43,579 bases of DNA from Bacteroidales bacterium Bact_19 (GTDB lineage: Bacteria; Bacteroidota; Bacteroidia; Bacteroidales; ML635J-15). The notes below the pieces were generated by a model. It did no database searches. It saw nothing but the letters and a program-made list of their open reading frames with translations, and was not told the origin of the DNA. The first letter of the stretch is position 1. Each line of letters opens with the position of its first letter. Location: positions 1 through 43,579 of the forward strand of contig LUZK01000084.1 of NCBI GenBank assembly GCA_001603595.1. The letters run 5' to 3'. Of the stretch, positions 1-43,579 are shown piece after piece. The translations under genes were made by a program, and so were the position numbers.

Positions 1-454
1 TTGCCTGATTTATTCTTGTTTCGCCTTCGATTAAGAAAGGAATAGAAACAATACCTATTGTAAGAATATCTCTTTCATGTGCAGCTTCGGCAATAACCGG
101 AGCGGCTCCTGTGCCTGTACCTCCTCCCATACCCGCTGTTATAAATACCATTTTAGTGTTATTGTCCAGTATTGCTTCGATTTCAGACAGACTTTCTATA
201 GCAGCCTGACGACCTCGTTCGGGATTGTTTCCTGCACCTCTTCCTTCGGTAAGTGTTTTTCCGAGAGTTATTTTTGTGCTTACAGGACTGTAATTCAAGG
301 CTTGAGCATCGGTATTACAAACAATAAAATCAACACCTTTTACGCCCATTTTAAACATTTGATTAACTGCATTGCTACCGCCTCCACCGACACCAATAAC
401 TTTGATTATCGAGGACTCTTCTCTAGGTATGTTGAATTCTATTTCGTCGAACAT
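1..454 (-). CDS. ftsZ: Cell division protein FtsZ (N-terminal part, cut by window edge)
   Basis: Tubulin-like GTPase that polymerises into the Z ring at midcell and recruits the division machinery. The first 151 codons are present and the gene runs off the left edge of the window. The start ATG gives MFDEIEFNIPREE, followed by the nucleotide-binding VIGVGGGGSNAVNQM segment (about residues 19-33). The tubulin signature GGGTGTG lies about 110 residues in, followed by APVIAEAA. It is the last visible gene of the dcw operon, 24 bases after ftsA, which is the usual order. Identification is secure; the C-terminal FtsA-binding peptide cannot be assessed here. Confidence 0.97.
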   Translation of the reverse strand, partial: MFDEIEFNIPREESSIIKVIGVGGGGSNAVNQMFKMGVKGVDFIVCNTDAQALNYSPVSTKITLGKTLTEGRGAGNNPERGRQAAIESLSEIEAILDNNTKMVFITAGMGGGTGTGAAPVIAEAAHERDILTIGIVSIPFLIEGETRINQA

Positions 455-478
455 GGCTTACAATTTTTTATGTTAATA

Positions 479-1789
479 TTATTCTTCGTCATCAAAGAGT
501 TTTGTCATTCTGTTTTTTAGTTTATTCAAAAAACTTTCGTCCGGATTTTTCGGTGTTTTATTTTTTTCTTTACTTTTTTCTTCTTCAGTATTCAAATTTT
601 CGATTGCTGATATATTTTCTACATCTTTAGTGTCTTCGGAATGAATACCTTTAATAAGTAATCCTACTGCTGTTGAATATTGAGGTTGATTTATTATTTC
701 AGAATACTGTCCTGAAATGTAGTCTGTTGGAAGAGCTATTCTTACATCGTTAGCTGAAATATATTTTGTGAGTTGTTTTAGATTCTTAAGCAGAGAGCCT
801 CCTCCTGTCATTACTATTCCTCCTGCAAGTTTTTCACGTATTCCGCCTGTTTCTATCTGAAACATTATGGCATGAATAATTTCCTCCATTCTGGCCTGAA
901 TAGTTTCGTTAAGTTCGTAATGAGAAAATTCCACAGGTTCTCTTCCTTTTAATGGTTCCACTGAGATTTTAACATCTTCTTGATGTTTTTCCGCTAAAGC
1001 ATACCCGTGTTTTATTTTTAGTTCTTCGGCTTGTTTTTCAAGTATTCCGAACCTGTTTTTTATATCAATTGTAACAGTATTACCGCCGATTGGGATAACT
1101 GCAGTGTGTATAATTTTTCCGTTTTTAAAAATAGCAAGGTCGCTTGTGCCACCGCCAATATCAATCATAGCAACTCCTGATTCTTTTTCCTGCTTTGTTA
1201 GCACTGCTTCTGCTGAGGCTAATGGTTCAAGAATCAGTGCTTTAATTTTTAATCCTGCTAAAGCTACACATTTTTTTATGTTATTAACCATTGACATCTT
1301 TCCGCTGATAACGTGAAAATTACCTTCAAGCAAGTTAGCGGTCATCCCTATGGGGTTTTCAATACCTGTGGTTTTATCAACGATATAGCTTTGTGGTATT
1401 ATTTCAAGAATTTCCTCTCCCGGATCAGTAATTTGATTTTTCATTTTGTTGTACAACATGGAAAGGTGCTCGCCCTTTATTACCTTGTCAGGAGTATCTA
1501 TAACTATACTGCAACGGTTTTTGGTTCCCATAACGTGTTGCCCTGCAATACCCACATATACTTCGCTCAACTCTATACCACAGTCTTTTTTTATAGTATT
1601 TAAAACTGTTGTGATAGAGTTAACGGTTTCATCAATGTTTAATACTGCCCCTCTTTTAATACCTTTGGAAGGCGTGGTGGCAAAGGCTACAACTTCAATT
1701 TTATCACTGAAAATTTTTCTACCTGCTATTGCAGCAATTTTTGTTGTTCCAATATCAATTGCTCCGATTATTTCTGAGTTGTTTAACAT
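479..1789 (-). CDS. ftsA: Cell division protein FtsA
   Basis: Actin-like ATPase that tethers FtsZ filaments to the inner face of the cytoplasmic membrane. At 436 residues it is a normal length. The phosphate-1 motif GAIDIGTTKIAAIAG is at about residues 10-24. A second actin-fold motif, AMIDIGGGTSDLAIF, lies near residue 207, and the adenosine motif IVMTGGGSLL near 325. The C-terminus, after an acidic/lysine-rich linker, ends in a short amphipathic stretch (SFLNKLKNRMTKLF) that fits the membrane-targeting helix of the family. It sits between ftsQ (4 bases upstream) and ftsZ (24 bases downstream), so it is translated from the common dcw message. Confidence 0.96.
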   Translation of the reverse strand: MLNNSEIIGAIDIGTTKIAAIAGRKIFSDKIEVVAFATTPSKGIKRGAVLNIDETVNSITTVLNTIKKDCGIELSEVYVGIAGQHVMGTKNRCSIVIDTPDKVIKGEHLSMLYNKMKNQITDPGEEILEIIPQSYIVDKTTGIENPIGMTANLLEGNFHVISGKMSMVNNIKKCVALAGLKIKALILEPLASAEAVLTKQEKESGVAMIDIGGGTSDLAIFKNGKIIHTAVIPIGGNTVTIDIKNRFGILEKQAEELKIKHGYALAEKHQEDVKISVEPLKGREPVEFSHYELNETIQARMEEIIHAIMFQIETGGIREKLAGGIVMTGGGSLLKNLKQLTKYISANDVRIALPTDYISGQYSEIINQPQYSTAVGLLIKGIHSEDTKDVENISAIENLNTEEEKSKEKNKTPKNPDESFLNKLKNRMTKLFDDEE

Positions 1790-1793
1790 AGTG

Positions 1794-2576
1794 TTATCTT
1801 TTTTTACAAATTACCTGATTAGAAAATTTTAAATTTATTGATTTATATTTATTCCAATCTGTGAGTGAAAAACCTTTACTGTACATTGCCTCTAATTTCC
1901 CGAGTTTGTATTTGTAATTTTCCGGACCACCAAGGATGATTATGTGTTCTCCAACTCGTGGAACTAATTCTATTTCGTTATTTTCATTAATATATATCTG
2001 CTCAAATTGATATTTCCATAAGTCGTGATTATTGATATAATTAACCATTTCATAAATTTCGTTAAACGAATAACCATATTGTTCACGAAATGCTATTCCT
2101 TCTGATGTAAAAACCGATTTGAATAAATTTTCATCTATGTTTCCGTTTACAACAATTACATTTGCAGTATAGTCAGGACAAATATCCACAATTTTAAAAT
2201 CATCATCTACATAATAGCTCTTATTCGTTGTGCAAATCACCCTCATTATCGGATTTCTTTGTTTAATTTCAATATATACTTTGCCCATTATATCATGATA
2301 TACTTGAGCTTCTTTGACTCCATTAAGAGTTTCAATTAAGTTTTCAATTTTTTCAAAATTAAGACTATCCAGTAAAGTTTGATTCAAAATTATGTTATTA
2401 GTTTTCAACAAGTTTTCAATACTTTCGTTGTTAACAAACTTATGATTATTGTCTAACAAAATTACCAAATCTGTACACCTTTGTTTGGACTTTTGTTTGA
2501 TTGCAAATCCCAGAACAAAAAATATCCAGATAATGATTATTAGAATCTTTAATATTTTAAATATTAGCTTCTTCAT
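1794..2576 (-). CDS. ftsQ: Cell division protein FtsQ/DivIB
   Basis: Bitopic membrane protein that links cytoplasmic division proteins to the septal peptidoglycan synthase by binding FtsL/FtsB-type proteins in the periplasm. It has 260 residues. A short basic N-terminus (MKKLIFKILK) is followed by one membrane segment at about residues 8-27, then a periplasmic domain in which VKEAQVYHDIMGKVYIEIKQRNP matches the usual POTRA-end/beta-domain junction. Its start overlaps the end of murC by 20 bases, and ftsA follows after 4 bases. Sequence conservation in this family is low, so the call rests on architecture and on its position between murC and ftsA. Confidence 0.9.
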   Translation of the reverse strand: MKKLIFKILKILIIIIWIFFVLGFAIKQKSKQRCTDLVILLDNNHKFVNNESIENLLKTNNIILNQTLLDSLNFEKIENLIETLNGVKEAQVYHDIMGKVYIEIKQRNPIMRVICTTNKSYYVDDDFKIVDICPDYTANVIVVNGNIDENLFKSVFTSEGIAFREQYGYSFNEIYEMVNYINNHDLWKYQFEQIYINENNEIELVPRVGEHIIILGGPENYKYKLGKLEAMYSKGFSLTDWNKYKSINLKFSNQVICKKR

Positions 2577-3951
2577 TCAGCAAGGTTGTTTTTATCGGTT
2601 GTACAAGCATATCAATATCACCGGCTCCCATAGTAAGAATTATTTCTTTGTCTGAATTTTTTAAAATTTCGGGAAGCTCTTGTTTTGAACAAAGCATTTT
2701 GTCTTGAATATTTAAATTCTCAAGAATCAAATCCGACTCTACTCCCGGAATAGCTAATTCTCGTGCAGGATAAATAGGCAATAAAATTACTCTGTCGCAC
2801 AACTCCAGACTACGAGCAAATTCTTTGTAGAAGTCTCTTGTTCTGGAATACAGATGGGGTTGAAAAATGCCTGTTATATGTTTTTTCGGGTATAGTAATC
2901 GTACTGATTTAACAAAAGCTTCTATTTCACTAGGGTGGTGGGCATAGTCATCTATATACACCAGATTTTTTGAATTTATTATATAATCGAAACGTCTTTT
3001 TATTCCTTGATATGTTTCCAAACCTTTTCTTACAGAATCTTCATCAATATTATTTACTAAACACAAAGCCGCTGCAGCCAGTGCGTTTTCAAGATTATGA
3101 TTGCCTCCAATTTGATATTTAATGTTTTTGATGGAACCTGCCGGATGTTGAATATCAAAATAGCAATAACCATTTTCGTATTTGATGTTTTTTAATGAAA
3201 AATCATAATCTTCATCAAAGATGGAATAACGGAATACTTTTATTGAACTGTTGACTTTCTTTTGAAAATCAACATCCACATGATTGCTTAAAAGTAAGCT
3301 TCCTCCCGTTTTTATTTGATTTGCAAATTTCAGATAAGCATTATAGAGGTTTTCGTAAGTGTGATATATATCCAGATGGTCGGGTTCAATGTATGTTATT
3401 ACAGCTGTAGCCGGAAATAATTGATGAAAAGACCTGTCGTATTCATCGGCTTCTGCTACAACAAATTCCGATTCAGGATGGTTTATAAAATTTGAATTTA
3501 TATTTTTTAATATTCCTCCCAAAAATGCCGAACATTTATTTGTGGTATGAAGTAAAATATTTGTGCAAATTCCTGACACAGAAGTTTTTCCGTGACTTCC
3601 GGCAATAGCAATTGCATATTTTTGGTTTGCAATCATTCCGAGAATCTGAGCTCGTTTGTAAATAGAAAAATTTTGAGATTTGAAAAATTGAAATTCCATG
3701 TTTTCCTGTGGAATAGCAGGAGTAAATACTACGATAGAATCGTCAGGATTTTTAAATATTTCGGGAATAAGATTTATGTTTTCTTCGTAATGTATGTTTA
3801 TGCCAAAGTTTTCAAGCATATCGCATAGTTCGGATTTAACTCTGTCGTATCCTGCAACATTGTATCCGGCAAGTTTGAAATATTGAGCTAACCCGCTCAT
3901 TCCAACGCCTCCGATTCCAAGGAAATATATGTTTTTGATATTATTTTCCAT
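2557..3951 (-). CDS. murC: UDP-N-acetylmuramate--L-alanine ligase MurC
   Basis: Cytoplasmic ligase that adds L-alanine to UDP-N-acetylmuramate using ATP, the first step of stem-peptide assembly. It has 464 residues. The N-terminal Rossmann motif YFLGIGGVGMSGLAQ is at about residues 9-23, and the ATP-binding loop IAGSHGKTSVSG at about 115-126. The middle domain has EADEYDRSF and EPDHLDIYHTYENL, and the C-terminal domain has DDYAHHPSEIEA, all typical of MurC. The gene overlaps murG by 11 bases upstream and ftsQ by 20 bases downstream, which points to coupled translation. Confidence 0.97.
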   Translation of the reverse strand: MENNIKNIYFLGIGGVGMSGLAQYFKLAGYNVAGYDRVKSELCDMLENFGINIHYEENINLIPEIFKNPDDSIVVFTPAIPQENMEFQFFKSQNFSIYKRAQILGMIANQKYAIAIAGSHGKTSVSGICTNILLHTTNKCSAFLGGILKNINSNFINHPESEFVVAEADEYDRSFHQLFPATAVITYIEPDHLDIYHTYENLYNAYLKFANQIKTGGSLLLSNHVDVDFQKKVNSSIKVFRYSIFDEDYDFSLKNIKYENGYCYFDIQHPAGSIKNIKYQIGGNHNLENALAAAALCLVNNIDEDSVRKGLETYQGIKRRFDYIINSKNLVYIDDYAHHPSEIEAFVKSVRLLYPKKHITGIFQPHLYSRTRDFYKEFARSLELCDRVILLPIYPARELAIPGVESDLILENLNIQDKMLCSKQELPEILKNSDKEIILTMGAGDIDMLVQPIKTTLLNEEANI

Positions 3952-5050
3952 ACACTAACGAATAAATTTCATCTGCAATTATTTCAGCAGAATTTCTAAC
4001 TGCTAATTTTTTTATGTTTTCAGAAAGCATTTTTTTCATTTCTTGATTTTCAGTAAGTTCCAAGGCTACATCTACAAGTTTTTCTGAAGCTTCTTTATCT
4101 TTAATCAGAATGGCAGCATTTTTTTCGACTAAAGCCATAGCGTTTTTAGTTTGGTGGTCTTCTGCAACGTTAGGAGAGGGGACAAGTATGACAGGTTTTC
4201 CTACAACGCACAGTTCAGAAATTGTTCCTGCTCCTGCTCTGGAAATAATTATATCGGCAGCAGCAAAAGCATAATCCATCTTATATATAAAATCGGTGAT
4301 TACAATGTTTTTTAAATTATCAGGATTTGACTTTACAGCAGTTTCGAAATATGTTTTTCCTGTTTGCCAAATTAATCCGATGTTTTTCTCGTAAATTTTA
4401 ATTAATCCTGATTGTATGCTTTCGTTTATTGTTTTTGCTCCTAAACTTCCGCCAACAACAAGAATTACCGGGATGTTATGTTCTAAGCCAAAAAAATTAC
4501 GAGCTTCGATTTTGTCGGCATTCAGGTTTTCAATCTCTTGACGTATTGGATTACCGGTTTTAATGATTTTATTTGCGGGAAAATATTTTTCCATATTATC
4601 ATATGCCACGCAAATTTTCTTTACTTTTTTTGCCAGTAATTTGTTGGTGATGCCTGGATAAGAGTTTTGTTCCTGAATAATGCATTGTACTCCCAAAGAT
4701 GAGGCAGCACGTAGAGCCGGACCGCTGGCATATCCACCAACACCAACAGCTACATCAGGCTTAAATTGTTTAACGATTTTTCGGGCTTTGAAATAACTTT
4801 TCAGGGTTTTGAAAACAAATTTTATCAAATCCGGAGAAAGTTTTCGGCTTAGTCCCATTACAGGCAATCCAATGATTTTATATCCTGCAGCGGGGACTTT
4901 TTCCATTTCCATTCTTCCTTCGGCCCCAACAAATAAAATTTCGGTGTTGGGATATTTACTTTTCAGAGCGTTGGCAATAGAAATGGCCGGGAAGATATGA
5001 CCTCCCGTTCCTCCGCCACTTATCAATATTTTAAGATTCTTTTTCTGCAT
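3941..5050 (-). CDS. murG: Lipid II synthase (GlcNAc transferase) MurG
   Basis: Membrane-associated GT28 glycosyltransferase that transfers GlcNAc from UDP-GlcNAc to lipid I, forming lipid II. It has 369 residues. The N-terminal glycine-rich loop ISGGGTGGHIFPAISIA is at about residues 10-26. A second G-loop, VVGGSLGAKTINES, is near 198, and the donor-site region IISRAGAGTISELCVVGKPVILVPSP near 268-293 is a close match to the family. The start overlaps the end of ftsW by 20 bases and the stop overlaps murC by 11. The chosen ATG gives the standard MurG N-terminus. Confidence 0.97.
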   Translation of the reverse strand: MQKKNLKILISGGGTGGHIFPAISIANALKSKYPNTEILFVGAEGRMEMEKVPAAGYKIIGLPVMGLSRKLSPDLIKFVFKTLKSYFKARKIVKQFKPDVAVGVGGYASGPALRAASSLGVQCIIQEQNSYPGITNKLLAKKVKKICVAYDNMEKYFPANKIIKTGNPIRQEIENLNADKIEARNFFGLEHNIPVILVVGGSLGAKTINESIQSGLIKIYEKNIGLIWQTGKTYFETAVKSNPDNLKNIVITDFIYKMDYAFAAADIIISRAGAGTISELCVVGKPVILVPSPNVAEDHQTKNAMALVEKNAAILIKDKEASEKLVDVALELTENQEMKKMLSENIKKLAVRNSAEIIADEIYSLVYGK

Positions 5051-6281
5051 CGGGTTCTGTATTTGGTTCTGCGTTATTGATTACTTCTATAGGATTTTCT
5101 GTTTTGTTTTTGTCCTCAGCAGAAAGAGCTTCGGCTTGCATTTTTTCTTCAAGTTCTTTTTGTTCAACTTCTCTGCTAACACTCAATATTATACCGAAAG
5201 CAACACCGGTGAAAAATATTGAAGTTCCTCCGTAACTTATAAATGGCAGAGGCTGACCTGTTACCGGAAAAACATTTGTTGCAACTGCCATATTTGACAA
5301 TGCTTGTGTAACAATCAAAATTGACATTGAGGCAGTGATGTAAATTCCAAACTTTCGTCCGGCCTTTTTAATGATTCTTCTGGCTCTTAAAAACAGAAAC
5401 AGATAAAGCATCATTATGGGGATAACTCCGATTACAAGCCCAAGTTCTTCGGTGATAATTGCAAAAATATAATCAGAATATGGATTAGGCAGAATATTGC
5501 GTTGGATGGATTTACCGGGTCCTTTACCAAAAAGTTTTCCTGTTGCAACGGCAATTTTTGAGTGTGTTTGTTGAATGTTTTCGGGTTTATTCGGGTCTCT
5601 GAAGGTTTCAATACGATTGTTCCAGGTTTCGATTCTGCCTACGTCTTTAAATGTTTTTATGGCAGCAAAAAGTAATAATACTAGACCTATAGTTATTAAA
5701 AAGGTTATGGCTAAATTTTTAAACCCGACTTTTCCAAGAAAAACTAAAATCATACTAACTCCAAAAAGTAGTACTCCGGTTGATAAATTTGCTACCGTTA
5801 TCAGCCCACAGGTAATTAAAATGGGGAAAAAAATATTTTTAAGGTATTTCAAGGTGTTTTTATTTTCTTCTTCTTTAAGAGTAAGATTTCTTGATAAAAA
5901 CATAAGTAATGCAATTTTTGCAAAATCGGAAGTTTGAAAAGTTATTCCTCCCGGTAAAAGTAGCCATCTGCGAGCGTCGTTAATGTTTAATCCCCAAATT
6001 AAAGTGACTATAAGAAGGAAAATAGAAAGATACCAGAGAAAAACAGAAGGTTTACTGAAGTATTTGTATGGAACTTTTGAAATCATAAGAGCAACAGAGG
6101 TTCCGATAGCTAAAATTATAATTTGTCGGAATAAATATTTACTGGCGTTAATGCCGCTGGCGTCATAAGCCAATTGAGACGAGGCACTGTAAACCGAAAT
6201 TATGGAGTAAAAGCAAAGTAATAGCATTATTCTCCAAATTCCTTTATCGCCTTCAAATATTTTTTGTCTTTTTTGTTCCAT
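5031..6281 (-). CDS. ftsW: Septal peptidoglycan polymerase FtsW (SEDS family)
   Basis: Polytopic SEDS glycosyltransferase that polymerises lipid II at the division site together with its class B PBP partner, here the PASTA-bearing FtsI. It has 416 residues with about ten predicted membrane segments. Family landmarks include VYSASSQLAYDASG near the N-terminus, ARRWLLLPGGITFQTSDFAKIALLMFLSR, the loop GKGPGKSIQRNILPNPYSDYIFAIITEELG, and FPVTGQPLPFISYGGTS near the C-terminus. A cytoplasmic acidic tail of about 45 residues follows the last helix. It shares one base with the murD stop and overlaps murG by 20 bases. Confidence 0.95.
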   Translation of the reverse strand: MEQKRQKIFEGDKGIWRIMLLLCFYSIISVYSASSQLAYDASGINASKYLFRQIIILAIGTSVALMISKVPYKYFSKPSVFLWYLSIFLLIVTLIWGLNINDARRWLLLPGGITFQTSDFAKIALLMFLSRNLTLKEEENKNTLKYLKNIFFPILITCGLITVANLSTGVLLFGVSMILVFLGKVGFKNLAITFLITIGLVLLLFAAIKTFKDVGRIETWNNRIETFRDPNKPENIQQTHSKIAVATGKLFGKGPGKSIQRNILPNPYSDYIFAIITEELGLVIGVIPIMMLYLFLFLRARRIIKKAGRKFGIYITASMSILIVTQALSNMAVATNVFPVTGQPLPFISYGGTSIFFTGVAFGIILSVSREVEQKELEEKMQAEALSAEDKNKTENPIEVINNAEPNTEPDAEKES

Positions 6282-7624
6282 TACAACGACCTCACTGCTA
6301 ATTTAAATTGAGTTCCACGGTCTTCGTAATTATTGAACAAATCGAAACTTGCACAAGCCGGTGAGAGTAGGACAGTGTCTCCTTTTTTTCCGAGACGATA
6401 AGCTGTCATAACTGCTTCGGGCATGCTTTTAGTATCAACAATTACAGGAACAATTCCTTCGAAAGCCTTGTGTAAAGGTTCATTGTTTAAACCAAGGCAA
6501 ACGATAGCTTTTACTTTTTTCTTAACTAAATCTGTTAGCATCGAGTAATCGTTTCCTTTATCTATTCCGCCGGCAATCCATATTATCGGAGCTTCAACAG
6601 ACTCTAAAGCATACCATGCTGAATTAACATTAGTTGCTTTTGAATCATTTATAAACATAATTCCGTGAACACTTATAACCGGCTCTAAGCGGTGTTCAAC
6701 ATTTTTGAAATCCATCAAACTTTCACGAATAACTTCTTTGGTGATGTTTAAAGCTCGTGCAACAATTCCTGCTGCCATTGAATTGTAAACGTTATGTTTT
6801 CCTTTGATTGAAATTTCGTCTATAAACATTTTAAAATCTGATTTTTTGTTAAATACATAATTTATTTGGTCGAATTCTAAATATGCTCCATTTTCAACCT
6901 CGGTTTTACGTTGAGAAAATTCAAATTGTTTTGCTAAAATTTCTCTTTTGTTTATTTCGTTGATTATGGTTTCATCGTCGCTGCAGTAAATAAAAAGGTC
7001 GTCTTTTGTTGTATTATTAAGAATTCTGAATTTAGAATCAACATAGTTTTGAAATTTGTAGTCGTACCTGTCGAGGTGGTCGGGAGTAATATTCAGCAAA
7101 ACTGAGAGTTCACTTTTGAAATCGTACATATTGTCGAGTTGAAAGCTGCTGAGTTCTATTACGTAGTAATCAAAGTTTTCGGTAGCTACCTGATATGCAA
7201 AACTTTTTCCAACATTTCCTGCTAAGCCTACATTTAGACCGGCTTTTTTAAGAATGTGATATGTGAGCATAGTTGTAGTTGTTTTGCCGTTACTTCCGGT
7301 AATACAAATTTTTATAGCATTGGTATAGCGAGCAGCAAATTCAATTTCGGAAATTATTGGAATACTCAAAGATTTTAGTTTTTGAATAAGAGGAACACTG
7401 TCGGGGATACCCGGAGATTTTATAATTTCGGTTGCGTTGAATATCAACTCTTCGGTGTGTTGTTTTTCTTCGAAAGCAATTTCATACTTGTTAAGAATTT
7501 TTTTGTATTTATCGGGGATTTCTGCTTTGTCGGAGACAAAAACATCAAATCCTTTTACTTTGGCCAAAACCGCAGCACCAGTTCCGCTTTCTCCCGAGCC
7601 TAAAATTACTATTCTCTTGTTCAT
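6281..7624 (-). CDS. murD: UDP-N-acetylmuramoylalanine--D-glutamate ligase MurD
   Basis: Cytoplasmic ligase that adds D-glutamate to UDP-MurNAc-L-Ala. It has 447 residues. The N-terminal nucleotide-fold motif VILGSGESGTGAAVLA is at about residues 5-20, the ATP loop CITGSNGKTTTTML at about 107-120, and ELSSFQLDNM and NITPDHLDRY follow in the central domain. The C-terminal domain contains FINDSKATNVNSAWYAL and SPACASFDLFNNYEDRG, both characteristic of MurD. Only 3 bases separate it from mraY upstream, and it overlaps ftsW by one base. Confidence 0.97.
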   Translation of the reverse strand: MNKRIVILGSGESGTGAAVLAKVKGFDVFVSDKAEIPDKYKKILNKYEIAFEEKQHTEELIFNATEIIKSPGIPDSVPLIQKLKSLSIPIISEIEFAARYTNAIKICITGSNGKTTTTMLTYHILKKAGLNVGLAGNVGKSFAYQVATENFDYYVIELSSFQLDNMYDFKSELSVLLNITPDHLDRYDYKFQNYVDSKFRILNNTTKDDLFIYCSDDETIINEINKREILAKQFEFSQRKTEVENGAYLEFDQINYVFNKKSDFKMFIDEISIKGKHNVYNSMAAGIVARALNITKEVIRESLMDFKNVEHRLEPVISVHGIMFINDSKATNVNSAWYALESVEAPIIWIAGGIDKGNDYSMLTDLVKKKVKAIVCLGLNNEPLHKAFEGIVPVIVDTKSMPEAVMTAYRLGKKGDTVLLSPACASFDLFNNYEDRGTQFKLAVRSL

Positions 7625-7627
7625 TGT

Positions 7628-8872
7628 TTATCTGAGTTTTAGGGTTATTATTGAAATTACTGCCAGCAAAAGAGAGATAATCCAGAATCTTGCAACAATT
7701 TTTGGTTCGGGATATCCCTTTTTCTGATAATGATGATGTAATGGTGCCATAAGGAAAATTCTTTTACCAGCTCCGTATTTTCGTTTTGTATATTTAAAAT
7801 AGCTAACCTGCAACATCACAGAAACACTTTCGGCGAAAAATATCCCGCACAATACCGGTATTAATAGTTCTTTTTTGATAATAATAGCAAAAACAGCAAT
7901 GATGCCACCGATTGTTAAACTTCCTGTATCGCCCATGAAAATTTGAGCCGGAAAAGAATTATACCATAAAAATCCAATAAGAGCACCAATAAAGGCAGCC
8001 ATATAAACAACCAATTCTCCCGAGTTTGGTATATACAAAATTTGTAAGTATTCGGCAGCAATTCTGTTACCGGAAACATATGCCAAGATACCGAGTGTAG
8101 CACCAATTATCGCCGATGAACCTGCCGCCAACCCATCGAGACCGTCGGTGAGGTTTGCTCCGTTTGATACTGCCGTAACTATTAAAATTACTGCAAGAAT
8201 GAAAACAATCCAACCGATTTTTTCGGCATTATCTCCTAAAAACCAAACAATTTTTGAATAATCAAATTCATTATTCTTGAGGAATGGTATTGTGGTTTTT
8301 GTGGATTTTATATCGCAATATTCGATAAACTCTGCACAGTTAGGATTATTGACTACTTCGGTAATTTCTTCGTTTTGATATTCTACAACTTTTTTTGTTC
8401 TTACAACAACATCATCGGAGAAATACAAAATTCCGCCAACTATGAATCCCAGCACGATTTGTCCAATGATTTTAAATTTTCCTTTAAGCCCGTCTTTATT
8501 TTTTCGTTTTATTTTCAGAAAATCATCGAGAAACCCAATAAATCCCAACCAAACTGTTGTAATAAGCATTAAGATTACGTAAACATTATTGAGTTTAGCA
8601 AAAAGCAGAGTTGGGATTATTGTAGCAAGAATAATTATAATTCCTCCCATGGTTGGAGTTCCGCGTTTTTGCATTTGTCCTTCGAGGTCGAGGTCACGGA
8701 TTTCTTCGCCAATTTGTTTTTTTTGCAATAACCTGATAATCTTTTTCCCGAAAAATATTCCTATTATCAAGGAAAAGATAACAGCCATACCTGCACGGAA
8801 GGAAATGTATTCAAAAACTCCCGCTCCCGGAACTCCTAATTGATTGAAATATTTGAATAAATAATAAAGCAT
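7628..8872 (-). CDS. mraY: Phospho-MurNAc-pentapeptide transferase MraY
   Basis: Integral membrane transferase that moves phospho-MurNAc-pentapeptide from UDP onto undecaprenyl phosphate, making lipid I. It has 414 residues, longer than the ~360 of E. coli. The extra length is a soluble insert of about 60 residues after [13 protein letters not shown], a length I recall as common in Bacteroidota MraY. Catalytic landmarks are [27 protein letters not shown], the aspartate of [13 protein letters not shown] and the histidine-rich [18 protein letters not shown]. It lies 4 bases after murE and 3 bases before murD. Confidence 0.97.
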
Positions 8873-8876
8873 AATT

Positions 8877-10328
8877 TTAACTATTTAGATATTGGTTTAA
8901 AATTTCTTTATCGTCGAAATGAAGTTTTACTCCGTTTATTTCTTGATAAGTTTCATGACCTTTACCGGCGACGAGAATGATGTCTCCTGGATTAGCCATT
9001 TTACAAGCTGTTTTTATTGCCTGCTCACGGTTTGTGATTCGTAAGCATTTTTTTTCTGTTATTTTATTAAGTCCTTTTTCCATATCATCCAGAATATCCT
9101 CGGGATTTTCGGTTCTTGGATTATCAGAAGTTAAGATTACGAGATTGCTCATTTCTGCAGCTATTTTTGCCATCTCCGGACGTTTAGTTTTATCGCGATC
9201 GCCACCTGCTCCAACAACTGTAATAATGTTTGTATATCCTTTGCTTATTTCTGTGATTGTTGCAAGTACATTCTTTAATGCATCAGGAGTGTGAGCATAA
9301 TCAACAATGCCTGTAATGTTGTTTTTCCCGTGGATTGTTTCGAATCTGCCGGAAACAGGTCGTAACTCTGAAATTGCCTGTAAAACTTCTTTTTGCGGAA
9401 AATCAAGCAATATTGCTGCTCCATAAATTGCAATTAAATTGTAGGCATTAAATTTTCCTGTAAGTTTTGTCCATACTTCGTTTGAATCAATTTTTAATAA
9501 CATTCCTTCTGCCAGCATTTCGAGAATTTCTGCCTTGAATTCTGATAAAGAATTGAGAGAGTAGGTATGTTTTTGGGCTTTGCTGTTTTGTAGAATAACA
9601 GCACCGTTTTTATCATCGAGGTTAGTAAGTGCAAAAGAATCTGCCGGGAGCATATCAAAAAACATTTGCTTAGCACGGACATATTCTTTAAAAGTTTTAT
9701 GAAAATCCAGGTGGTCATGAGTAATGTTAGTAAATATTCCTCCAGAGAAATGCAGTCCGGCAACTCTATTTTGTACAGTAGAGTGCGAGCTAACTTCCAT
9801 AAAACAATAATCGCAACCGAGGGTTACCATTTGGTTGAGATAATCATTAAGCCTGATTGGGTCGGGAGTAGTATGTGTAGAATCAATTTTTTTTCTGTCA
9901 ATAAGAACTTTAATTGTAGATATTAGTCCGGATTTATAACCCAGTTTTTGAGTTAATTCATACAAACTTGTTGCAATGGTAGTTTTTCCGTTTGTTCCTG
10001 TAACTCCGATAAGTTTTAGTTTTTTTGAAGGATTGTCGTAAAATTCGGATGCAATAATACCAAGAGCATAAGATGAATCTTTAACGACGAGGTATGATGT
10101 TTTTGAGTTGATTTTTTCGGGCAGTGTCTCGCAAACAATGAGTTTTGCACCCTTTTCTATTACCTGTTCGATATAATTGTGCCCGTCGGTTTTAGTTCCT
10201 TTAATTGCAATAAACGCATAATTTTCCTCAACTGTTCTTGAATCAAAACTTATATTTGAAACAGTGCAGTCGTTGTTTATTATTTCAGTTAAAAAATTCA
10301 GTTTATTTCTTAGCTTTAAAATGTTCAT
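8877..10328 (-). CDS. murE: UDP-MurNAc-tripeptide ligase MurE (probable meso-diaminopimelate type)
   Basis: Cytoplasmic ligase that adds the third residue of the stem peptide. It has 483 residues. The ATP-binding loop [19 protein letters not shown] is at about residues 108-126. The carbamylated-lysine region AKQMFFDML and the motif [12 protein letters not shown] follow, then [17 protein letters not shown]. The DNPR signature ([13 protein letters not shown]) near residue 404 is the known marker of meso-diaminopimelate specificity, so a DAP-type cell wall is inferred. It overlaps ftsI by 4 bases and precedes mraY by 4. murF and ddl are not in the visible part of the cluster. Confidence 0.97.
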
Positions 10329-12427
10329 AATTCTAAAGTTAATGTTATTACATCTCCTTTTCTAAACTCTGTACCTGGAGCAGGATTTTGACTGATAATC
10401 TTTCCTCTTCCTTTTATTATCACTTTAAGTCCTAATTGTTCGAGCAGGAAAACTGCATCTTTAGCACCCATATTTATTACGTTCGGAATTTTTGTTATAT
10501 CACTGAAAGAAACCGGAGCGAAAGTAACTGTACTGTCAATTTTATTACATAATATCCAATCAGTATTTACAATTCTTTCGGCATTTGTTTTGATTTTCAG
10601 CCAATCATAAACCTTTTGAGTTTCAGCTTTATTTCCTTTAAAAGCTCTTGGTACTGTCTTACCAACAGTTGCATTTAAAGATGAAGTATGAAATTTAGGA
10701 TTTGTGGCATAAATTTTATCGGCAATATCTTTGAAAACAGGTCCGGCAACTACCGACCCGTAAAAACCATTTTCACGAGGATAATAGATCGAAACTATAC
10801 AACTGTATTGAGGGTCGTCGGCTGGGAAATATCCAACAAATGAAGAATGATAACCGTGTTGCTTGTTACGCCCGTAATCTATCTGAGCAGTTCCTGTTTT
10901 TCCGGCGATTTTATATTGATTTGATTTAATATTTTTGGCTGTACCGTTTTCAACAACGCCTTCGAGCATTGGTTTAATCTTTTCTAATGTTTTTTTTGAG
11001 CAGATTTGTTCATCAATAATTTCAGGTTTAAATTCTTTAACAATTTTACCTCTGAATGACAAAGCCTCAACAAAAATTGGTTTTACAAGAGTTCCGTTAT
11101 TTGCAATAGCATTATAAAATGCTAAAATTTGCAGAGGAGTTATTTGTAGTTCGTACCCTATTGCCATTTGTGTTAGTGATAATTTTGACCATTCCTTTTG
11201 TCCTGGCTTGTGTATTACTGGAACTGCTTCGCCTCTTATAACAACGCCAAGAGGCTTATCCAGATGCAGGCGAGATAGTCCGTTAACATATTTCAATGGT
11301 TGATGGCGGTAATATTTATCAATGATTAACGATATTCCAACGTTAGATGAAACCTCAAAAGCTCTTGCAATACTGATGGTTCCGTAAGCAGCATCACCGG
11401 AATCTTTAACTTTTTTGCCGAAAAAGAAAGTAAAACCTCTGCCGGTTTCGACCAAATCTTCAGGATTGGCATAACCGTCTTCGAAAGCGACGATAACTGA
11501 GGCTAGTTTAAATGTTGAGCCGGGGTCTATAGCGTGAGCTATTGCAAAATTTTGTTCTTCGTAATAATAACCTTCGGGATGTTTTTTTAAGTTTGCAATA
11601 GCCCTTACTTTACCTGTTTTAACTTCCATAACAACAACAGTTCCAAATTCTGCATTATGTTTTATGAGCTGTCTTTCTAAGGAAGTTTCGGCAACATCTT
11701 GAAGTGATATATCAATTGTTGTTATTAAATCCATGCCGTCTTTTGGTTCAACATATTTTGCATCTTCAACCGGCATCCAGATATTTCCAGGGAGTCGTTC
11801 TTTTACGGTATATCCGGCTTTACCTCGTAATTCAGCATCAAAAGCATCTTCGAGCCCAACGCCTTTTCTGCCTTCGCTTGCAACAGTTCCAATAGTTCTT
11901 CTTGCAAGAATTCCGAAAGGCATTTCTCTTTCATATTTTTTTTGATAAACAAAACCTCCTTTAATTTTACCTTTACGTAATAGTGGAAAATTTTGCATTT
12001 TTTTAAAGTCAGAATAACTTAACTTATTACTAAACTTTAAGTATCTCTTACCACTATCGCGGGCATTTATCAAATCATTTTTCCATTCTGTTTTTGTCTT
12101 ATTCGGTAATAATTGTGATAAACAAAAAGCCAGAGAATCTAAATTTTCATTAAATATTTTTTGTGTTATAGCTTCACAGTTGGGGTCTATACCTACTTCG
12201 AAATAAGCCACTGAAGTTGCCAGCAGTTTTCTGTCGTAAGAATAAATGTCGCCTCTTGTTGGTTCAATTGATGTATATATTCGGGTGGATTTAAGTGATT
12301 TTTCAATTAATTCTTTGTCATAGAAAAATTGGAGATAAATAATTTGCCCTATAATAACAATTCCGAAAATCCCATATAAAATATACAGGATATTCAGTTT
12401 TAACAATATGTTATTACGGTCATTCAT
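10325..12427 (-). CDS. ftsI: Division-specific class B penicillin-binding protein with C-terminal PASTA domain (FtsI/PBP3-like)
   Basis: Transpeptidase that crosslinks septal peptidoglycan, working with FtsW. It has 700 residues. One membrane segment lies at about residues 13-34, followed by a dimerisation/pedestal domain and the transpeptidase domain. The nucleophile motif STFK is at 304-307, SSN at 360-362 and KTGT at 510-513. The C-terminal ~60 residues (IPNVINMGAKDAVFLLEQLG through [10 protein letters not shown]) form a single PASTA domain, which E. coli FtsI lacks but Bacteroidota and Gram-positive homologues carry. Four-base overlaps with ftsL and murE indicate coupled translation. Confidence 0.95.
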   Translation of the reverse strand: MNDRNNILLKLNILYILYGIFGIVIIGQIIYLQFFYDKELIEKSLKSTRIYTSIEPTRGDIYSYDRKLLATSVAYFEVGIDPNCEAITQKIFNENLDSLAFCLSQLLPNKTKTEWKNDLINARDSGKRYLKFSNKLSYSDFKKMQNFPLLRKGKIKGGFVYQKKYEREMPFGILARRTIGTVASEGRKGVGLEDAFDAELRGKAGYTVKERLPGNIWMPVEDAKYVEPKDGMDLITTIDISLQDVAETSLERQLIKHNAEFGTVVVMEVKTGKVRAIANLKKHPEGYYYEEQNFAIAHAIDPGSTFKLASVIVAFEDGYANPEDLVETGRGFTFFFGKKVKDSGDAAYGTISIARAFEVSSNVGISLIIDKYYRHQPLKYVNGLSRLHLDKPLGVVIRGEAVPVIHKPGQKEWSKLSLTQMAIGYELQITPLQILAFYNAIANNGTLVKPIFVEALSFRGKIVKEFKPEIIDEQICSKKTLEKIKPMLEGVVENGTAKNIKSNQYKIAGKTGTAQIDYGRNKQHGYHSSFVGYFPADDPQYSCIVSIYYPRENGFYGSVVAGPVFKDIADKIYATNPKFHTSSLNATVGKTVPRAFKGNKAETQKVYDWLKIKTNAERIVNTDWILCNKIDSTVTFAPVSFSDITKIPNVINMGAKDAVFLLEQLGLKVIIKGRGKIISQNPAPGTEFRKGDVITLTLEL

Positions 12428-12780
12428 TCTTCTATATCTATTTTATATTCAATTTTTTGATGAGGCGATTTTGGTTCGATAAGTGTTGAATTATTTTCCC
12501 GAAGTTTTTCAATTACTTTATCTATTCGGCTACTTTTCATTAGTTTAGCTTGAATCTCAATTTTTTGAGCTCTTAGGTCTTCTATTTCTTTTTTTGTTTT
12601 TTCTGTTTCGATAAATACCGATTCGGCATGATATCGATTTGAAATATATGCCAATCCGAGCAAAAAAAGCAAAAGAATATAAGGTATCTGTTTGCGAAGA
12701 AAATCGCTGGCGACAATTGAGCCTGTGATTAGCCCTTTTATGGTTTCGCGAAACTGACTGTTGTTTTTCTTTTCTTTCAT
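12424..12780 (-). CDS. ftsL: FtsL-like division protein
   Basis: Small bitopic protein expected to form the FtsQ-FtsL-FtsB-type complex that activates FtsWI. It has 118 residues: a basic cytoplasmic N-terminus, one membrane helix at about residues 33-47 (YILLLFLLGLAYISN), then a predicted coiled coil from about 55 to 95 (ETEKTKKEIEDLRAQKIEIQ and onward). It starts inside the rsmH stop (4-base overlap) and ends inside the ftsI start (4-base overlap), exactly the FtsL slot of the dcw cluster. The call rests on architecture and position, since FtsL sequences diverge widely. Confidence 0.85.
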   Translation of the reverse strand: MKEKKNNSQFRETIKGLITGSIVASDFLRKQIPYILLLFLLGLAYISNRYHAESVFIETEKTKKEIEDLRAQKIEIQAKLMKSSRIDKVIEKLRENNSTLIEPKSPHQKIEYKIDIEE

Positions 12781-13676
12781 AACCTTTCTGCTATTCTTAA
12801 TTTTGCACTTCTCGACCTTGGATTATTGTTCATTTCTTCATCCGAAGGAATTATTACTTTTTTATTTACTTGTAAAAAATCAGTTTTTATGTTTCCAAAT
12901 CTGTCGGTAATCAAATTTCCATCAAAGTTTCCATACTTAATGAAATTTTTAACTACACGATCTTCGATTGAGTGATAAGTAATGGTTACAAGTCGTCCTC
13001 CGATTTTTAATGATTCACGAGCAGCAAAGAGAAACTCTTTTATTGATTCAATTTCTTGATTGACTTCGATACGGAGTGATTGAAATACCTGAGCAAAAAA
13101 TTTGTTTTCTCTTTGTTTTTGTGTTAATTGGCGTATTAAATTCAAAAATTCTTCGACAGTTTCAATATTTTTTGTTTCGCGATAACTTATTATTATTGAA
13201 GCCAGTTTATATGCACGGTCAACTTCTCCGTAATTTTTAAAAATATATGTTAATTTTTCGTGTGAATAATAATTCAGAATTTCTTTTGCTGTGAGTTTTT
13301 GAAGCTTGTTCATTCTCATATCGAGTTCGCCGCCCAATCTGAAAGAAAATCCACGGTCTATATTATCAATCTGATATGATGAAATTCCAAAATCTGCAAG
13401 GATTCCGTCAACTTTTTCTATTCCTGCGTAACTGAGATAATTACGTAAAAATCTGAAATCACCTTGATATAATTTAAAACGATTGTCGCTTAAAGAATTT
13501 TTGAGAGCGTCATTATCACGGTCGAGAGCAATTAGAAGTCCATTTTTTCCGAGTTGTTTGAGAATTTCACGAGAATGACCACCCCCACCAAAAGTGACGT
13601 CAACATAAATTCCTTGTGGATTTATGTTCAGTCCGTTGATACTTTCAGTGAGCATTACAGGTACGTGATATTCCAT
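12777..13676 (-). CDS. rsmH: 16S rRNA (cytosine-1402-N4)-methyltransferase RsmH
   Basis: SAM-dependent enzyme that methylates C1402 of 16S rRNA; the gene was formerly called mraW. It has 299 residues. The N-terminus EYHVPVMLTESINGLNI, the SAM-binding motif YVDVTFGGGGHSREIL at about 24-39, ADFGISSYQID near 93, GGELDMRMNK near 114 and the C-terminal NPRSRSAKLRIAERL are all family hallmarks. It lies 5 bases after mraZ and overlaps ftsL by 4 bases. Confidence 0.97.
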   Translation of the reverse strand: MEYHVPVMLTESINGLNINPQGIYVDVTFGGGGHSREILKQLGKNGLLIALDRDNDALKNSLSDNRFKLYQGDFRFLRNYLSYAGIEKVDGILADFGISSYQIDNIDRGFSFRLGGELDMRMNKLQKLTAKEILNYYSHEKLTYIFKNYGEVDRAYKLASIIISYRETKNIETVEEFLNLIRQLTQKQRENKFFAQVFQSLRIEVNQEIESIKEFLFAARESLKIGGRLVTITYHSIEDRVVKNFIKYGNFDGNLITDRFGNIKTDFLQVNKKVIIPSDEEMNNNPRSRSAKLRIAERL

Positions 13677-13681
13677 AACAT

Positions 13682-14149
13682 TTATTCTTCGGTGTAAAAC
13701 TTAAAGTCTCCTCCAAGTATGTCGTTAGCCATGTTTACATACTCTTCATTACTTAATCTACGTTTTTCGTATTCTGCCTTGTCCCAGATTTCGATTTTTC
13801 CCTCCTGTCCGGCAAAAACAAGCTCTTTTTCGGCTCCGATTTCATTCAGCAACCTTTTGGGAATTAACAAACGACTGCTGTTGTCGAAAAATAATTCGGC
13901 AGTATCTCTGTAATATTCTCGTAAAAAACTCGAATGTTGCTTATTAAAAGGATTTAACTTCTTTTTCAAAATCGAAGTTTGATTGTCCCATTCTTTCATG
14001 GGATATAGCAGAAGACATTTCTCGTATATGTCTCTTTTGATAACAAATCCTTTAGCAATCTCCTCGCCCGGAATTTTTCTCTTCAGAGGTGCCGGAAAGA
14101 TTACTCTTCCTTTGTTATCAAGTTTTGCAATGTATTCTCCAACAAACAT
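13682..14149 (-). CDS. mraZ: Transcriptional regulator / cell-division-associated protein MraZ
   Basis: AbrB-fold DNA-binding protein that heads the dcw operon and, in studied bacteria, regulates it. The frame is open from an upstream ATG at 14275, but family members begin with MFxGEY-like sequence followed by LDxKGRVxxPxxxR. Here MFVGEYIAKLDNKGRVIFP begins at the internal ATG at 14149. A -7 element TATTTTTG lies 24-31 bases upstream of that ATG, which would put the longer start upstream of the transcript. The protein is then 155 residues with two SpoVT/AbrB half-domains (about 5-50 and 80-125). Confidence 0.93.
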   Translation of the reverse strand: MFVGEYIAKLDNKGRVIFPAPLKRKIPGEEIAKGFVIKRDIYEKCLLLYPMKEWDNQTSILKKKLNPFNKQHSSFLREYYRDTAELFFDNSSRLLIPKRLLNEIGAEKELVFAGQEGKIEIWDKAEYEKRRLSNEEYVNMANDILGGDFKFYTEE

Positions 14150-14150
14150 G

Positions 14151-14164
14151 TTAATCGCGATTAA
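14151..14164. promoter_or_regulatory. Perfect 14-bp palindrome between promoter and mraZ start
   Basis: TTAATCGCGATTAA is self-complementary over its full length. It lies directly 5' of the mraZ ATG and just downstream of the -7 element at 14173-14180, so it would overlap or follow the transcription start. Position and symmetry suggest an operator, or a short leader hairpin. No regulator is identified; it does not resemble the TGGG direct repeats bound by MraZ in E. coli. Confidence 0.45.
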
Positions 14165-14172
14165 ACTTGTTT

Positions 14173-14180
14173 CAAAAATA
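14173..14180 (-). promoter_or_regulatory. Candidate -7 promoter element of the dcw operon
   Basis: On the minus strand this reads TATTTTTG, a full match to the Bacteroidota -7 consensus TAnnTTTG. Its spacing to the mraZ ATG (24 bases) gives a short leader of about 15-18 bases. No convincing -33 TTG is seen at 19-21 bases further upstream. The sequence is very AT-rich, so a chance match is possible. Confidence 0.55.
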
Positions 14181-14219
14181 TATATATTATTCCCCATTTT
14201 AAAACATTTTACTACATTT

Positions 14220-14228
14220 TTATCCACA
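14220..14228 (+). other. Consensus DnaA box upstream of the dcw operon
   Basis: TTATCCACA matches the strong DnaA-box consensus exactly. It lies about 70 bases upstream of mraZ and about 105 bases upstream of the divergent acyltransferase gene. It is a single box with no cluster, so it is not an origin. It may be a DnaA-regulated promoter site, or chance. Confidence 0.4.
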
Positions 14229-14289
14229 TTGTTAATAACTTTTTTAGCAAAATTTTGCAAGTTGTTGAAAATCAAAGATTTTTGTTTTT

Positions 14290-14297
14290 TAAATTTG
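14290..14297 (+). promoter_or_regulatory. Candidate -7 promoter element for the acyltransferase gene
   Basis: TAAATTTG matches TAnnTTTG. A TTG at 14265-14267 lies 22 bases upstream, close to the usual 19-21 spacing. The gene starts 36 bases downstream. This promoter and the dcw promoter are divergent. Confidence 0.5.
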
Positions 14298-14333
14298 AAT
14301 TATTTAATTTGCAGTAATTAACAAATTTGAAAT

Positions 14334-15167
14334 ATGATTACGGAAAAGGATAATACGATTTTAAGTGTTGACGTTAATGAGATACTAAAACAAAAAAATC
14401 CCCGATTGCATGAAAGATTGCCTGGTTTTGTTATTAGCTTGTTGAAAAGAATAATACACGAAAAGGAGATTAACGAATTTCTTCGGAAATATCCGGGTGT
14501 ACAGGATATGGAATTTGTAAGGGCTGTGTTGGAGTTTATGGATGTTAAGTATTCAGTTGAAGGCTTGGAGAATATTCCCGAAGGCGGCAGATATGTTTTT
14601 GCGGCAAATCATCCATTAGGTGGACTCGAAAGTTTGGTGATGATGGAAATTATCTCGACTAAATTCGAGAAATTTGTTTTTGTTGTTAACGATATTTTAA
14701 TGGCTCTAAAACCTTTATCGAATTTGTTTTTACCTGTGAATAAACATGGTAGTCAGTCACGAGATTCTCTAAAAAAACTTAACGAATGTTATGCTTCCGA
14801 GAATCAGATTTTATTTTTTCCGGCAGGATTGGTTTCACGCAAACAGGGAAGAATCATAAAAGACCTTAAATGGCAAAAGACTTTTATAGCCAAAGCAGTT
14901 GAATATCAAAGAGATATTGTGCCGGTTTTTATTGAAGGACGCAACTCGGGATTTTTTTATTTTTTGGCCAATTTTCGTAAATTTTTAGGAATAAAAGCCA
15001 ATATCGAAATGTTGTTTTTACCGCACGAAATGTTTAAACAAAAAGGAAAAACTATAAGATTTGTTTTTGGAAAGCCAATATCATACAATTTTTTCGATAG
15101 CAGTAAATCATATACTGAGTGGGCTGAGTATTTGCGAGAATTAACTTATTCGTTAGAAAAAAAATGA
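14334..15167 (+). CDS. PlsC-like O-acyltransferase, probable glycine/ornithine-type aminolipid synthase (GlsA-like)
   Basis: Predicted membrane-associated acyltransferase of the PlsC/lysophospholipid acyltransferase fold. It has 277 residues. The catalytic histidine lies in AANHPLGGLES at about residues 91-100 (H93), and the substrate-binding motif FFPAGLVSRK at 161-170. In Bacteroides, GlsA adds the second acyl chain to N-acyl-3-hydroxyacyl glycine made by GlsB, and the adjacent gene here is a GlsB-like N-acyltransferase. The order (O- before N-acyltransferase) is, as I recall it, the reverse of B. thetaiotaomicron. The amino acid used (glycine, ornithine or other) cannot be read from sequence. 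Confidence 0.75.
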   Translation: MITEKDNTILSVDVNEILKQKNPRLHERLPGFVISLLKRIIHEKEINEFLRKYPGVQDMEFVRAVLEFMDVKYSVEGLENIPEGGRYVFAANHPLGGLESLVMMEIISTKFEKFVFVVNDILMALKPLSNLFLPVNKHGSQSRDSLKKLNECYASENQILFFPAGLVSRKQGRIIKDLKWQKTFIAKAVEYQRDIVPVFIEGRNSGFFYFLANFRKFLGIKANIEMLFLPHEMFKQKGKTIRFVFGKPISYNFFDSSKSYTEWAEYLRELTYSLEKK

Positions 15168-15197
15168 GAATTTTAAAAAAAATAAAAAATATTAAAA

Positions 15198-15205
15198 TAT
15201 TTTTG
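15198..15205 (+). promoter_or_regulatory. Candidate -7 promoter element before the GlsB-like gene
   Basis: TATTTTTG matches TAnnTTTG and lies 30 bases before the start codon, within a 68-base AT-rich gap. No -33 TTG is visible. The gene may therefore have its own promoter in addition to read-through from its neighbour. Confidence 0.35.
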
Positions 15206-15235
15206 TGATGAAGTAATTATATAAAGTATTCGGAT

Positions 15236-16243
15236 ATGACTTTAATGAAGCCGGTAATACCTCCGGTAGAAAAGGAATTGCTAATATCGGAGTTGAATAA
15301 AGATAAATTACTACGCAAATCTAATTTTGGTAGTACCGAGATATATGTTTTTACACATCGTGATTCTCCTAATTTAATGCGAGAAGTCGGTCGCTTGCGA
15401 GAAATTACTTTCAGGTTGGCAGGCGGAGGTACAGGAAAAGAACTTGACATTGATGAGTATGATATATCGGAGGACCCTTATTTTCAATTGATAGTTTGGG
15501 ACCCTGAAGAAAAGGAAATTATAGGAGGTTATCGTTATATTCTTGGTGAAACTGTGCTTGATGACCCTGAATCCAAACTTGCCACTTCTCATATTTTCGA
15601 GTTTTCAGAAGAATTTCTTTCCGATTATCTGCCATATACCATTGAGCTTGGAAGAAGTTTTGTACAACCAAATTATCAGTATGGTTTAAATGCCCGTAAA
15701 GGGATGTTTGCCCTCGATAATTTATGGGACGGGCTTGGTGCTTTAATGGTGGAGTATCCTGAAATGAGATATTTTTTCGGTAAAGTAACCATGTATAAAC
15801 ATTTTAATATCGAAGCAAGAAATTTAATTTTAAGTTTTATTAAATATTATTTTCCTGATAAAAAGGAATTGGTAAAACCGCTAAATCCGGTTGAAATAAA
15901 TTTTGATGATTATATTAAATATTTTAGTGCCGACAGCTATCAGGAAAATTTTAAAATTCTCAATAGACTTGTTCGTGAACAAGGAGAGAAAATTCCTCCT
16001 TTGGTAAATGCCTATATGAACTTGTCTCCTTCCATGATTTCTTTCGGTACGGTAGAAAACGATGAATTTGGAGGTGTTGAAGAAACAGGGATTCTTATTA
16101 ATATCAAAGATATCTACGATATAAAAAAGGATAGGCATGTTAAAACCTATAAACAATTAATTAAATTAAGTCAGATTTTTCCTCGACGTCCAAAAATCCT
16201 GGATTTAAAAAATTGGAGATTCAGAAAGAAAAAGAAAAAATAG
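15236..16243 (+). CDS. GNAT-fold N-acyltransferase, probable aminolipid synthase (GlsB/OlsB-like)
   Basis: Expected to transfer a 3-hydroxyacyl chain from acyl-ACP to the amino group of an amino acid, the first step of glycine- or ornithine-lipid synthesis. It has 335 residues. The OlsB/GlsB-type core is visible as REVGRLREITFRLAGGGTGKE at about 45-65, GGYRYILGE near 98, TIELGRSFVQPNYQ near 135 and LGALMVEYPEMRYFFGKVTM near 167-186. It follows the PlsC-like gene by 68 bases, supporting a two-step pathway. With the downstream psd gene, it means the window carries genes for both zwitterionic phospholipid and aminolipid. Confidence 0.78.
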   Translation: MTLMKPVIPPVEKELLISELNKDKLLRKSNFGSTEIYVFTHRDSPNLMREVGRLREITFRLAGGGTGKELDIDEYDISEDPYFQLIVWDPEEKEIIGGYRYILGETVLDDPESKLATSHIFEFSEEFLSDYLPYTIELGRSFVQPNYQYGLNARKGMFALDNLWDGLGALMVEYPEMRYFFGKVTMYKHFNIEARNLILSFIKYYFPDKKELVKPLNPVEINFDDYIKYFSADSYQENFKILNRLVREQGEKIPPLVNAYMNLSPSMISFGTVENDEFGGVEETGILINIKDIYDIKKDRHVKTYKQLIKLSQIFPRRPKILDLKNWRFRKKKKK

Positions 16244-16259
16244 AACAATATTTTTTTAC

Positions 16260-16267
16260 TATCTTTG
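16260..16267 (+). promoter_or_regulatory. Candidate -7 element that decides the start of the OmpA-family gene
   Basis: TATCTTTG matches TAnnTTTG and lies 20 bases before the GTG at 16288. A transcript from here would begin after the ATG at 16213, so that ATG, which lies inside the previous gene, could not be used. No -33 TTG is seen at the usual distance. Confidence 0.5.
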
Positions 16268-16287
16268 TTAAAATCATAAAAACAATA

Positions 16288-17658
16288 GTGCAAGAGAGAT
16301 TTTTTATCATAATTATTTTTTTAAGCACATATTTGGCAAGTAATTCTCAAAATCTTGTACCCAATCATAGTTTTGAGGATGCATGGACCTGTCCATACAG
16401 TTTTGTTCCCAATCCGGTTGCTAAACCTTATCCTGGATGGTTCAACCCCAACAAAGGAACTCCAGACCAATTTCATCCATGTAGTAAAGGAGATGCAGGT
16501 GTGCCCGAAAATTTTGCCGGATTTGCATATCCTTTTGATGGTGCAGCTTATGCCGGAATAATATTACGGGAAATTTTCGACGACAGTGTAGGATATTATA
16601 AAGGAGTGTCAAGAGAATATATTCAGACAAAACTCTTGAAGCCGCTAAACAGGGGTAAATTATATTGCTTTAAATTACATTACATTAATGCAAACAAATC
16701 AATGTTTGCCGTTGATGCACTGGGAGTTGCCATTACAACCGATAAAATCGGCCGTAAAGATGCCGGACTTATTATTCAGCATCCTCAGGTTATTAACAAG
16801 CCGGGAAATATAATGGATAATCAAACCCAATGGAAAGAATTGTGTGGAACATATAGAGCCAAAGGAAATGAGCAATATCTTACCATTGGTAATTTCTGGG
16901 ACAATAGTGTAACACAGTTCATCAGACATAATAACGAAAATACCGACACTGCTTTTTTTTATGCATACTATTATATTGATGATGTTCGACTATTTGAGAT
17001 AGAAAACGAATTTGAGTGCGGATGCCTCGAAGATAATAGCTGGGGAAGCGACTGGTTATCTGATTTGTATGATCCCGAAACAGGCTACAATTCCGGAAAA
17101 AAAGCTAATGCAAATGTTCTTGCAGATTTAGATGCAGATAAACAAAAAGATAAAAACGGTAACGATAAAAATAACTTTACTAACTCGGGTTCAAATATCG
17201 GAGTAATTTCGGATAATTCCAAACCTAACAATTCACAACTCGAAGAAAGAAGTTTTTTTTACGGAATACCTGAATCGGAGATAAATGAACAGGCTTTTCG
17301 TAATGCCGAAGTTGGTAAAAAATTTAATCTGAACAGAATTTTGTTTGAATTTAATTCATCGCAATTGTTGACAGTATCTTTCCCCGAACTTGATAAACTA
17401 AGCGAAATTTTATTGGCAAATCCGGGATATAAAATCGAAATACGGGGGCATACAGATAATGTAGGGACCTCACAATATAACAAAACTCTCTCAATAAAAA
17501 GGGCAGGAGCTGTTTATGATTATCTGATAAGTAAAGGAATTGACAAATCGCGTATGAAATACAGAGGATTTGGTGACAGAGTTCCGGTTGCGGATAATGA
17601 AACTGAAGAAGGCCGCCGTCTGAACAGAAGAGTGGAAATTATAATTATTGAAAAATAA
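16288..17658 (+). CDS. Secreted OmpA-family outer-membrane/peptidoglycan-binding protein
   Basis: Envelope protein predicted to anchor the outer membrane to peptidoglycan. The frame is open from ATG 16213, but the GTG at 16288 is preferred. It follows a -7 element, avoids overlap with the upstream gene, and starts directly at a signal peptide (QERFFIIIIFLSTYLASNSQ). The mature N-terminal half begins NLVPNHSFEDAWTCP, the beta-sandwich opening often seen in Bacteroidota exported proteins. A low-complexity Asn/Lys/Asp linker follows. The last ~110 residues are an OmpA C-terminal domain (ILFEFNSSQLL, IEIRGHTDNVGTSQYN, GFGDRVPVADNETEEGRRLNRRVEI). Start choice is less certain than identity. Confidence 0.85.
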   Translation: MQERFFIIIIFLSTYLASNSQNLVPNHSFEDAWTCPYSFVPNPVAKPYPGWFNPNKGTPDQFHPCSKGDAGVPENFAGFAYPFDGAAYAGIILREIFDDSVGYYKGVSREYIQTKLLKPLNRGKLYCFKLHYINANKSMFAVDALGVAITTDKIGRKDAGLIIQHPQVINKPGNIMDNQTQWKELCGTYRAKGNEQYLTIGNFWDNSVTQFIRHNNENTDTAFFYAYYYIDDVRLFEIENEFECGCLEDNSWGSDWLSDLYDPETGYNSGKKANANVLADLDADKQKDKNGNDKNNFTNSGSNIGVISDNSKPNNSQLEERSFFYGIPESEINEQAFRNAEVGKKFNLNRILFEFNSSQLLTVSFPELDKLSEILLANPGYKIEIRGHTDNVGTSQYNKTLSIKRAGAVYDYLISKGIDKSRMKYRGFGDRVPVADNETEEGRRLNRRVEIIIIEK

Positions 17659-17705
17659 TTTCTCGAGTTTATTGAAAATTTATTACCTTTACAAAAATTT
17701 TTCAG

Positions 17706-18719
17706 ATGAATTTAAGTAAGGATATAATTGAATTACTAAAAGAAAACGACTGTGTAATAATTCCCGCTTTTGGCGGATTTGTTGCCAATTATTTTTCGGG
17801 AGGAGTTGATTTTAAAACTCAGGAATTTTTTCCACCTGCACGACGCATTGCTTTTAATCAAAATCTTAAAAATAATGACGGATTGCTTATCAATTACTTA
17901 AGCATAAAACATAATTGCGATTGGCAGGCTGCGGGGTTAATGGTTAAGACTTTTGTTGACGAAATTAAGATGTCTTTATCAAATGATAATTATTTTGTTT
18001 TTGAAGGGTTAGGAAAAATTGTTAAAGAAAAAAATTCTCTCGTATTTTATCCTGAAGCAAATTTGAATTTTTTAGATGATTCTTTCGGACTCGAAAAATT
18101 TGTTTTCCCTGTTCTAAAGTTTAATGAAATTAGACCTGAAGTAACGCGGACTATTTCTAAGGTTAAGGAAGCCAAAGCAAATCGTCCAAAACGCAAAACA
18201 GCATCCTGGGTATATACACTAAGTGCAGCAGCAGTATTGGGTGGTTTAATTTTCCTGACAATTAAAACCGGAGTTGTAGATAAAATATTTAATAATGATA
18301 AAGAATATGCAATAGTTGTTCCGATTGAAAATCTTAATAACAATAAACCCAAAGTTAATGCTTCTTCCGAAAACAAAGATTCTAAGTCTGAAGAAATTGC
18401 GAATTCAGAACCACTAAAAACGGAAAACCCAGAACCTGCCATTAGGGAAAATACTGAAAATACAGAAATATCAACATTCGACAGTCAAGAAGTTCAGAAT
18501 AATGTTCACATCATAGCCGGATGTTTTTCTGTAAAGGAAAATGCCGAAAATCTCTGTTCAAAATTGCAAAGTCAGGGATATCCTGCCGTAATATTACCAG
18601 GTAATAATTTCTACAGAGTAAGTGTAAAATCATACTCGGATAAAAATTCTGCTGCAAAAGAATTGGAAAATCTGAAATCAGAAACCGGAAATACATCACT
18701 CTGGATATTGGCTTTGTAA
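17706..18719 (+). CDS. HU-like domain / transmembrane / SPOR domain protein
   Basis: It has 337 residues in three parts. The cytoplasmic N-terminal ~140 residues (IIELLKENDCVIIPAFGGFV, PARRIAFNQNLKNNDGLL) match the HU-related domain of the CCDC81 type found in Bacteroidota. One membrane helix lies at about 168-186 (WVYTLSAAAVLGGLIFLTI). A Glu/Asn-rich linker leads to a C-terminal SPOR domain at about 264-337 (HIIAGCFSVKENAENLCSKL onward). SPOR domains bind denuded septal glycan, so the protein should sit at the division site with its HU-like part in the cytoplasm. Whether that part binds DNA is unknown. It follows the OmpA-family gene by 47 bases and converges with the next gene with no gap. 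Confidence 0.85.
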   Translation: MNLSKDIIELLKENDCVIIPAFGGFVANYFSGGVDFKTQEFFPPARRIAFNQNLKNNDGLLINYLSIKHNCDWQAAGLMVKTFVDEIKMSLSNDNYFVFEGLGKIVKEKNSLVFYPEANLNFLDDSFGLEKFVFPVLKFNEIRPEVTRTISKVKEAKANRPKRKTASWVYTLSAAAVLGGLIFLTIKTGVVDKIFNNDKEYAIVVPIENLNNNKPKVNASSENKDSKSEEIANSEPLKTENPEPAIRENTENTEISTFDSQEVQNNVHIIAGCFSVKENAENLCSKLQSQGYPAVILPGNNFYRVSVKSYSDKNSAAKELENLKSETGNTSLWILAL

Positions 18720-20351
18720 TTATTCCTTATCCTTATCTGAAATTATTTTAATTCTGCAGATGCTACCTTTTTTAGCATAAAAGCCCGGTTTAATTCTTAT
18801 ACTTTCTTTTGCAGTTATGTTAACTTTAACTCCGGAATCTATCAAAAATCTGTCGGTTGGGAGGCTATCGGTAAAAATGAATGGTTCTGCAAATACCGGA
18901 TAAGATTTAGTTCCGCGTACAAAGCGAGGTTCTATGGTGAGTGAAGCTTTCGAAAAGAAATCCTGGTCATATACTAAATTACGAGAATATAATGTTAGCG
19001 ATGGATTGTAATATGTCCACTGGTATAAAACCATTTGAGCATGGTCAAGGGATTTTTGTCCTCCATACCAACGTGGAGTTAAATTCAGATTATTTAGTTG
19101 TTCTTTATATTCTTTCATAGTAATATCCAATACCTTTAAAGTATCGTCGGGGTAATCAAATTCGGCAAAATTTGCAAAAGCTATTGCATTTGTTTTTTTT
19201 ATAATTTCCAATCTTTCGGCATTATATTTTTCTTCTGCATAAGTGGTTCCAACAGATCCGTCAACGGCAATTTTGTAGTTTCCGTAATCATATAAATTAT
19301 ATACAAAAGTATTTCTAAAGCGGCGCATATCTGTTGAGGAAAAATAATTTTGATTTTGCCTGAATTTTAGATATTCATAAGGAAACATCATCACAATTTT
19401 GCCATGACTCACATCTTCGATATATTTAGTATATCCGACATAAGACGGAGACCTGCGTATAGAAAATTTTCGACAGGATGTGTATGCTAATCGCCAGCCG
19501 TTATGATACCACCAGTAAGAGTCATTTTTTGGATTGAGAATAAACACAGGGTTTTCATATCTTATTTTTTCGCACCTGTCATAAAATCTAACAGTAGATT
19601 GGTGAAGGTATGCCAGAGTATCGGCCATTAAAAGATATTCGGGATTGTCTGTTGATAATCCCAGAAATAAAAGAGTACGGGCAAAACCGGTTTGCATATT
19701 AATAACGAGTTCTTCGCCCGGAGGTTGGAGAATGCCACGATTATAATCCCAAAGCCCACCATAAACAAAAAAATCGATAGTTTCGCGGGTACGTTTTTCG
19801 AGCCAATCGGCATATTCTCCAAAAGAGTTAAATTTCATTCCGGAGAAATTGCAATATTTAGTGTTTTCCGTGTATTTTTCGGGGTCGAGTTCTTCAAATT
19901 GATAAAGCGGAGTATTTATTAAACTTGAGTCGATCACTCTTACGAGAAAAATAAATTTTGCAAATGAAGCGGTTATGTAACCGTCGGCATAAGTGGATTG
20001 GTCGGTTTCGGTCCATTTTGGTGTTCTGGCTTCGGCATAAGGATTTATATCATTTCTGTTTTCTATTATACATAATGATTGTAATATGAATTTGTAAAGA
20101 TATGCTTTGTCTTTGGTAGCAATGAATAAATCAATAAAACCATCCAGCACTTTTGAAAGACCGTCACCGAAAGTATTCCAGTCTTTATTGGGGTCAATGG
20201 TGTATAAACTGTATTTGCGAGGCCAATCCCAATTATAATAATCGAAATCTTCTTTTATGTTAATGCTTTCGAAAGTATTTTGAGAAAAACTTTGTAATCC
20301 CAAAATGTTTAATAATAAGATAAAAATTATATGTTTTATTCTGAAAGACAT
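18720..20351 (-). CDS. Secreted protein of unknown function, probable alpha-helical toroid, last gene of a three-gene operon
   Basis: It has 543 residues with a signal peptide (IKHIIFILLLNILGLQSFSQ). The body has regularly spaced aromatic-rich helices and motifs such as TYADGYITASFAKFIFLVRV, NMQTGFARTLLFLGL, YWWYHNGWRLAYTSC and YIEDVSHGKIVMMFPYEY. This looks like the (alpha/alpha)n toroid fold of polysaccharide-active or epimerase-like enzymes, but I cannot name a family. The C-terminus holds the motif ESIRIKPGFYAKKGS (about 515-530), a short beta segment common near the end of Bacteroidota exported proteins. It overlaps the preceding gene by 16 bases. No clear T9SS sorting domain is seen. 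A specific enzymatic role is not claimed. Confidence 0.7.
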   Translation of the reverse strand: MSFRIKHIIFILLLNILGLQSFSQNTFESINIKEDFDYYNWDWPRKYSLYTIDPNKDWNTFGDGLSKVLDGFIDLFIATKDKAYLYKFILQSLCIIENRNDINPYAEARTPKWTETDQSTYADGYITASFAKFIFLVRVIDSSLINTPLYQFEELDPEKYTENTKYCNFSGMKFNSFGEYADWLEKRTRETIDFFVYGGLWDYNRGILQPPGEELVINMQTGFARTLLFLGLSTDNPEYLLMADTLAYLHQSTVRFYDRCEKIRYENPVFILNPKNDSYWWYHNGWRLAYTSCRKFSIRRSPSYVGYTKYIEDVSHGKIVMMFPYEYLKFRQNQNYFSSTDMRRFRNTFVYNLYDYGNYKIAVDGSVGTTYAEEKYNAERLEIIKKTNAIAFANFAEFDYPDDTLKVLDITMKEYKEQLNNLNLTPRWYGGQKSLDHAQMVLYQWTYYNPSLTLYSRNLVYDQDFFSKASLTIEPRFVRGTKSYPVFAEPFIFTDSLPTDRFLIDSGVKVNITAKESIRIKPGFYAKKGSICRIKIISDKDKE

Positions 20352-20908
20352 TTTTGTTTTAGATCTTGGTTTTCGTTTTCGAGGTTGTTTATTCTTTCAT
20401 TCAATATTTCTATGTATAAATATAATTCTTCGATGTTTTGCAAAAGGCCTTTAATTGTTTCGGTGATTTGAATACCGTTTTCTGTTACGGATTTTTCAGG
20501 TTTCAGGTAGGGGAGATGTTTTTGCTTCTTTATAAGATTTAGTCTCTCCGAAAGAGGTTGTAATTTATAGTTTTCATGGAAAACGTAGTCGCACCAGTCA
20601 TTTGTTTCAACAATTAATTCTTCGCTGGCTCTAATAGTTCCGCACACATCGAGTTTATACTGAGGTGAATTTTTTCCAAAAGAAAATCTTCCAAGGCTGT
20701 CAATATTAAGTATTGGTTCATCGTTACGGAAAAGTGTAAGAGATGAGTTTGCGGAGTCAGCCTCATAACTGATGCTGAATTGTGGATTTTTATAAATTTC
20801 GACAGCTTCGTAGTATTTTTTTTGCTTGGTTCTTGATGTGTTTTGTCCAAAATATTGATTTGCAAAAGCAGCTATTATAAAAATCGCTAACAAAACTTTT
20901 ACTTTCAT
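20336..20908 (-). CDS. Exported protein with tail-fibre-like (intramolecular chaperone-like) C-terminal domain
   Basis: It has 190 residues with an N-terminal signal peptide (KVKVLLAIFIIAAFANQYFG). A central segment, YKLDVCGTIRASEELIVETN, is followed by WCDYVFHENYKLQPLSERLNLIKKQKHLPYL and a C-terminal coiled coil (LQNIEELYLYIEILNERINN to about residue 186). This series is recurrent in Bacteroidota surface proteins and is related in layout to phage tail-fibre trimerisation domains, so a trimeric surface fibre is plausible. Here it is very short, with only about 80 residues before the fibre motif. It sits between the PafA-like gene (19 bases upstream) and the 543-residue secreted protein (16-base overlap). 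Confidence 0.72.
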   Translation of the reverse strand: MKVKVLLAIFIIAAFANQYFGQNTSRTKQKKYYEAVEIYKNPQFSISYEADSANSSLTLFRNDEPILNIDSLGRFSFGKNSPQYKLDVCGTIRASEELIVETNDWCDYVFHENYKLQPLSERLNLIKKQKHLPYLKPEKSVTENGIQITETIKGLLQNIEELYLYIEILNERINNLENENQDLKQKCLSE

Positions 20909-20927
20909 ATGTTATAATTTTTATTTA

Positions 20928-22565
20928 CTATCTGAAAATTTCTTGTAAAGTATTTCCGGTGCTTAGAGGAGGAACGGGGGTACCAATTATTACCGAAATT
21001 GTGGGAGCAATGTCGCTGATGCTGATTTCGCTGTAAATAGTTTGTTTTTTTACTTTCCAACCGTAAAAAATTAATGGAACGTGAGTGTCGTATCTGTAGC
21101 CGGTGTTGTGGTCGGTGCAATATGGTATGTCTTCTATCCATCCGGCACGCAACGAAATCATTATATCTCCCGATCTTTTAAGGTTAAAAGAGTTTTGCAT
21201 TTTAAGAGGAATCCCGGAGGTAAAATTTATATTTAAAAATTGATTAGAACTAATGGCATTTGCAATGCCAGAAAAATTTGATATAAATGTAACCACTTTT
21301 TCCTGAAAATCAGCCATAGGAATTTTTGAATCTTCGATTAAAACCTTATTAAGATAAATCTGACTGTTATTAAAATCGAGAATCCAGTCTCCTTCGCCAT
21401 AAATAGCTCTTAAGTATGATTTTAGTAGAGCGATAACATAATGTTGCCTGAAAAATCCGGCAGGTAATTTATTATCTATCAGATATTGAGGCGGATCGGC
21501 CATGCCATGGTTAGATGTGAGATAAATAAGAACATTATTTTTACCAACAACATCTTCGATTACTTCTATTAGGTGAGCAAGATCTTTGTCAAGTTTAATT
21601 AATAAATCTTCAATTTCTAGAGATTGAGGACCAAACAGACGCCCAATCTTTTCGGAGACTGAATAATTTACAAACAAAAAATCGGTGTAATCATCTTTTC
21701 CGAGATTTTCATAATAAATAGTGGCTATAGCGAGGTCATTAAGGTGTGTGTTACCTTCGGGAATCATAGTAATTAATTCATAATCTTTCACAGTTTTGGT
21801 CATTTCGGAATAAATGTAGGGGAATGTTTTGTAAACGCCGTCAATACCGAATTCATATTCGTTACGGTCGGGTAGGAGACTTGTGTATTTTTCTCGTTCT
21901 AACGATAAATCCCATTGTCTTTTAAGATAGTCGTCGCAATTTTTGTTTTGGTTGATGTCTTTTATCCAGTTTGGTAAATCGTTCATGTAATATGTTGAGC
22001 TTGTCCATGTACCGGTAGTAATATCAAACCAGTAAGCTGCATCGGCTGAATACCCGCCTGAAAGTACTGCGGCATAAGGATTAAGACTAATACTTATAAT
22101 TTTAGATTTTCCGTTGTGAAATAATTTGGCTTCGTCGGCAAAAGTAGTCGAAAGCATTTTTAAAGGAGAAAAAGAGCCTTTTTCTTTTTTTCGAGCTAGA
22201 TTATTATAATTATAATCTTCAATACAATCCTCTTTTTTTGAAGTTATCGGATTAAACCAGTAATTGCTCACAATTCCGTGTTGGGCAGGTTCGGTGCCGG
22301 TAGCAATACTGGCATATCCCGGAGCAGTTTGTGTGAGGCTGTAGTTAATAACTGTATTTCGGCAATATGAGCCGTTAATTGCAAGTTTTTTGAATCCTTT
22401 ATTGCCGAAATTATTCCAAAATCTGTCGAGATAATCCTGTCTAATGCCTTCAACAACAATCCCTACAACCAGTTTTGGTTTCTCTGAAGGTATTGAGGAT
22501 TCCAATTGTGTAAAGGCTTTTGCTGTAAATAGCAGTAATATCAGTGTAAAAATAGTTTTTCTCAT
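20928..22565 (-). CDS. PafA-type alkaline phosphatase/phosphodiesterase homologue, predicted catalytically dead
   Basis: Periplasmic or surface protein of the alkaline-phosphatase superfamily. It has 545 residues with a signal peptide ending near AFTQ. The fold and length match PafA closely, from KPKLVVGIVVEGIRQDYL to RYDTHVPLIFYGWKVK and the final SDIAPTISVIIGTP. The nucleophile threonine is retained (T80 in SLTQTAPGY). However, the first metal aspartate is E39, the DxxxH zinc ligands are E305 and R309 (SEKIGR), and the Asp of the Asp-His pair is N352 (SNHG). The PafA Lys/Arg pair (K162/R164) is also lost (NPY). H353 and H495 remain. Hydrolytic activity is therefore doubtful, and a binding or regulatory role is inferred. 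First gene of a three-gene operon. Confidence 0.85.
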   Translation of the reverse strand: MRKTIFTLILLLFTAKAFTQLESSIPSEKPKLVVGIVVEGIRQDYLDRFWNNFGNKGFKKLAINGSYCRNTVINYSLTQTAPGYASIATGTEPAQHGIVSNYWFNPITSKKEDCIEDYNYNNLARKKEKGSFSPLKMLSTTFADEAKLFHNGKSKIISISLNPYAAVLSGGYSADAAYWFDITTGTWTSSTYYMNDLPNWIKDINQNKNCDDYLKRQWDLSLEREKYTSLLPDRNEYEFGIDGVYKTFPYIYSEMTKTVKDYELITMIPEGNTHLNDLAIATIYYENLGKDDYTDFLFVNYSVSEKIGRLFGPQSLEIEDLLIKLDKDLAHLIEVIEDVVGKNNVLIYLTSNHGMADPPQYLIDNKLPAGFFRQHYVIALLKSYLRAIYGEGDWILDFNNSQIYLNKVLIEDSKIPMADFQEKVVTFISNFSGIANAISSNQFLNINFTSGIPLKMQNSFNLKRSGDIMISLRAGWIEDIPYCTDHNTGYRYDTHVPLIFYGWKVKKQTIYSEISISDIAPTISVIIGTPVPPLSTGNTLQEIFR

Positions 22566-22582
22566 AATTATTTAAATTCTCG

Positions 22583-22590
22583 CAAATATA
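22583..22590 (-). promoter_or_regulatory. Candidate -7 promoter element of the secreted-protein operon
   Basis: On the minus strand this reads TATATTTG, matching TAnnTTTG, 17 bases before the ATG of the PafA-like gene. The three genes that follow are nearly contiguous, so one message is likely. No -33 TTG is evident. The 210-base gap between this operon and the upstream sufS shows no clear terminator. Confidence 0.5.
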
Positions 22591-22775
22591 CATTTTTAGA
22601 AACTTGTATATAAATTAAATACGAAAAAATTCAGAAGGCGACAATCAACTATTTGTAAACTAGGCAAATTATCTTCGATAATTTATGGGATATTTTTCTT
22701 GAACTAACTTTTTTTGTAGTTGTTTGTAATATGTTTTACTGCTAGGTTTGATAAGAGTTGTTGGTTTTACAATAT

Positions 22776-23999
22776 TTACTTTTTCAACATCAACAATACT
22801 TTTTTCAAAGCTTCAATAAATAAATCAATTTCCTTAAAAGTATTGTAAAAAGCAAAGGAAACTCTGACGGTACCGGGAATATTAAATTCTTGCATAATAG
22901 GTTCGGCACAATGAGTTCCTGTTCTTAAAGCTATACCCATTTTGTCAATTAAGATACCGATATCTGAAGGATGAACATTATCAACACTGAAAGATATTAC
23001 GGCGGATTTTTTTGGGGCTTGTCCGATAATTTTTATTTCGGGAAACTCTTTTAGCCTTTCTGTAGCGTAATTTAGGAGTTCTGTTTCGTAATTATAGATA
23101 TTGTCAATTCCGATTTTTTCAATGTATTTAATTGCTTCGGCAAGAGCAATTGTGTCGATATAATTAGGAGTTCCGGCTTCGAATTTATATGGTAATACGT
23201 TAAAAGTTGTTTTTTCGACTGTAACTTTCGAAATCATTTCTCCTCCACCTTGATATGGCGGCATTTTTTCGAGTAAATCTTTTTTACCGTAAAGAACACC
23301 TGTACCTGTTGGTCCATAAATTTTGTGTCCTGAAAAAACATAAAAATCACAGTTTAACTTTTGAACATCCACTTTAATATGTTGAATAGCTTGTGCCCCG
23401 TCAATAAGTACAGGAACATTCCTGCTATGAGCGATTTCAATTATTTTTTCAATGGGGTTTATAGTTCCAAGAGCATTCGAAACATGGGTTACTGCTATTA
23501 TTTTAGTTTTGACTGTGATTAGTTTGTAAAGTTCATCAATGTTAAGCTCGCCTATCGAGTTAAAGTTTAAAACTTTGAGTACTGCTTTTTTTCTTTGACA
23601 GAGTAATTGCCATGGAACAAAGTTTGAATGATGTTCCATTTTAGAAACTATAATTTCGTCACCCTCGTTAATAAAAGCTTCTCCGAACGAAAAAGCTACA
23701 AGGTTTATGGATTCTGTAGTTCCTTTGGTTAAAATAACTTCTTTAACCGAAGAGGCATTAATAAAATTTTTGATCACCTCGCGAGCTTTTTCTGTTGCTT
23801 GTGTTGAATAATCACTCAGATAATGTACACCTCTGTGAATATTTGCATTATAATTAGAATAAAATTCTGCGATAGTATCAATTACAATTTTTGGTTTTTG
23901 TGTTGTGGCTGCATTATCAAAATATACAAGAGGTTTATTATATATTGTTCTGCTCAAGATAGGAAAATCTTTTCTTATATCTTCAAAAATTTTTTTCAT
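22776..23999 (-). CDS. sufS: Cysteine desulfurase SufS
   Basis: PLP enzyme that removes sulfur from cysteine as a persulfide for Fe-S cluster assembly. It has 407 residues. The N-terminal DFPILSRTIYNKPLVYFDNAATTQKP, the PLP lysine K226 in FSGHKIYGPTGTGVLYGK and the catalytic C364 in RTGTHCAEPIM give a group II (SufS-type) enzyme. The short loop before the cysteine and the RTGxHCAxP motif separate it from IscS. No sufBCD or sufE genes are adjacent, so the scaffold genes must be elsewhere. Just upstream lies the terminator of the preceding gene, whose T run leads into TTATTTTG, one mismatch from a -7 element, so sufS may have its own promoter. Confidence 0.93.
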   Translation of the reverse strand: MKKIFEDIRKDFPILSRTIYNKPLVYFDNAATTQKPKIVIDTIAEFYSNYNANIHRGVHYLSDYSTQATEKAREVIKNFINASSVKEVILTKGTTESINLVAFSFGEAFINEGDEIIVSKMEHHSNFVPWQLLCQRKKAVLKVLNFNSIGELNIDELYKLITVKTKIIAVTHVSNALGTINPIEKIIEIAHSRNVPVLIDGAQAIQHIKVDVQKLNCDFYVFSGHKIYGPTGTGVLYGKKDLLEKMPPYQGGGEMISKVTVEKTTFNVLPYKFEAGTPNYIDTIALAEAIKYIEKIGIDNIYNYETELLNYATERLKEFPEIKIIGQAPKKSAVISFSVDNVHPSDIGILIDKMGIALRTGTHCAEPIMQEFNIPGTVRVSFAFYNTFKEIDLFIEALKKVLLMLKK

Positions 24000-24032
24000 T
24001 TCAGTTTTTTTATTCTATTAACCTGCAAAATA

Positions 24033-24064
24033 AAAAAATGTTGGCAATTATGCCAACATTTTTT
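24033..24064 (-). terminator. Strong rho-independent terminator, potentially bidirectional
   Basis: A perfect 14-bp inverted repeat with a 4-base loop: AAAAAATGTTGGCA, ATTA, TGCCAACATTTTTT. The A and T runs on either side make it effective on both strands. It lies 20 bases beyond the stop codon of the T9SS-exported protein and separates that gene from sufS. Confidence 0.92.
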
Positions 24065-24083
24065 AAAGAAACAAAATGGGATG

Positions 24084-25979
24084 TTATTGTTTAATAAATT
24101 TTTGAATTTCAATGTTTCCGTTTTTGTTAATTTTTATGAAATAAATTCCGGCTTCAAGTTCCGAAATGTTTACTATTATAGAATTGTCTGATAAATCAAT
24201 AGATTTAACAATCTGACCACAAATATTTGAAATCTCTATATTAGAAATAATTTCTTTAGAAAAAATATTTAAAATATCAGAAGCAGGGTTTGGATAAATT
24301 GAACTGATGGAGTTAATTTGATTTAAATTAGTAGTAGAGAAGAGTTTTTTAGTGTCGGCTTGCATAATTTCGGCAGTATTCATATTTTGGACAAAAGCGA
24401 CGAGTTCACAATTGTCAACATTATAAGATGGATCTATTTCTAATTCAAAAGAGTGATTATAAGTGCTTTGAGATGAAAAATTCAACAATAAACCGTTAGG
24501 ATTTGGATATAAGGCTCTGTTTACAAAATTTACTTTTGGTTGACTTTGCCATGAGTAATTAATATCGGTTTCGGTAAGAGCAATGAATAATCTCATTTCG
24601 TCGGAGTAATAGGGGAATGTTTCTTCAATGTCAACGCTGACATTAAATTTGTAAGGATTAGCAGAAATTTGCTGTGCATCAATAATAACATCGAAAACAG
24701 CAGGTTTTGCCATTAGTTCGTTGTAATAGTACAAGAAAGCATTTTTCATTGTTTGAACGTTTGTTGCAGTACCTTCATTACCATAAAATCCGTTAGTGAT
24801 AGTTGTTGGATAACCGAAACCATCGTTTTCAACATCAAAGAATGGGCGGTAATATAAATCCCTGGCATCAGTAGCAGGAGTAGAGAATTGATCAGGACCA
24901 AGTCCGTTACCGTGATATTCAATAATACCGACATTATATTGTTCGGCGGCGATTTGATCTAATGCTTGAGCTACGTAAGGACAATAAGGACAGTTAACAC
25001 TGGTGAAGACTTCGTAAACAACATATTTACGTGGAGTTCCACCGTCAATTGAAAGTTGAAGTGTTTGCGGAGCTGAATATCCGGAGCTAGTTCCATAGAA
25101 TGCTAATAAAGAATATGTATAGTTTCCGGGATAAACATTTAAATCAGTATAGGTGAGATTATTTATTCCGTTAGCAATAACAACACCATTTCGTGCAATA
25201 GAATAACTTTCGGGACTTCCTTGAGAAGGAGCATCCCAGGTTAAAACAACATCATTAAGGTTTTGAATTTGATATGAGAAGTTTTGTGGAGGATAAAGAG
25301 TTTCTACTTCTTCGATTAAAAAGTTATCCATGTAATATTCGGGAGTTCCGCCTTCATTCCATGCGTAGAAATCAAAAGCATCAAGTTTATTTATACCTGT
25401 GCCATCGTTGAAAGTTCCTTTACTCCACTGATAGGCATGAACAAGTTGATCGTTAATATAGAGGTCAACCCAGTCGCTGTTTAGGTCAATAAAATGTTGA
25501 ACTTTAATCCATTCTCCGTGATTAAAAGGTACTGTTGCAGCAGCAGCTCCAGCTCCATCAATAGTAATAGTTCCGTTTTTCATAAAGATTTGCATACCCC
25601 AAATCAAACCTTGACCTGATGGGTTGAAATTTTGCATTATGTTCCAGTATGCTTGTCGTCCTGTAGGAACATAAATATAAAATTCTACTCTATAACGCCC
25701 TGTTGTGAGATCATTAAATTCGATAACACCGTCAACGCTGCCTGAGACTTTAATTGATTTTGTACCACTGTAAGCATAAGTATCTGATACTTTTGGGTCT
25801 TCCGCTCCGCCGGGTTGACCACTCCAAGTATTCCACCAGGTTGTTTCCTGAGCAGCAATACCTTGCCCAACAGTATATGATTCAAAATCGTCAGAATATA
25901 AGACTTGTGCATTTAAAGCGAATGTAAAGCACGAAGCTAATAAAATTGTTACAAATAAAAAATGTAGTGATTTTTTCAT
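24084..25979 (-). CDS. T9SS-exported multidomain protein: lectin-like, FnIII, Omp28/thioredoxin-like and sorting domains
   Basis: It has 631 residues with a signal peptide ending near ALNAQ; an LASC lipobox-like run lies inside the signal but is an unlikely lipidation site. Residues about 27-225 look like a concanavalin/LamG-type beta sandwich (DDFESYTVGQG ... YYMDNFLIEEV). Residues 230-311 resemble fibronectin type III. Residues 316-540 match the Omp28-like family, with a thioredoxin-like CPYC pair at C330/C333 (TSVNCPYCPYVAQALDQIA). The last ~70 residues are a type A T9SS sorting domain (SIYPNPASDILNIF ... LEAGIYFIKI). It should be delivered to the cell surface by the type IX system. Substrate and redox role are unknown. 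Confidence 0.88.
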   Translation of the reverse strand: MKKSLHFLFVTILLASCFTFALNAQVLYSDDFESYTVGQGIAAQETTWWNTWSGQPGGAEDPKVSDTYAYSGTKSIKVSGSVDGVIEFNDLTTGRYRVEFYIYVPTGRQAYWNIMQNFNPSGQGLIWGMQIFMKNGTITIDGAGAAAATVPFNHGEWIKVQHFIDLNSDWVDLYINDQLVHAYQWSKGTFNDGTGINKLDAFDFYAWNEGGTPEYYMDNFLIEEVETLYPPQNFSYQIQNLNDVVLTWDAPSQGSPESYSIARNGVVIANGINNLTYTDLNVYPGNYTYSLLAFYGTSSGYSAPQTLQLSIDGGTPRKYVVYEVFTSVNCPYCPYVAQALDQIAAEQYNVGIIEYHGNGLGPDQFSTPATDARDLYYRPFFDVENDGFGYPTTITNGFYGNEGTATNVQTMKNAFLYYYNELMAKPAVFDVIIDAQQISANPYKFNVSVDIEETFPYYSDEMRLFIALTETDINYSWQSQPKVNFVNRALYPNPNGLLLNFSSQSTYNHSFELEIDPSYNVDNCELVAFVQNMNTAEIMQADTKKLFSTTNLNQINSISSIYPNPASDILNIFSKEIISNIEISNICGQIVKSIDLSDNSIIVNISELEAGIYFIKINKNGNIEIQKFIKQ

Positions 25980-26044
25980 AATTTTTGATTTTTAGGATTT
26001 CAGATACAATATTAAACAAATAAATAATATGGTAGAAAAAAATT

Positions 26045-28105
26045 TTATTTTTTATTTGTTAATCTACTTTTTGCAATATTAAGGTTTTGAATAATACTTT
26101 GATTTTGTGGGTCTAAAGCTAAAGCTTTTTCAAAATATTCCAGGGCTTTAAGGTCATTATTTTCAATACCGTAGGTCATTCCGATATATTTATAAACTTC
26201 GGCATCTTCCTTAATTCGGGCAGCACTCAAAAGGTTTTCTCTTGCATTGTTATATTTACCTATATTTCCATAGCTCACTCCCAGCCTGAAAAGAATATCG
26301 AAATTATTAGGATTCAGATTTTTTGCTTTTTCATAATACACTATTGCGGAATCGGCGTTTGCAATTTTGGAAAAATAATACAGATTACCAATTTCAAAAT
26401 ATGATAAGAAATACTCTGGAGCAGCTTTAGAAAATTCTATCCAAACTGATTTTTCATATTCGGGTTCGTCAACATTATAACTTAAAATCCCGTAAGCATT
26501 GTTCCAAATATCTGCATTTAAAGGTGTTTCATTGAGGGCTTTGATGTAATATTCAAATAGTTTTTTATAATCCCCGTATAATTTATAATATGCATTGCCA
26601 AGTCTGATAAGAGGTTCGCTGTAGTACGGATAAATTTCAATGGCTTTTTCGAAAAAAGGAATTGCTTCTTTGAGATACTTATTTCGTAATACTGTATCTC
26701 CTGCAGATTCAGCATCTTCGGATAGTTTGTAAAGTTCGCTGGCATAGGAACTATTTCCCTTGGCAGAGTTCTTGCTTGTTTTTAAGTCATTTGCAAATAA
26801 AGTAAGGTTATTTTTCCATACTGTATTACGCGATATTGTTTTGATCGAGAATAGCAATAAAATTATAATCGAAATAAAATAAGCACTTTTTATGTAATTA
26901 CTTGGGTTTTTAATCACTGAAGGTAATTTTTCTGTTAATACGTAAGCAACAATAATGCAAAAGCCCAATAAAGAAACGTAAACAAATCTTTCGCTCATAA
27001 AAGCTCCGATATTGAAAAATATATTTGAGGTAATTGAAAGTGTTATAGCGTAGAATAATATACCGAAAGAAAAAATACTTTTTTTACGAAATCCGTAAAT
27101 AGCAATAAATCCTAAAACTGAGTAAATTATTAAACTCAAAATAACTCTCCAGTCGGTCCAATTTACTAAGGTAATATGATAAGGATAGTAATCCCATGTG
27201 AGAGGATGCGGGAAAAACAAAAGTTTTAAATAAATTAAAAGTGTGAGGAATATAGTTGCATATTTTTGTGATATTGTGGCATAAAGAAACGGGTTATTCA
27301 TTAGTTGAGTAGCTTCAATAGAAGTTTGATCTTTCAGAACAACTGAGCGAATAAAAAGATATAAAGCTGCTCCTATGAAAGCCGGAATTGAAGCTATAAT
27401 GATCTTTCCGGGTTTGACATTTCTGAAAAAATAAATGCTTATGGGTATTATGGCAATAAAAGTAATGCTTGTCTCTTTGGACATTGATCCTAAAAAGAGA
27501 AATATACATGAATTAATAAGCTCTATGCTTTTATTTTTATCAATATAATTTATAACTGAATTAAGAGCTGCAATTGAAAACAAAAAAGCTAAAATTTCGT
27601 CGCGGCTTTTTATGTTAGCAACAATTTCGGTATGCAGGGGGTGAGCCGCAAAAAGCAAAACAGAAATAAATGGAATATTTATCCATTTATGATTTGAAGG
27701 GTAATTCTTAAAAAGTTTGCAAAGAACATTATAAAGAATAAGTAAAGAAATACAATACAACAATATGTTAAAAAAATGGCTCAACCCCGGACTCCCTTTA
27801 AATGGGGCTTTAGCAGATAGATCCGTAGTTTCTTTACCAAAAAACTCGACTTCCAAAGCGAAAGTTATTAAAGATAGAGGTCTATATCTGCCACCTTCGA
27901 GTTCTTTGCTGTCTTTCCCGAACATTCCGGCAAAAGAATCGTATGCTAAAATGTCCGGAATTCCGTCAATTCCTTTTTGAACAAATTCATTTTTCCAGTA
28001 AGTGGCTTTGTCGTCGAGAGCGTACTTGTGCCCGATGGTATTGGCATACAATAAAAAAGCAAAAACAAATATTATTATTTTTTCAATATTTGATGGGAGC
28101 TTCAT
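26045..28105 (-). CDS. TMTC-like polytopic membrane protein with C-terminal TPRs, putative glycosyltransferase
   Basis: It has 686 residues from the ATG at 28105. The frame extends to 28333, but MKLPSNIEKIIIFVFAFLLYANTI is the natural start before the first membrane helix, and the extra 76 residues would run across the divergent rplY promoter. The first ~470 residues are polytopic. They include the acidic pair in YALDDKATYW, GGRYRPLSLITFALE and AAHPLHTEIVANIKSRDE, all typical of the TMTC/PMT-like GT-C group. The C-terminal ~210 residues contain about four to six TPRs (for example AIEIYPYYSEPLIRLGNAYY). By family, a protein O-glycosyltransferase is plausible, but the substrate is unknown. TATTTTTC at 28122-28129 (minus strand) is a one-mismatch -7 element. 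Confidence 0.8.
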   Translation of the reverse strand: MKLPSNIEKIIIFVFAFLLYANTIGHKYALDDKATYWKNEFVQKGIDGIPDILAYDSFAGMFGKDSKELEGGRYRPLSLITFALEVEFFGKETTDLSAKAPFKGSPGLSHFFNILLYCISLLILYNVLCKLFKNYPSNHKWINIPFISVLLFAAHPLHTEIVANIKSRDEILAFLFSIAALNSVINYIDKNKSIELINSCIFLFLGSMSKETSITFIAIIPISIYFFRNVKPGKIIIASIPAFIGAALYLFIRSVVLKDQTSIEATQLMNNPFLYATISQKYATIFLTLLIYLKLLFFPHPLTWDYYPYHITLVNWTDWRVILSLIIYSVLGFIAIYGFRKKSIFSFGILFYAITLSITSNIFFNIGAFMSERFVYVSLLGFCIIVAYVLTEKLPSVIKNPSNYIKSAYFISIIILLLFSIKTISRNTVWKNNLTLFANDLKTSKNSAKGNSSYASELYKLSEDAESAGDTVLRNKYLKEAIPFFEKAIEIYPYYSEPLIRLGNAYYKLYGDYKKLFEYYIKALNETPLNADIWNNAYGILSYNVDEPEYEKSVWIEFSKAAPEYFLSYFEIGNLYYFSKIANADSAIVYYEKAKNLNPNNFDILFRLGVSYGNIGKYNNARENLLSAARIKEDAEVYKYIGMTYGIENNDLKALEYFEKALALDPQNQSIIQNLNIAKSRLTNKK

Positions 28106-28172
28106 AAATTGAAATTTTTGCGAAAAATAATAAAATGATTTTAAAAACTTGAAAATTAAAGAAAAGATAATT

Positions 28173-28202
28173 TTGAAAATAGGAAAGAATTTAATAATTT
28201 TG
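28173..28202 (+). promoter_or_regulatory. Candidate promoter of the rplY-pth-psd operon
   Basis: A TTG at 28173-28175 and TAATTTTG at 28195-28202 are separated by 19 bases, matching both elements of the Bacteroidota promoter consensus (TTG, 19-21 bases, TAnnTTTG). Initiation about 7 bases downstream would leave a leader of about 65 bases before rplY. Confidence 0.65.
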
Positions 28203-28229
28203 CGGGCTGAATGTCGAACGTGTGATGGG

Positions 28230-28248
28230 GCTTCCGAAGTTTCGGAGC
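28230..28248 (+). promoter_or_regulatory. Hairpin in the rplY 5' leader
   Basis: GCTTCCGAAGTTTCGGAGC can fold as a 7-bp stem (GCT and CCGA paired with TCGG and AGC) with one bulged T and an AGTT loop. It lies between the predicted transcription start and the rplY start codon. There is no T run after it, so it is not a terminator. It could be a ribosomal-protein leader structure, but this is inference. Confidence 0.4.
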
Positions 28249-28275
28249 TTAGTAGCACAAAAAAAATTATTAAGT

Positions 28276-28851
28276 ATGAAACATTTTGAATTGATTGTTG
28301 AATTAAGAGAAGATTTAGGAAAAAAAGCCTCACAAAAGTTGAGAAAAGAAAACAAAATTCCGTGTGTATTATACGGTAATGGCGAAAACTTACATTTTTT
28401 CGTAACCGAAAATGCAGTAAGAAAACTTGTTTACACTCCGGAAGTTATGTTTGTAGATTTAAGAATTGGAGATAGCATGAAATATGCTGTTTTAAAACAA
28501 ATCCAGTTTCATCCGGTAAGTGATAAAATTATTCACATTGATTTTCAGGAAATTACAGAATCAAAGCCTGTTTCAATTCATATTCCGTTAAAAATAACAG
28601 GAAATTCTCCCGGTGTGAGGGCAGGTGGTAAGCTCAAACAAAACATGCGTATGATTGGTGTTAAAGGTTTAATGAAAGATATCCCCGATTTTTACACTGT
28701 TAGCATAGATGAATTGAAAATAGGAGATTCGATAAAAATTAAGGATTTGCAATCAGAAACTCTGGAATTCACCGATAACAAAAACAGCTTTGTGGTATCG
28801 GTATTGGCAACAAGAGGAGCTTCAGCTGCCGGTCAAGATGCAACTGAATAA
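28276..28851 (+). CDS. rplY: Large ribosomal subunit protein bL25 (CTC-type, long form)
   Basis: Ribosomal protein that binds 5S rRNA. It has 191 residues from the ATG at 28276 (MKHFELIVELREDLGKKASQ). A longer frame from 28222 is open but has no family support, and its first codons form the leader hairpin. The N-terminal ~95 residues are the L25 domain (KKASQKLRKENKIPCVLYGNG), followed by the TL5/CTC C-terminal domain (VSIHIPLKITGNSPGVRAGGKL). This long form is usual in Bacteroidota. It is followed 17 bases later by pth, a common pairing. Confidence 0.95.
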   Translation: MKHFELIVELREDLGKKASQKLRKENKIPCVLYGNGENLHFFVTENAVRKLVYTPEVMFVDLRIGDSMKYAVLKQIQFHPVSDKIIHIDFQEITESKPVSIHIPLKITGNSPGVRAGGKLKQNMRMIGVKGLMKDIPDFYTVSIDELKIGDSIKIKDLQSETLEFTDNKNSFVVSVLATRGASAAGQDATE

Positions 28852-28868
28852 TATCCTTTAATAATTTT

Positions 28869-29432
28869 ATGAAATATCTTATAGTAGGATTAGGAAATCC
28901 CGGCGAAAAATATAAAAATACACGACATAACATAGGATACAAAGTGCTGGACTTTCTTGCTGAAAGTGCCGGCATTTCTTTTTCTGATAAACGTTATGCC
29001 TATGTTTCAGAGATGAAGCATAAAGGCAAAACTTTAATTCTTGTAAAACCAACTACATACATGAATTTGAGTGGTAAGGCTGTAAATTACTATTTACAAG
29101 CAGAAAAAATTCCCATTGAGAATTTAATGGTAGTTGTGGATGATATATCTCTCGAAATTGGGAAAATTCGCATCAAAGCAAAAGGAAGTAGCGGTGGACA
29201 TAACGGACTACAAAATATTCAGGATATACTTGGAACCGTAAATTATAATCGTCTGAGATTTGGTATCGGCAATAATTTTTATCAAGGCGGACAGGTAGAT
29301 TATGTTTTAGGAGAATGGACAGATGATGAGCTAAAAATTTTGCCCGAGAGAATAGTGATGGCTGCAGAGGCAATTAAAAGTTTTCCCCTTATCGGAATTG
29401 ACCGTACAATGAATTTTTATAATAACAAGTAA
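28869..29432 (+). CDS. pth: Peptidyl-tRNA hydrolase
   Basis: Frees tRNA from peptidyl-tRNA dropped off ribosomes. It has 187 residues. The N-terminal motif MKYLIVGLGNPGEKYKNTRHNIGY contains N10 and the catalytic H20. YMNLSG near 64-69, the aspartate in VVVDDISLEIGKIR near 88-101, and GSSGGHNGLQNI near 107-118 complete the active-site set. The stop codon TAA shares its last base with the ATG of the next gene, so psd is translationally coupled. Confidence 0.97.
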   Translation: MKYLIVGLGNPGEKYKNTRHNIGYKVLDFLAESAGISFSDKRYAYVSEMKHKGKTLILVKPTTYMNLSGKAVNYYLQAEKIPIENLMVVVDDISLEIGKIRIKAKGSSGGHNGLQNIQDILGTVNYNRLRFGIGNNFYQGGQVDYVLGEWTDDELKILPERIVMAAEAIKSFPLIGIDRTMNFYNNK

Positions 29433-30232
29433 TGCCACAAAAACAAAATTATAGAAATTTTGCTTCCAGAATTGCCGGTTATATTTCGAATGTTAAGAGG
29501 CCTCGGTTTTTTGTGAAGTTTTTGATTGCATTATTTCGACTTTTTTATCGCATAAAACTCGATGAATACATTGTTTCCGAAGGGGGGTTCGTGAGTTTTA
29601 ATGATTTCTTTACTCGAAAAATAAAAACGCAGTGCAGACCTTTAAGTGATGCAAAAATAATTTTTCCTGTTGATGGTAAGATTGTTGATTATGGGATTAT
29701 TGATAATGAGAAAAAGATTTTTGTAAAACATAAATTTTATTATTTGGAGGATTTGATATCTGATAGTCATCATCTTAATTATAAATCATATATAATACTT
29801 TATTTGTCTCCGCGGAATTATCATAGGGTTCATTCTCCGTTTAAGTGCAAGATTAAAAACGTTAGTTATTTTCCCGGAACTCTTTTTTCTGTAAGGAACA
29901 AAACTATAATGAAGCGTGATAGCGTGTTTTGTCGCAACGAGAGAATTGTAATTAATGGGGTATCCGAAAACGGTAATTTTTGTTTAGTGATGGTAGGTGC
30001 AATAATTGTTGGTAAAATAAAATTATCTTTCGACGATGAAATTCAAACTAACATAAAAAAGGGTAGCCATGTACAAAAAAACTACAATTCCGAGATAGTA
30101 ATAGATAAAGGAGAGGAACTGGGACTTTTTGAATTGGGTTCGACAGTAATTTTATTGATGGAGGATGATTCGTTAAATAAAGTTGTGAAATCGAAAAATT
30201 CTGAAATCAAAATGGGCGAAGCGATTATTTGA
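29432..30232 (+). CDS. psd: Phosphatidylserine decarboxylase proenzyme
   Basis: Converts phosphatidylserine to phosphatidylethanolamine at the membrane. It has 266 residues. The type I layout is visible: FVSFNDFFTRKIKTQCRPL at about 53-71, the aspartate of FPVDGKI (D81), LSPRNYHRVHSP (H131/H134) and the self-cleavage motif LGST at 235-238, where S237 becomes the pyruvoyl group. The small alpha chain would be about 30 residues, as usual. It is the last gene of the rplY-pth-psd unit, and the accessory island begins after its stop. Confidence 0.92.
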   Translation: MPQKQNYRNFASRIAGYISNVKRPRFFVKFLIALFRLFYRIKLDEYIVSEGGFVSFNDFFTRKIKTQCRPLSDAKIIFPVDGKIVDYGIIDNEKKIFVKHKFYYLEDLISDSHHLNYKSYIILYLSPRNYHRVHSPFKCKIKNVSYFPGTLFSVRNKTIMKRDSVFCRNERIVINGVSENGNFCLVMVGAIIVGKIKLSFDDEIQTNIKKGSHVQKNYNSEIVIDKGEELGLFELGSTVILLMEDDSLNKVVKSKNSEIKMGEAII

Positions 30233-30281
30233 AAATTTTGAAGCCATTTAGTTTTTCTGTAATAATATTTTATGTTTTTTT

Positions 30282-30331
30282 CTCTGTGATGAGTTGTTTT
30301 TTTTACACCGATGGCACAGAGTTGCACAGAG
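30282..30331. repeat. CTCTGTG / CACAGAG inverted repeat, possible interspersed element
   Basis: CTCTGTG at 30282-30288 is complementary to two copies of CACAGAG at 30315-30321 and 30325-30331. It lies 50-100 bases past the psd stop. Similar CACAGAG-rich intergenic pieces are familiar from several bacterial genomes, but I cannot tell whether this one is repeated in this genome. It may also act as a weak stem-loop at the end of the psd message. Confidence 0.4.
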
Positions 30332-30343
30332 GTTATTAGTTGA

Positions 30344-30403
30344 TTATTTCTCTTCCGTTAGTTCAAGCAATCCATAAGTCCAATTATCCTGCCAATCTGT
30401 AAC
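30344..30403 (-). pseudogene. Possible short remnant of a second restriction-type gene 3' end
   Basis: Read on the minus strand, this is open between a TGA and a TAA and encodes VTDWQDNWTYGLLELTEEK. Its ending, YGLLELTEEK, resembles the YSLYELTEEE end of the methyltransferase at 31575-35042 and of its truncated copy at 30706-30903. With fewer than 20 codons this could be coincidence, but it lies in line with the other tail copies on the same strand. Confidence 0.25.
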
Positions 30404-30460
30404 TCATGTACCTAAAATTATGATAACTTAAATGACAATTTTTATTTATTAAGAAAATTT

Positions 30461-30661
30461 TTTTATCCGATTTATGTCAATATATATAGTTGTTATTCAA
30501 GTGATTAAGTGTTCTTATTGTTTTTTGTCAATAAAAATGGCTTGTTTTTACCCCCGATTTCTGTCAATAAAAGTGTTTGATATTCAATGTTTTTAGATTC
30601 TTTTTATTTTTTTTTGTCAATAAAAATAGAACTTTTTTACCCCCGATTTCTGTCAATAAAA
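30461..30661. repeat. Tandem repeat of about 89 bp, two good copies and one degenerate partial copy
   Basis: Two 50-base units, 30523-30572 and 30612-30661, are nearly identical at both ends and differ mainly in the middle. Each opens with TTTTGTCAATAAAAAT and closes with CCCCCGATTTCTGTCAATAAAA. They are 89 bases apart with AT-rich spacers between them. A degenerate closing half lies 87 bases earlier (about 30461-30485, CCGATTTATGTCAATA). The core TGTCAAT (TTGACA on the other strand) therefore occurs five times, at 30475, 30526, 30562, 30615 and 30651. The spacing is too irregular for a CRISPR array and no cas genes are present. Confidence 0.8.
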
Positions 30662-30705
30662 TATTTACGGAAATGATTTTTTTCAAAATGCTCATTTCCC
30701 ATTTT

Positions 30706-30903
30706 TTATTCTCCTTCTATTATTTTTACCTCCTCCTCCGTTAATTCATACAGCGAATATACTAAATTATTTATTTCTTTTTCTAATTGGCTCGTATCTG
30801 CTTGGGGATTGGATTTTTTTGCTGACAAAATTTTATCTACTAATTCCTCTATTTGTGTAACTATGGGCTGGTTGGAGGAGGTGATGGAAAGAGAATTATA
30901 GAA
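30706..30903 (-). pseudogene. Truncated second copy of the methyltransferase 3' end
   Basis: Encodes a 65-codon tail (NSLSITSSNQPIVTQIEELV ... SLYELTEEEVKIIEGE) homologous to the C-terminus of the methyltransferase at 31575-35042. The last ~130 bases and the first bases past the stop (30692-30825) are almost identical to 31561-31694. Toward the gene's interior the two copies diverge (SITSSNQPIVTQ here versus PITASNQGIVKQ). There is no start and no methyltransferase body. It is in frame with the four-helix-bundle gene directly before it, separated only by that gene's TAA, so it may be the remains of a second, different methyltransferase allele. Confidence 0.85.
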
Positions 30904-31473
30904 TTATTTTTTATTACTTCTATTATCCTTTCTTAATTTATACATCCTTTCTGTAAATCCACCTTCTTTCAAAAAAATTTCTTCAAGTTTTCTTTTTTGT
31001 TGGTCAAGTAAATAATTTGTTTGGTGTATAATGCAAATGATGGTATTTGCTGCTACTTCTTCAGGTGAGTTTTCTATATAGGTCTCATATGACATATATG
31101 ACTTATTTTCTTCCTTTCCTATCTTTCTAATCTCTAAAACTTTTGGATCATTTTTATCCCAGAGTTTTAAATTTCTTTGCCTTAAAAAATCCTCATAGTC
31201 TTGTAATAACTCTTCGAGGCTAGCCCTGGCAATGCCAATAAGTTTAAGCTCTATTTTCTTTGAAGTGCCAGAGGCCATGCTACCCTCTACTATATTCTGT
31301 TTACCACTCCTGGCAGCCTGAACCATCTGGTCAAAAGTTCTTGAACGCTTGTCTATAAAACGTTCACAAAACCTTACTGTGGCATCATAAACAATCTCTG
31401 ACATTTGATACGACATTAGTTTTCGGTAACCACCATGTGGTGGAATGAGGTTGTTATTTGCTTTATCGGACAT
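30904..31473 (-). CDS. Four-helix-bundle protein with 'suffix' domain (23S rRNA intervening-sequence-protein-like)
   Basis: It has 189 residues. The start MSDKANNNLIPPHGGYRKLMSYQMSEIVYDATVRF leads into a bundle with SRTFDQMVQAARSGKQNIVEGS and a third and fourth helix (GIARASLEELLQDYEDFL, then NTIICIIHQTNYLLDQQKRKL). This matches the S23/IVS four-helix family with the C-terminal suffix variant, which is often met beside restriction-modification genes and other variable loci. Its molecular function is unknown. It lies about 100 bases after the methyltransferase stop and is flanked on both sides by copies of that gene's 3' end, which marks it as an inserted or recombined cassette. No -7 motif is seen before it, so read-through from the methyltransferase is likely. 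Confidence 0.88.
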   Translation of the reverse strand: MSDKANNNLIPPHGGYRKLMSYQMSEIVYDATVRFCERFIDKRSRTFDQMVQAARSGKQNIVEGSMASGTSKKIELKLIGIARASLEELLQDYEDFLRQRNLKLWDKNDPKVLEIRKIGKEENKSYMSYETYIENSPEEVAANTIICIIHQTNYLLDQQKRKLEEIFLKEGGFTERMYKLRKDNRSNKK

Positions 31474-31560
31474 AACTAATAGTTCATATTGTTATTTATG
31501 CCGTTTATTAATTCTACCAGTTTGACCATCGATTCTTTTTATTCATCATCTGTAAATTGT

Positions 31561-31755
31561 TCATTTCCCATTTTTTATTCTCCTTCTATTATTTTTATCT
31601 CCTCCTCCGTTAATTCATACAGCGAATATACTAAATTATTTATTTCTTTTTCTAATTGGCTCGTATCTGCTTGGGGATTGGATTTTTTTGCCGATAAAAT
31701 TTTATCTACCAATTCCTCGATTTGCTTTACAATGCCCTGATTGGATGCGGTGATG
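31561..31755. repeat. Direct repeat, intact-gene copy of the duplicated methyltransferase tail
   Basis: This segment is repeated at 30692-30885 in the same orientation. I see one mismatch in roughly the first 130 bases and then rising divergence. After each methyltransferase stop a tiny frame begins with MGNE(H/Q)F: 31571 to 31539 here and 30702 to 30637 in the other copy. The original duplication therefore reached past the gene end. The two copies flank the four-helix-bundle gene. Confidence 0.9.
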
Positions 31756-34700
31756 GGGGGAAGAGGGATTTCTTTAACCGTATCTTTTGTCAATGAAAGC
31801 CCTTTTGTTCCTAAATTTGAACTCTTATTTCTTATAAACCATTGCGATACTTTTGAATTTAAAAGAGAATTTATTAAAAAGGGCTTATTTGTTATGATCA
31901 TAAAACATGTTTTTTGTAAATACATGTCAGATAGAACAATAACAGTATTGAGGGATTGATCTGTTTCAGCCCACACCACCTTCTCCTTCTCAAATTCGGG
32001 GTAGTAGGCAATTTGGTCTTGAGTTTCAAACCATTTATTACCCGTTTTTTTGCGTGCATCAAATCCTAATTCTGGATATTTTTTCCCTGATTGCTCTAAC
32101 TGTCTTATATCAAAATTATCAAGGAAATATTTTTTTATAGCAGGATAATCATCAATATTTAGATGCAATGCCGGAAAAGTTCCTATCACCCACAGCCCAG
32201 CCCAATCGTAATAATACCGTTTAATATCTCTTCCTCGCAAAATGGGTTTAATAATGGCTTCGGTACGTTTTCGCTCGGATGCTGAGCTTGTCGAAGCATC
32301 ATCTTTACAATTTGCCAGTATCTCGTTTCGCTTTTCGGTGGTGATGATAAAGGCTTCATTAAGTCCGGTTAATACGCCACGATAGATTTTTACATCCCAC
32401 TCCTTTAAGGGTTTACCTATACTTTCAATCTTTTCTTTTAGCTTTTGTTCAGCACTACTCCCAATAAACCAGGCATCGTTGGTAAGTTTTTCTAAAATAA
32501 CGGCTTCCTTTTCTAAAACCTCCGAAATTGTTTTGTTTTTGTCGGTATAAGTTATGGCTTTTAATTGATTTTTGTTTTTTGCTTTTTGAATAAGCAGGAT
32601 ATTGGTATCGACCGTTGCACTTTCAAATATACCGGGTCCAAGGTCAATAAGGAGAAGTGGATTCTGATTTATAAAGAACTGGCGGAGTTTTTCGCCATAG
32701 CCTGCTCGCATCCATTTGTTGGAAGTGATATAACAAAGCGTGCCATTTTCTTTTATAAGTTCTATGCCTTTTTCATAAAATAGGGTGTAAATATCGCCTG
32801 TGCGAGCAAAGGTTTGAAAATTTTTTGATTCATACATCTTTGCAAGTTTGCCTCCATCTTTTTGTAGCTGAATATACGGCGGATTGCCAATCACGATATC
32901 AAACCCTCGCTTATTATTGTCAGGTATTAAATAGGGGTTGAGCACTTCGGGGAAGTCGAGTTTCCAGTCGAAGTGGTTAAAGTGTTCATCGGGATGTTGA
33001 AGCATTTGTTTCAATTTGCTAATAAGTTTATCAAAACCTGCAATTTGCAATTCCCGTTCGGTGTTGTGTTTTATATCGGCAGCCGTTGGCATAAATCCAC
33101 CTTTTTGGGGTGTTTTATCAATATATGCCAATTTGTTGTAAGAAAGCTGGTTAATCAGCAATTCAATTTTCAGGTTGCGGATTTCTGCCTGTAATTTTTT
33201 CTTGTTCGTGTTGTTGGGGCTAAAGTAGTTCTTTTGCTTGTCGGCAACTTCTACCAGCAAACGCTGCACATTCTTTACATATTCATCGGCTTTGCCTACA
33301 CTTTGTTTGCGTTCCCAGTCAATCTCTACAATTTCGTCATCAAACTTGCTTATCAAGCTATCGCCCACCACAATTTTATAATCGAGGTTAGGCAGGGCTC
33401 TGGGTTTTTCTTCGTCCACCACCAAACTAAGCCAGAATCGCAGGCGGGCAATATCCACCGCACCTTTTTCAATGTCCACCCCGTAAATAGAGTTCTGTAT
33501 AATGTTCAGTTTGGTTTCGGCAGGGTTCCATTGCTTGCCGGTTTCGTAAGCAATGAGTTCTTTGATGCTGAAAATTTCTTGCAATAAGCCCATGGGAAAA
33601 GCACCGGAGCCGATGGCTGGGTCGCAGATTTTTACACGATCAAGGGCTTTTTCCACTTCGGCAATTTCGGGTTTTAAAATATTATCAACCACTTTATTTT
33701 TAAGCAACTGATTTATAGCTTCCCGTTTGGCAACTTCGGAGTTAATCTGCAAAGTGTTACACAGGTATTCCGATAAACTTTCCTGACACATATAGTGGAC
33801 AATTTCTTTTGGTGTGTAAAAAGCACCTTTATCTTTGTTGTCTTCGAGGAGGTTCTCAAAAATATGCCCAAGCATTTCGGGGTCAACGGCAACGGTGTGG
33901 TCATCGGGGCTATCTTCGTAAACGGTAAAATTGAAAGCATCTAAAAAATCAAGAAAGCCACGGGCGTTATTTTTGTTTTTTTCGGTAAGAGGAAAATCTT
34001 CAAAATCGGGGTTATGAAAAAGCTTTGCAGGAAAAGTCAGCAACTGTTCGTCAAACTCTTCTTTGTCGAATAATCCACCATTCAGGTAAGGAACTTTTAC
34101 CGTTTTCCCATCGGGCATTTTAAAATCATCGTTAGGTCTTTCCTTGTTTAATGTATCAAAGAAAAGCACCGTTAACCAGTTACTATAAAAAGCATCGTTG
34201 CCGCCCGATTGAAGAAATAGCTGTTTAATGAAATCAGTCATTCCATCGGTATATTGGGTATTGCTTGCACCTAACCAACCCTTTTTCTGAACGAAGTATA
34301 GAAATACAATACGTCCGAGCAGTTTTTTTACAAAATCGCGGATGGGTTTGCTGGCTTTATCCTTTTCCTGTTTTGTAGCACCTTCAGGAAATGTAATATT
34401 GAAAACGGATTTACGGTAATTGGACTCCTGCAGATAATCGCAAAAGTTTTGGTAATGCAGGGTGTATTCGTCAAAGAATGCTTTGCTGAGTTTTTCAACG
34501 GAGAAAGCATTGACAAGCGTTTGAAAAGTAATTTCCTTTTCGGTGCTTAGCGTTTCGAAGCGTTCAGCGGCAGTTTTACAGGTTTCCGAAGGGCCTAATA
34601 AAAACGTATATCGTTTGGCATTGGTGGTTTTTTCTTTTACGCCTTTTTCGGTAAGCACGCTGTCTTTGGCAACCAATGTAAGCCTCCATACATTTTTATT

Positions 34701-35042
34701 TGCAGGTGCGACGAAATTAATCAATGCAGCTTGTCCGGCTGTAAGCAGTTTTCGAACATATTGCTGTATAGCTACCTTGCTTTGTTCGATGCGCACTTTG
34801 GGTTGTAACAGTACTTCGTAGCAGGTAATTTCGGTGCTATCGTCCAATTGAATTTTTCCGTAAACCCAAACGTTGGCAATTGCAGCCGATTCCGATTTGT
34901 TGGGAGAGACCGATGCCGGAACCAAAGAGGAATTAAGTGTAAATCCGGAACCAAAAACCGGACTTAAAACTTCACGAGAAAACAAAACCCTGTCGTAAGG
35001 TTTGTGTAAAGCGTTTTGTAATTGAATTCTATTGGCTGCCAT
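31575..35042 (-). CDS. Large PglX/Eco57I-like adenine-specific DNA methyltransferase (restriction-modification type)
   Basis: It has 1155 residues. An N-terminal region of ~400 residues precedes the methyltransferase core: GAFYTPKEIV at 406-415, SAM motif DPAIGSGAF at 474-482, catalytic NPPY at 720-723 (FDIVIGNPPYIQLQ) for N6-adenine methylation, then a TaqI-like target-recognition region (about 860-1100, RGVLTGLNEAFII, LRGRDIKRYYYDW). The last ~60 residues are helical (IEELVDKILSAKK ...). No nuclease motif is evident in this protein. It begins 2 bases after the helicase/PLD gene, so the two are translated together as a defence-like pair. Residues ~915-922 (DASTSSAS) come from an inserted palindrome. 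By eye, base composition is less AT-rich than the dcw genes, which would fit transfer. Confidence 0.9.
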   Translation of the reverse strand: MAANRIQLQNALHKPYDRVLFSREVLSPVFGSGFTLNSSLVPASVSPNKSESAAIANVWVYGKIQLDDSTEITCYEVLLQPKVRIEQSKVAIQQYVRKLLTAGQAALINFVAPANKNVWRLTLVAKDSVLTEKGVKEKTTNAKRYTFLLGPSETCKTAAERFETLSTEKEITFQTLVNAFSVEKLSKAFFDEYTLHYQNFCDYLQESNYRKSVFNITFPEGATKQEKDKASKPIRDFVKKLLGRIVFLYFVQKKGWLGASNTQYTDGMTDFIKQLFLQSGGNDAFYSNWLTVLFFDTLNKERPNDDFKMPDGKTVKVPYLNGGLFDKEEFDEQLLTFPAKLFHNPDFEDFPLTEKNKNNARGFLDFLDAFNFTVYEDSPDDHTVAVDPEMLGHIFENLLEDNKDKGAFYTPKEIVHYMCQESLSEYLCNTLQINSEVAKREAINQLLKNKVVDNILKPEIAEVEKALDRVKICDPAIGSGAFPMGLLQEIFSIKELIAYETGKQWNPAETKLNIIQNSIYGVDIEKGAVDIARLRFWLSLVVDEEKPRALPNLDYKIVVGDSLISKFDDEIVEIDWERKQSVGKADEYVKNVQRLLVEVADKQKNYFSPNNTNKKKLQAEIRNLKIELLINQLSYNKLAYIDKTPQKGGFMPTAADIKHNTERELQIAGFDKLISKLKQMLQHPDEHFNHFDWKLDFPEVLNPYLIPDNNKRGFDIVIGNPPYIQLQKDGGKLAKMYESKNFQTFARTGDIYTLFYEKGIELIKENGTLCYITSNKWMRAGYGEKLRQFFINQNPLLLIDLGPGIFESATVDTNILLIQKAKNKNQLKAITYTDKNKTISEVLEKEAVILEKLTNDAWFIGSSAEQKLKEKIESIGKPLKEWDVKIYRGVLTGLNEAFIITTEKRNEILANCKDDASTSSASERKRTEAIIKPILRGRDIKRYYYDWAGLWVIGTFPALHLNIDDYPAIKKYFLDNFDIRQLEQSGKKYPELGFDARKKTGNKWFETQDQIAYYPEFEKEKVVWAETDQSLNTVIVLSDMYLQKTCFMIITNKPFLINSLLNSKVSQWFIRNKSSNLGTKGLSLTKDTVKEIPLPPITASNQGIVKQIEELVDKILSAKKSNPQADTSQLEKEINNLVYSLYELTEEEIKIIEGE
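32278..32300. repeat. REP-like palindromic insertion inside the methyltransferase coding sequence
   Basis: GATGCT (32278-32283) and AGCATC (32295-32300) are perfect inverted arms around GAGCTTGTCGA. A second, nested pairing, GCTT with AAGC, is possible. The core GCTGAGCTTGTCGAAGC is a sequence I recall as a common interspersed repeat in Bacteroidota and cyanobacteria. It is read in frame as DASTSSAS, between ILANCKD and ERKRTEAIIKPILRGRD. Confidence 0.7.
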
Positions 35043-35044
35043 AT

Positions 35045-38000
35045 TTAACTGAAACTTTGAGTTAATACAATTTGAGGATTTACAATTCCCCTGTGTGCTT
35101 TTTCTGATTGAGGTATTTCCTCGGAACTGGTAGAAAGCTCGTATCGGTCGAGAACGGTAATAAATAATTGTTCAATAAACTTATCCGGCTCTTTAAGCAA
35201 GCCTGAATTAGAGGTAAAAAAATCGTTGATTGATTTTGGTAATCCCTTCGATGCAAAAGTTCCTTTTTTGATAATGTCTAAAGCCCGAAGTAATACCATT
35301 CGTTTTTGTTCGGTAGGTGCATGTTTTATCACTGCATTGAGGTTTGTAATGGCTTTGTTTTCGGCAGGGCTGAGGTTTCTGCGGGAGACTGACTGAACAT
35401 TTTCCTGATTTTTTTCCGATTTAAAATATTCAAGAGCTGCCAGTGTTTGTTTATGGTGTAATTCGTGCAAGGCAATGGCTTTTTCTGAATCAGTAGCTTT
35501 AAACAACTTTACTGCCTGTAAGAAATTCAACTCAATAATATTCAATTCGGGAGTAACGAGGCAAAATATACCGGGATGATTTTCACTTTTCAGATAAGTA
35601 AGAGATGTTTTCTTTAATGGATAATTTATCTCTCCAGTTTCTGTATCAATTAATTCGAGTTGTTTACCAGAGGGTATCTTTCTACCACACCTTGCTTTGT
35701 TTGGAGTTTTGGCAATATCGTTAAATATCTTTGGATGCTTCTTTCGGAAATCTCTTAATTCATTCAAATACTTAAGAATTTCGCTTTCCTCTTTTTGAAT
35801 TTTATGTCCAAATAAAGCTCCTTCTCCTTTTTCTTCGAGAATAGAAAATACCTTGTTATCTTCACCAAAAGCTGTATGAAATGCCTGAAGTTTACGCAGG
35901 GCGTTGTTTACCAAATGAATTTGAGCATCGCCATGGGCAGATGGATAATAGTTGTAAACATAGATTCTGTCGGCTCTTGAACCGATGCGGTTTACCCGAC
36001 CGATGCGTTGCATTAAACGGGTAGAGTTCCATGGAACATCATAGTTAACAATTACGTTGCTTCGATGCAAGTTGATGCCTTCTGCCAGTACTTCCGTAGT
36101 AACAATAATATCGTAATCATTTTGCCACTTTTCTTCTTCGAGGTTTGCATCGAAATTATTACGAATAGTATTTTCTAAATTTTTTCTATTTTCGGCACTT
36201 ACCGTAAGGACCTTTTTCTTTGTAATCTTTGAAAGTTTTGCCGTTAATTTTTCAGCAGTTTCTTTTGATTCGGAAAAAATTACCAGTTTGCCACTTATAT
36301 TTTGTTCGGGTTTAAAAAATTCTTCCTGAATTTGTTTTGCAAACTCCATCAGTTTTGGGTCCTTCTTTACTTTGTTCCATCGTTCAATTAAATCGTCCAC
36401 TTTTTCTTTATCCTGTTTAAGTAAAGCAACAAATTTTTTATCAAAGGCATCTTTTTTATACTCCTTATTATTTCCGCCTTTTTCGTTGATTTTAGCTTCA
36501 ATTTCGTCATAGCTTAATCCTTCTTCGAGCAATTTGTTGATGTCTAAATCAGGTGCAATAAAAATCCTGTTATCATCAAACATTGCCAGCATATTATCAA
36601 TGGCTTTCTGAAATCTCGATAATGATTGAGTAAAAGCATAAAAACTACTTTCAAGGCGTTTTACCAAAAGTGTTTTCATGATGGCGGATAACCTTCCTGA
36701 TATGGATTCTACATTGCCATATATTTTTCTGTCTTCCTCTTTAACAAGAAATTCAATGGCACGGTAGCGGTAATATCCTAAACCGTCAGTTTCGTTACCA
36801 TTTTCATCAAGGCTAGTAATGAATGAAACTGTATCATAAAACAGTTTGCTTAATTTTTTATCCAATTTATAGTAAAGAGGAATGGGGTCGCCCACTTTTG
36901 GGAATTTAATTTCCTGTTTATTCAGGTCTTCCAAATATTCCTTGTTGTTCTCAATATCAGTCCTTGTTCTGCGAATAACAAGTGGCTCCACTACATCATC
37001 ACGTAATTTCTGGAATAGTGCTTTGAGTTTCTTGATATTCAGTTTTTTCTCGTAAGCCAGTTTTTTATACTGCTCATTGATTGGTTTGAAATATTCCTGT
37101 AAGTTTCTGATATTTTCGAGTGTGCTATTTCTCCTGTCCTGAAACAGGTAAAGTTGGTTTTCGATATCCTGGGGCCGGTTATTCAAAGGTGTTGCCGAAA
37201 TGAGAATGACTTTTTTGCGAGTGTCACCATTTTCAGAGGGGCGGCTTCTTGGTTTTTTGCAAATTTCCTGTAATTTCAGATACATATCGGTGTAATCATT
37301 TCTGAATTTATGTGACTCATCAACAACAATTAAATCAATATCTTCAGGGTTAGGGTACGAGTAGTTATTTCGGTCAAGTATTTTGTGCAAGCTACCAAGA
37401 GTGATGAAAGTAAAATGATTATCGAGCTCAAAATCTTTTACTGTCCGTCTCCAGCTTTCCTCAATGGCAGGTGGAACAACAACCAAAACCTTTGTATGAG
37501 TCCCATTTTCATAAATGAACTTTTTAATAACCATACAAGCAATAATTGTTTTCCCCAAACCAACGACATCAGCCAGAATAAAACCATTATGCTTCATCAT
37601 TATAGCATACCCTTGATTGGCAGCATCGGATTGGTATTTTAAGCGTATGTATTTGGGAGGTAAAAGCAAGTCAATATTGTAGGGATCATAATCTACTCGT
37701 TTGCCAAAATATTCAATTAACATTTTAATATATAGCTCAAACGGAGAGAAATTATCCCTTAAATATGTCTGATTCTTAATTCTCTCTGCATCTGCCTGTA
37801 AAATGGGAACCGATTCATCCCAAAGTCGTTCAAATTCATCTGTAGCAAATTTTACATCTTCATAATCTCGCAAACTAACATTAAACTCATAATTAGACTC
37901 AGGATTAACACCAAGACCGGCATCAGTTAGATTAGATGAACCGGTAATTACTTCACAAGGGGCATATTCATTAAAATTAGCAGGCCTGAAGATATAAACC

Positions 38001-38404
38001 TTTGCATGTATTTTCTTTTTGGGATGAGCCCTCAATTCAATTTTTTCGTTAACTAAATCATCAATGAATTGTAGGATCCCTTTTTCTGTAGCTTCATCGT
38101 AGTTGGCTTCCTGAATATTTTTTATGATTTCTTCGAGGAATTCCGCTTTTGTTTCATCGGTATTCTCAAGATAAAGTTGTCCTCTGTCGTGATATTTTTT
38201 TATTAATTGATCAACATTAATACCAACTAAAATTCTGATTTTTGGAATCTTTTCGAGAAAAGGACGTACTTTAAAATAACCCGATGCTCTGAAATATCCA
38301 ACCAAAGCATCAAAATGACGAATGCTTTCGATATTTGTAAATACTCCCTCAAACTTTTTAAGTAAACTGTTATTGCCTTGATTTGTAAAAAACTTTGTTG
38401 GCAT
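35045..38404 (-). CDS. PLD-nuclease-like / SNF2-type helicase fusion of a restriction-like system
   Basis: It has 1119 residues. The N-terminal ~200 residues form a phospholipase-D-like domain with IHAKVYIF (H133, K135), GSSNLTDAG (155-163) and NYEF near 171; the aspartate of a full HKD motif is not obvious. The SF2/SNF2 helicase follows, with Walker A GLGKT at 282-286, DESH at 362-365, SATPLNN at 403-409, and near the C-terminal third TTEVLAEGINLHRSNVIVNYD and QRIGRVNRIG. The likely role is ATP-driven translocation on unmodified foreign DNA coupled to PLD-type cleavage, with the adjacent methyltransferase marking self DNA. It lies 24 bases after the XRE gene and 2 bases before the methyltransferase. 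Confidence 0.9.
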   Translation of the reverse strand: MPTKFFTNQGNNSLLKKFEGVFTNIESIRHFDALVGYFRASGYFKVRPFLEKIPKIRILVGINVDQLIKKYHDRGQLYLENTDETKAEFLEEIIKNIQEANYDEATEKGILQFIDDLVNEKIELRAHPKKKIHAKVYIFRPANFNEYAPCEVITGSSNLTDAGLGVNPESNYEFNVSLRDYEDVKFATDEFERLWDESVPILQADAERIKNQTYLRDNFSPFELYIKMLIEYFGKRVDYDPYNIDLLLPPKYIRLKYQSDAANQGYAIMMKHNGFILADVVGLGKTIIACMVIKKFIYENGTHTKVLVVVPPAIEESWRRTVKDFELDNHFTFITLGSLHKILDRNNYSYPNPEDIDLIVVDESHKFRNDYTDMYLKLQEICKKPRSRPSENGDTRKKVILISATPLNNRPQDIENQLYLFQDRRNSTLENIRNLQEYFKPINEQYKKLAYEKKLNIKKLKALFQKLRDDVVEPLVIRRTRTDIENNKEYLEDLNKQEIKFPKVGDPIPLYYKLDKKLSKLFYDTVSFITSLDENGNETDGLGYYRYRAIEFLVKEEDRKIYGNVESISGRLSAIMKTLLVKRLESSFYAFTQSLSRFQKAIDNMLAMFDDNRIFIAPDLDINKLLEEGLSYDEIEAKINEKGGNNKEYKKDAFDKKFVALLKQDKEKVDDLIERWNKVKKDPKLMEFAKQIQEEFFKPEQNISGKLVIFSESKETAEKLTAKLSKITKKKVLTVSAENRKNLENTIRNNFDANLEEEKWQNDYDIIVTTEVLAEGINLHRSNVIVNYDVPWNSTRLMQRIGRVNRIGSRADRIYVYNYYPSAHGDAQIHLVNNALRKLQAFHTAFGEDNKVFSILEEKGEGALFGHKIQKEESEILKYLNELRDFRKKHPKIFNDIAKTPNKARCGRKIPSGKQLELIDTETGEINYPLKKTSLTYLKSENHPGIFCLVTPELNIIELNFLQAVKLFKATDSEKAIALHELHHKQTLAALEYFKSEKNQENVQSVSRRNLSPAENKAITNLNAVIKHAPTEQKRMVLLRALDIIKKGTFASKGLPKSINDFFTSNSGLLKEPDKFIEQLFITVLDRYELSTSSEEIPQSEKAHRGIVNPQIVLTQSFS

Positions 38405-38428
38405 TACTTCTTTTTTTTTAAAAATTAA

Positions 38429-38707
38429 TTAATTAATGACTTCGTCCATTATATTTTCTAAATACTCTAAATTACAATAAGTTACATTTATACTCTCGGT
38501 TAATAAACGAACTTGAAGTTTTTGGGAACCATTTTTCAGAATTTGGCTCAAAATCTTTAAATAATCATTTGACATTAGCCTTTCTCCATGTTCAACCTTA
38601 CTAAAAGATGAAGTATCAAGGTCAAGTTGGGCTACTACTTTTCTATGAGTAAGATTTCTGTGTTTTATTAACCGTTTGCTATATCCTCTAAAAGTCTCTT
38701 TTGTCAT
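38429..38707 (-). CDS. XRE-family HTH regulator, probable controller of the restriction-like operon
   Basis: It has 92 residues. The helix-turn-helix covers about residues 8-62 (YSKRLIKHRNLTHRKVVAQL, DTSSFSKVEHGERLMSNDYL), the Cro/C1 type. Small XRE proteins with the S-KVEHGER recognition-helix pattern often head restriction-modification operons as C proteins that delay restriction until DNA is protected. It is the first gene of the minus-strand unit, with a -7 element 29-36 bases upstream of its start and the helicase gene 24 bases downstream. Control of the downstream genes is inferred from position. Confidence 0.85.
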   Translation of the reverse strand: MTKETFRGYSKRLIKHRNLTHRKVVAQLDLDTSSFSKVEHGERLMSNDYLKILSQILKNGSQKLQVRLLTESINVTYCNLEYLENIMDEVIN

Positions 38708-38735
38708 TTAACTAATCTGTTTTGGATAATTGTGT

Positions 38736-38743
38736 CAAATATA
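38736..38743 (-). promoter_or_regulatory. Candidate -7 promoter element of the restriction-like operon
   Basis: On the minus strand this reads TATATTTG, matching TAnnTTTG, within an AT run. The XRE start codon lies 28 bases downstream. Between the two lies GACACAATTATCC, with only imperfect symmetry, so no operator is claimed. Confidence 0.5.
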
Positions 38744-38904
38744 TATATAATTTTTTTTATGGTATTATATGAGAATGAAAATTTGAATTTATGAAAAACT
38801 TTGGATTATATGTTGATTTGTGTATTGTATGATAAAATTCTAAAAGAGAGCTTACGAAAAATTAAATCAATATTAAATATAATAAAAAAATGAACTAATA
38901 CAAT

Positions 38905-38995
38905 TAGCTGGTTAGGAAAAGTCTCAGCATACGGGGGGCGTATCGAGAGGGGTATCGAGAGTACATCGACAATCTCCGTATAGCAGCCAAAGCCC
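38905..38995. other. GC-richer block with nested inverted and direct repeats, possible structured RNA or mobile-element remnant
   Basis: ATACG at 38929-38933 can pair with CGTAT at 38939-38943 over a G5 loop. Alternatively ATACGGGG (38929-38936) can pair with CTCCGTAT (38974-38981), which includes one G-T pair. Between the arms TATCGAGAG occurs twice, 12 bases apart (38941 and 38953). The block stands out against ~75-80% AT flanks. No coding frame of useful length crosses it, and strand and function are undetermined. Confidence 0.5.
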
Positions 38996-39155
38996 GATTA
39001 TGTTGGATTTTAGGTAAATTTTGGATTTTATAATGCTGAATTTTGGTTAAAAATTTGCAGTTAATTAAAAAATAAAAGATATAACTAAGATTACTATTAT
39101 CTAATTATCTTTAAGTTTATCAAAAATTTTATAAAATCTTTGTTCATTAAATAAA

Positions 39156-40682
39156 CTAAAAAGGAGATTCTTTTTCTAAAAATGAGCTATCAAAATCATT
39201 ATTGTCCAAAAGGTCATTATTGGAAGATAAACTGTTGATTTTTGATTGGTAAATATTTCCTGCTAATTCTTGATAATCTTCTGGTTCCTCATAATCAGAA
39301 AATTTTGCAAATTGTTTAATAAATTTTAAATAAGCAGAACCAGTAGCTCCGTTTCTGTGTTTAGCAATAATTATTTCGGCTAATCCGGTGGTTGGTTTAC
39401 CATCTACATCAGCAGTGATTCCGTAATATTCGGGACGGTGAATAAACAAAACCATGTCAGCATCTTGCTCAATAGCCCCGGACTCTCTGAGGTCTGAAAG
39501 TTGAGGGCGTTTATCACCGGATCTTGATTCTACAGACCTATTCAACTGCGAGAGAGCCAGAATAGGAATATTTAATTCTTTTGCAATACTTTTCAGAGAT
39601 CGAGATATAGTACTAACTTCTTGTTCTCTGTTTCCTTTAAGGTCAATCCCGGCTGTCATCAATTGCAAGTAATCAATAATTGCACATTGGATATTATGAG
39701 CTTTTACAAGCCGGCGTAATTTTGCTCTGAGTTCAAATATTGAAATTGCAGGCGTATCATCGATAAAAATTGGTGAGGCTTCCAATAATTTTAATTTATT
39801 TTCGAGTTGCTGCCATTCACTCTCTGAAAGGTCGCCGGTACGTAATTTATCATTAGGGATTTCTGATTCTGCTGACATCAAACGATTAACAAGCTGTAAA
39901 GACGACATTTCGAGCGAAAAGAAAGCTATAGGGCGATTATGCTGAACAGCCATGTTTCGAGTCATTGACAATACAAATGCAGTTTTCCCCATGGAAGGTC
40001 TGGCAGCAATAATAACGAGGTCAGATTTTTGCCAGCCGGAAGTGTATCTGTCAATTGCCGTAAAACCGCTAGGTACGCCGAGAAGTTTATTTTTGTTTTT
40101 ACTGGCTTCTTCAATTTCTGAAATAGCTTTTGCGACTAAAGAATTTATTTGAACAGTTTCACTTTTGATTGTTCCTTGTGAAATATTGAAAATTTCGGAT
40201 TCTGCAAAGTTTAATAACTCGTCAACATCTTCGGATTCTTCGTAGGCTTTTTGTTGAATTTCAATAGCAGACTTAATAAGTTCTCTCTGAATGTATTTTT
40301 GTTGAACCAATTTAGCATGAAATTCAAGGTGTGATGCAGATGCAACTTTGTTAGTAAGTTCCGATAAATATAATTCTCCCCCAATTATGTCCAGCTTATC
40401 TTTTGCTTTAAGCTCATGAGCAACAGTAATAATATCAATTGGTCTGTTTGATTTTCCAAGATTCTGAATTGCTCGATAAATTTCCTGGTGTATCTGATCA
40501 TAAAACGATTCTGGTTTTAGAGTTTCCACCACCAGATGAAAAGAATCCGGCTGAATTAATAATGCTCCCAGTACCGCTTGTTCCAACTCAGGCGATTGTG
40601 GCGGAATTTTTCCGTAAAGTGCATTAATATTTTCTAAAATATCTGTCTGATTATAAGTCTTTTTTCGTTTAGTTTCGGCCAT
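39156..40682 (-). CDS. dnaB: Replicative DNA helicase DnaB
   Basis: Hexameric 5'-3' helicase that unwinds DNA at the replication fork. The frame opens at 40709, but a -7 element covers that point. The internal ATG at 40682 (MAETKRKKTYNQTDILENIN) is therefore preferred, giving 508 residues. The N-terminal DnaB domain (PPQSPELEQAVLGALLIQP) is followed by a linker and the RecA-like domain with Walker A ARPSMGKTAF at about 226-235, FSLEMSSLQLVNRLMSAES, IIDYLQLMT and LSQLNRSVESR. No intein interrupts it. It is divergent from the ABC ATPase gene and marks the chromosomal boundary of the accessory island. Confidence 0.96.
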   Translation of the reverse strand: MAETKRKKTYNQTDILENINALYGKIPPQSPELEQAVLGALLIQPDSFHLVVETLKPESFYDQIHQEIYRAIQNLGKSNRPIDIITVAHELKAKDKLDIIGGELYLSELTNKVASASHLEFHAKLVQQKYIQRELIKSAIEIQQKAYEESEDVDELLNFAESEIFNISQGTIKSETVQINSLVAKAISEIEEASKNKNKLLGVPSGFTAIDRYTSGWQKSDLVIIAARPSMGKTAFVLSMTRNMAVQHNRPIAFFSLEMSSLQLVNRLMSAESEIPNDKLRTGDLSESEWQQLENKLKLLEASPIFIDDTPAISIFELRAKLRRLVKAHNIQCAIIDYLQLMTAGIDLKGNREQEVSTISRSLKSIAKELNIPILALSQLNRSVESRSGDKRPQLSDLRESGAIEQDADMVLFIHRPEYYGITADVDGKPTTGLAEIIIAKHRNGATGSAYLKFIKQFAKFSDYEEPEDYQELAGNIYQSKINSLSSNNDLLDNNDFDSSFLEKESPF

Positions 40683-40706
40683 TGATTTTGTAATTTTCGT
40701 TTCTTT

Positions 40707-40714
40707 CAAATTTA
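40707..40714 (-). promoter_or_regulatory. Candidate -7 promoter element of dnaB
   Basis: On the minus strand this reads TAAATTTG, matching TAnnTTTG, 24 bases before the ATG at 40682. It overlaps the alternative ATG at 40709, which argues against that start. No clear -33 element is seen. Confidence 0.5.
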
Positions 40715-40821
40715 GATATTTATCTTTTAAGTTTTTCTATTGTTAATTTTTTTATGAGATGTTTTTATAAACAACTTTTTATTGATAACATGTTTATAAC
40801 TTTTATGTTTTAAATTTTGTT

Positions 40822-40851
40822 TTGACAATATTTTTAAAAAGCCTATTTTTA
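40822..40851 (+). promoter_or_regulatory. Candidate promoter of the ABC ATPase gene
   Basis: A TTG at 40822-40824 and TATTTTTA at 40844-40851 are 19 bases apart, fitting the Bacteroidota promoter layout with one mismatch (A for the final G). The start codon at 40867 is 15 bases downstream. This supports that start over the ATG at 40822, which lies in the -33 element. Confidence 0.5.
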
Positions 40852-40866
40852 CATAAATATATTTTT

Positions 40867-41523
40867 ATGATAATTGCTGAAAATATCCATAAATCGTACG
40901 GAAGCCTTAAAGTGCTTAAGGGGATTTCGCTTGAGATTGAAAAGTCGAAAGTTGTTTCTATTCTTGGAGCAAGTGGAGCCGGCAAAACAACTTTGTTGCA
41001 AATTTTAGGGACATTACTAAAGCCGGATCAAGGAAAAGTGTTCATCAACGGAATTGACGTTTTTGGAATGAACGAAAAAAAAATGGCTGCATTTCGAAAT
41101 TCTGAAATTGGTTTTGTTTTCCAGTTTCATCATCTTCTACCTGAGTTTACCGCTCTCGAAAATGTTATGATACCTGCTTTAATTGCCAAGAAAAATAAAA
41201 ATCAAATTAAAAACGAAGCTCTCGAAATTATGGAAGCTCTTAATATTAAAGATAGAGCAAATCATAAACCCGACGCACTTTCCGGTGGCGAAAAACAAAG
41301 AGTTGCCATTGCCCGTGCTTTAATAAACAAACCCAGTGTTATCCTAGCCGACGAACCTTCAGGTAATCTGGATTCAAAAAATGCAAGAGATCTTTATGAT
41401 ATTATATTTGATTTAAGAAATAACTTTAATCAAACTTTTGTCATTGTTACTCATAATCAAGAACATGCACAACTAACCGATAAATTATTTACAATTAAAG
41501 ACGGATTAATTTTAAATTCTTAA
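40867..41523 (+). CDS. lolD: ABC transporter ATPase, LolD/lipoprotein-release type
   Basis: ATPase subunit of the LolCDE/MacB-like class. In LolD it powers extraction of lipoproteins from the inner membrane. It has 218 residues from the ATG at 40867 ([20 protein letters not shown]). Walker A is GASGAGKTT at 34-42, the Q-loop [21 protein letters not shown] near 83-103, signature [15 protein letters not shown] at 138-152, Walker [13 protein letters not shown] at 158-169 and the H-loop VTHNQEHA near 196. The permease subunits are not adjacent, which is common for lolD in Bacteroidota. An efflux role (MacB type) cannot be excluded. Confidence 0.85.
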
Positions 41524-41524
41524 T

Positions 41525-41556
41525 TTGCATGTTTGAATAAAATTTTAATATTTTTG
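41525..41556 (+). promoter_or_regulatory. Candidate promoter of hutH
   Basis: A TTG at 41525-41527 and TATTTTTG at 41549-41556 are separated by 21 bases, matching both consensus elements. It begins right after the lolD stop. Initiation near 41563 would give a leader of about 115 bases before hutH, unusually long beside the 15-30 base leaders predicted for most other genes here. Confidence 0.6.
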
Positions 41557-41571
41557 CGTAGATTTAATTTT

Positions 41572-41625
41572 ATGTTCTGGATAACTGAATATATTATCTT
41601 ATTGAACCGCAAGGCTTTGTTCTAA
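41572..41625 (+). CDS. Possible short upstream ORF in the hutH leader
   Basis: A 17-codon frame, MFWITEYIILLNRKALF, opens about 9 bases after the predicted transcription start and ends 54 bases before the hutH ATG. It contains no histidine, so a classic histidine-attenuation leader peptide is unlikely. It could be a translated leader or chance. Confidence 0.2.
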   Translation: MFWITEYIILLNRKALF

Positions 41626-41679
41626 AAGTCGTTTCTAATTTTTATTTTTCGTTTTATTAATCATTAAAAAATTTTTTTT

Positions 41680-43173
41680 ATGAAAAAATATGTAGTTGGA
41701 TTAGATCATTGGAGCATTAATACTATTGAGGAAATAATAAATAAAAATTATAAAATTGAACTATCAGATGAGGCAAAATCAAAAATTAATGAATGTAGAA
41801 ATTATCTTGATAAGGCAATTGAAACATCTGAATCTCCACTATACGGAATAAATACTGGTTTTGGATCTTTGTGTAATACTAAAATTTCCAATTCTGATCT
41901 TGAAAAATTACAGGAAAATCTTGTTATGTCTCATGCTTGCGGAGTGGGAGAGGAAATAAGCCCGGAATTGGTGAAATTGATGATTTTGTTGAAGATTAAG
42001 GCACTTTGTTACGGCAAATCTGCCGTAAGCATAGAAACAGTAGAACGATTGATTTTTTATTACAATAATGATATTTTACCTGTAGTTTATAAACAGGGTT
42101 CATTGGGTGCTTCGGGAGATTTAGCACCCCTGGCTCATATAACCTTAACATTAATCGGGAAAGGAGAAGTTTATTATGAAGGGCGAAAACTACCAACTTC
42201 CGAAGTTCTGAAAGTTAAAAATCTGCAGTCCCTGAAACTAAAATCCAAAGAAGGCTTAGCCTTAATGAACGGAACTCAATTTATGCTAGCTCATGCTGTT
42301 TATGCTGTAATCAGAGCAAAAAAGATAGTCGAAGAGTGCGATAAAATAGCAACACTATCTCTCGAAGCATATCTAGGCAGAATAGAACCATTTTTTGAAG
42401 TCTTACATACCATCAGGCCTCACAAAGGACAACTTGAAACTGCAAAAAAACTGTATGGATATCTCTCAAATTCGGAATTACAAAAAAATGTAAAAAGAAT
42501 ATCTGTACAGGACCCATATTCTTTCAGATGTATCCCTCAAGTGCATGGTGCCAGTAAAGACTGTTTGAACTACGTAATTTCTGTTGTAGAAACTGAGATA
42601 AATTCCGTTACAGACAATCCTACAGTATTCCCTGAGGAAAATTTAGTCTTAAGCGGTGGTAATTTTCATGGTCAGCCCCTGGCTTTGGCAATGGATTTTT
42701 TAGCGATAGGAATATCAGAATTAGCTTCAATCTCCGAAAGAAGGTTGTATAGATTAATTAGTGGGGAAAGAGGATTACCACCTTTTTTGGTAGCAAATCC
42801 CGGATTAAATTCCGGCTTTATGATTCCTCAATACACAGCAGCTTCATTGGTTAGTCAGAACAAACAATTATGTACTCCTGCCAGCGTTGACACAATTTCT
42901 TCAAGTAACGAACAGGAAGATCATGTAAGTATGGGAGCCAACGCTGCAACTAAATTGTTAAATGTTGTTTCAAATACAGAAAGAGTTCTTGCAATAGAAA
43001 TGTTTGCTGCCAGTCAGGCACTTAGTTTTCGCGAACCACAAAAACCCTGCAAAGAACTTTCCGAATATTTAAACGATTTTCGAAAAGAAATTCCAATAAT
43101 TTCAGACGATACTGTAATGTACCTATTAATTAATAAAAGTCACAAATTTTTATTCGAAAATAATAAGAATTAA
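41680..43173 (+). CDS. hutH: Histidine ammonia-lyase
   Basis: Deaminates L-histidine to urocanate, the first step of histidine degradation. It has 497 residues. The MIO prosthetic group forms from the Ala-Ser-Gly triad at 144-146 (GSLGASGDLAPLAH). The catalytic tyrosine is Y55 in PLYGINTGFGSL. LQENLVMSHACGVGE at 78-91 carries the SHA pattern of histidine rather than tyrosine lyases, and QDPYSFRCIPQVHG and SSNEQEDHVSMG complete the active site. The start follows the usual short N-terminus. No hutU, hutI or ftcD is visible nearby, so the rest of the pathway lies elsewhere. A related aromatic lyase is possible but less likely. Confidence 0.92.
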   Translation: MKKYVVGLDHWSINTIEEIINKNYKIELSDEAKSKINECRNYLDKAIETSESPLYGINTGFGSLCNTKISNSDLEKLQENLVMSHACGVGEEISPELVKLMILLKIKALCYGKSAVSIETVERLIFYYNNDILPVVYKQGSLGASGDLAPLAHITLTLIGKGEVYYEGRKLPTSEVLKVKNLQSLKLKSKEGLALMNGTQFMLAHAVYAVIRAKKIVEECDKIATLSLEAYLGRIEPFFEVLHTIRPHKGQLETAKKLYGYLSNSELQKNVKRISVQDPYSFRCIPQVHGASKDCLNYVISVVETEINSVTDNPTVFPEENLVLSGGNFHGQPLALAMDFLAIGISELASISERRLYRLISGERGLPPFLVANPGLNSGFMIPQYTAASLVSQNKQLCTPASVDTISSSNEQEDHVSMGANAATKLLNVVSNTERVLAIEMFAASQALSFREPQKPCKELSEYLNDFRKEIPIISDDTVMYLLINKSHKFLFENNKN

Positions 43174-43352
43174 TAAATACAAAATACTTAGTATTACTAG
43201 ATTGAAATAAATTGGTTTAACAAACCTAACAAACTCTAATTCAATTTAAGTAAGATGTAGATTTGGAGTTGTATTAAAATAAGATTAAAATGTTGTTGAA
43301 TTAATGAAAATTAAGCTATTTGTAAATTGTGCAGATATTTTAATTTATTTTT

Positions 43353-43360
43353 TAATTTTG
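43353..43360 (+). promoter_or_regulatory. Candidate -7 promoter element before the terminal short ORF
   Basis: TAATTTTG matches TAnnTTTG and lies 20 bases before the ATG at 43381. A TTG at 43327-43329 is 23 bases upstream, slightly beyond the usual spacing. Confidence 0.4.
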
Positions 43361-43380
43361 CGCAAAGAAGAACTTTTAAA

Positions 43381-43455
43381 ATGAAACAAAAAAGCAAAAC
43401 AGAATCTCTTGCCTCAAGAGATTATACACCAAGCAATCAAGGAATGTCGCTGTGA
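43381..43455 (+). CDS. Short ORF, possible truncated transposase N-terminus
   Basis: Encodes 24 residues (MKQKSKTESLASRDYTPSNQ then GMSL) and stops at TGA. The RDYTPSNQ segment recalls the (K/R)DYxPNQ opening of IS1182-type transposases, in which a long catalytic domain would follow. Here no such domain follows in any frame before the window ends. It has a -7 element at a good distance. It could be a fragment of an insertion sequence, a true small protein, or chance. Confidence 0.25.
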   Translation: MKQKSKTESLASRDYTPSNQGMSL

Positions 43456-43579
43456 AGGTGTACTTTTTAAATTTTGAAGATGTATTTATGAATTGGAGAG
43501 ATGTTTTTTTTAAAAATAAGAATATATTTCAAATATGTGTTGATAAATCATTTTACTTTTTATTTTGCAATAATTTGTT

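Follow-up and report, generated by a model that had tools for sequence, protein, structure and literature searches.

The 3' ends of type IIG-like methyltransferase genes are probably a recombination hotspot at which accessory genes are gained and exchanged, and a four-helix-bundle gene of a Bacteroidales genome would be one of the cargoes; we give this reading a probability of roughly 0.7. The gene was found in the window, as we call the whole stretch of 43,579 nucleotides analysed here (one contig of a 186-contig genome). It lies between two direct copies of a methyltransferase 3' end, the tail, and the copy lacking a methyltransferase is termed the orphan. In this phylum and in Ignavibacteria, the conserved last ~40–60 codons of such methyltransferase genes would form the joint, with recognition domains swapped on its 5' side and accessory, often defence-like, genes gained and swapped on its 3' side. 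Cargo would arrive with a new methyltransferase 3' part, pushing the resident 3' end behind the cargo, where it would stay as a 5'-truncated orphan still joined to its old neighbour. In the window, the whole island would then have been inserted as a unit, with host genes that look by eye like psd and dnaB on its two sides.

At the level of alignments, the recurrence and direction of orphan tails, the variety of the cargo, the displaced end at its old neighbour, the junction of recognition domain and cargo, and the empty site are established. The evidence spans species and loci, and no strain pair shows the exchange step itself. The arm length, the variable start points and the mosaic alignments lead us to infer that homologous (RecA-type) recombination over 60–200 bp drives the exchange. 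The model leaves the first origin of the cargo-plus-tail unit unexplained.

Two methyltransferase ends around a four-helix-bundle gene

The features of the window are as follows.

30233..39155, no strand: whole inserted restriction island (orphan tail, four-helix gene, methyltransferase, helicase, 92-aa ORF)
30480..30705, minus: probable Schlafen/AlbA_2 gene remnant, behind the orphan tail
30685-30887, minus: orphan tail; open frame 30706-30903 reads through SITSSNQPIVTQIEELVDKIL to IIEGE and a stop
30904..31473, minus: four-helix-bundle gene with C-terminal suffix domain, 189 aa, the cargo
31554-31756, minus: methyltransferase-borne tail, PITASNQGIVKQIEELVDKIL to IIEGE and a stop; 3' end of the methyltransferase ORF
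31575..35042, minus: type IIG-like Eco57I methyltransferase, 1155 aa; TaqI_C recognition domain at residues 932-1094, then the tail
35045..38404, minus: PLD-SNF2 helicase/nuclease (PF13091, PF00176, PF00271; PADLOC HKD+Snf2, 1.9e-41)
38429..38707, minus: 92-aa ORF, by eye like a helix-turn-helix regulator, without a family match

The methyltransferase matches PF07669 (1.6e-41) and PF12950 (2.1e-9), both over their cut-offs, and the PADLOC model REase_MTase_IIG (3.8e-222). Its single polypeptide combines an Eco57I-type methylase core with a C-terminal recognition domain, the arrangement that defines type IIG, and its N-terminal part matches DUF7814 alone, under that family's cut-off. Judged by these domains, it resembles a type IIG restriction enzyme-methyltransferase, with nuclease activity predicted at most. 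The adjacent PLD-SNF2 protein is its probable partner.

As originally predicted, the tail is duplicated in direct orientation on both sides of the four-helix gene. The copies at 31554-31756 and 30685-30887 align without gaps and agree at 187 of 203 nt, and the orphan repeats the last 60 methyltransferase codons plus the stop (30706-30887) downstream of the four-helix gene. The accompanying claims also hold: the peptides differ near the recognition region (PITASNQGIVKQ versus SITSSNQPIVTQ), and the downstream copy has no methyltransferase body and continues in frame from the four-helix gene across a single TAA. The orphan, a direct copy open for 65 codons, starts inside the tail and lacks the recognition domain. 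Readthrough of this TAA into a four-helix/tail fusion was considered and set aside: the frame permits it, but one in three frames would do so by chance. Tail fusions without a stop are found elsewhere, at L031 (with DUF3644) and L270.

Alignment of the two tails, which had been proposed as a check, gives a graded pattern with mismatches mostly on the 5' side. Thirteen of the 16 mismatches fall at alignment positions 8–64; there follow 93 identical nucleotides (the longest block), one change (I to V) and 37 more identical nucleotides, which extend beyond the stop and give way to two changes after it. The split of 13 mismatches in the first 66 nt versus 3 in the last 137 nt has a Fisher p of 4e-5 with the cut picked post hoc, and permutation over all cuts gives p = 0.0045.

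Such a repeat could have arisen by plain local tandem duplication of the 3' end, with the four-helix gene inserted between the copies and the orphan decaying unevenly. A single difference in the 117 nt leading up to the stop, and identity that passes the stop, are what this account would have, but the coding differences at codon positions 1, 2 and 3 number 4, 2 and 9, a weak sign that they arose during protein coding. With the comparisons from other loci given below, we consider this origin quite unlikely.

Same-strand self-comparison of the window (E 1e-6) returns two direct repeats, of which the tail pair is the stronger. The other consists of two 108-nt copies, 81% identical, at 30467-30661 behind the orphan, with the motif TTTTATTGACAGAAATCGGGGGTAAAAA; as a genome-wide repeat this region yielded one weak second match (32 nt) in its own genome. 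The same motif and layout stand behind the AlbA_2 gene of the Ignavibacteria locus L281. Between the methyltransferase stop and the four-helix start, 31474-31574 holds a short broken frame that reads MGNEQFTDDE, a stop, KESMVKLVELINGINNNMNY and another stop. Its first residues reappear behind the orphan tail as MGNEHF, and it is perhaps the start of a gene that once stood behind both tails.

Graded divergence and recognition-domain exchange

The gradient was originally taken to exclude a simple recent duplication. The view that the repeat is no plain recent tandem duplication is supported, but the gradient alone is no proof of this, and graded divergence was dropped as evidence of recombination because other methyltransferase pairs show the same pattern. 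The tails of L161 and L162 are 94% identical over the last 117 nt versus 79% in the preceding 66 nt, and the methyltransferase bodies of L172 and L175 agree at 87–92% of nucleotides in seven successive segments and at 80% in the eighth. In pairs of related methyltransferases from different genomes, similarity is lost over ~300 codons 5' of the tail (40–42% nt) and returns in the last 40 codons (85 and 92%). On these alignments the tail appears to be the conserved 3' arm of recognition-domain exchange, which makes graded divergence ordinary between two alleles, and the difference between PITASNQGIVKQ and SITSSNQPIVTQ seems to be of the kind expected between them. Since methyltransferases of different genomes are equally graded, the gradient by itself shows no special event.

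The 5' ends of the two tails were also compared with four outside tails. The first 66 nt (22 codons) of the methyltransferase tail are nearest to L031 (54/66) and L281 (53/66), and those of the orphan, barring the window's own copy (52/66), to the L283 methyltransferase (51/66). This gene, from the Ignavibacteria genome that also carries L031 and L281, ends in ITSSNQPIVSQIEELVDKIL (ITSSNQPIVSQ), one residue off the orphan there, so the 5' part of the orphan looks like a natural allele, which speaks against tandem duplication. That the tails of different alleles meet at their conserved end, another element of the original prediction, is upheld by these separate affinities.

The same prediction saw in the repeat a possible means of swapping target specificity; the orphan would then be a cassette that donates sequence to the expressed gene by recombination. 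Recognition domains are swapped against a conserved body and tail in this methyltransferase family, and exchange with the tail as 3' arm does occur in other genomes. Yet the recognition domain is absent from the window's orphan and from the other short orphans, and recombination between direct copies would delete the four-helix gene and leave the recognition domain unchanged. The orphan supplies no second recognition domain of the kind that defines a shufflon, normally with inverted repeats or a recombinase. A specificity switch at this site is very unlikely, and the orphan makes better sense as a scar left by cargo gain.

Elsewhere, at L148, L149, L262 and L263, an inverted partial methyltransferase (114–221 aa frames) stands behind a type IIG-like methyltransferase. 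In L149, L262 and L263 (175–221 aa), a serine recombinase look-alike (by eye) lies beside the inverted part, a layout that a switching mechanism could use. These four loci are probably invertible specificity switches.

Recurrence of orphan tails

Searching 395 genomes of the phylum for the tail turned up 77 matches of methyltransferase size (open frame of at least 500 aa); 67 of them were examined. Those left out were G158:C46, G300:C94, the 534-aa frame of G419:C5, G129:C71, G293:C150, G056, G130, G091, G050 and G172; two of these ten loci (L148 and L149) carry an inverted partial methyltransferase. A tail profile detects a second copy on the same strand within 6 kb downstream at 11 of the 67 loci, with at least 6 kb of downstream sequence covered for 60. 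No copy was found on the opposite strand at the 67 loci, and none was seen upstream, where at least 1 kb was covered for 16. Searching by tblastn with each gene's own last 62 residues finds the tail again downstream, on the same strand, at 14 of the 67 loci. Six of the 67 (L141–L143 and L145–L147, all among the 77) had first been picked for a visible second tail match. Equally long control windows taken from these genes gave 1/789, and the ends of other genes of at least 400 aa in the same loci 3/130. L146, L171 and L186 are among the 14 by tblastn alone, L171 weakly, and the remaining 53 loci have no downstream copy. The tail copy is therefore not confined to this strain, and the expectation that tails recur around inserted genes in other genomes is borne out.

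Two family-wide searches found a short-frame tail downstream, on the same strand and within 6 kb, for 9 of 27 and 6 of 41 methyltransferase-sized frames; the first overlaps the 67 loci at G154, G363 and G146, the second at G266, G178 and G293. Single-contig genomes (G266, G154) and a chromosome whose record is titled complete (CP054675.1) also carry orphans, so misassembly cannot account for them as a class.

All 11 profile-found orphans are open for at most 65 codons, while their source genes mostly have about 1000–1280 codons; the breaks thus lie in the tail. Orphan 5' ends lie at varying distances ahead of the LVY motif, from about 0 to 122 nt. Short-frame orphans number 44, which is not a frequency, since a short second match was the reason for choosing many of the loci. 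A gene precedes 40 of them, and 26 of these 40 begin between -60 and +100 nt from its stop, a range into which 15.8% of 1813 random points fall. The variable 5' ends would suit homology-facilitated illegitimate recombination, anchored in the methyltransferase on the left and randomly joined on the right, as would the identical DNA that L282 shows on its left side only. Random joins should leave longer remnants too, and the uniformly short frames make this route rather unlikely. At L145, L260 and L264 an orphan follows the methyltransferase with no gene of at least 75 aa between, a layout that plain tandem duplication could give.

Cargo between the tails

The genes enclosed by tails differ from locus to locus.

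L141: HAD hydrolase
L142: RhuM
L146: DUF1016/YhcG nuclease
L147: unnamed protein and DUF559
L181: AAA and DUF3644
L186: DUF3800
L188: HipA-like kinase and unnamed protein
L259: unnamed protein; IrrE-type peptidase
L189, L207, L177: unnamed proteins

Ten cargo proteins were compared with PADLOC: four matched strongly (PDC-S02, S05, S06, S19), one marginally and four not at all, and the HipA-like cargo matched PDC-M66A (3e-17); we take the prefix PDC to stand for phage-defence candidate. The names psd, dnaB, HNH, OLD/UvrD, AbiE, HEPN, ASCH, Fic, serine recombinase, REP-type transposase, DUF3800 in L157 and helix-turn-helix were assigned by eye.

Tails can also bound genes in series. L259 has the order methyltransferase, cargo, tail, IrrE cargo, tail; in L269 one gene is flanked by two tails. 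In L031, a locus of a complete Ignavibacteria genome, the array runs DUF3644 fused to a full tail, AAA_13, a tail remnant, another gene, the four-helix gene, DUF2851 and a decayed tail, and its four-helix gene is bounded by a partly decayed tail (~3319-3420) and a frameshifted one (~6319-6390). The claim that the gene between the tails is a linked module finds support here, with the four-helix gene in a second tail-bounded setting. A tentative extension would make methyltransferase 3' ends the attachment sites of a putative integrase-free cassette system: tail-carrying genes would insert beside them, stack into cargo-tail arrays and move between loci and phyla by tail recombination, with the modification gene both anchoring a store of defence genes and providing the homology arm. 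It is possible, though we would not bet on it; the hotspot reading is the one followed below.

Probable direction of gain and the proposed joint

In L207, a 224-aa gene stands directly behind the methyltransferase, and in L188 its homologue sits behind the orphan tail. The L188 orphan aligns with L207 over 249 nt (79%), through tail and stop into the next gene, and with its own methyltransferase over 114 nt. The orphan is therefore best read, from these alignments, as what remains of an L207-like methyltransferase whose end was displaced, the kinase cargo having entered on the methyltransferase side. Tandem duplication fares poorly here, as the orphan fits another allele's end and old neighbour better than its own gene.

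The joint itself may be visible in the genus g92, where 8 of 12 genomes match the anchor gene and five loci carry the methyltransferase; L222, L223 and L224 have anchor genes and no methyltransferase match of at least 60%. The five species share the same two genes beyond the variable cargo, and the methyltransferase bodies of L165, L172, L175 and L221 are each 94.6–95.9% identical in amino acids to that of L171. The L171 recognition domain is that of L172 (99.7% aa), the other three having no similarity there, and its cargo is that of L175 (92–97% aa across three genes). Close similarity of L171 and L172 stops within the last 20 codons. The simplest account of this mosaic is a crossover at the tail that would have joined the L172 recognition domain to the L175 cargo.

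At L156 and L282, a tail stands behind the cargo although the methyltransferase ahead of it lacks one of this type; in L156 a DUF3800 gene and a tail follow a methyltransferase of another kind. Duplication of the present gene cannot give a tail that lies solely behind the cargo.

The restriction island, its empty site and Ignavibacteria counterparts

The sister species G025 (L255) lacks the whole island of 8.9 kb: its sequence aligns at 88.4% to 25678-30235 and at 90.6% to 39157-41639, with nothing in between. The genes that flank the island are also neighbours in G004 (L256) and G012 (L257). As the island is absent from all three genomes, the arrangement was most likely made elsewhere. The island ends show no convincing terminal inverted repeats or target duplication.

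A counterpart lies in the same complete genome as L031, at L281, where the methyltransferase end is 69% identical in nucleotides to the window's over 1.3 kb. The order there is methyltransferase end, transposase-like remnant, orphan tail, AlbA_2 gene, repeats, and the four-helix gene of the window occupies the place of the transposase-like remnant. Behind the window's orphan, the probable AlbA_2 remnant consists of what looks like a gene start and a gene end, with ~1.57 kb missing in between, followed by the repeat region: 30854-30663 aligns at 72.6% to the L281 orphan tail and gene start (6215-6411), and 30672-30480 at 71.9% to the gene end and beyond (7978-8170), the matched gene being SLFN_AlbA_2. 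The two layouts resemble each other apart from the cargo, so the same kind of site holds different cargo in the two genomes, although the assignment is not clear-cut.

The two tails of the window are 98% alike over the last 130 nt and those of L281 65%, which calls for later conversion or crossover between the window copies. Both window tails are closer to the L281 orphan (72–73%) than to the L281 methyltransferase (63–64%); the methyltransferase tail with its flank reaches 70.6% to that orphan, near the 72.6% of the window's orphan. Judging from these identities, the window copies have probably recombined since.

L281 and L282, in one Ignavibacteria genome, are 100% identical in nucleotides over ~1.35 kb (the helicase end and DUF1016-like genes) and diverge in the methyltransferase after this shared part. 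The pair, which mixes recent identity with old divergence, can be read as recent recombination or duplication between paralogous loci.

The four-helix gene and its relatives

The four-helix protein matches TIGR04258 (79.8 bits, cut-off 40) and TIGR02436 (28.1 bits, cut-off 24), and PF05635 at 26.4 bits, below the gathering cut-off of 33.8. Its predicted structure (model pLDDT 89.8) finds no solved fold by Foldseek at E 0.001; 2gsc ranks first (E 0.044), and 2rld of the S23 family fourth (E 0.42). There is no match in PADLOC. A putative defence or accessory role in the island is inferred.

The special association of this gene with methyltransferase tails that had been predicted is not supported: of the TIGR04258 places in 395 genomes, the window's alone is near a tail match, and among the best 80 relatives in genome contigs one is (L031). 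The latter, in a complete Ignavibacteria genome, is the closest relative among the matches listed (80% aa). A partnership with the window methyltransferase was likewise rejected: relatives within the window's own family (f1) are scattered, and 29 of their loci viewed with ~1.5 kb of flank each held no methyltransferase match. Carriage by phages or plasmids was also discounted, with 128 pattern matches and no relatives in viral contigs, and one relative in 72,556 plasmid records, on a 568-kb Prevotella replicon.

Could the four-helix gene instead be a mobile element that targets gene ends, as the genes of 23S rRNA intervening sequences might suggest, the tail copy being a by-product? The family is scattered, with at most six TIGR04258 matches per genome, and at several of the 80 loci the gene is flanked on either side, within ~200 bp, by palindromic or direct repeats. 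Against this, relatives lie mostly away from methyltransferase ends, tails flank many unrelated cargos, and viral contigs and plasmid records together hold one relative, so this explanation is very unlikely.

Four-helix genes of other phyla at L073, L075, L077, L082, L084, L086, L088, L090, L092, L093 and L101 have such repeats on both sides within ~200 bp, as if they were small repeat-bounded units. In the window's genus, at L004–L008, L010, L011 and L017, the four-helix protein lies within open frames of 576–602 aa; in L004 it is N-terminal and continues into an ArgK/MeaB-type GTPase look-alike (by eye).

Relation to known systems

A 2024 preprint by Payne et al. reportedly describes defence genes embedded in restriction-modification loci ("guilt by embedding"); we know of no settled account of how such genes become embedded. 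The four-helix gene lies within a restriction locus and so belongs with candidates of this kind, the likeness being accessory, often defence-like genes inside or beside a restriction locus. In type I loci, passages of two papers describe embedded genes, for example between hsdS and hsdR (PMC12255303, PMC12629846). Here, in contrast, a type IIG-like gene has the cargo at its 3' end, with copies of this gene end as the boundaries, a feature that those passages do not mention.

Exchange of recognition domains between conserved arms is shared with recombination-driven type I hsdS switching (phasevarions), as portrayed in parts of PMC7394358; that switching needs a second recognition domain and inverted repeats, whereas the window has a direct tail without a recognition domain. 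The S23 four-helix proteins of 23S rRNA intervening sequences (PMC4990558) are of the same family and fold as the cargo protein. The window gene differs in lying behind a methyltransferase gene, outside any 23S rRNA gene, and in carrying the TIGR04258 suffix.

The serial layout of the tail arrays recalls another system. Integron cassette arrays line up genes in one direction beside a fixed anchor gene, with a boundary sequence after each. The tail boundary differs in being a coding gene end with a variable start, and orphan starts that vary between loci do not amount to a fixed recombination site.

A literature search, whose scope excluded preprints and most subscription journals, found no paper on methyltransferase-end copies around defence genes; as far as this search shows, what is new lies in the tail scars and arrays.

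Implications

Orphan tails offer a footprint that can be searched for in any genome and that would mark each event. The footprint would give direction, with new cargo by the methyltransferase and the old neighbour behind the orphan, and let candidate defence genes be listed without relying on known families. It also makes testable whether a conserved gene end of ~120 bp suffices for cargo swap. If the cassette reading is true, the modification gene would serve as the anchor for a store of defence genes.
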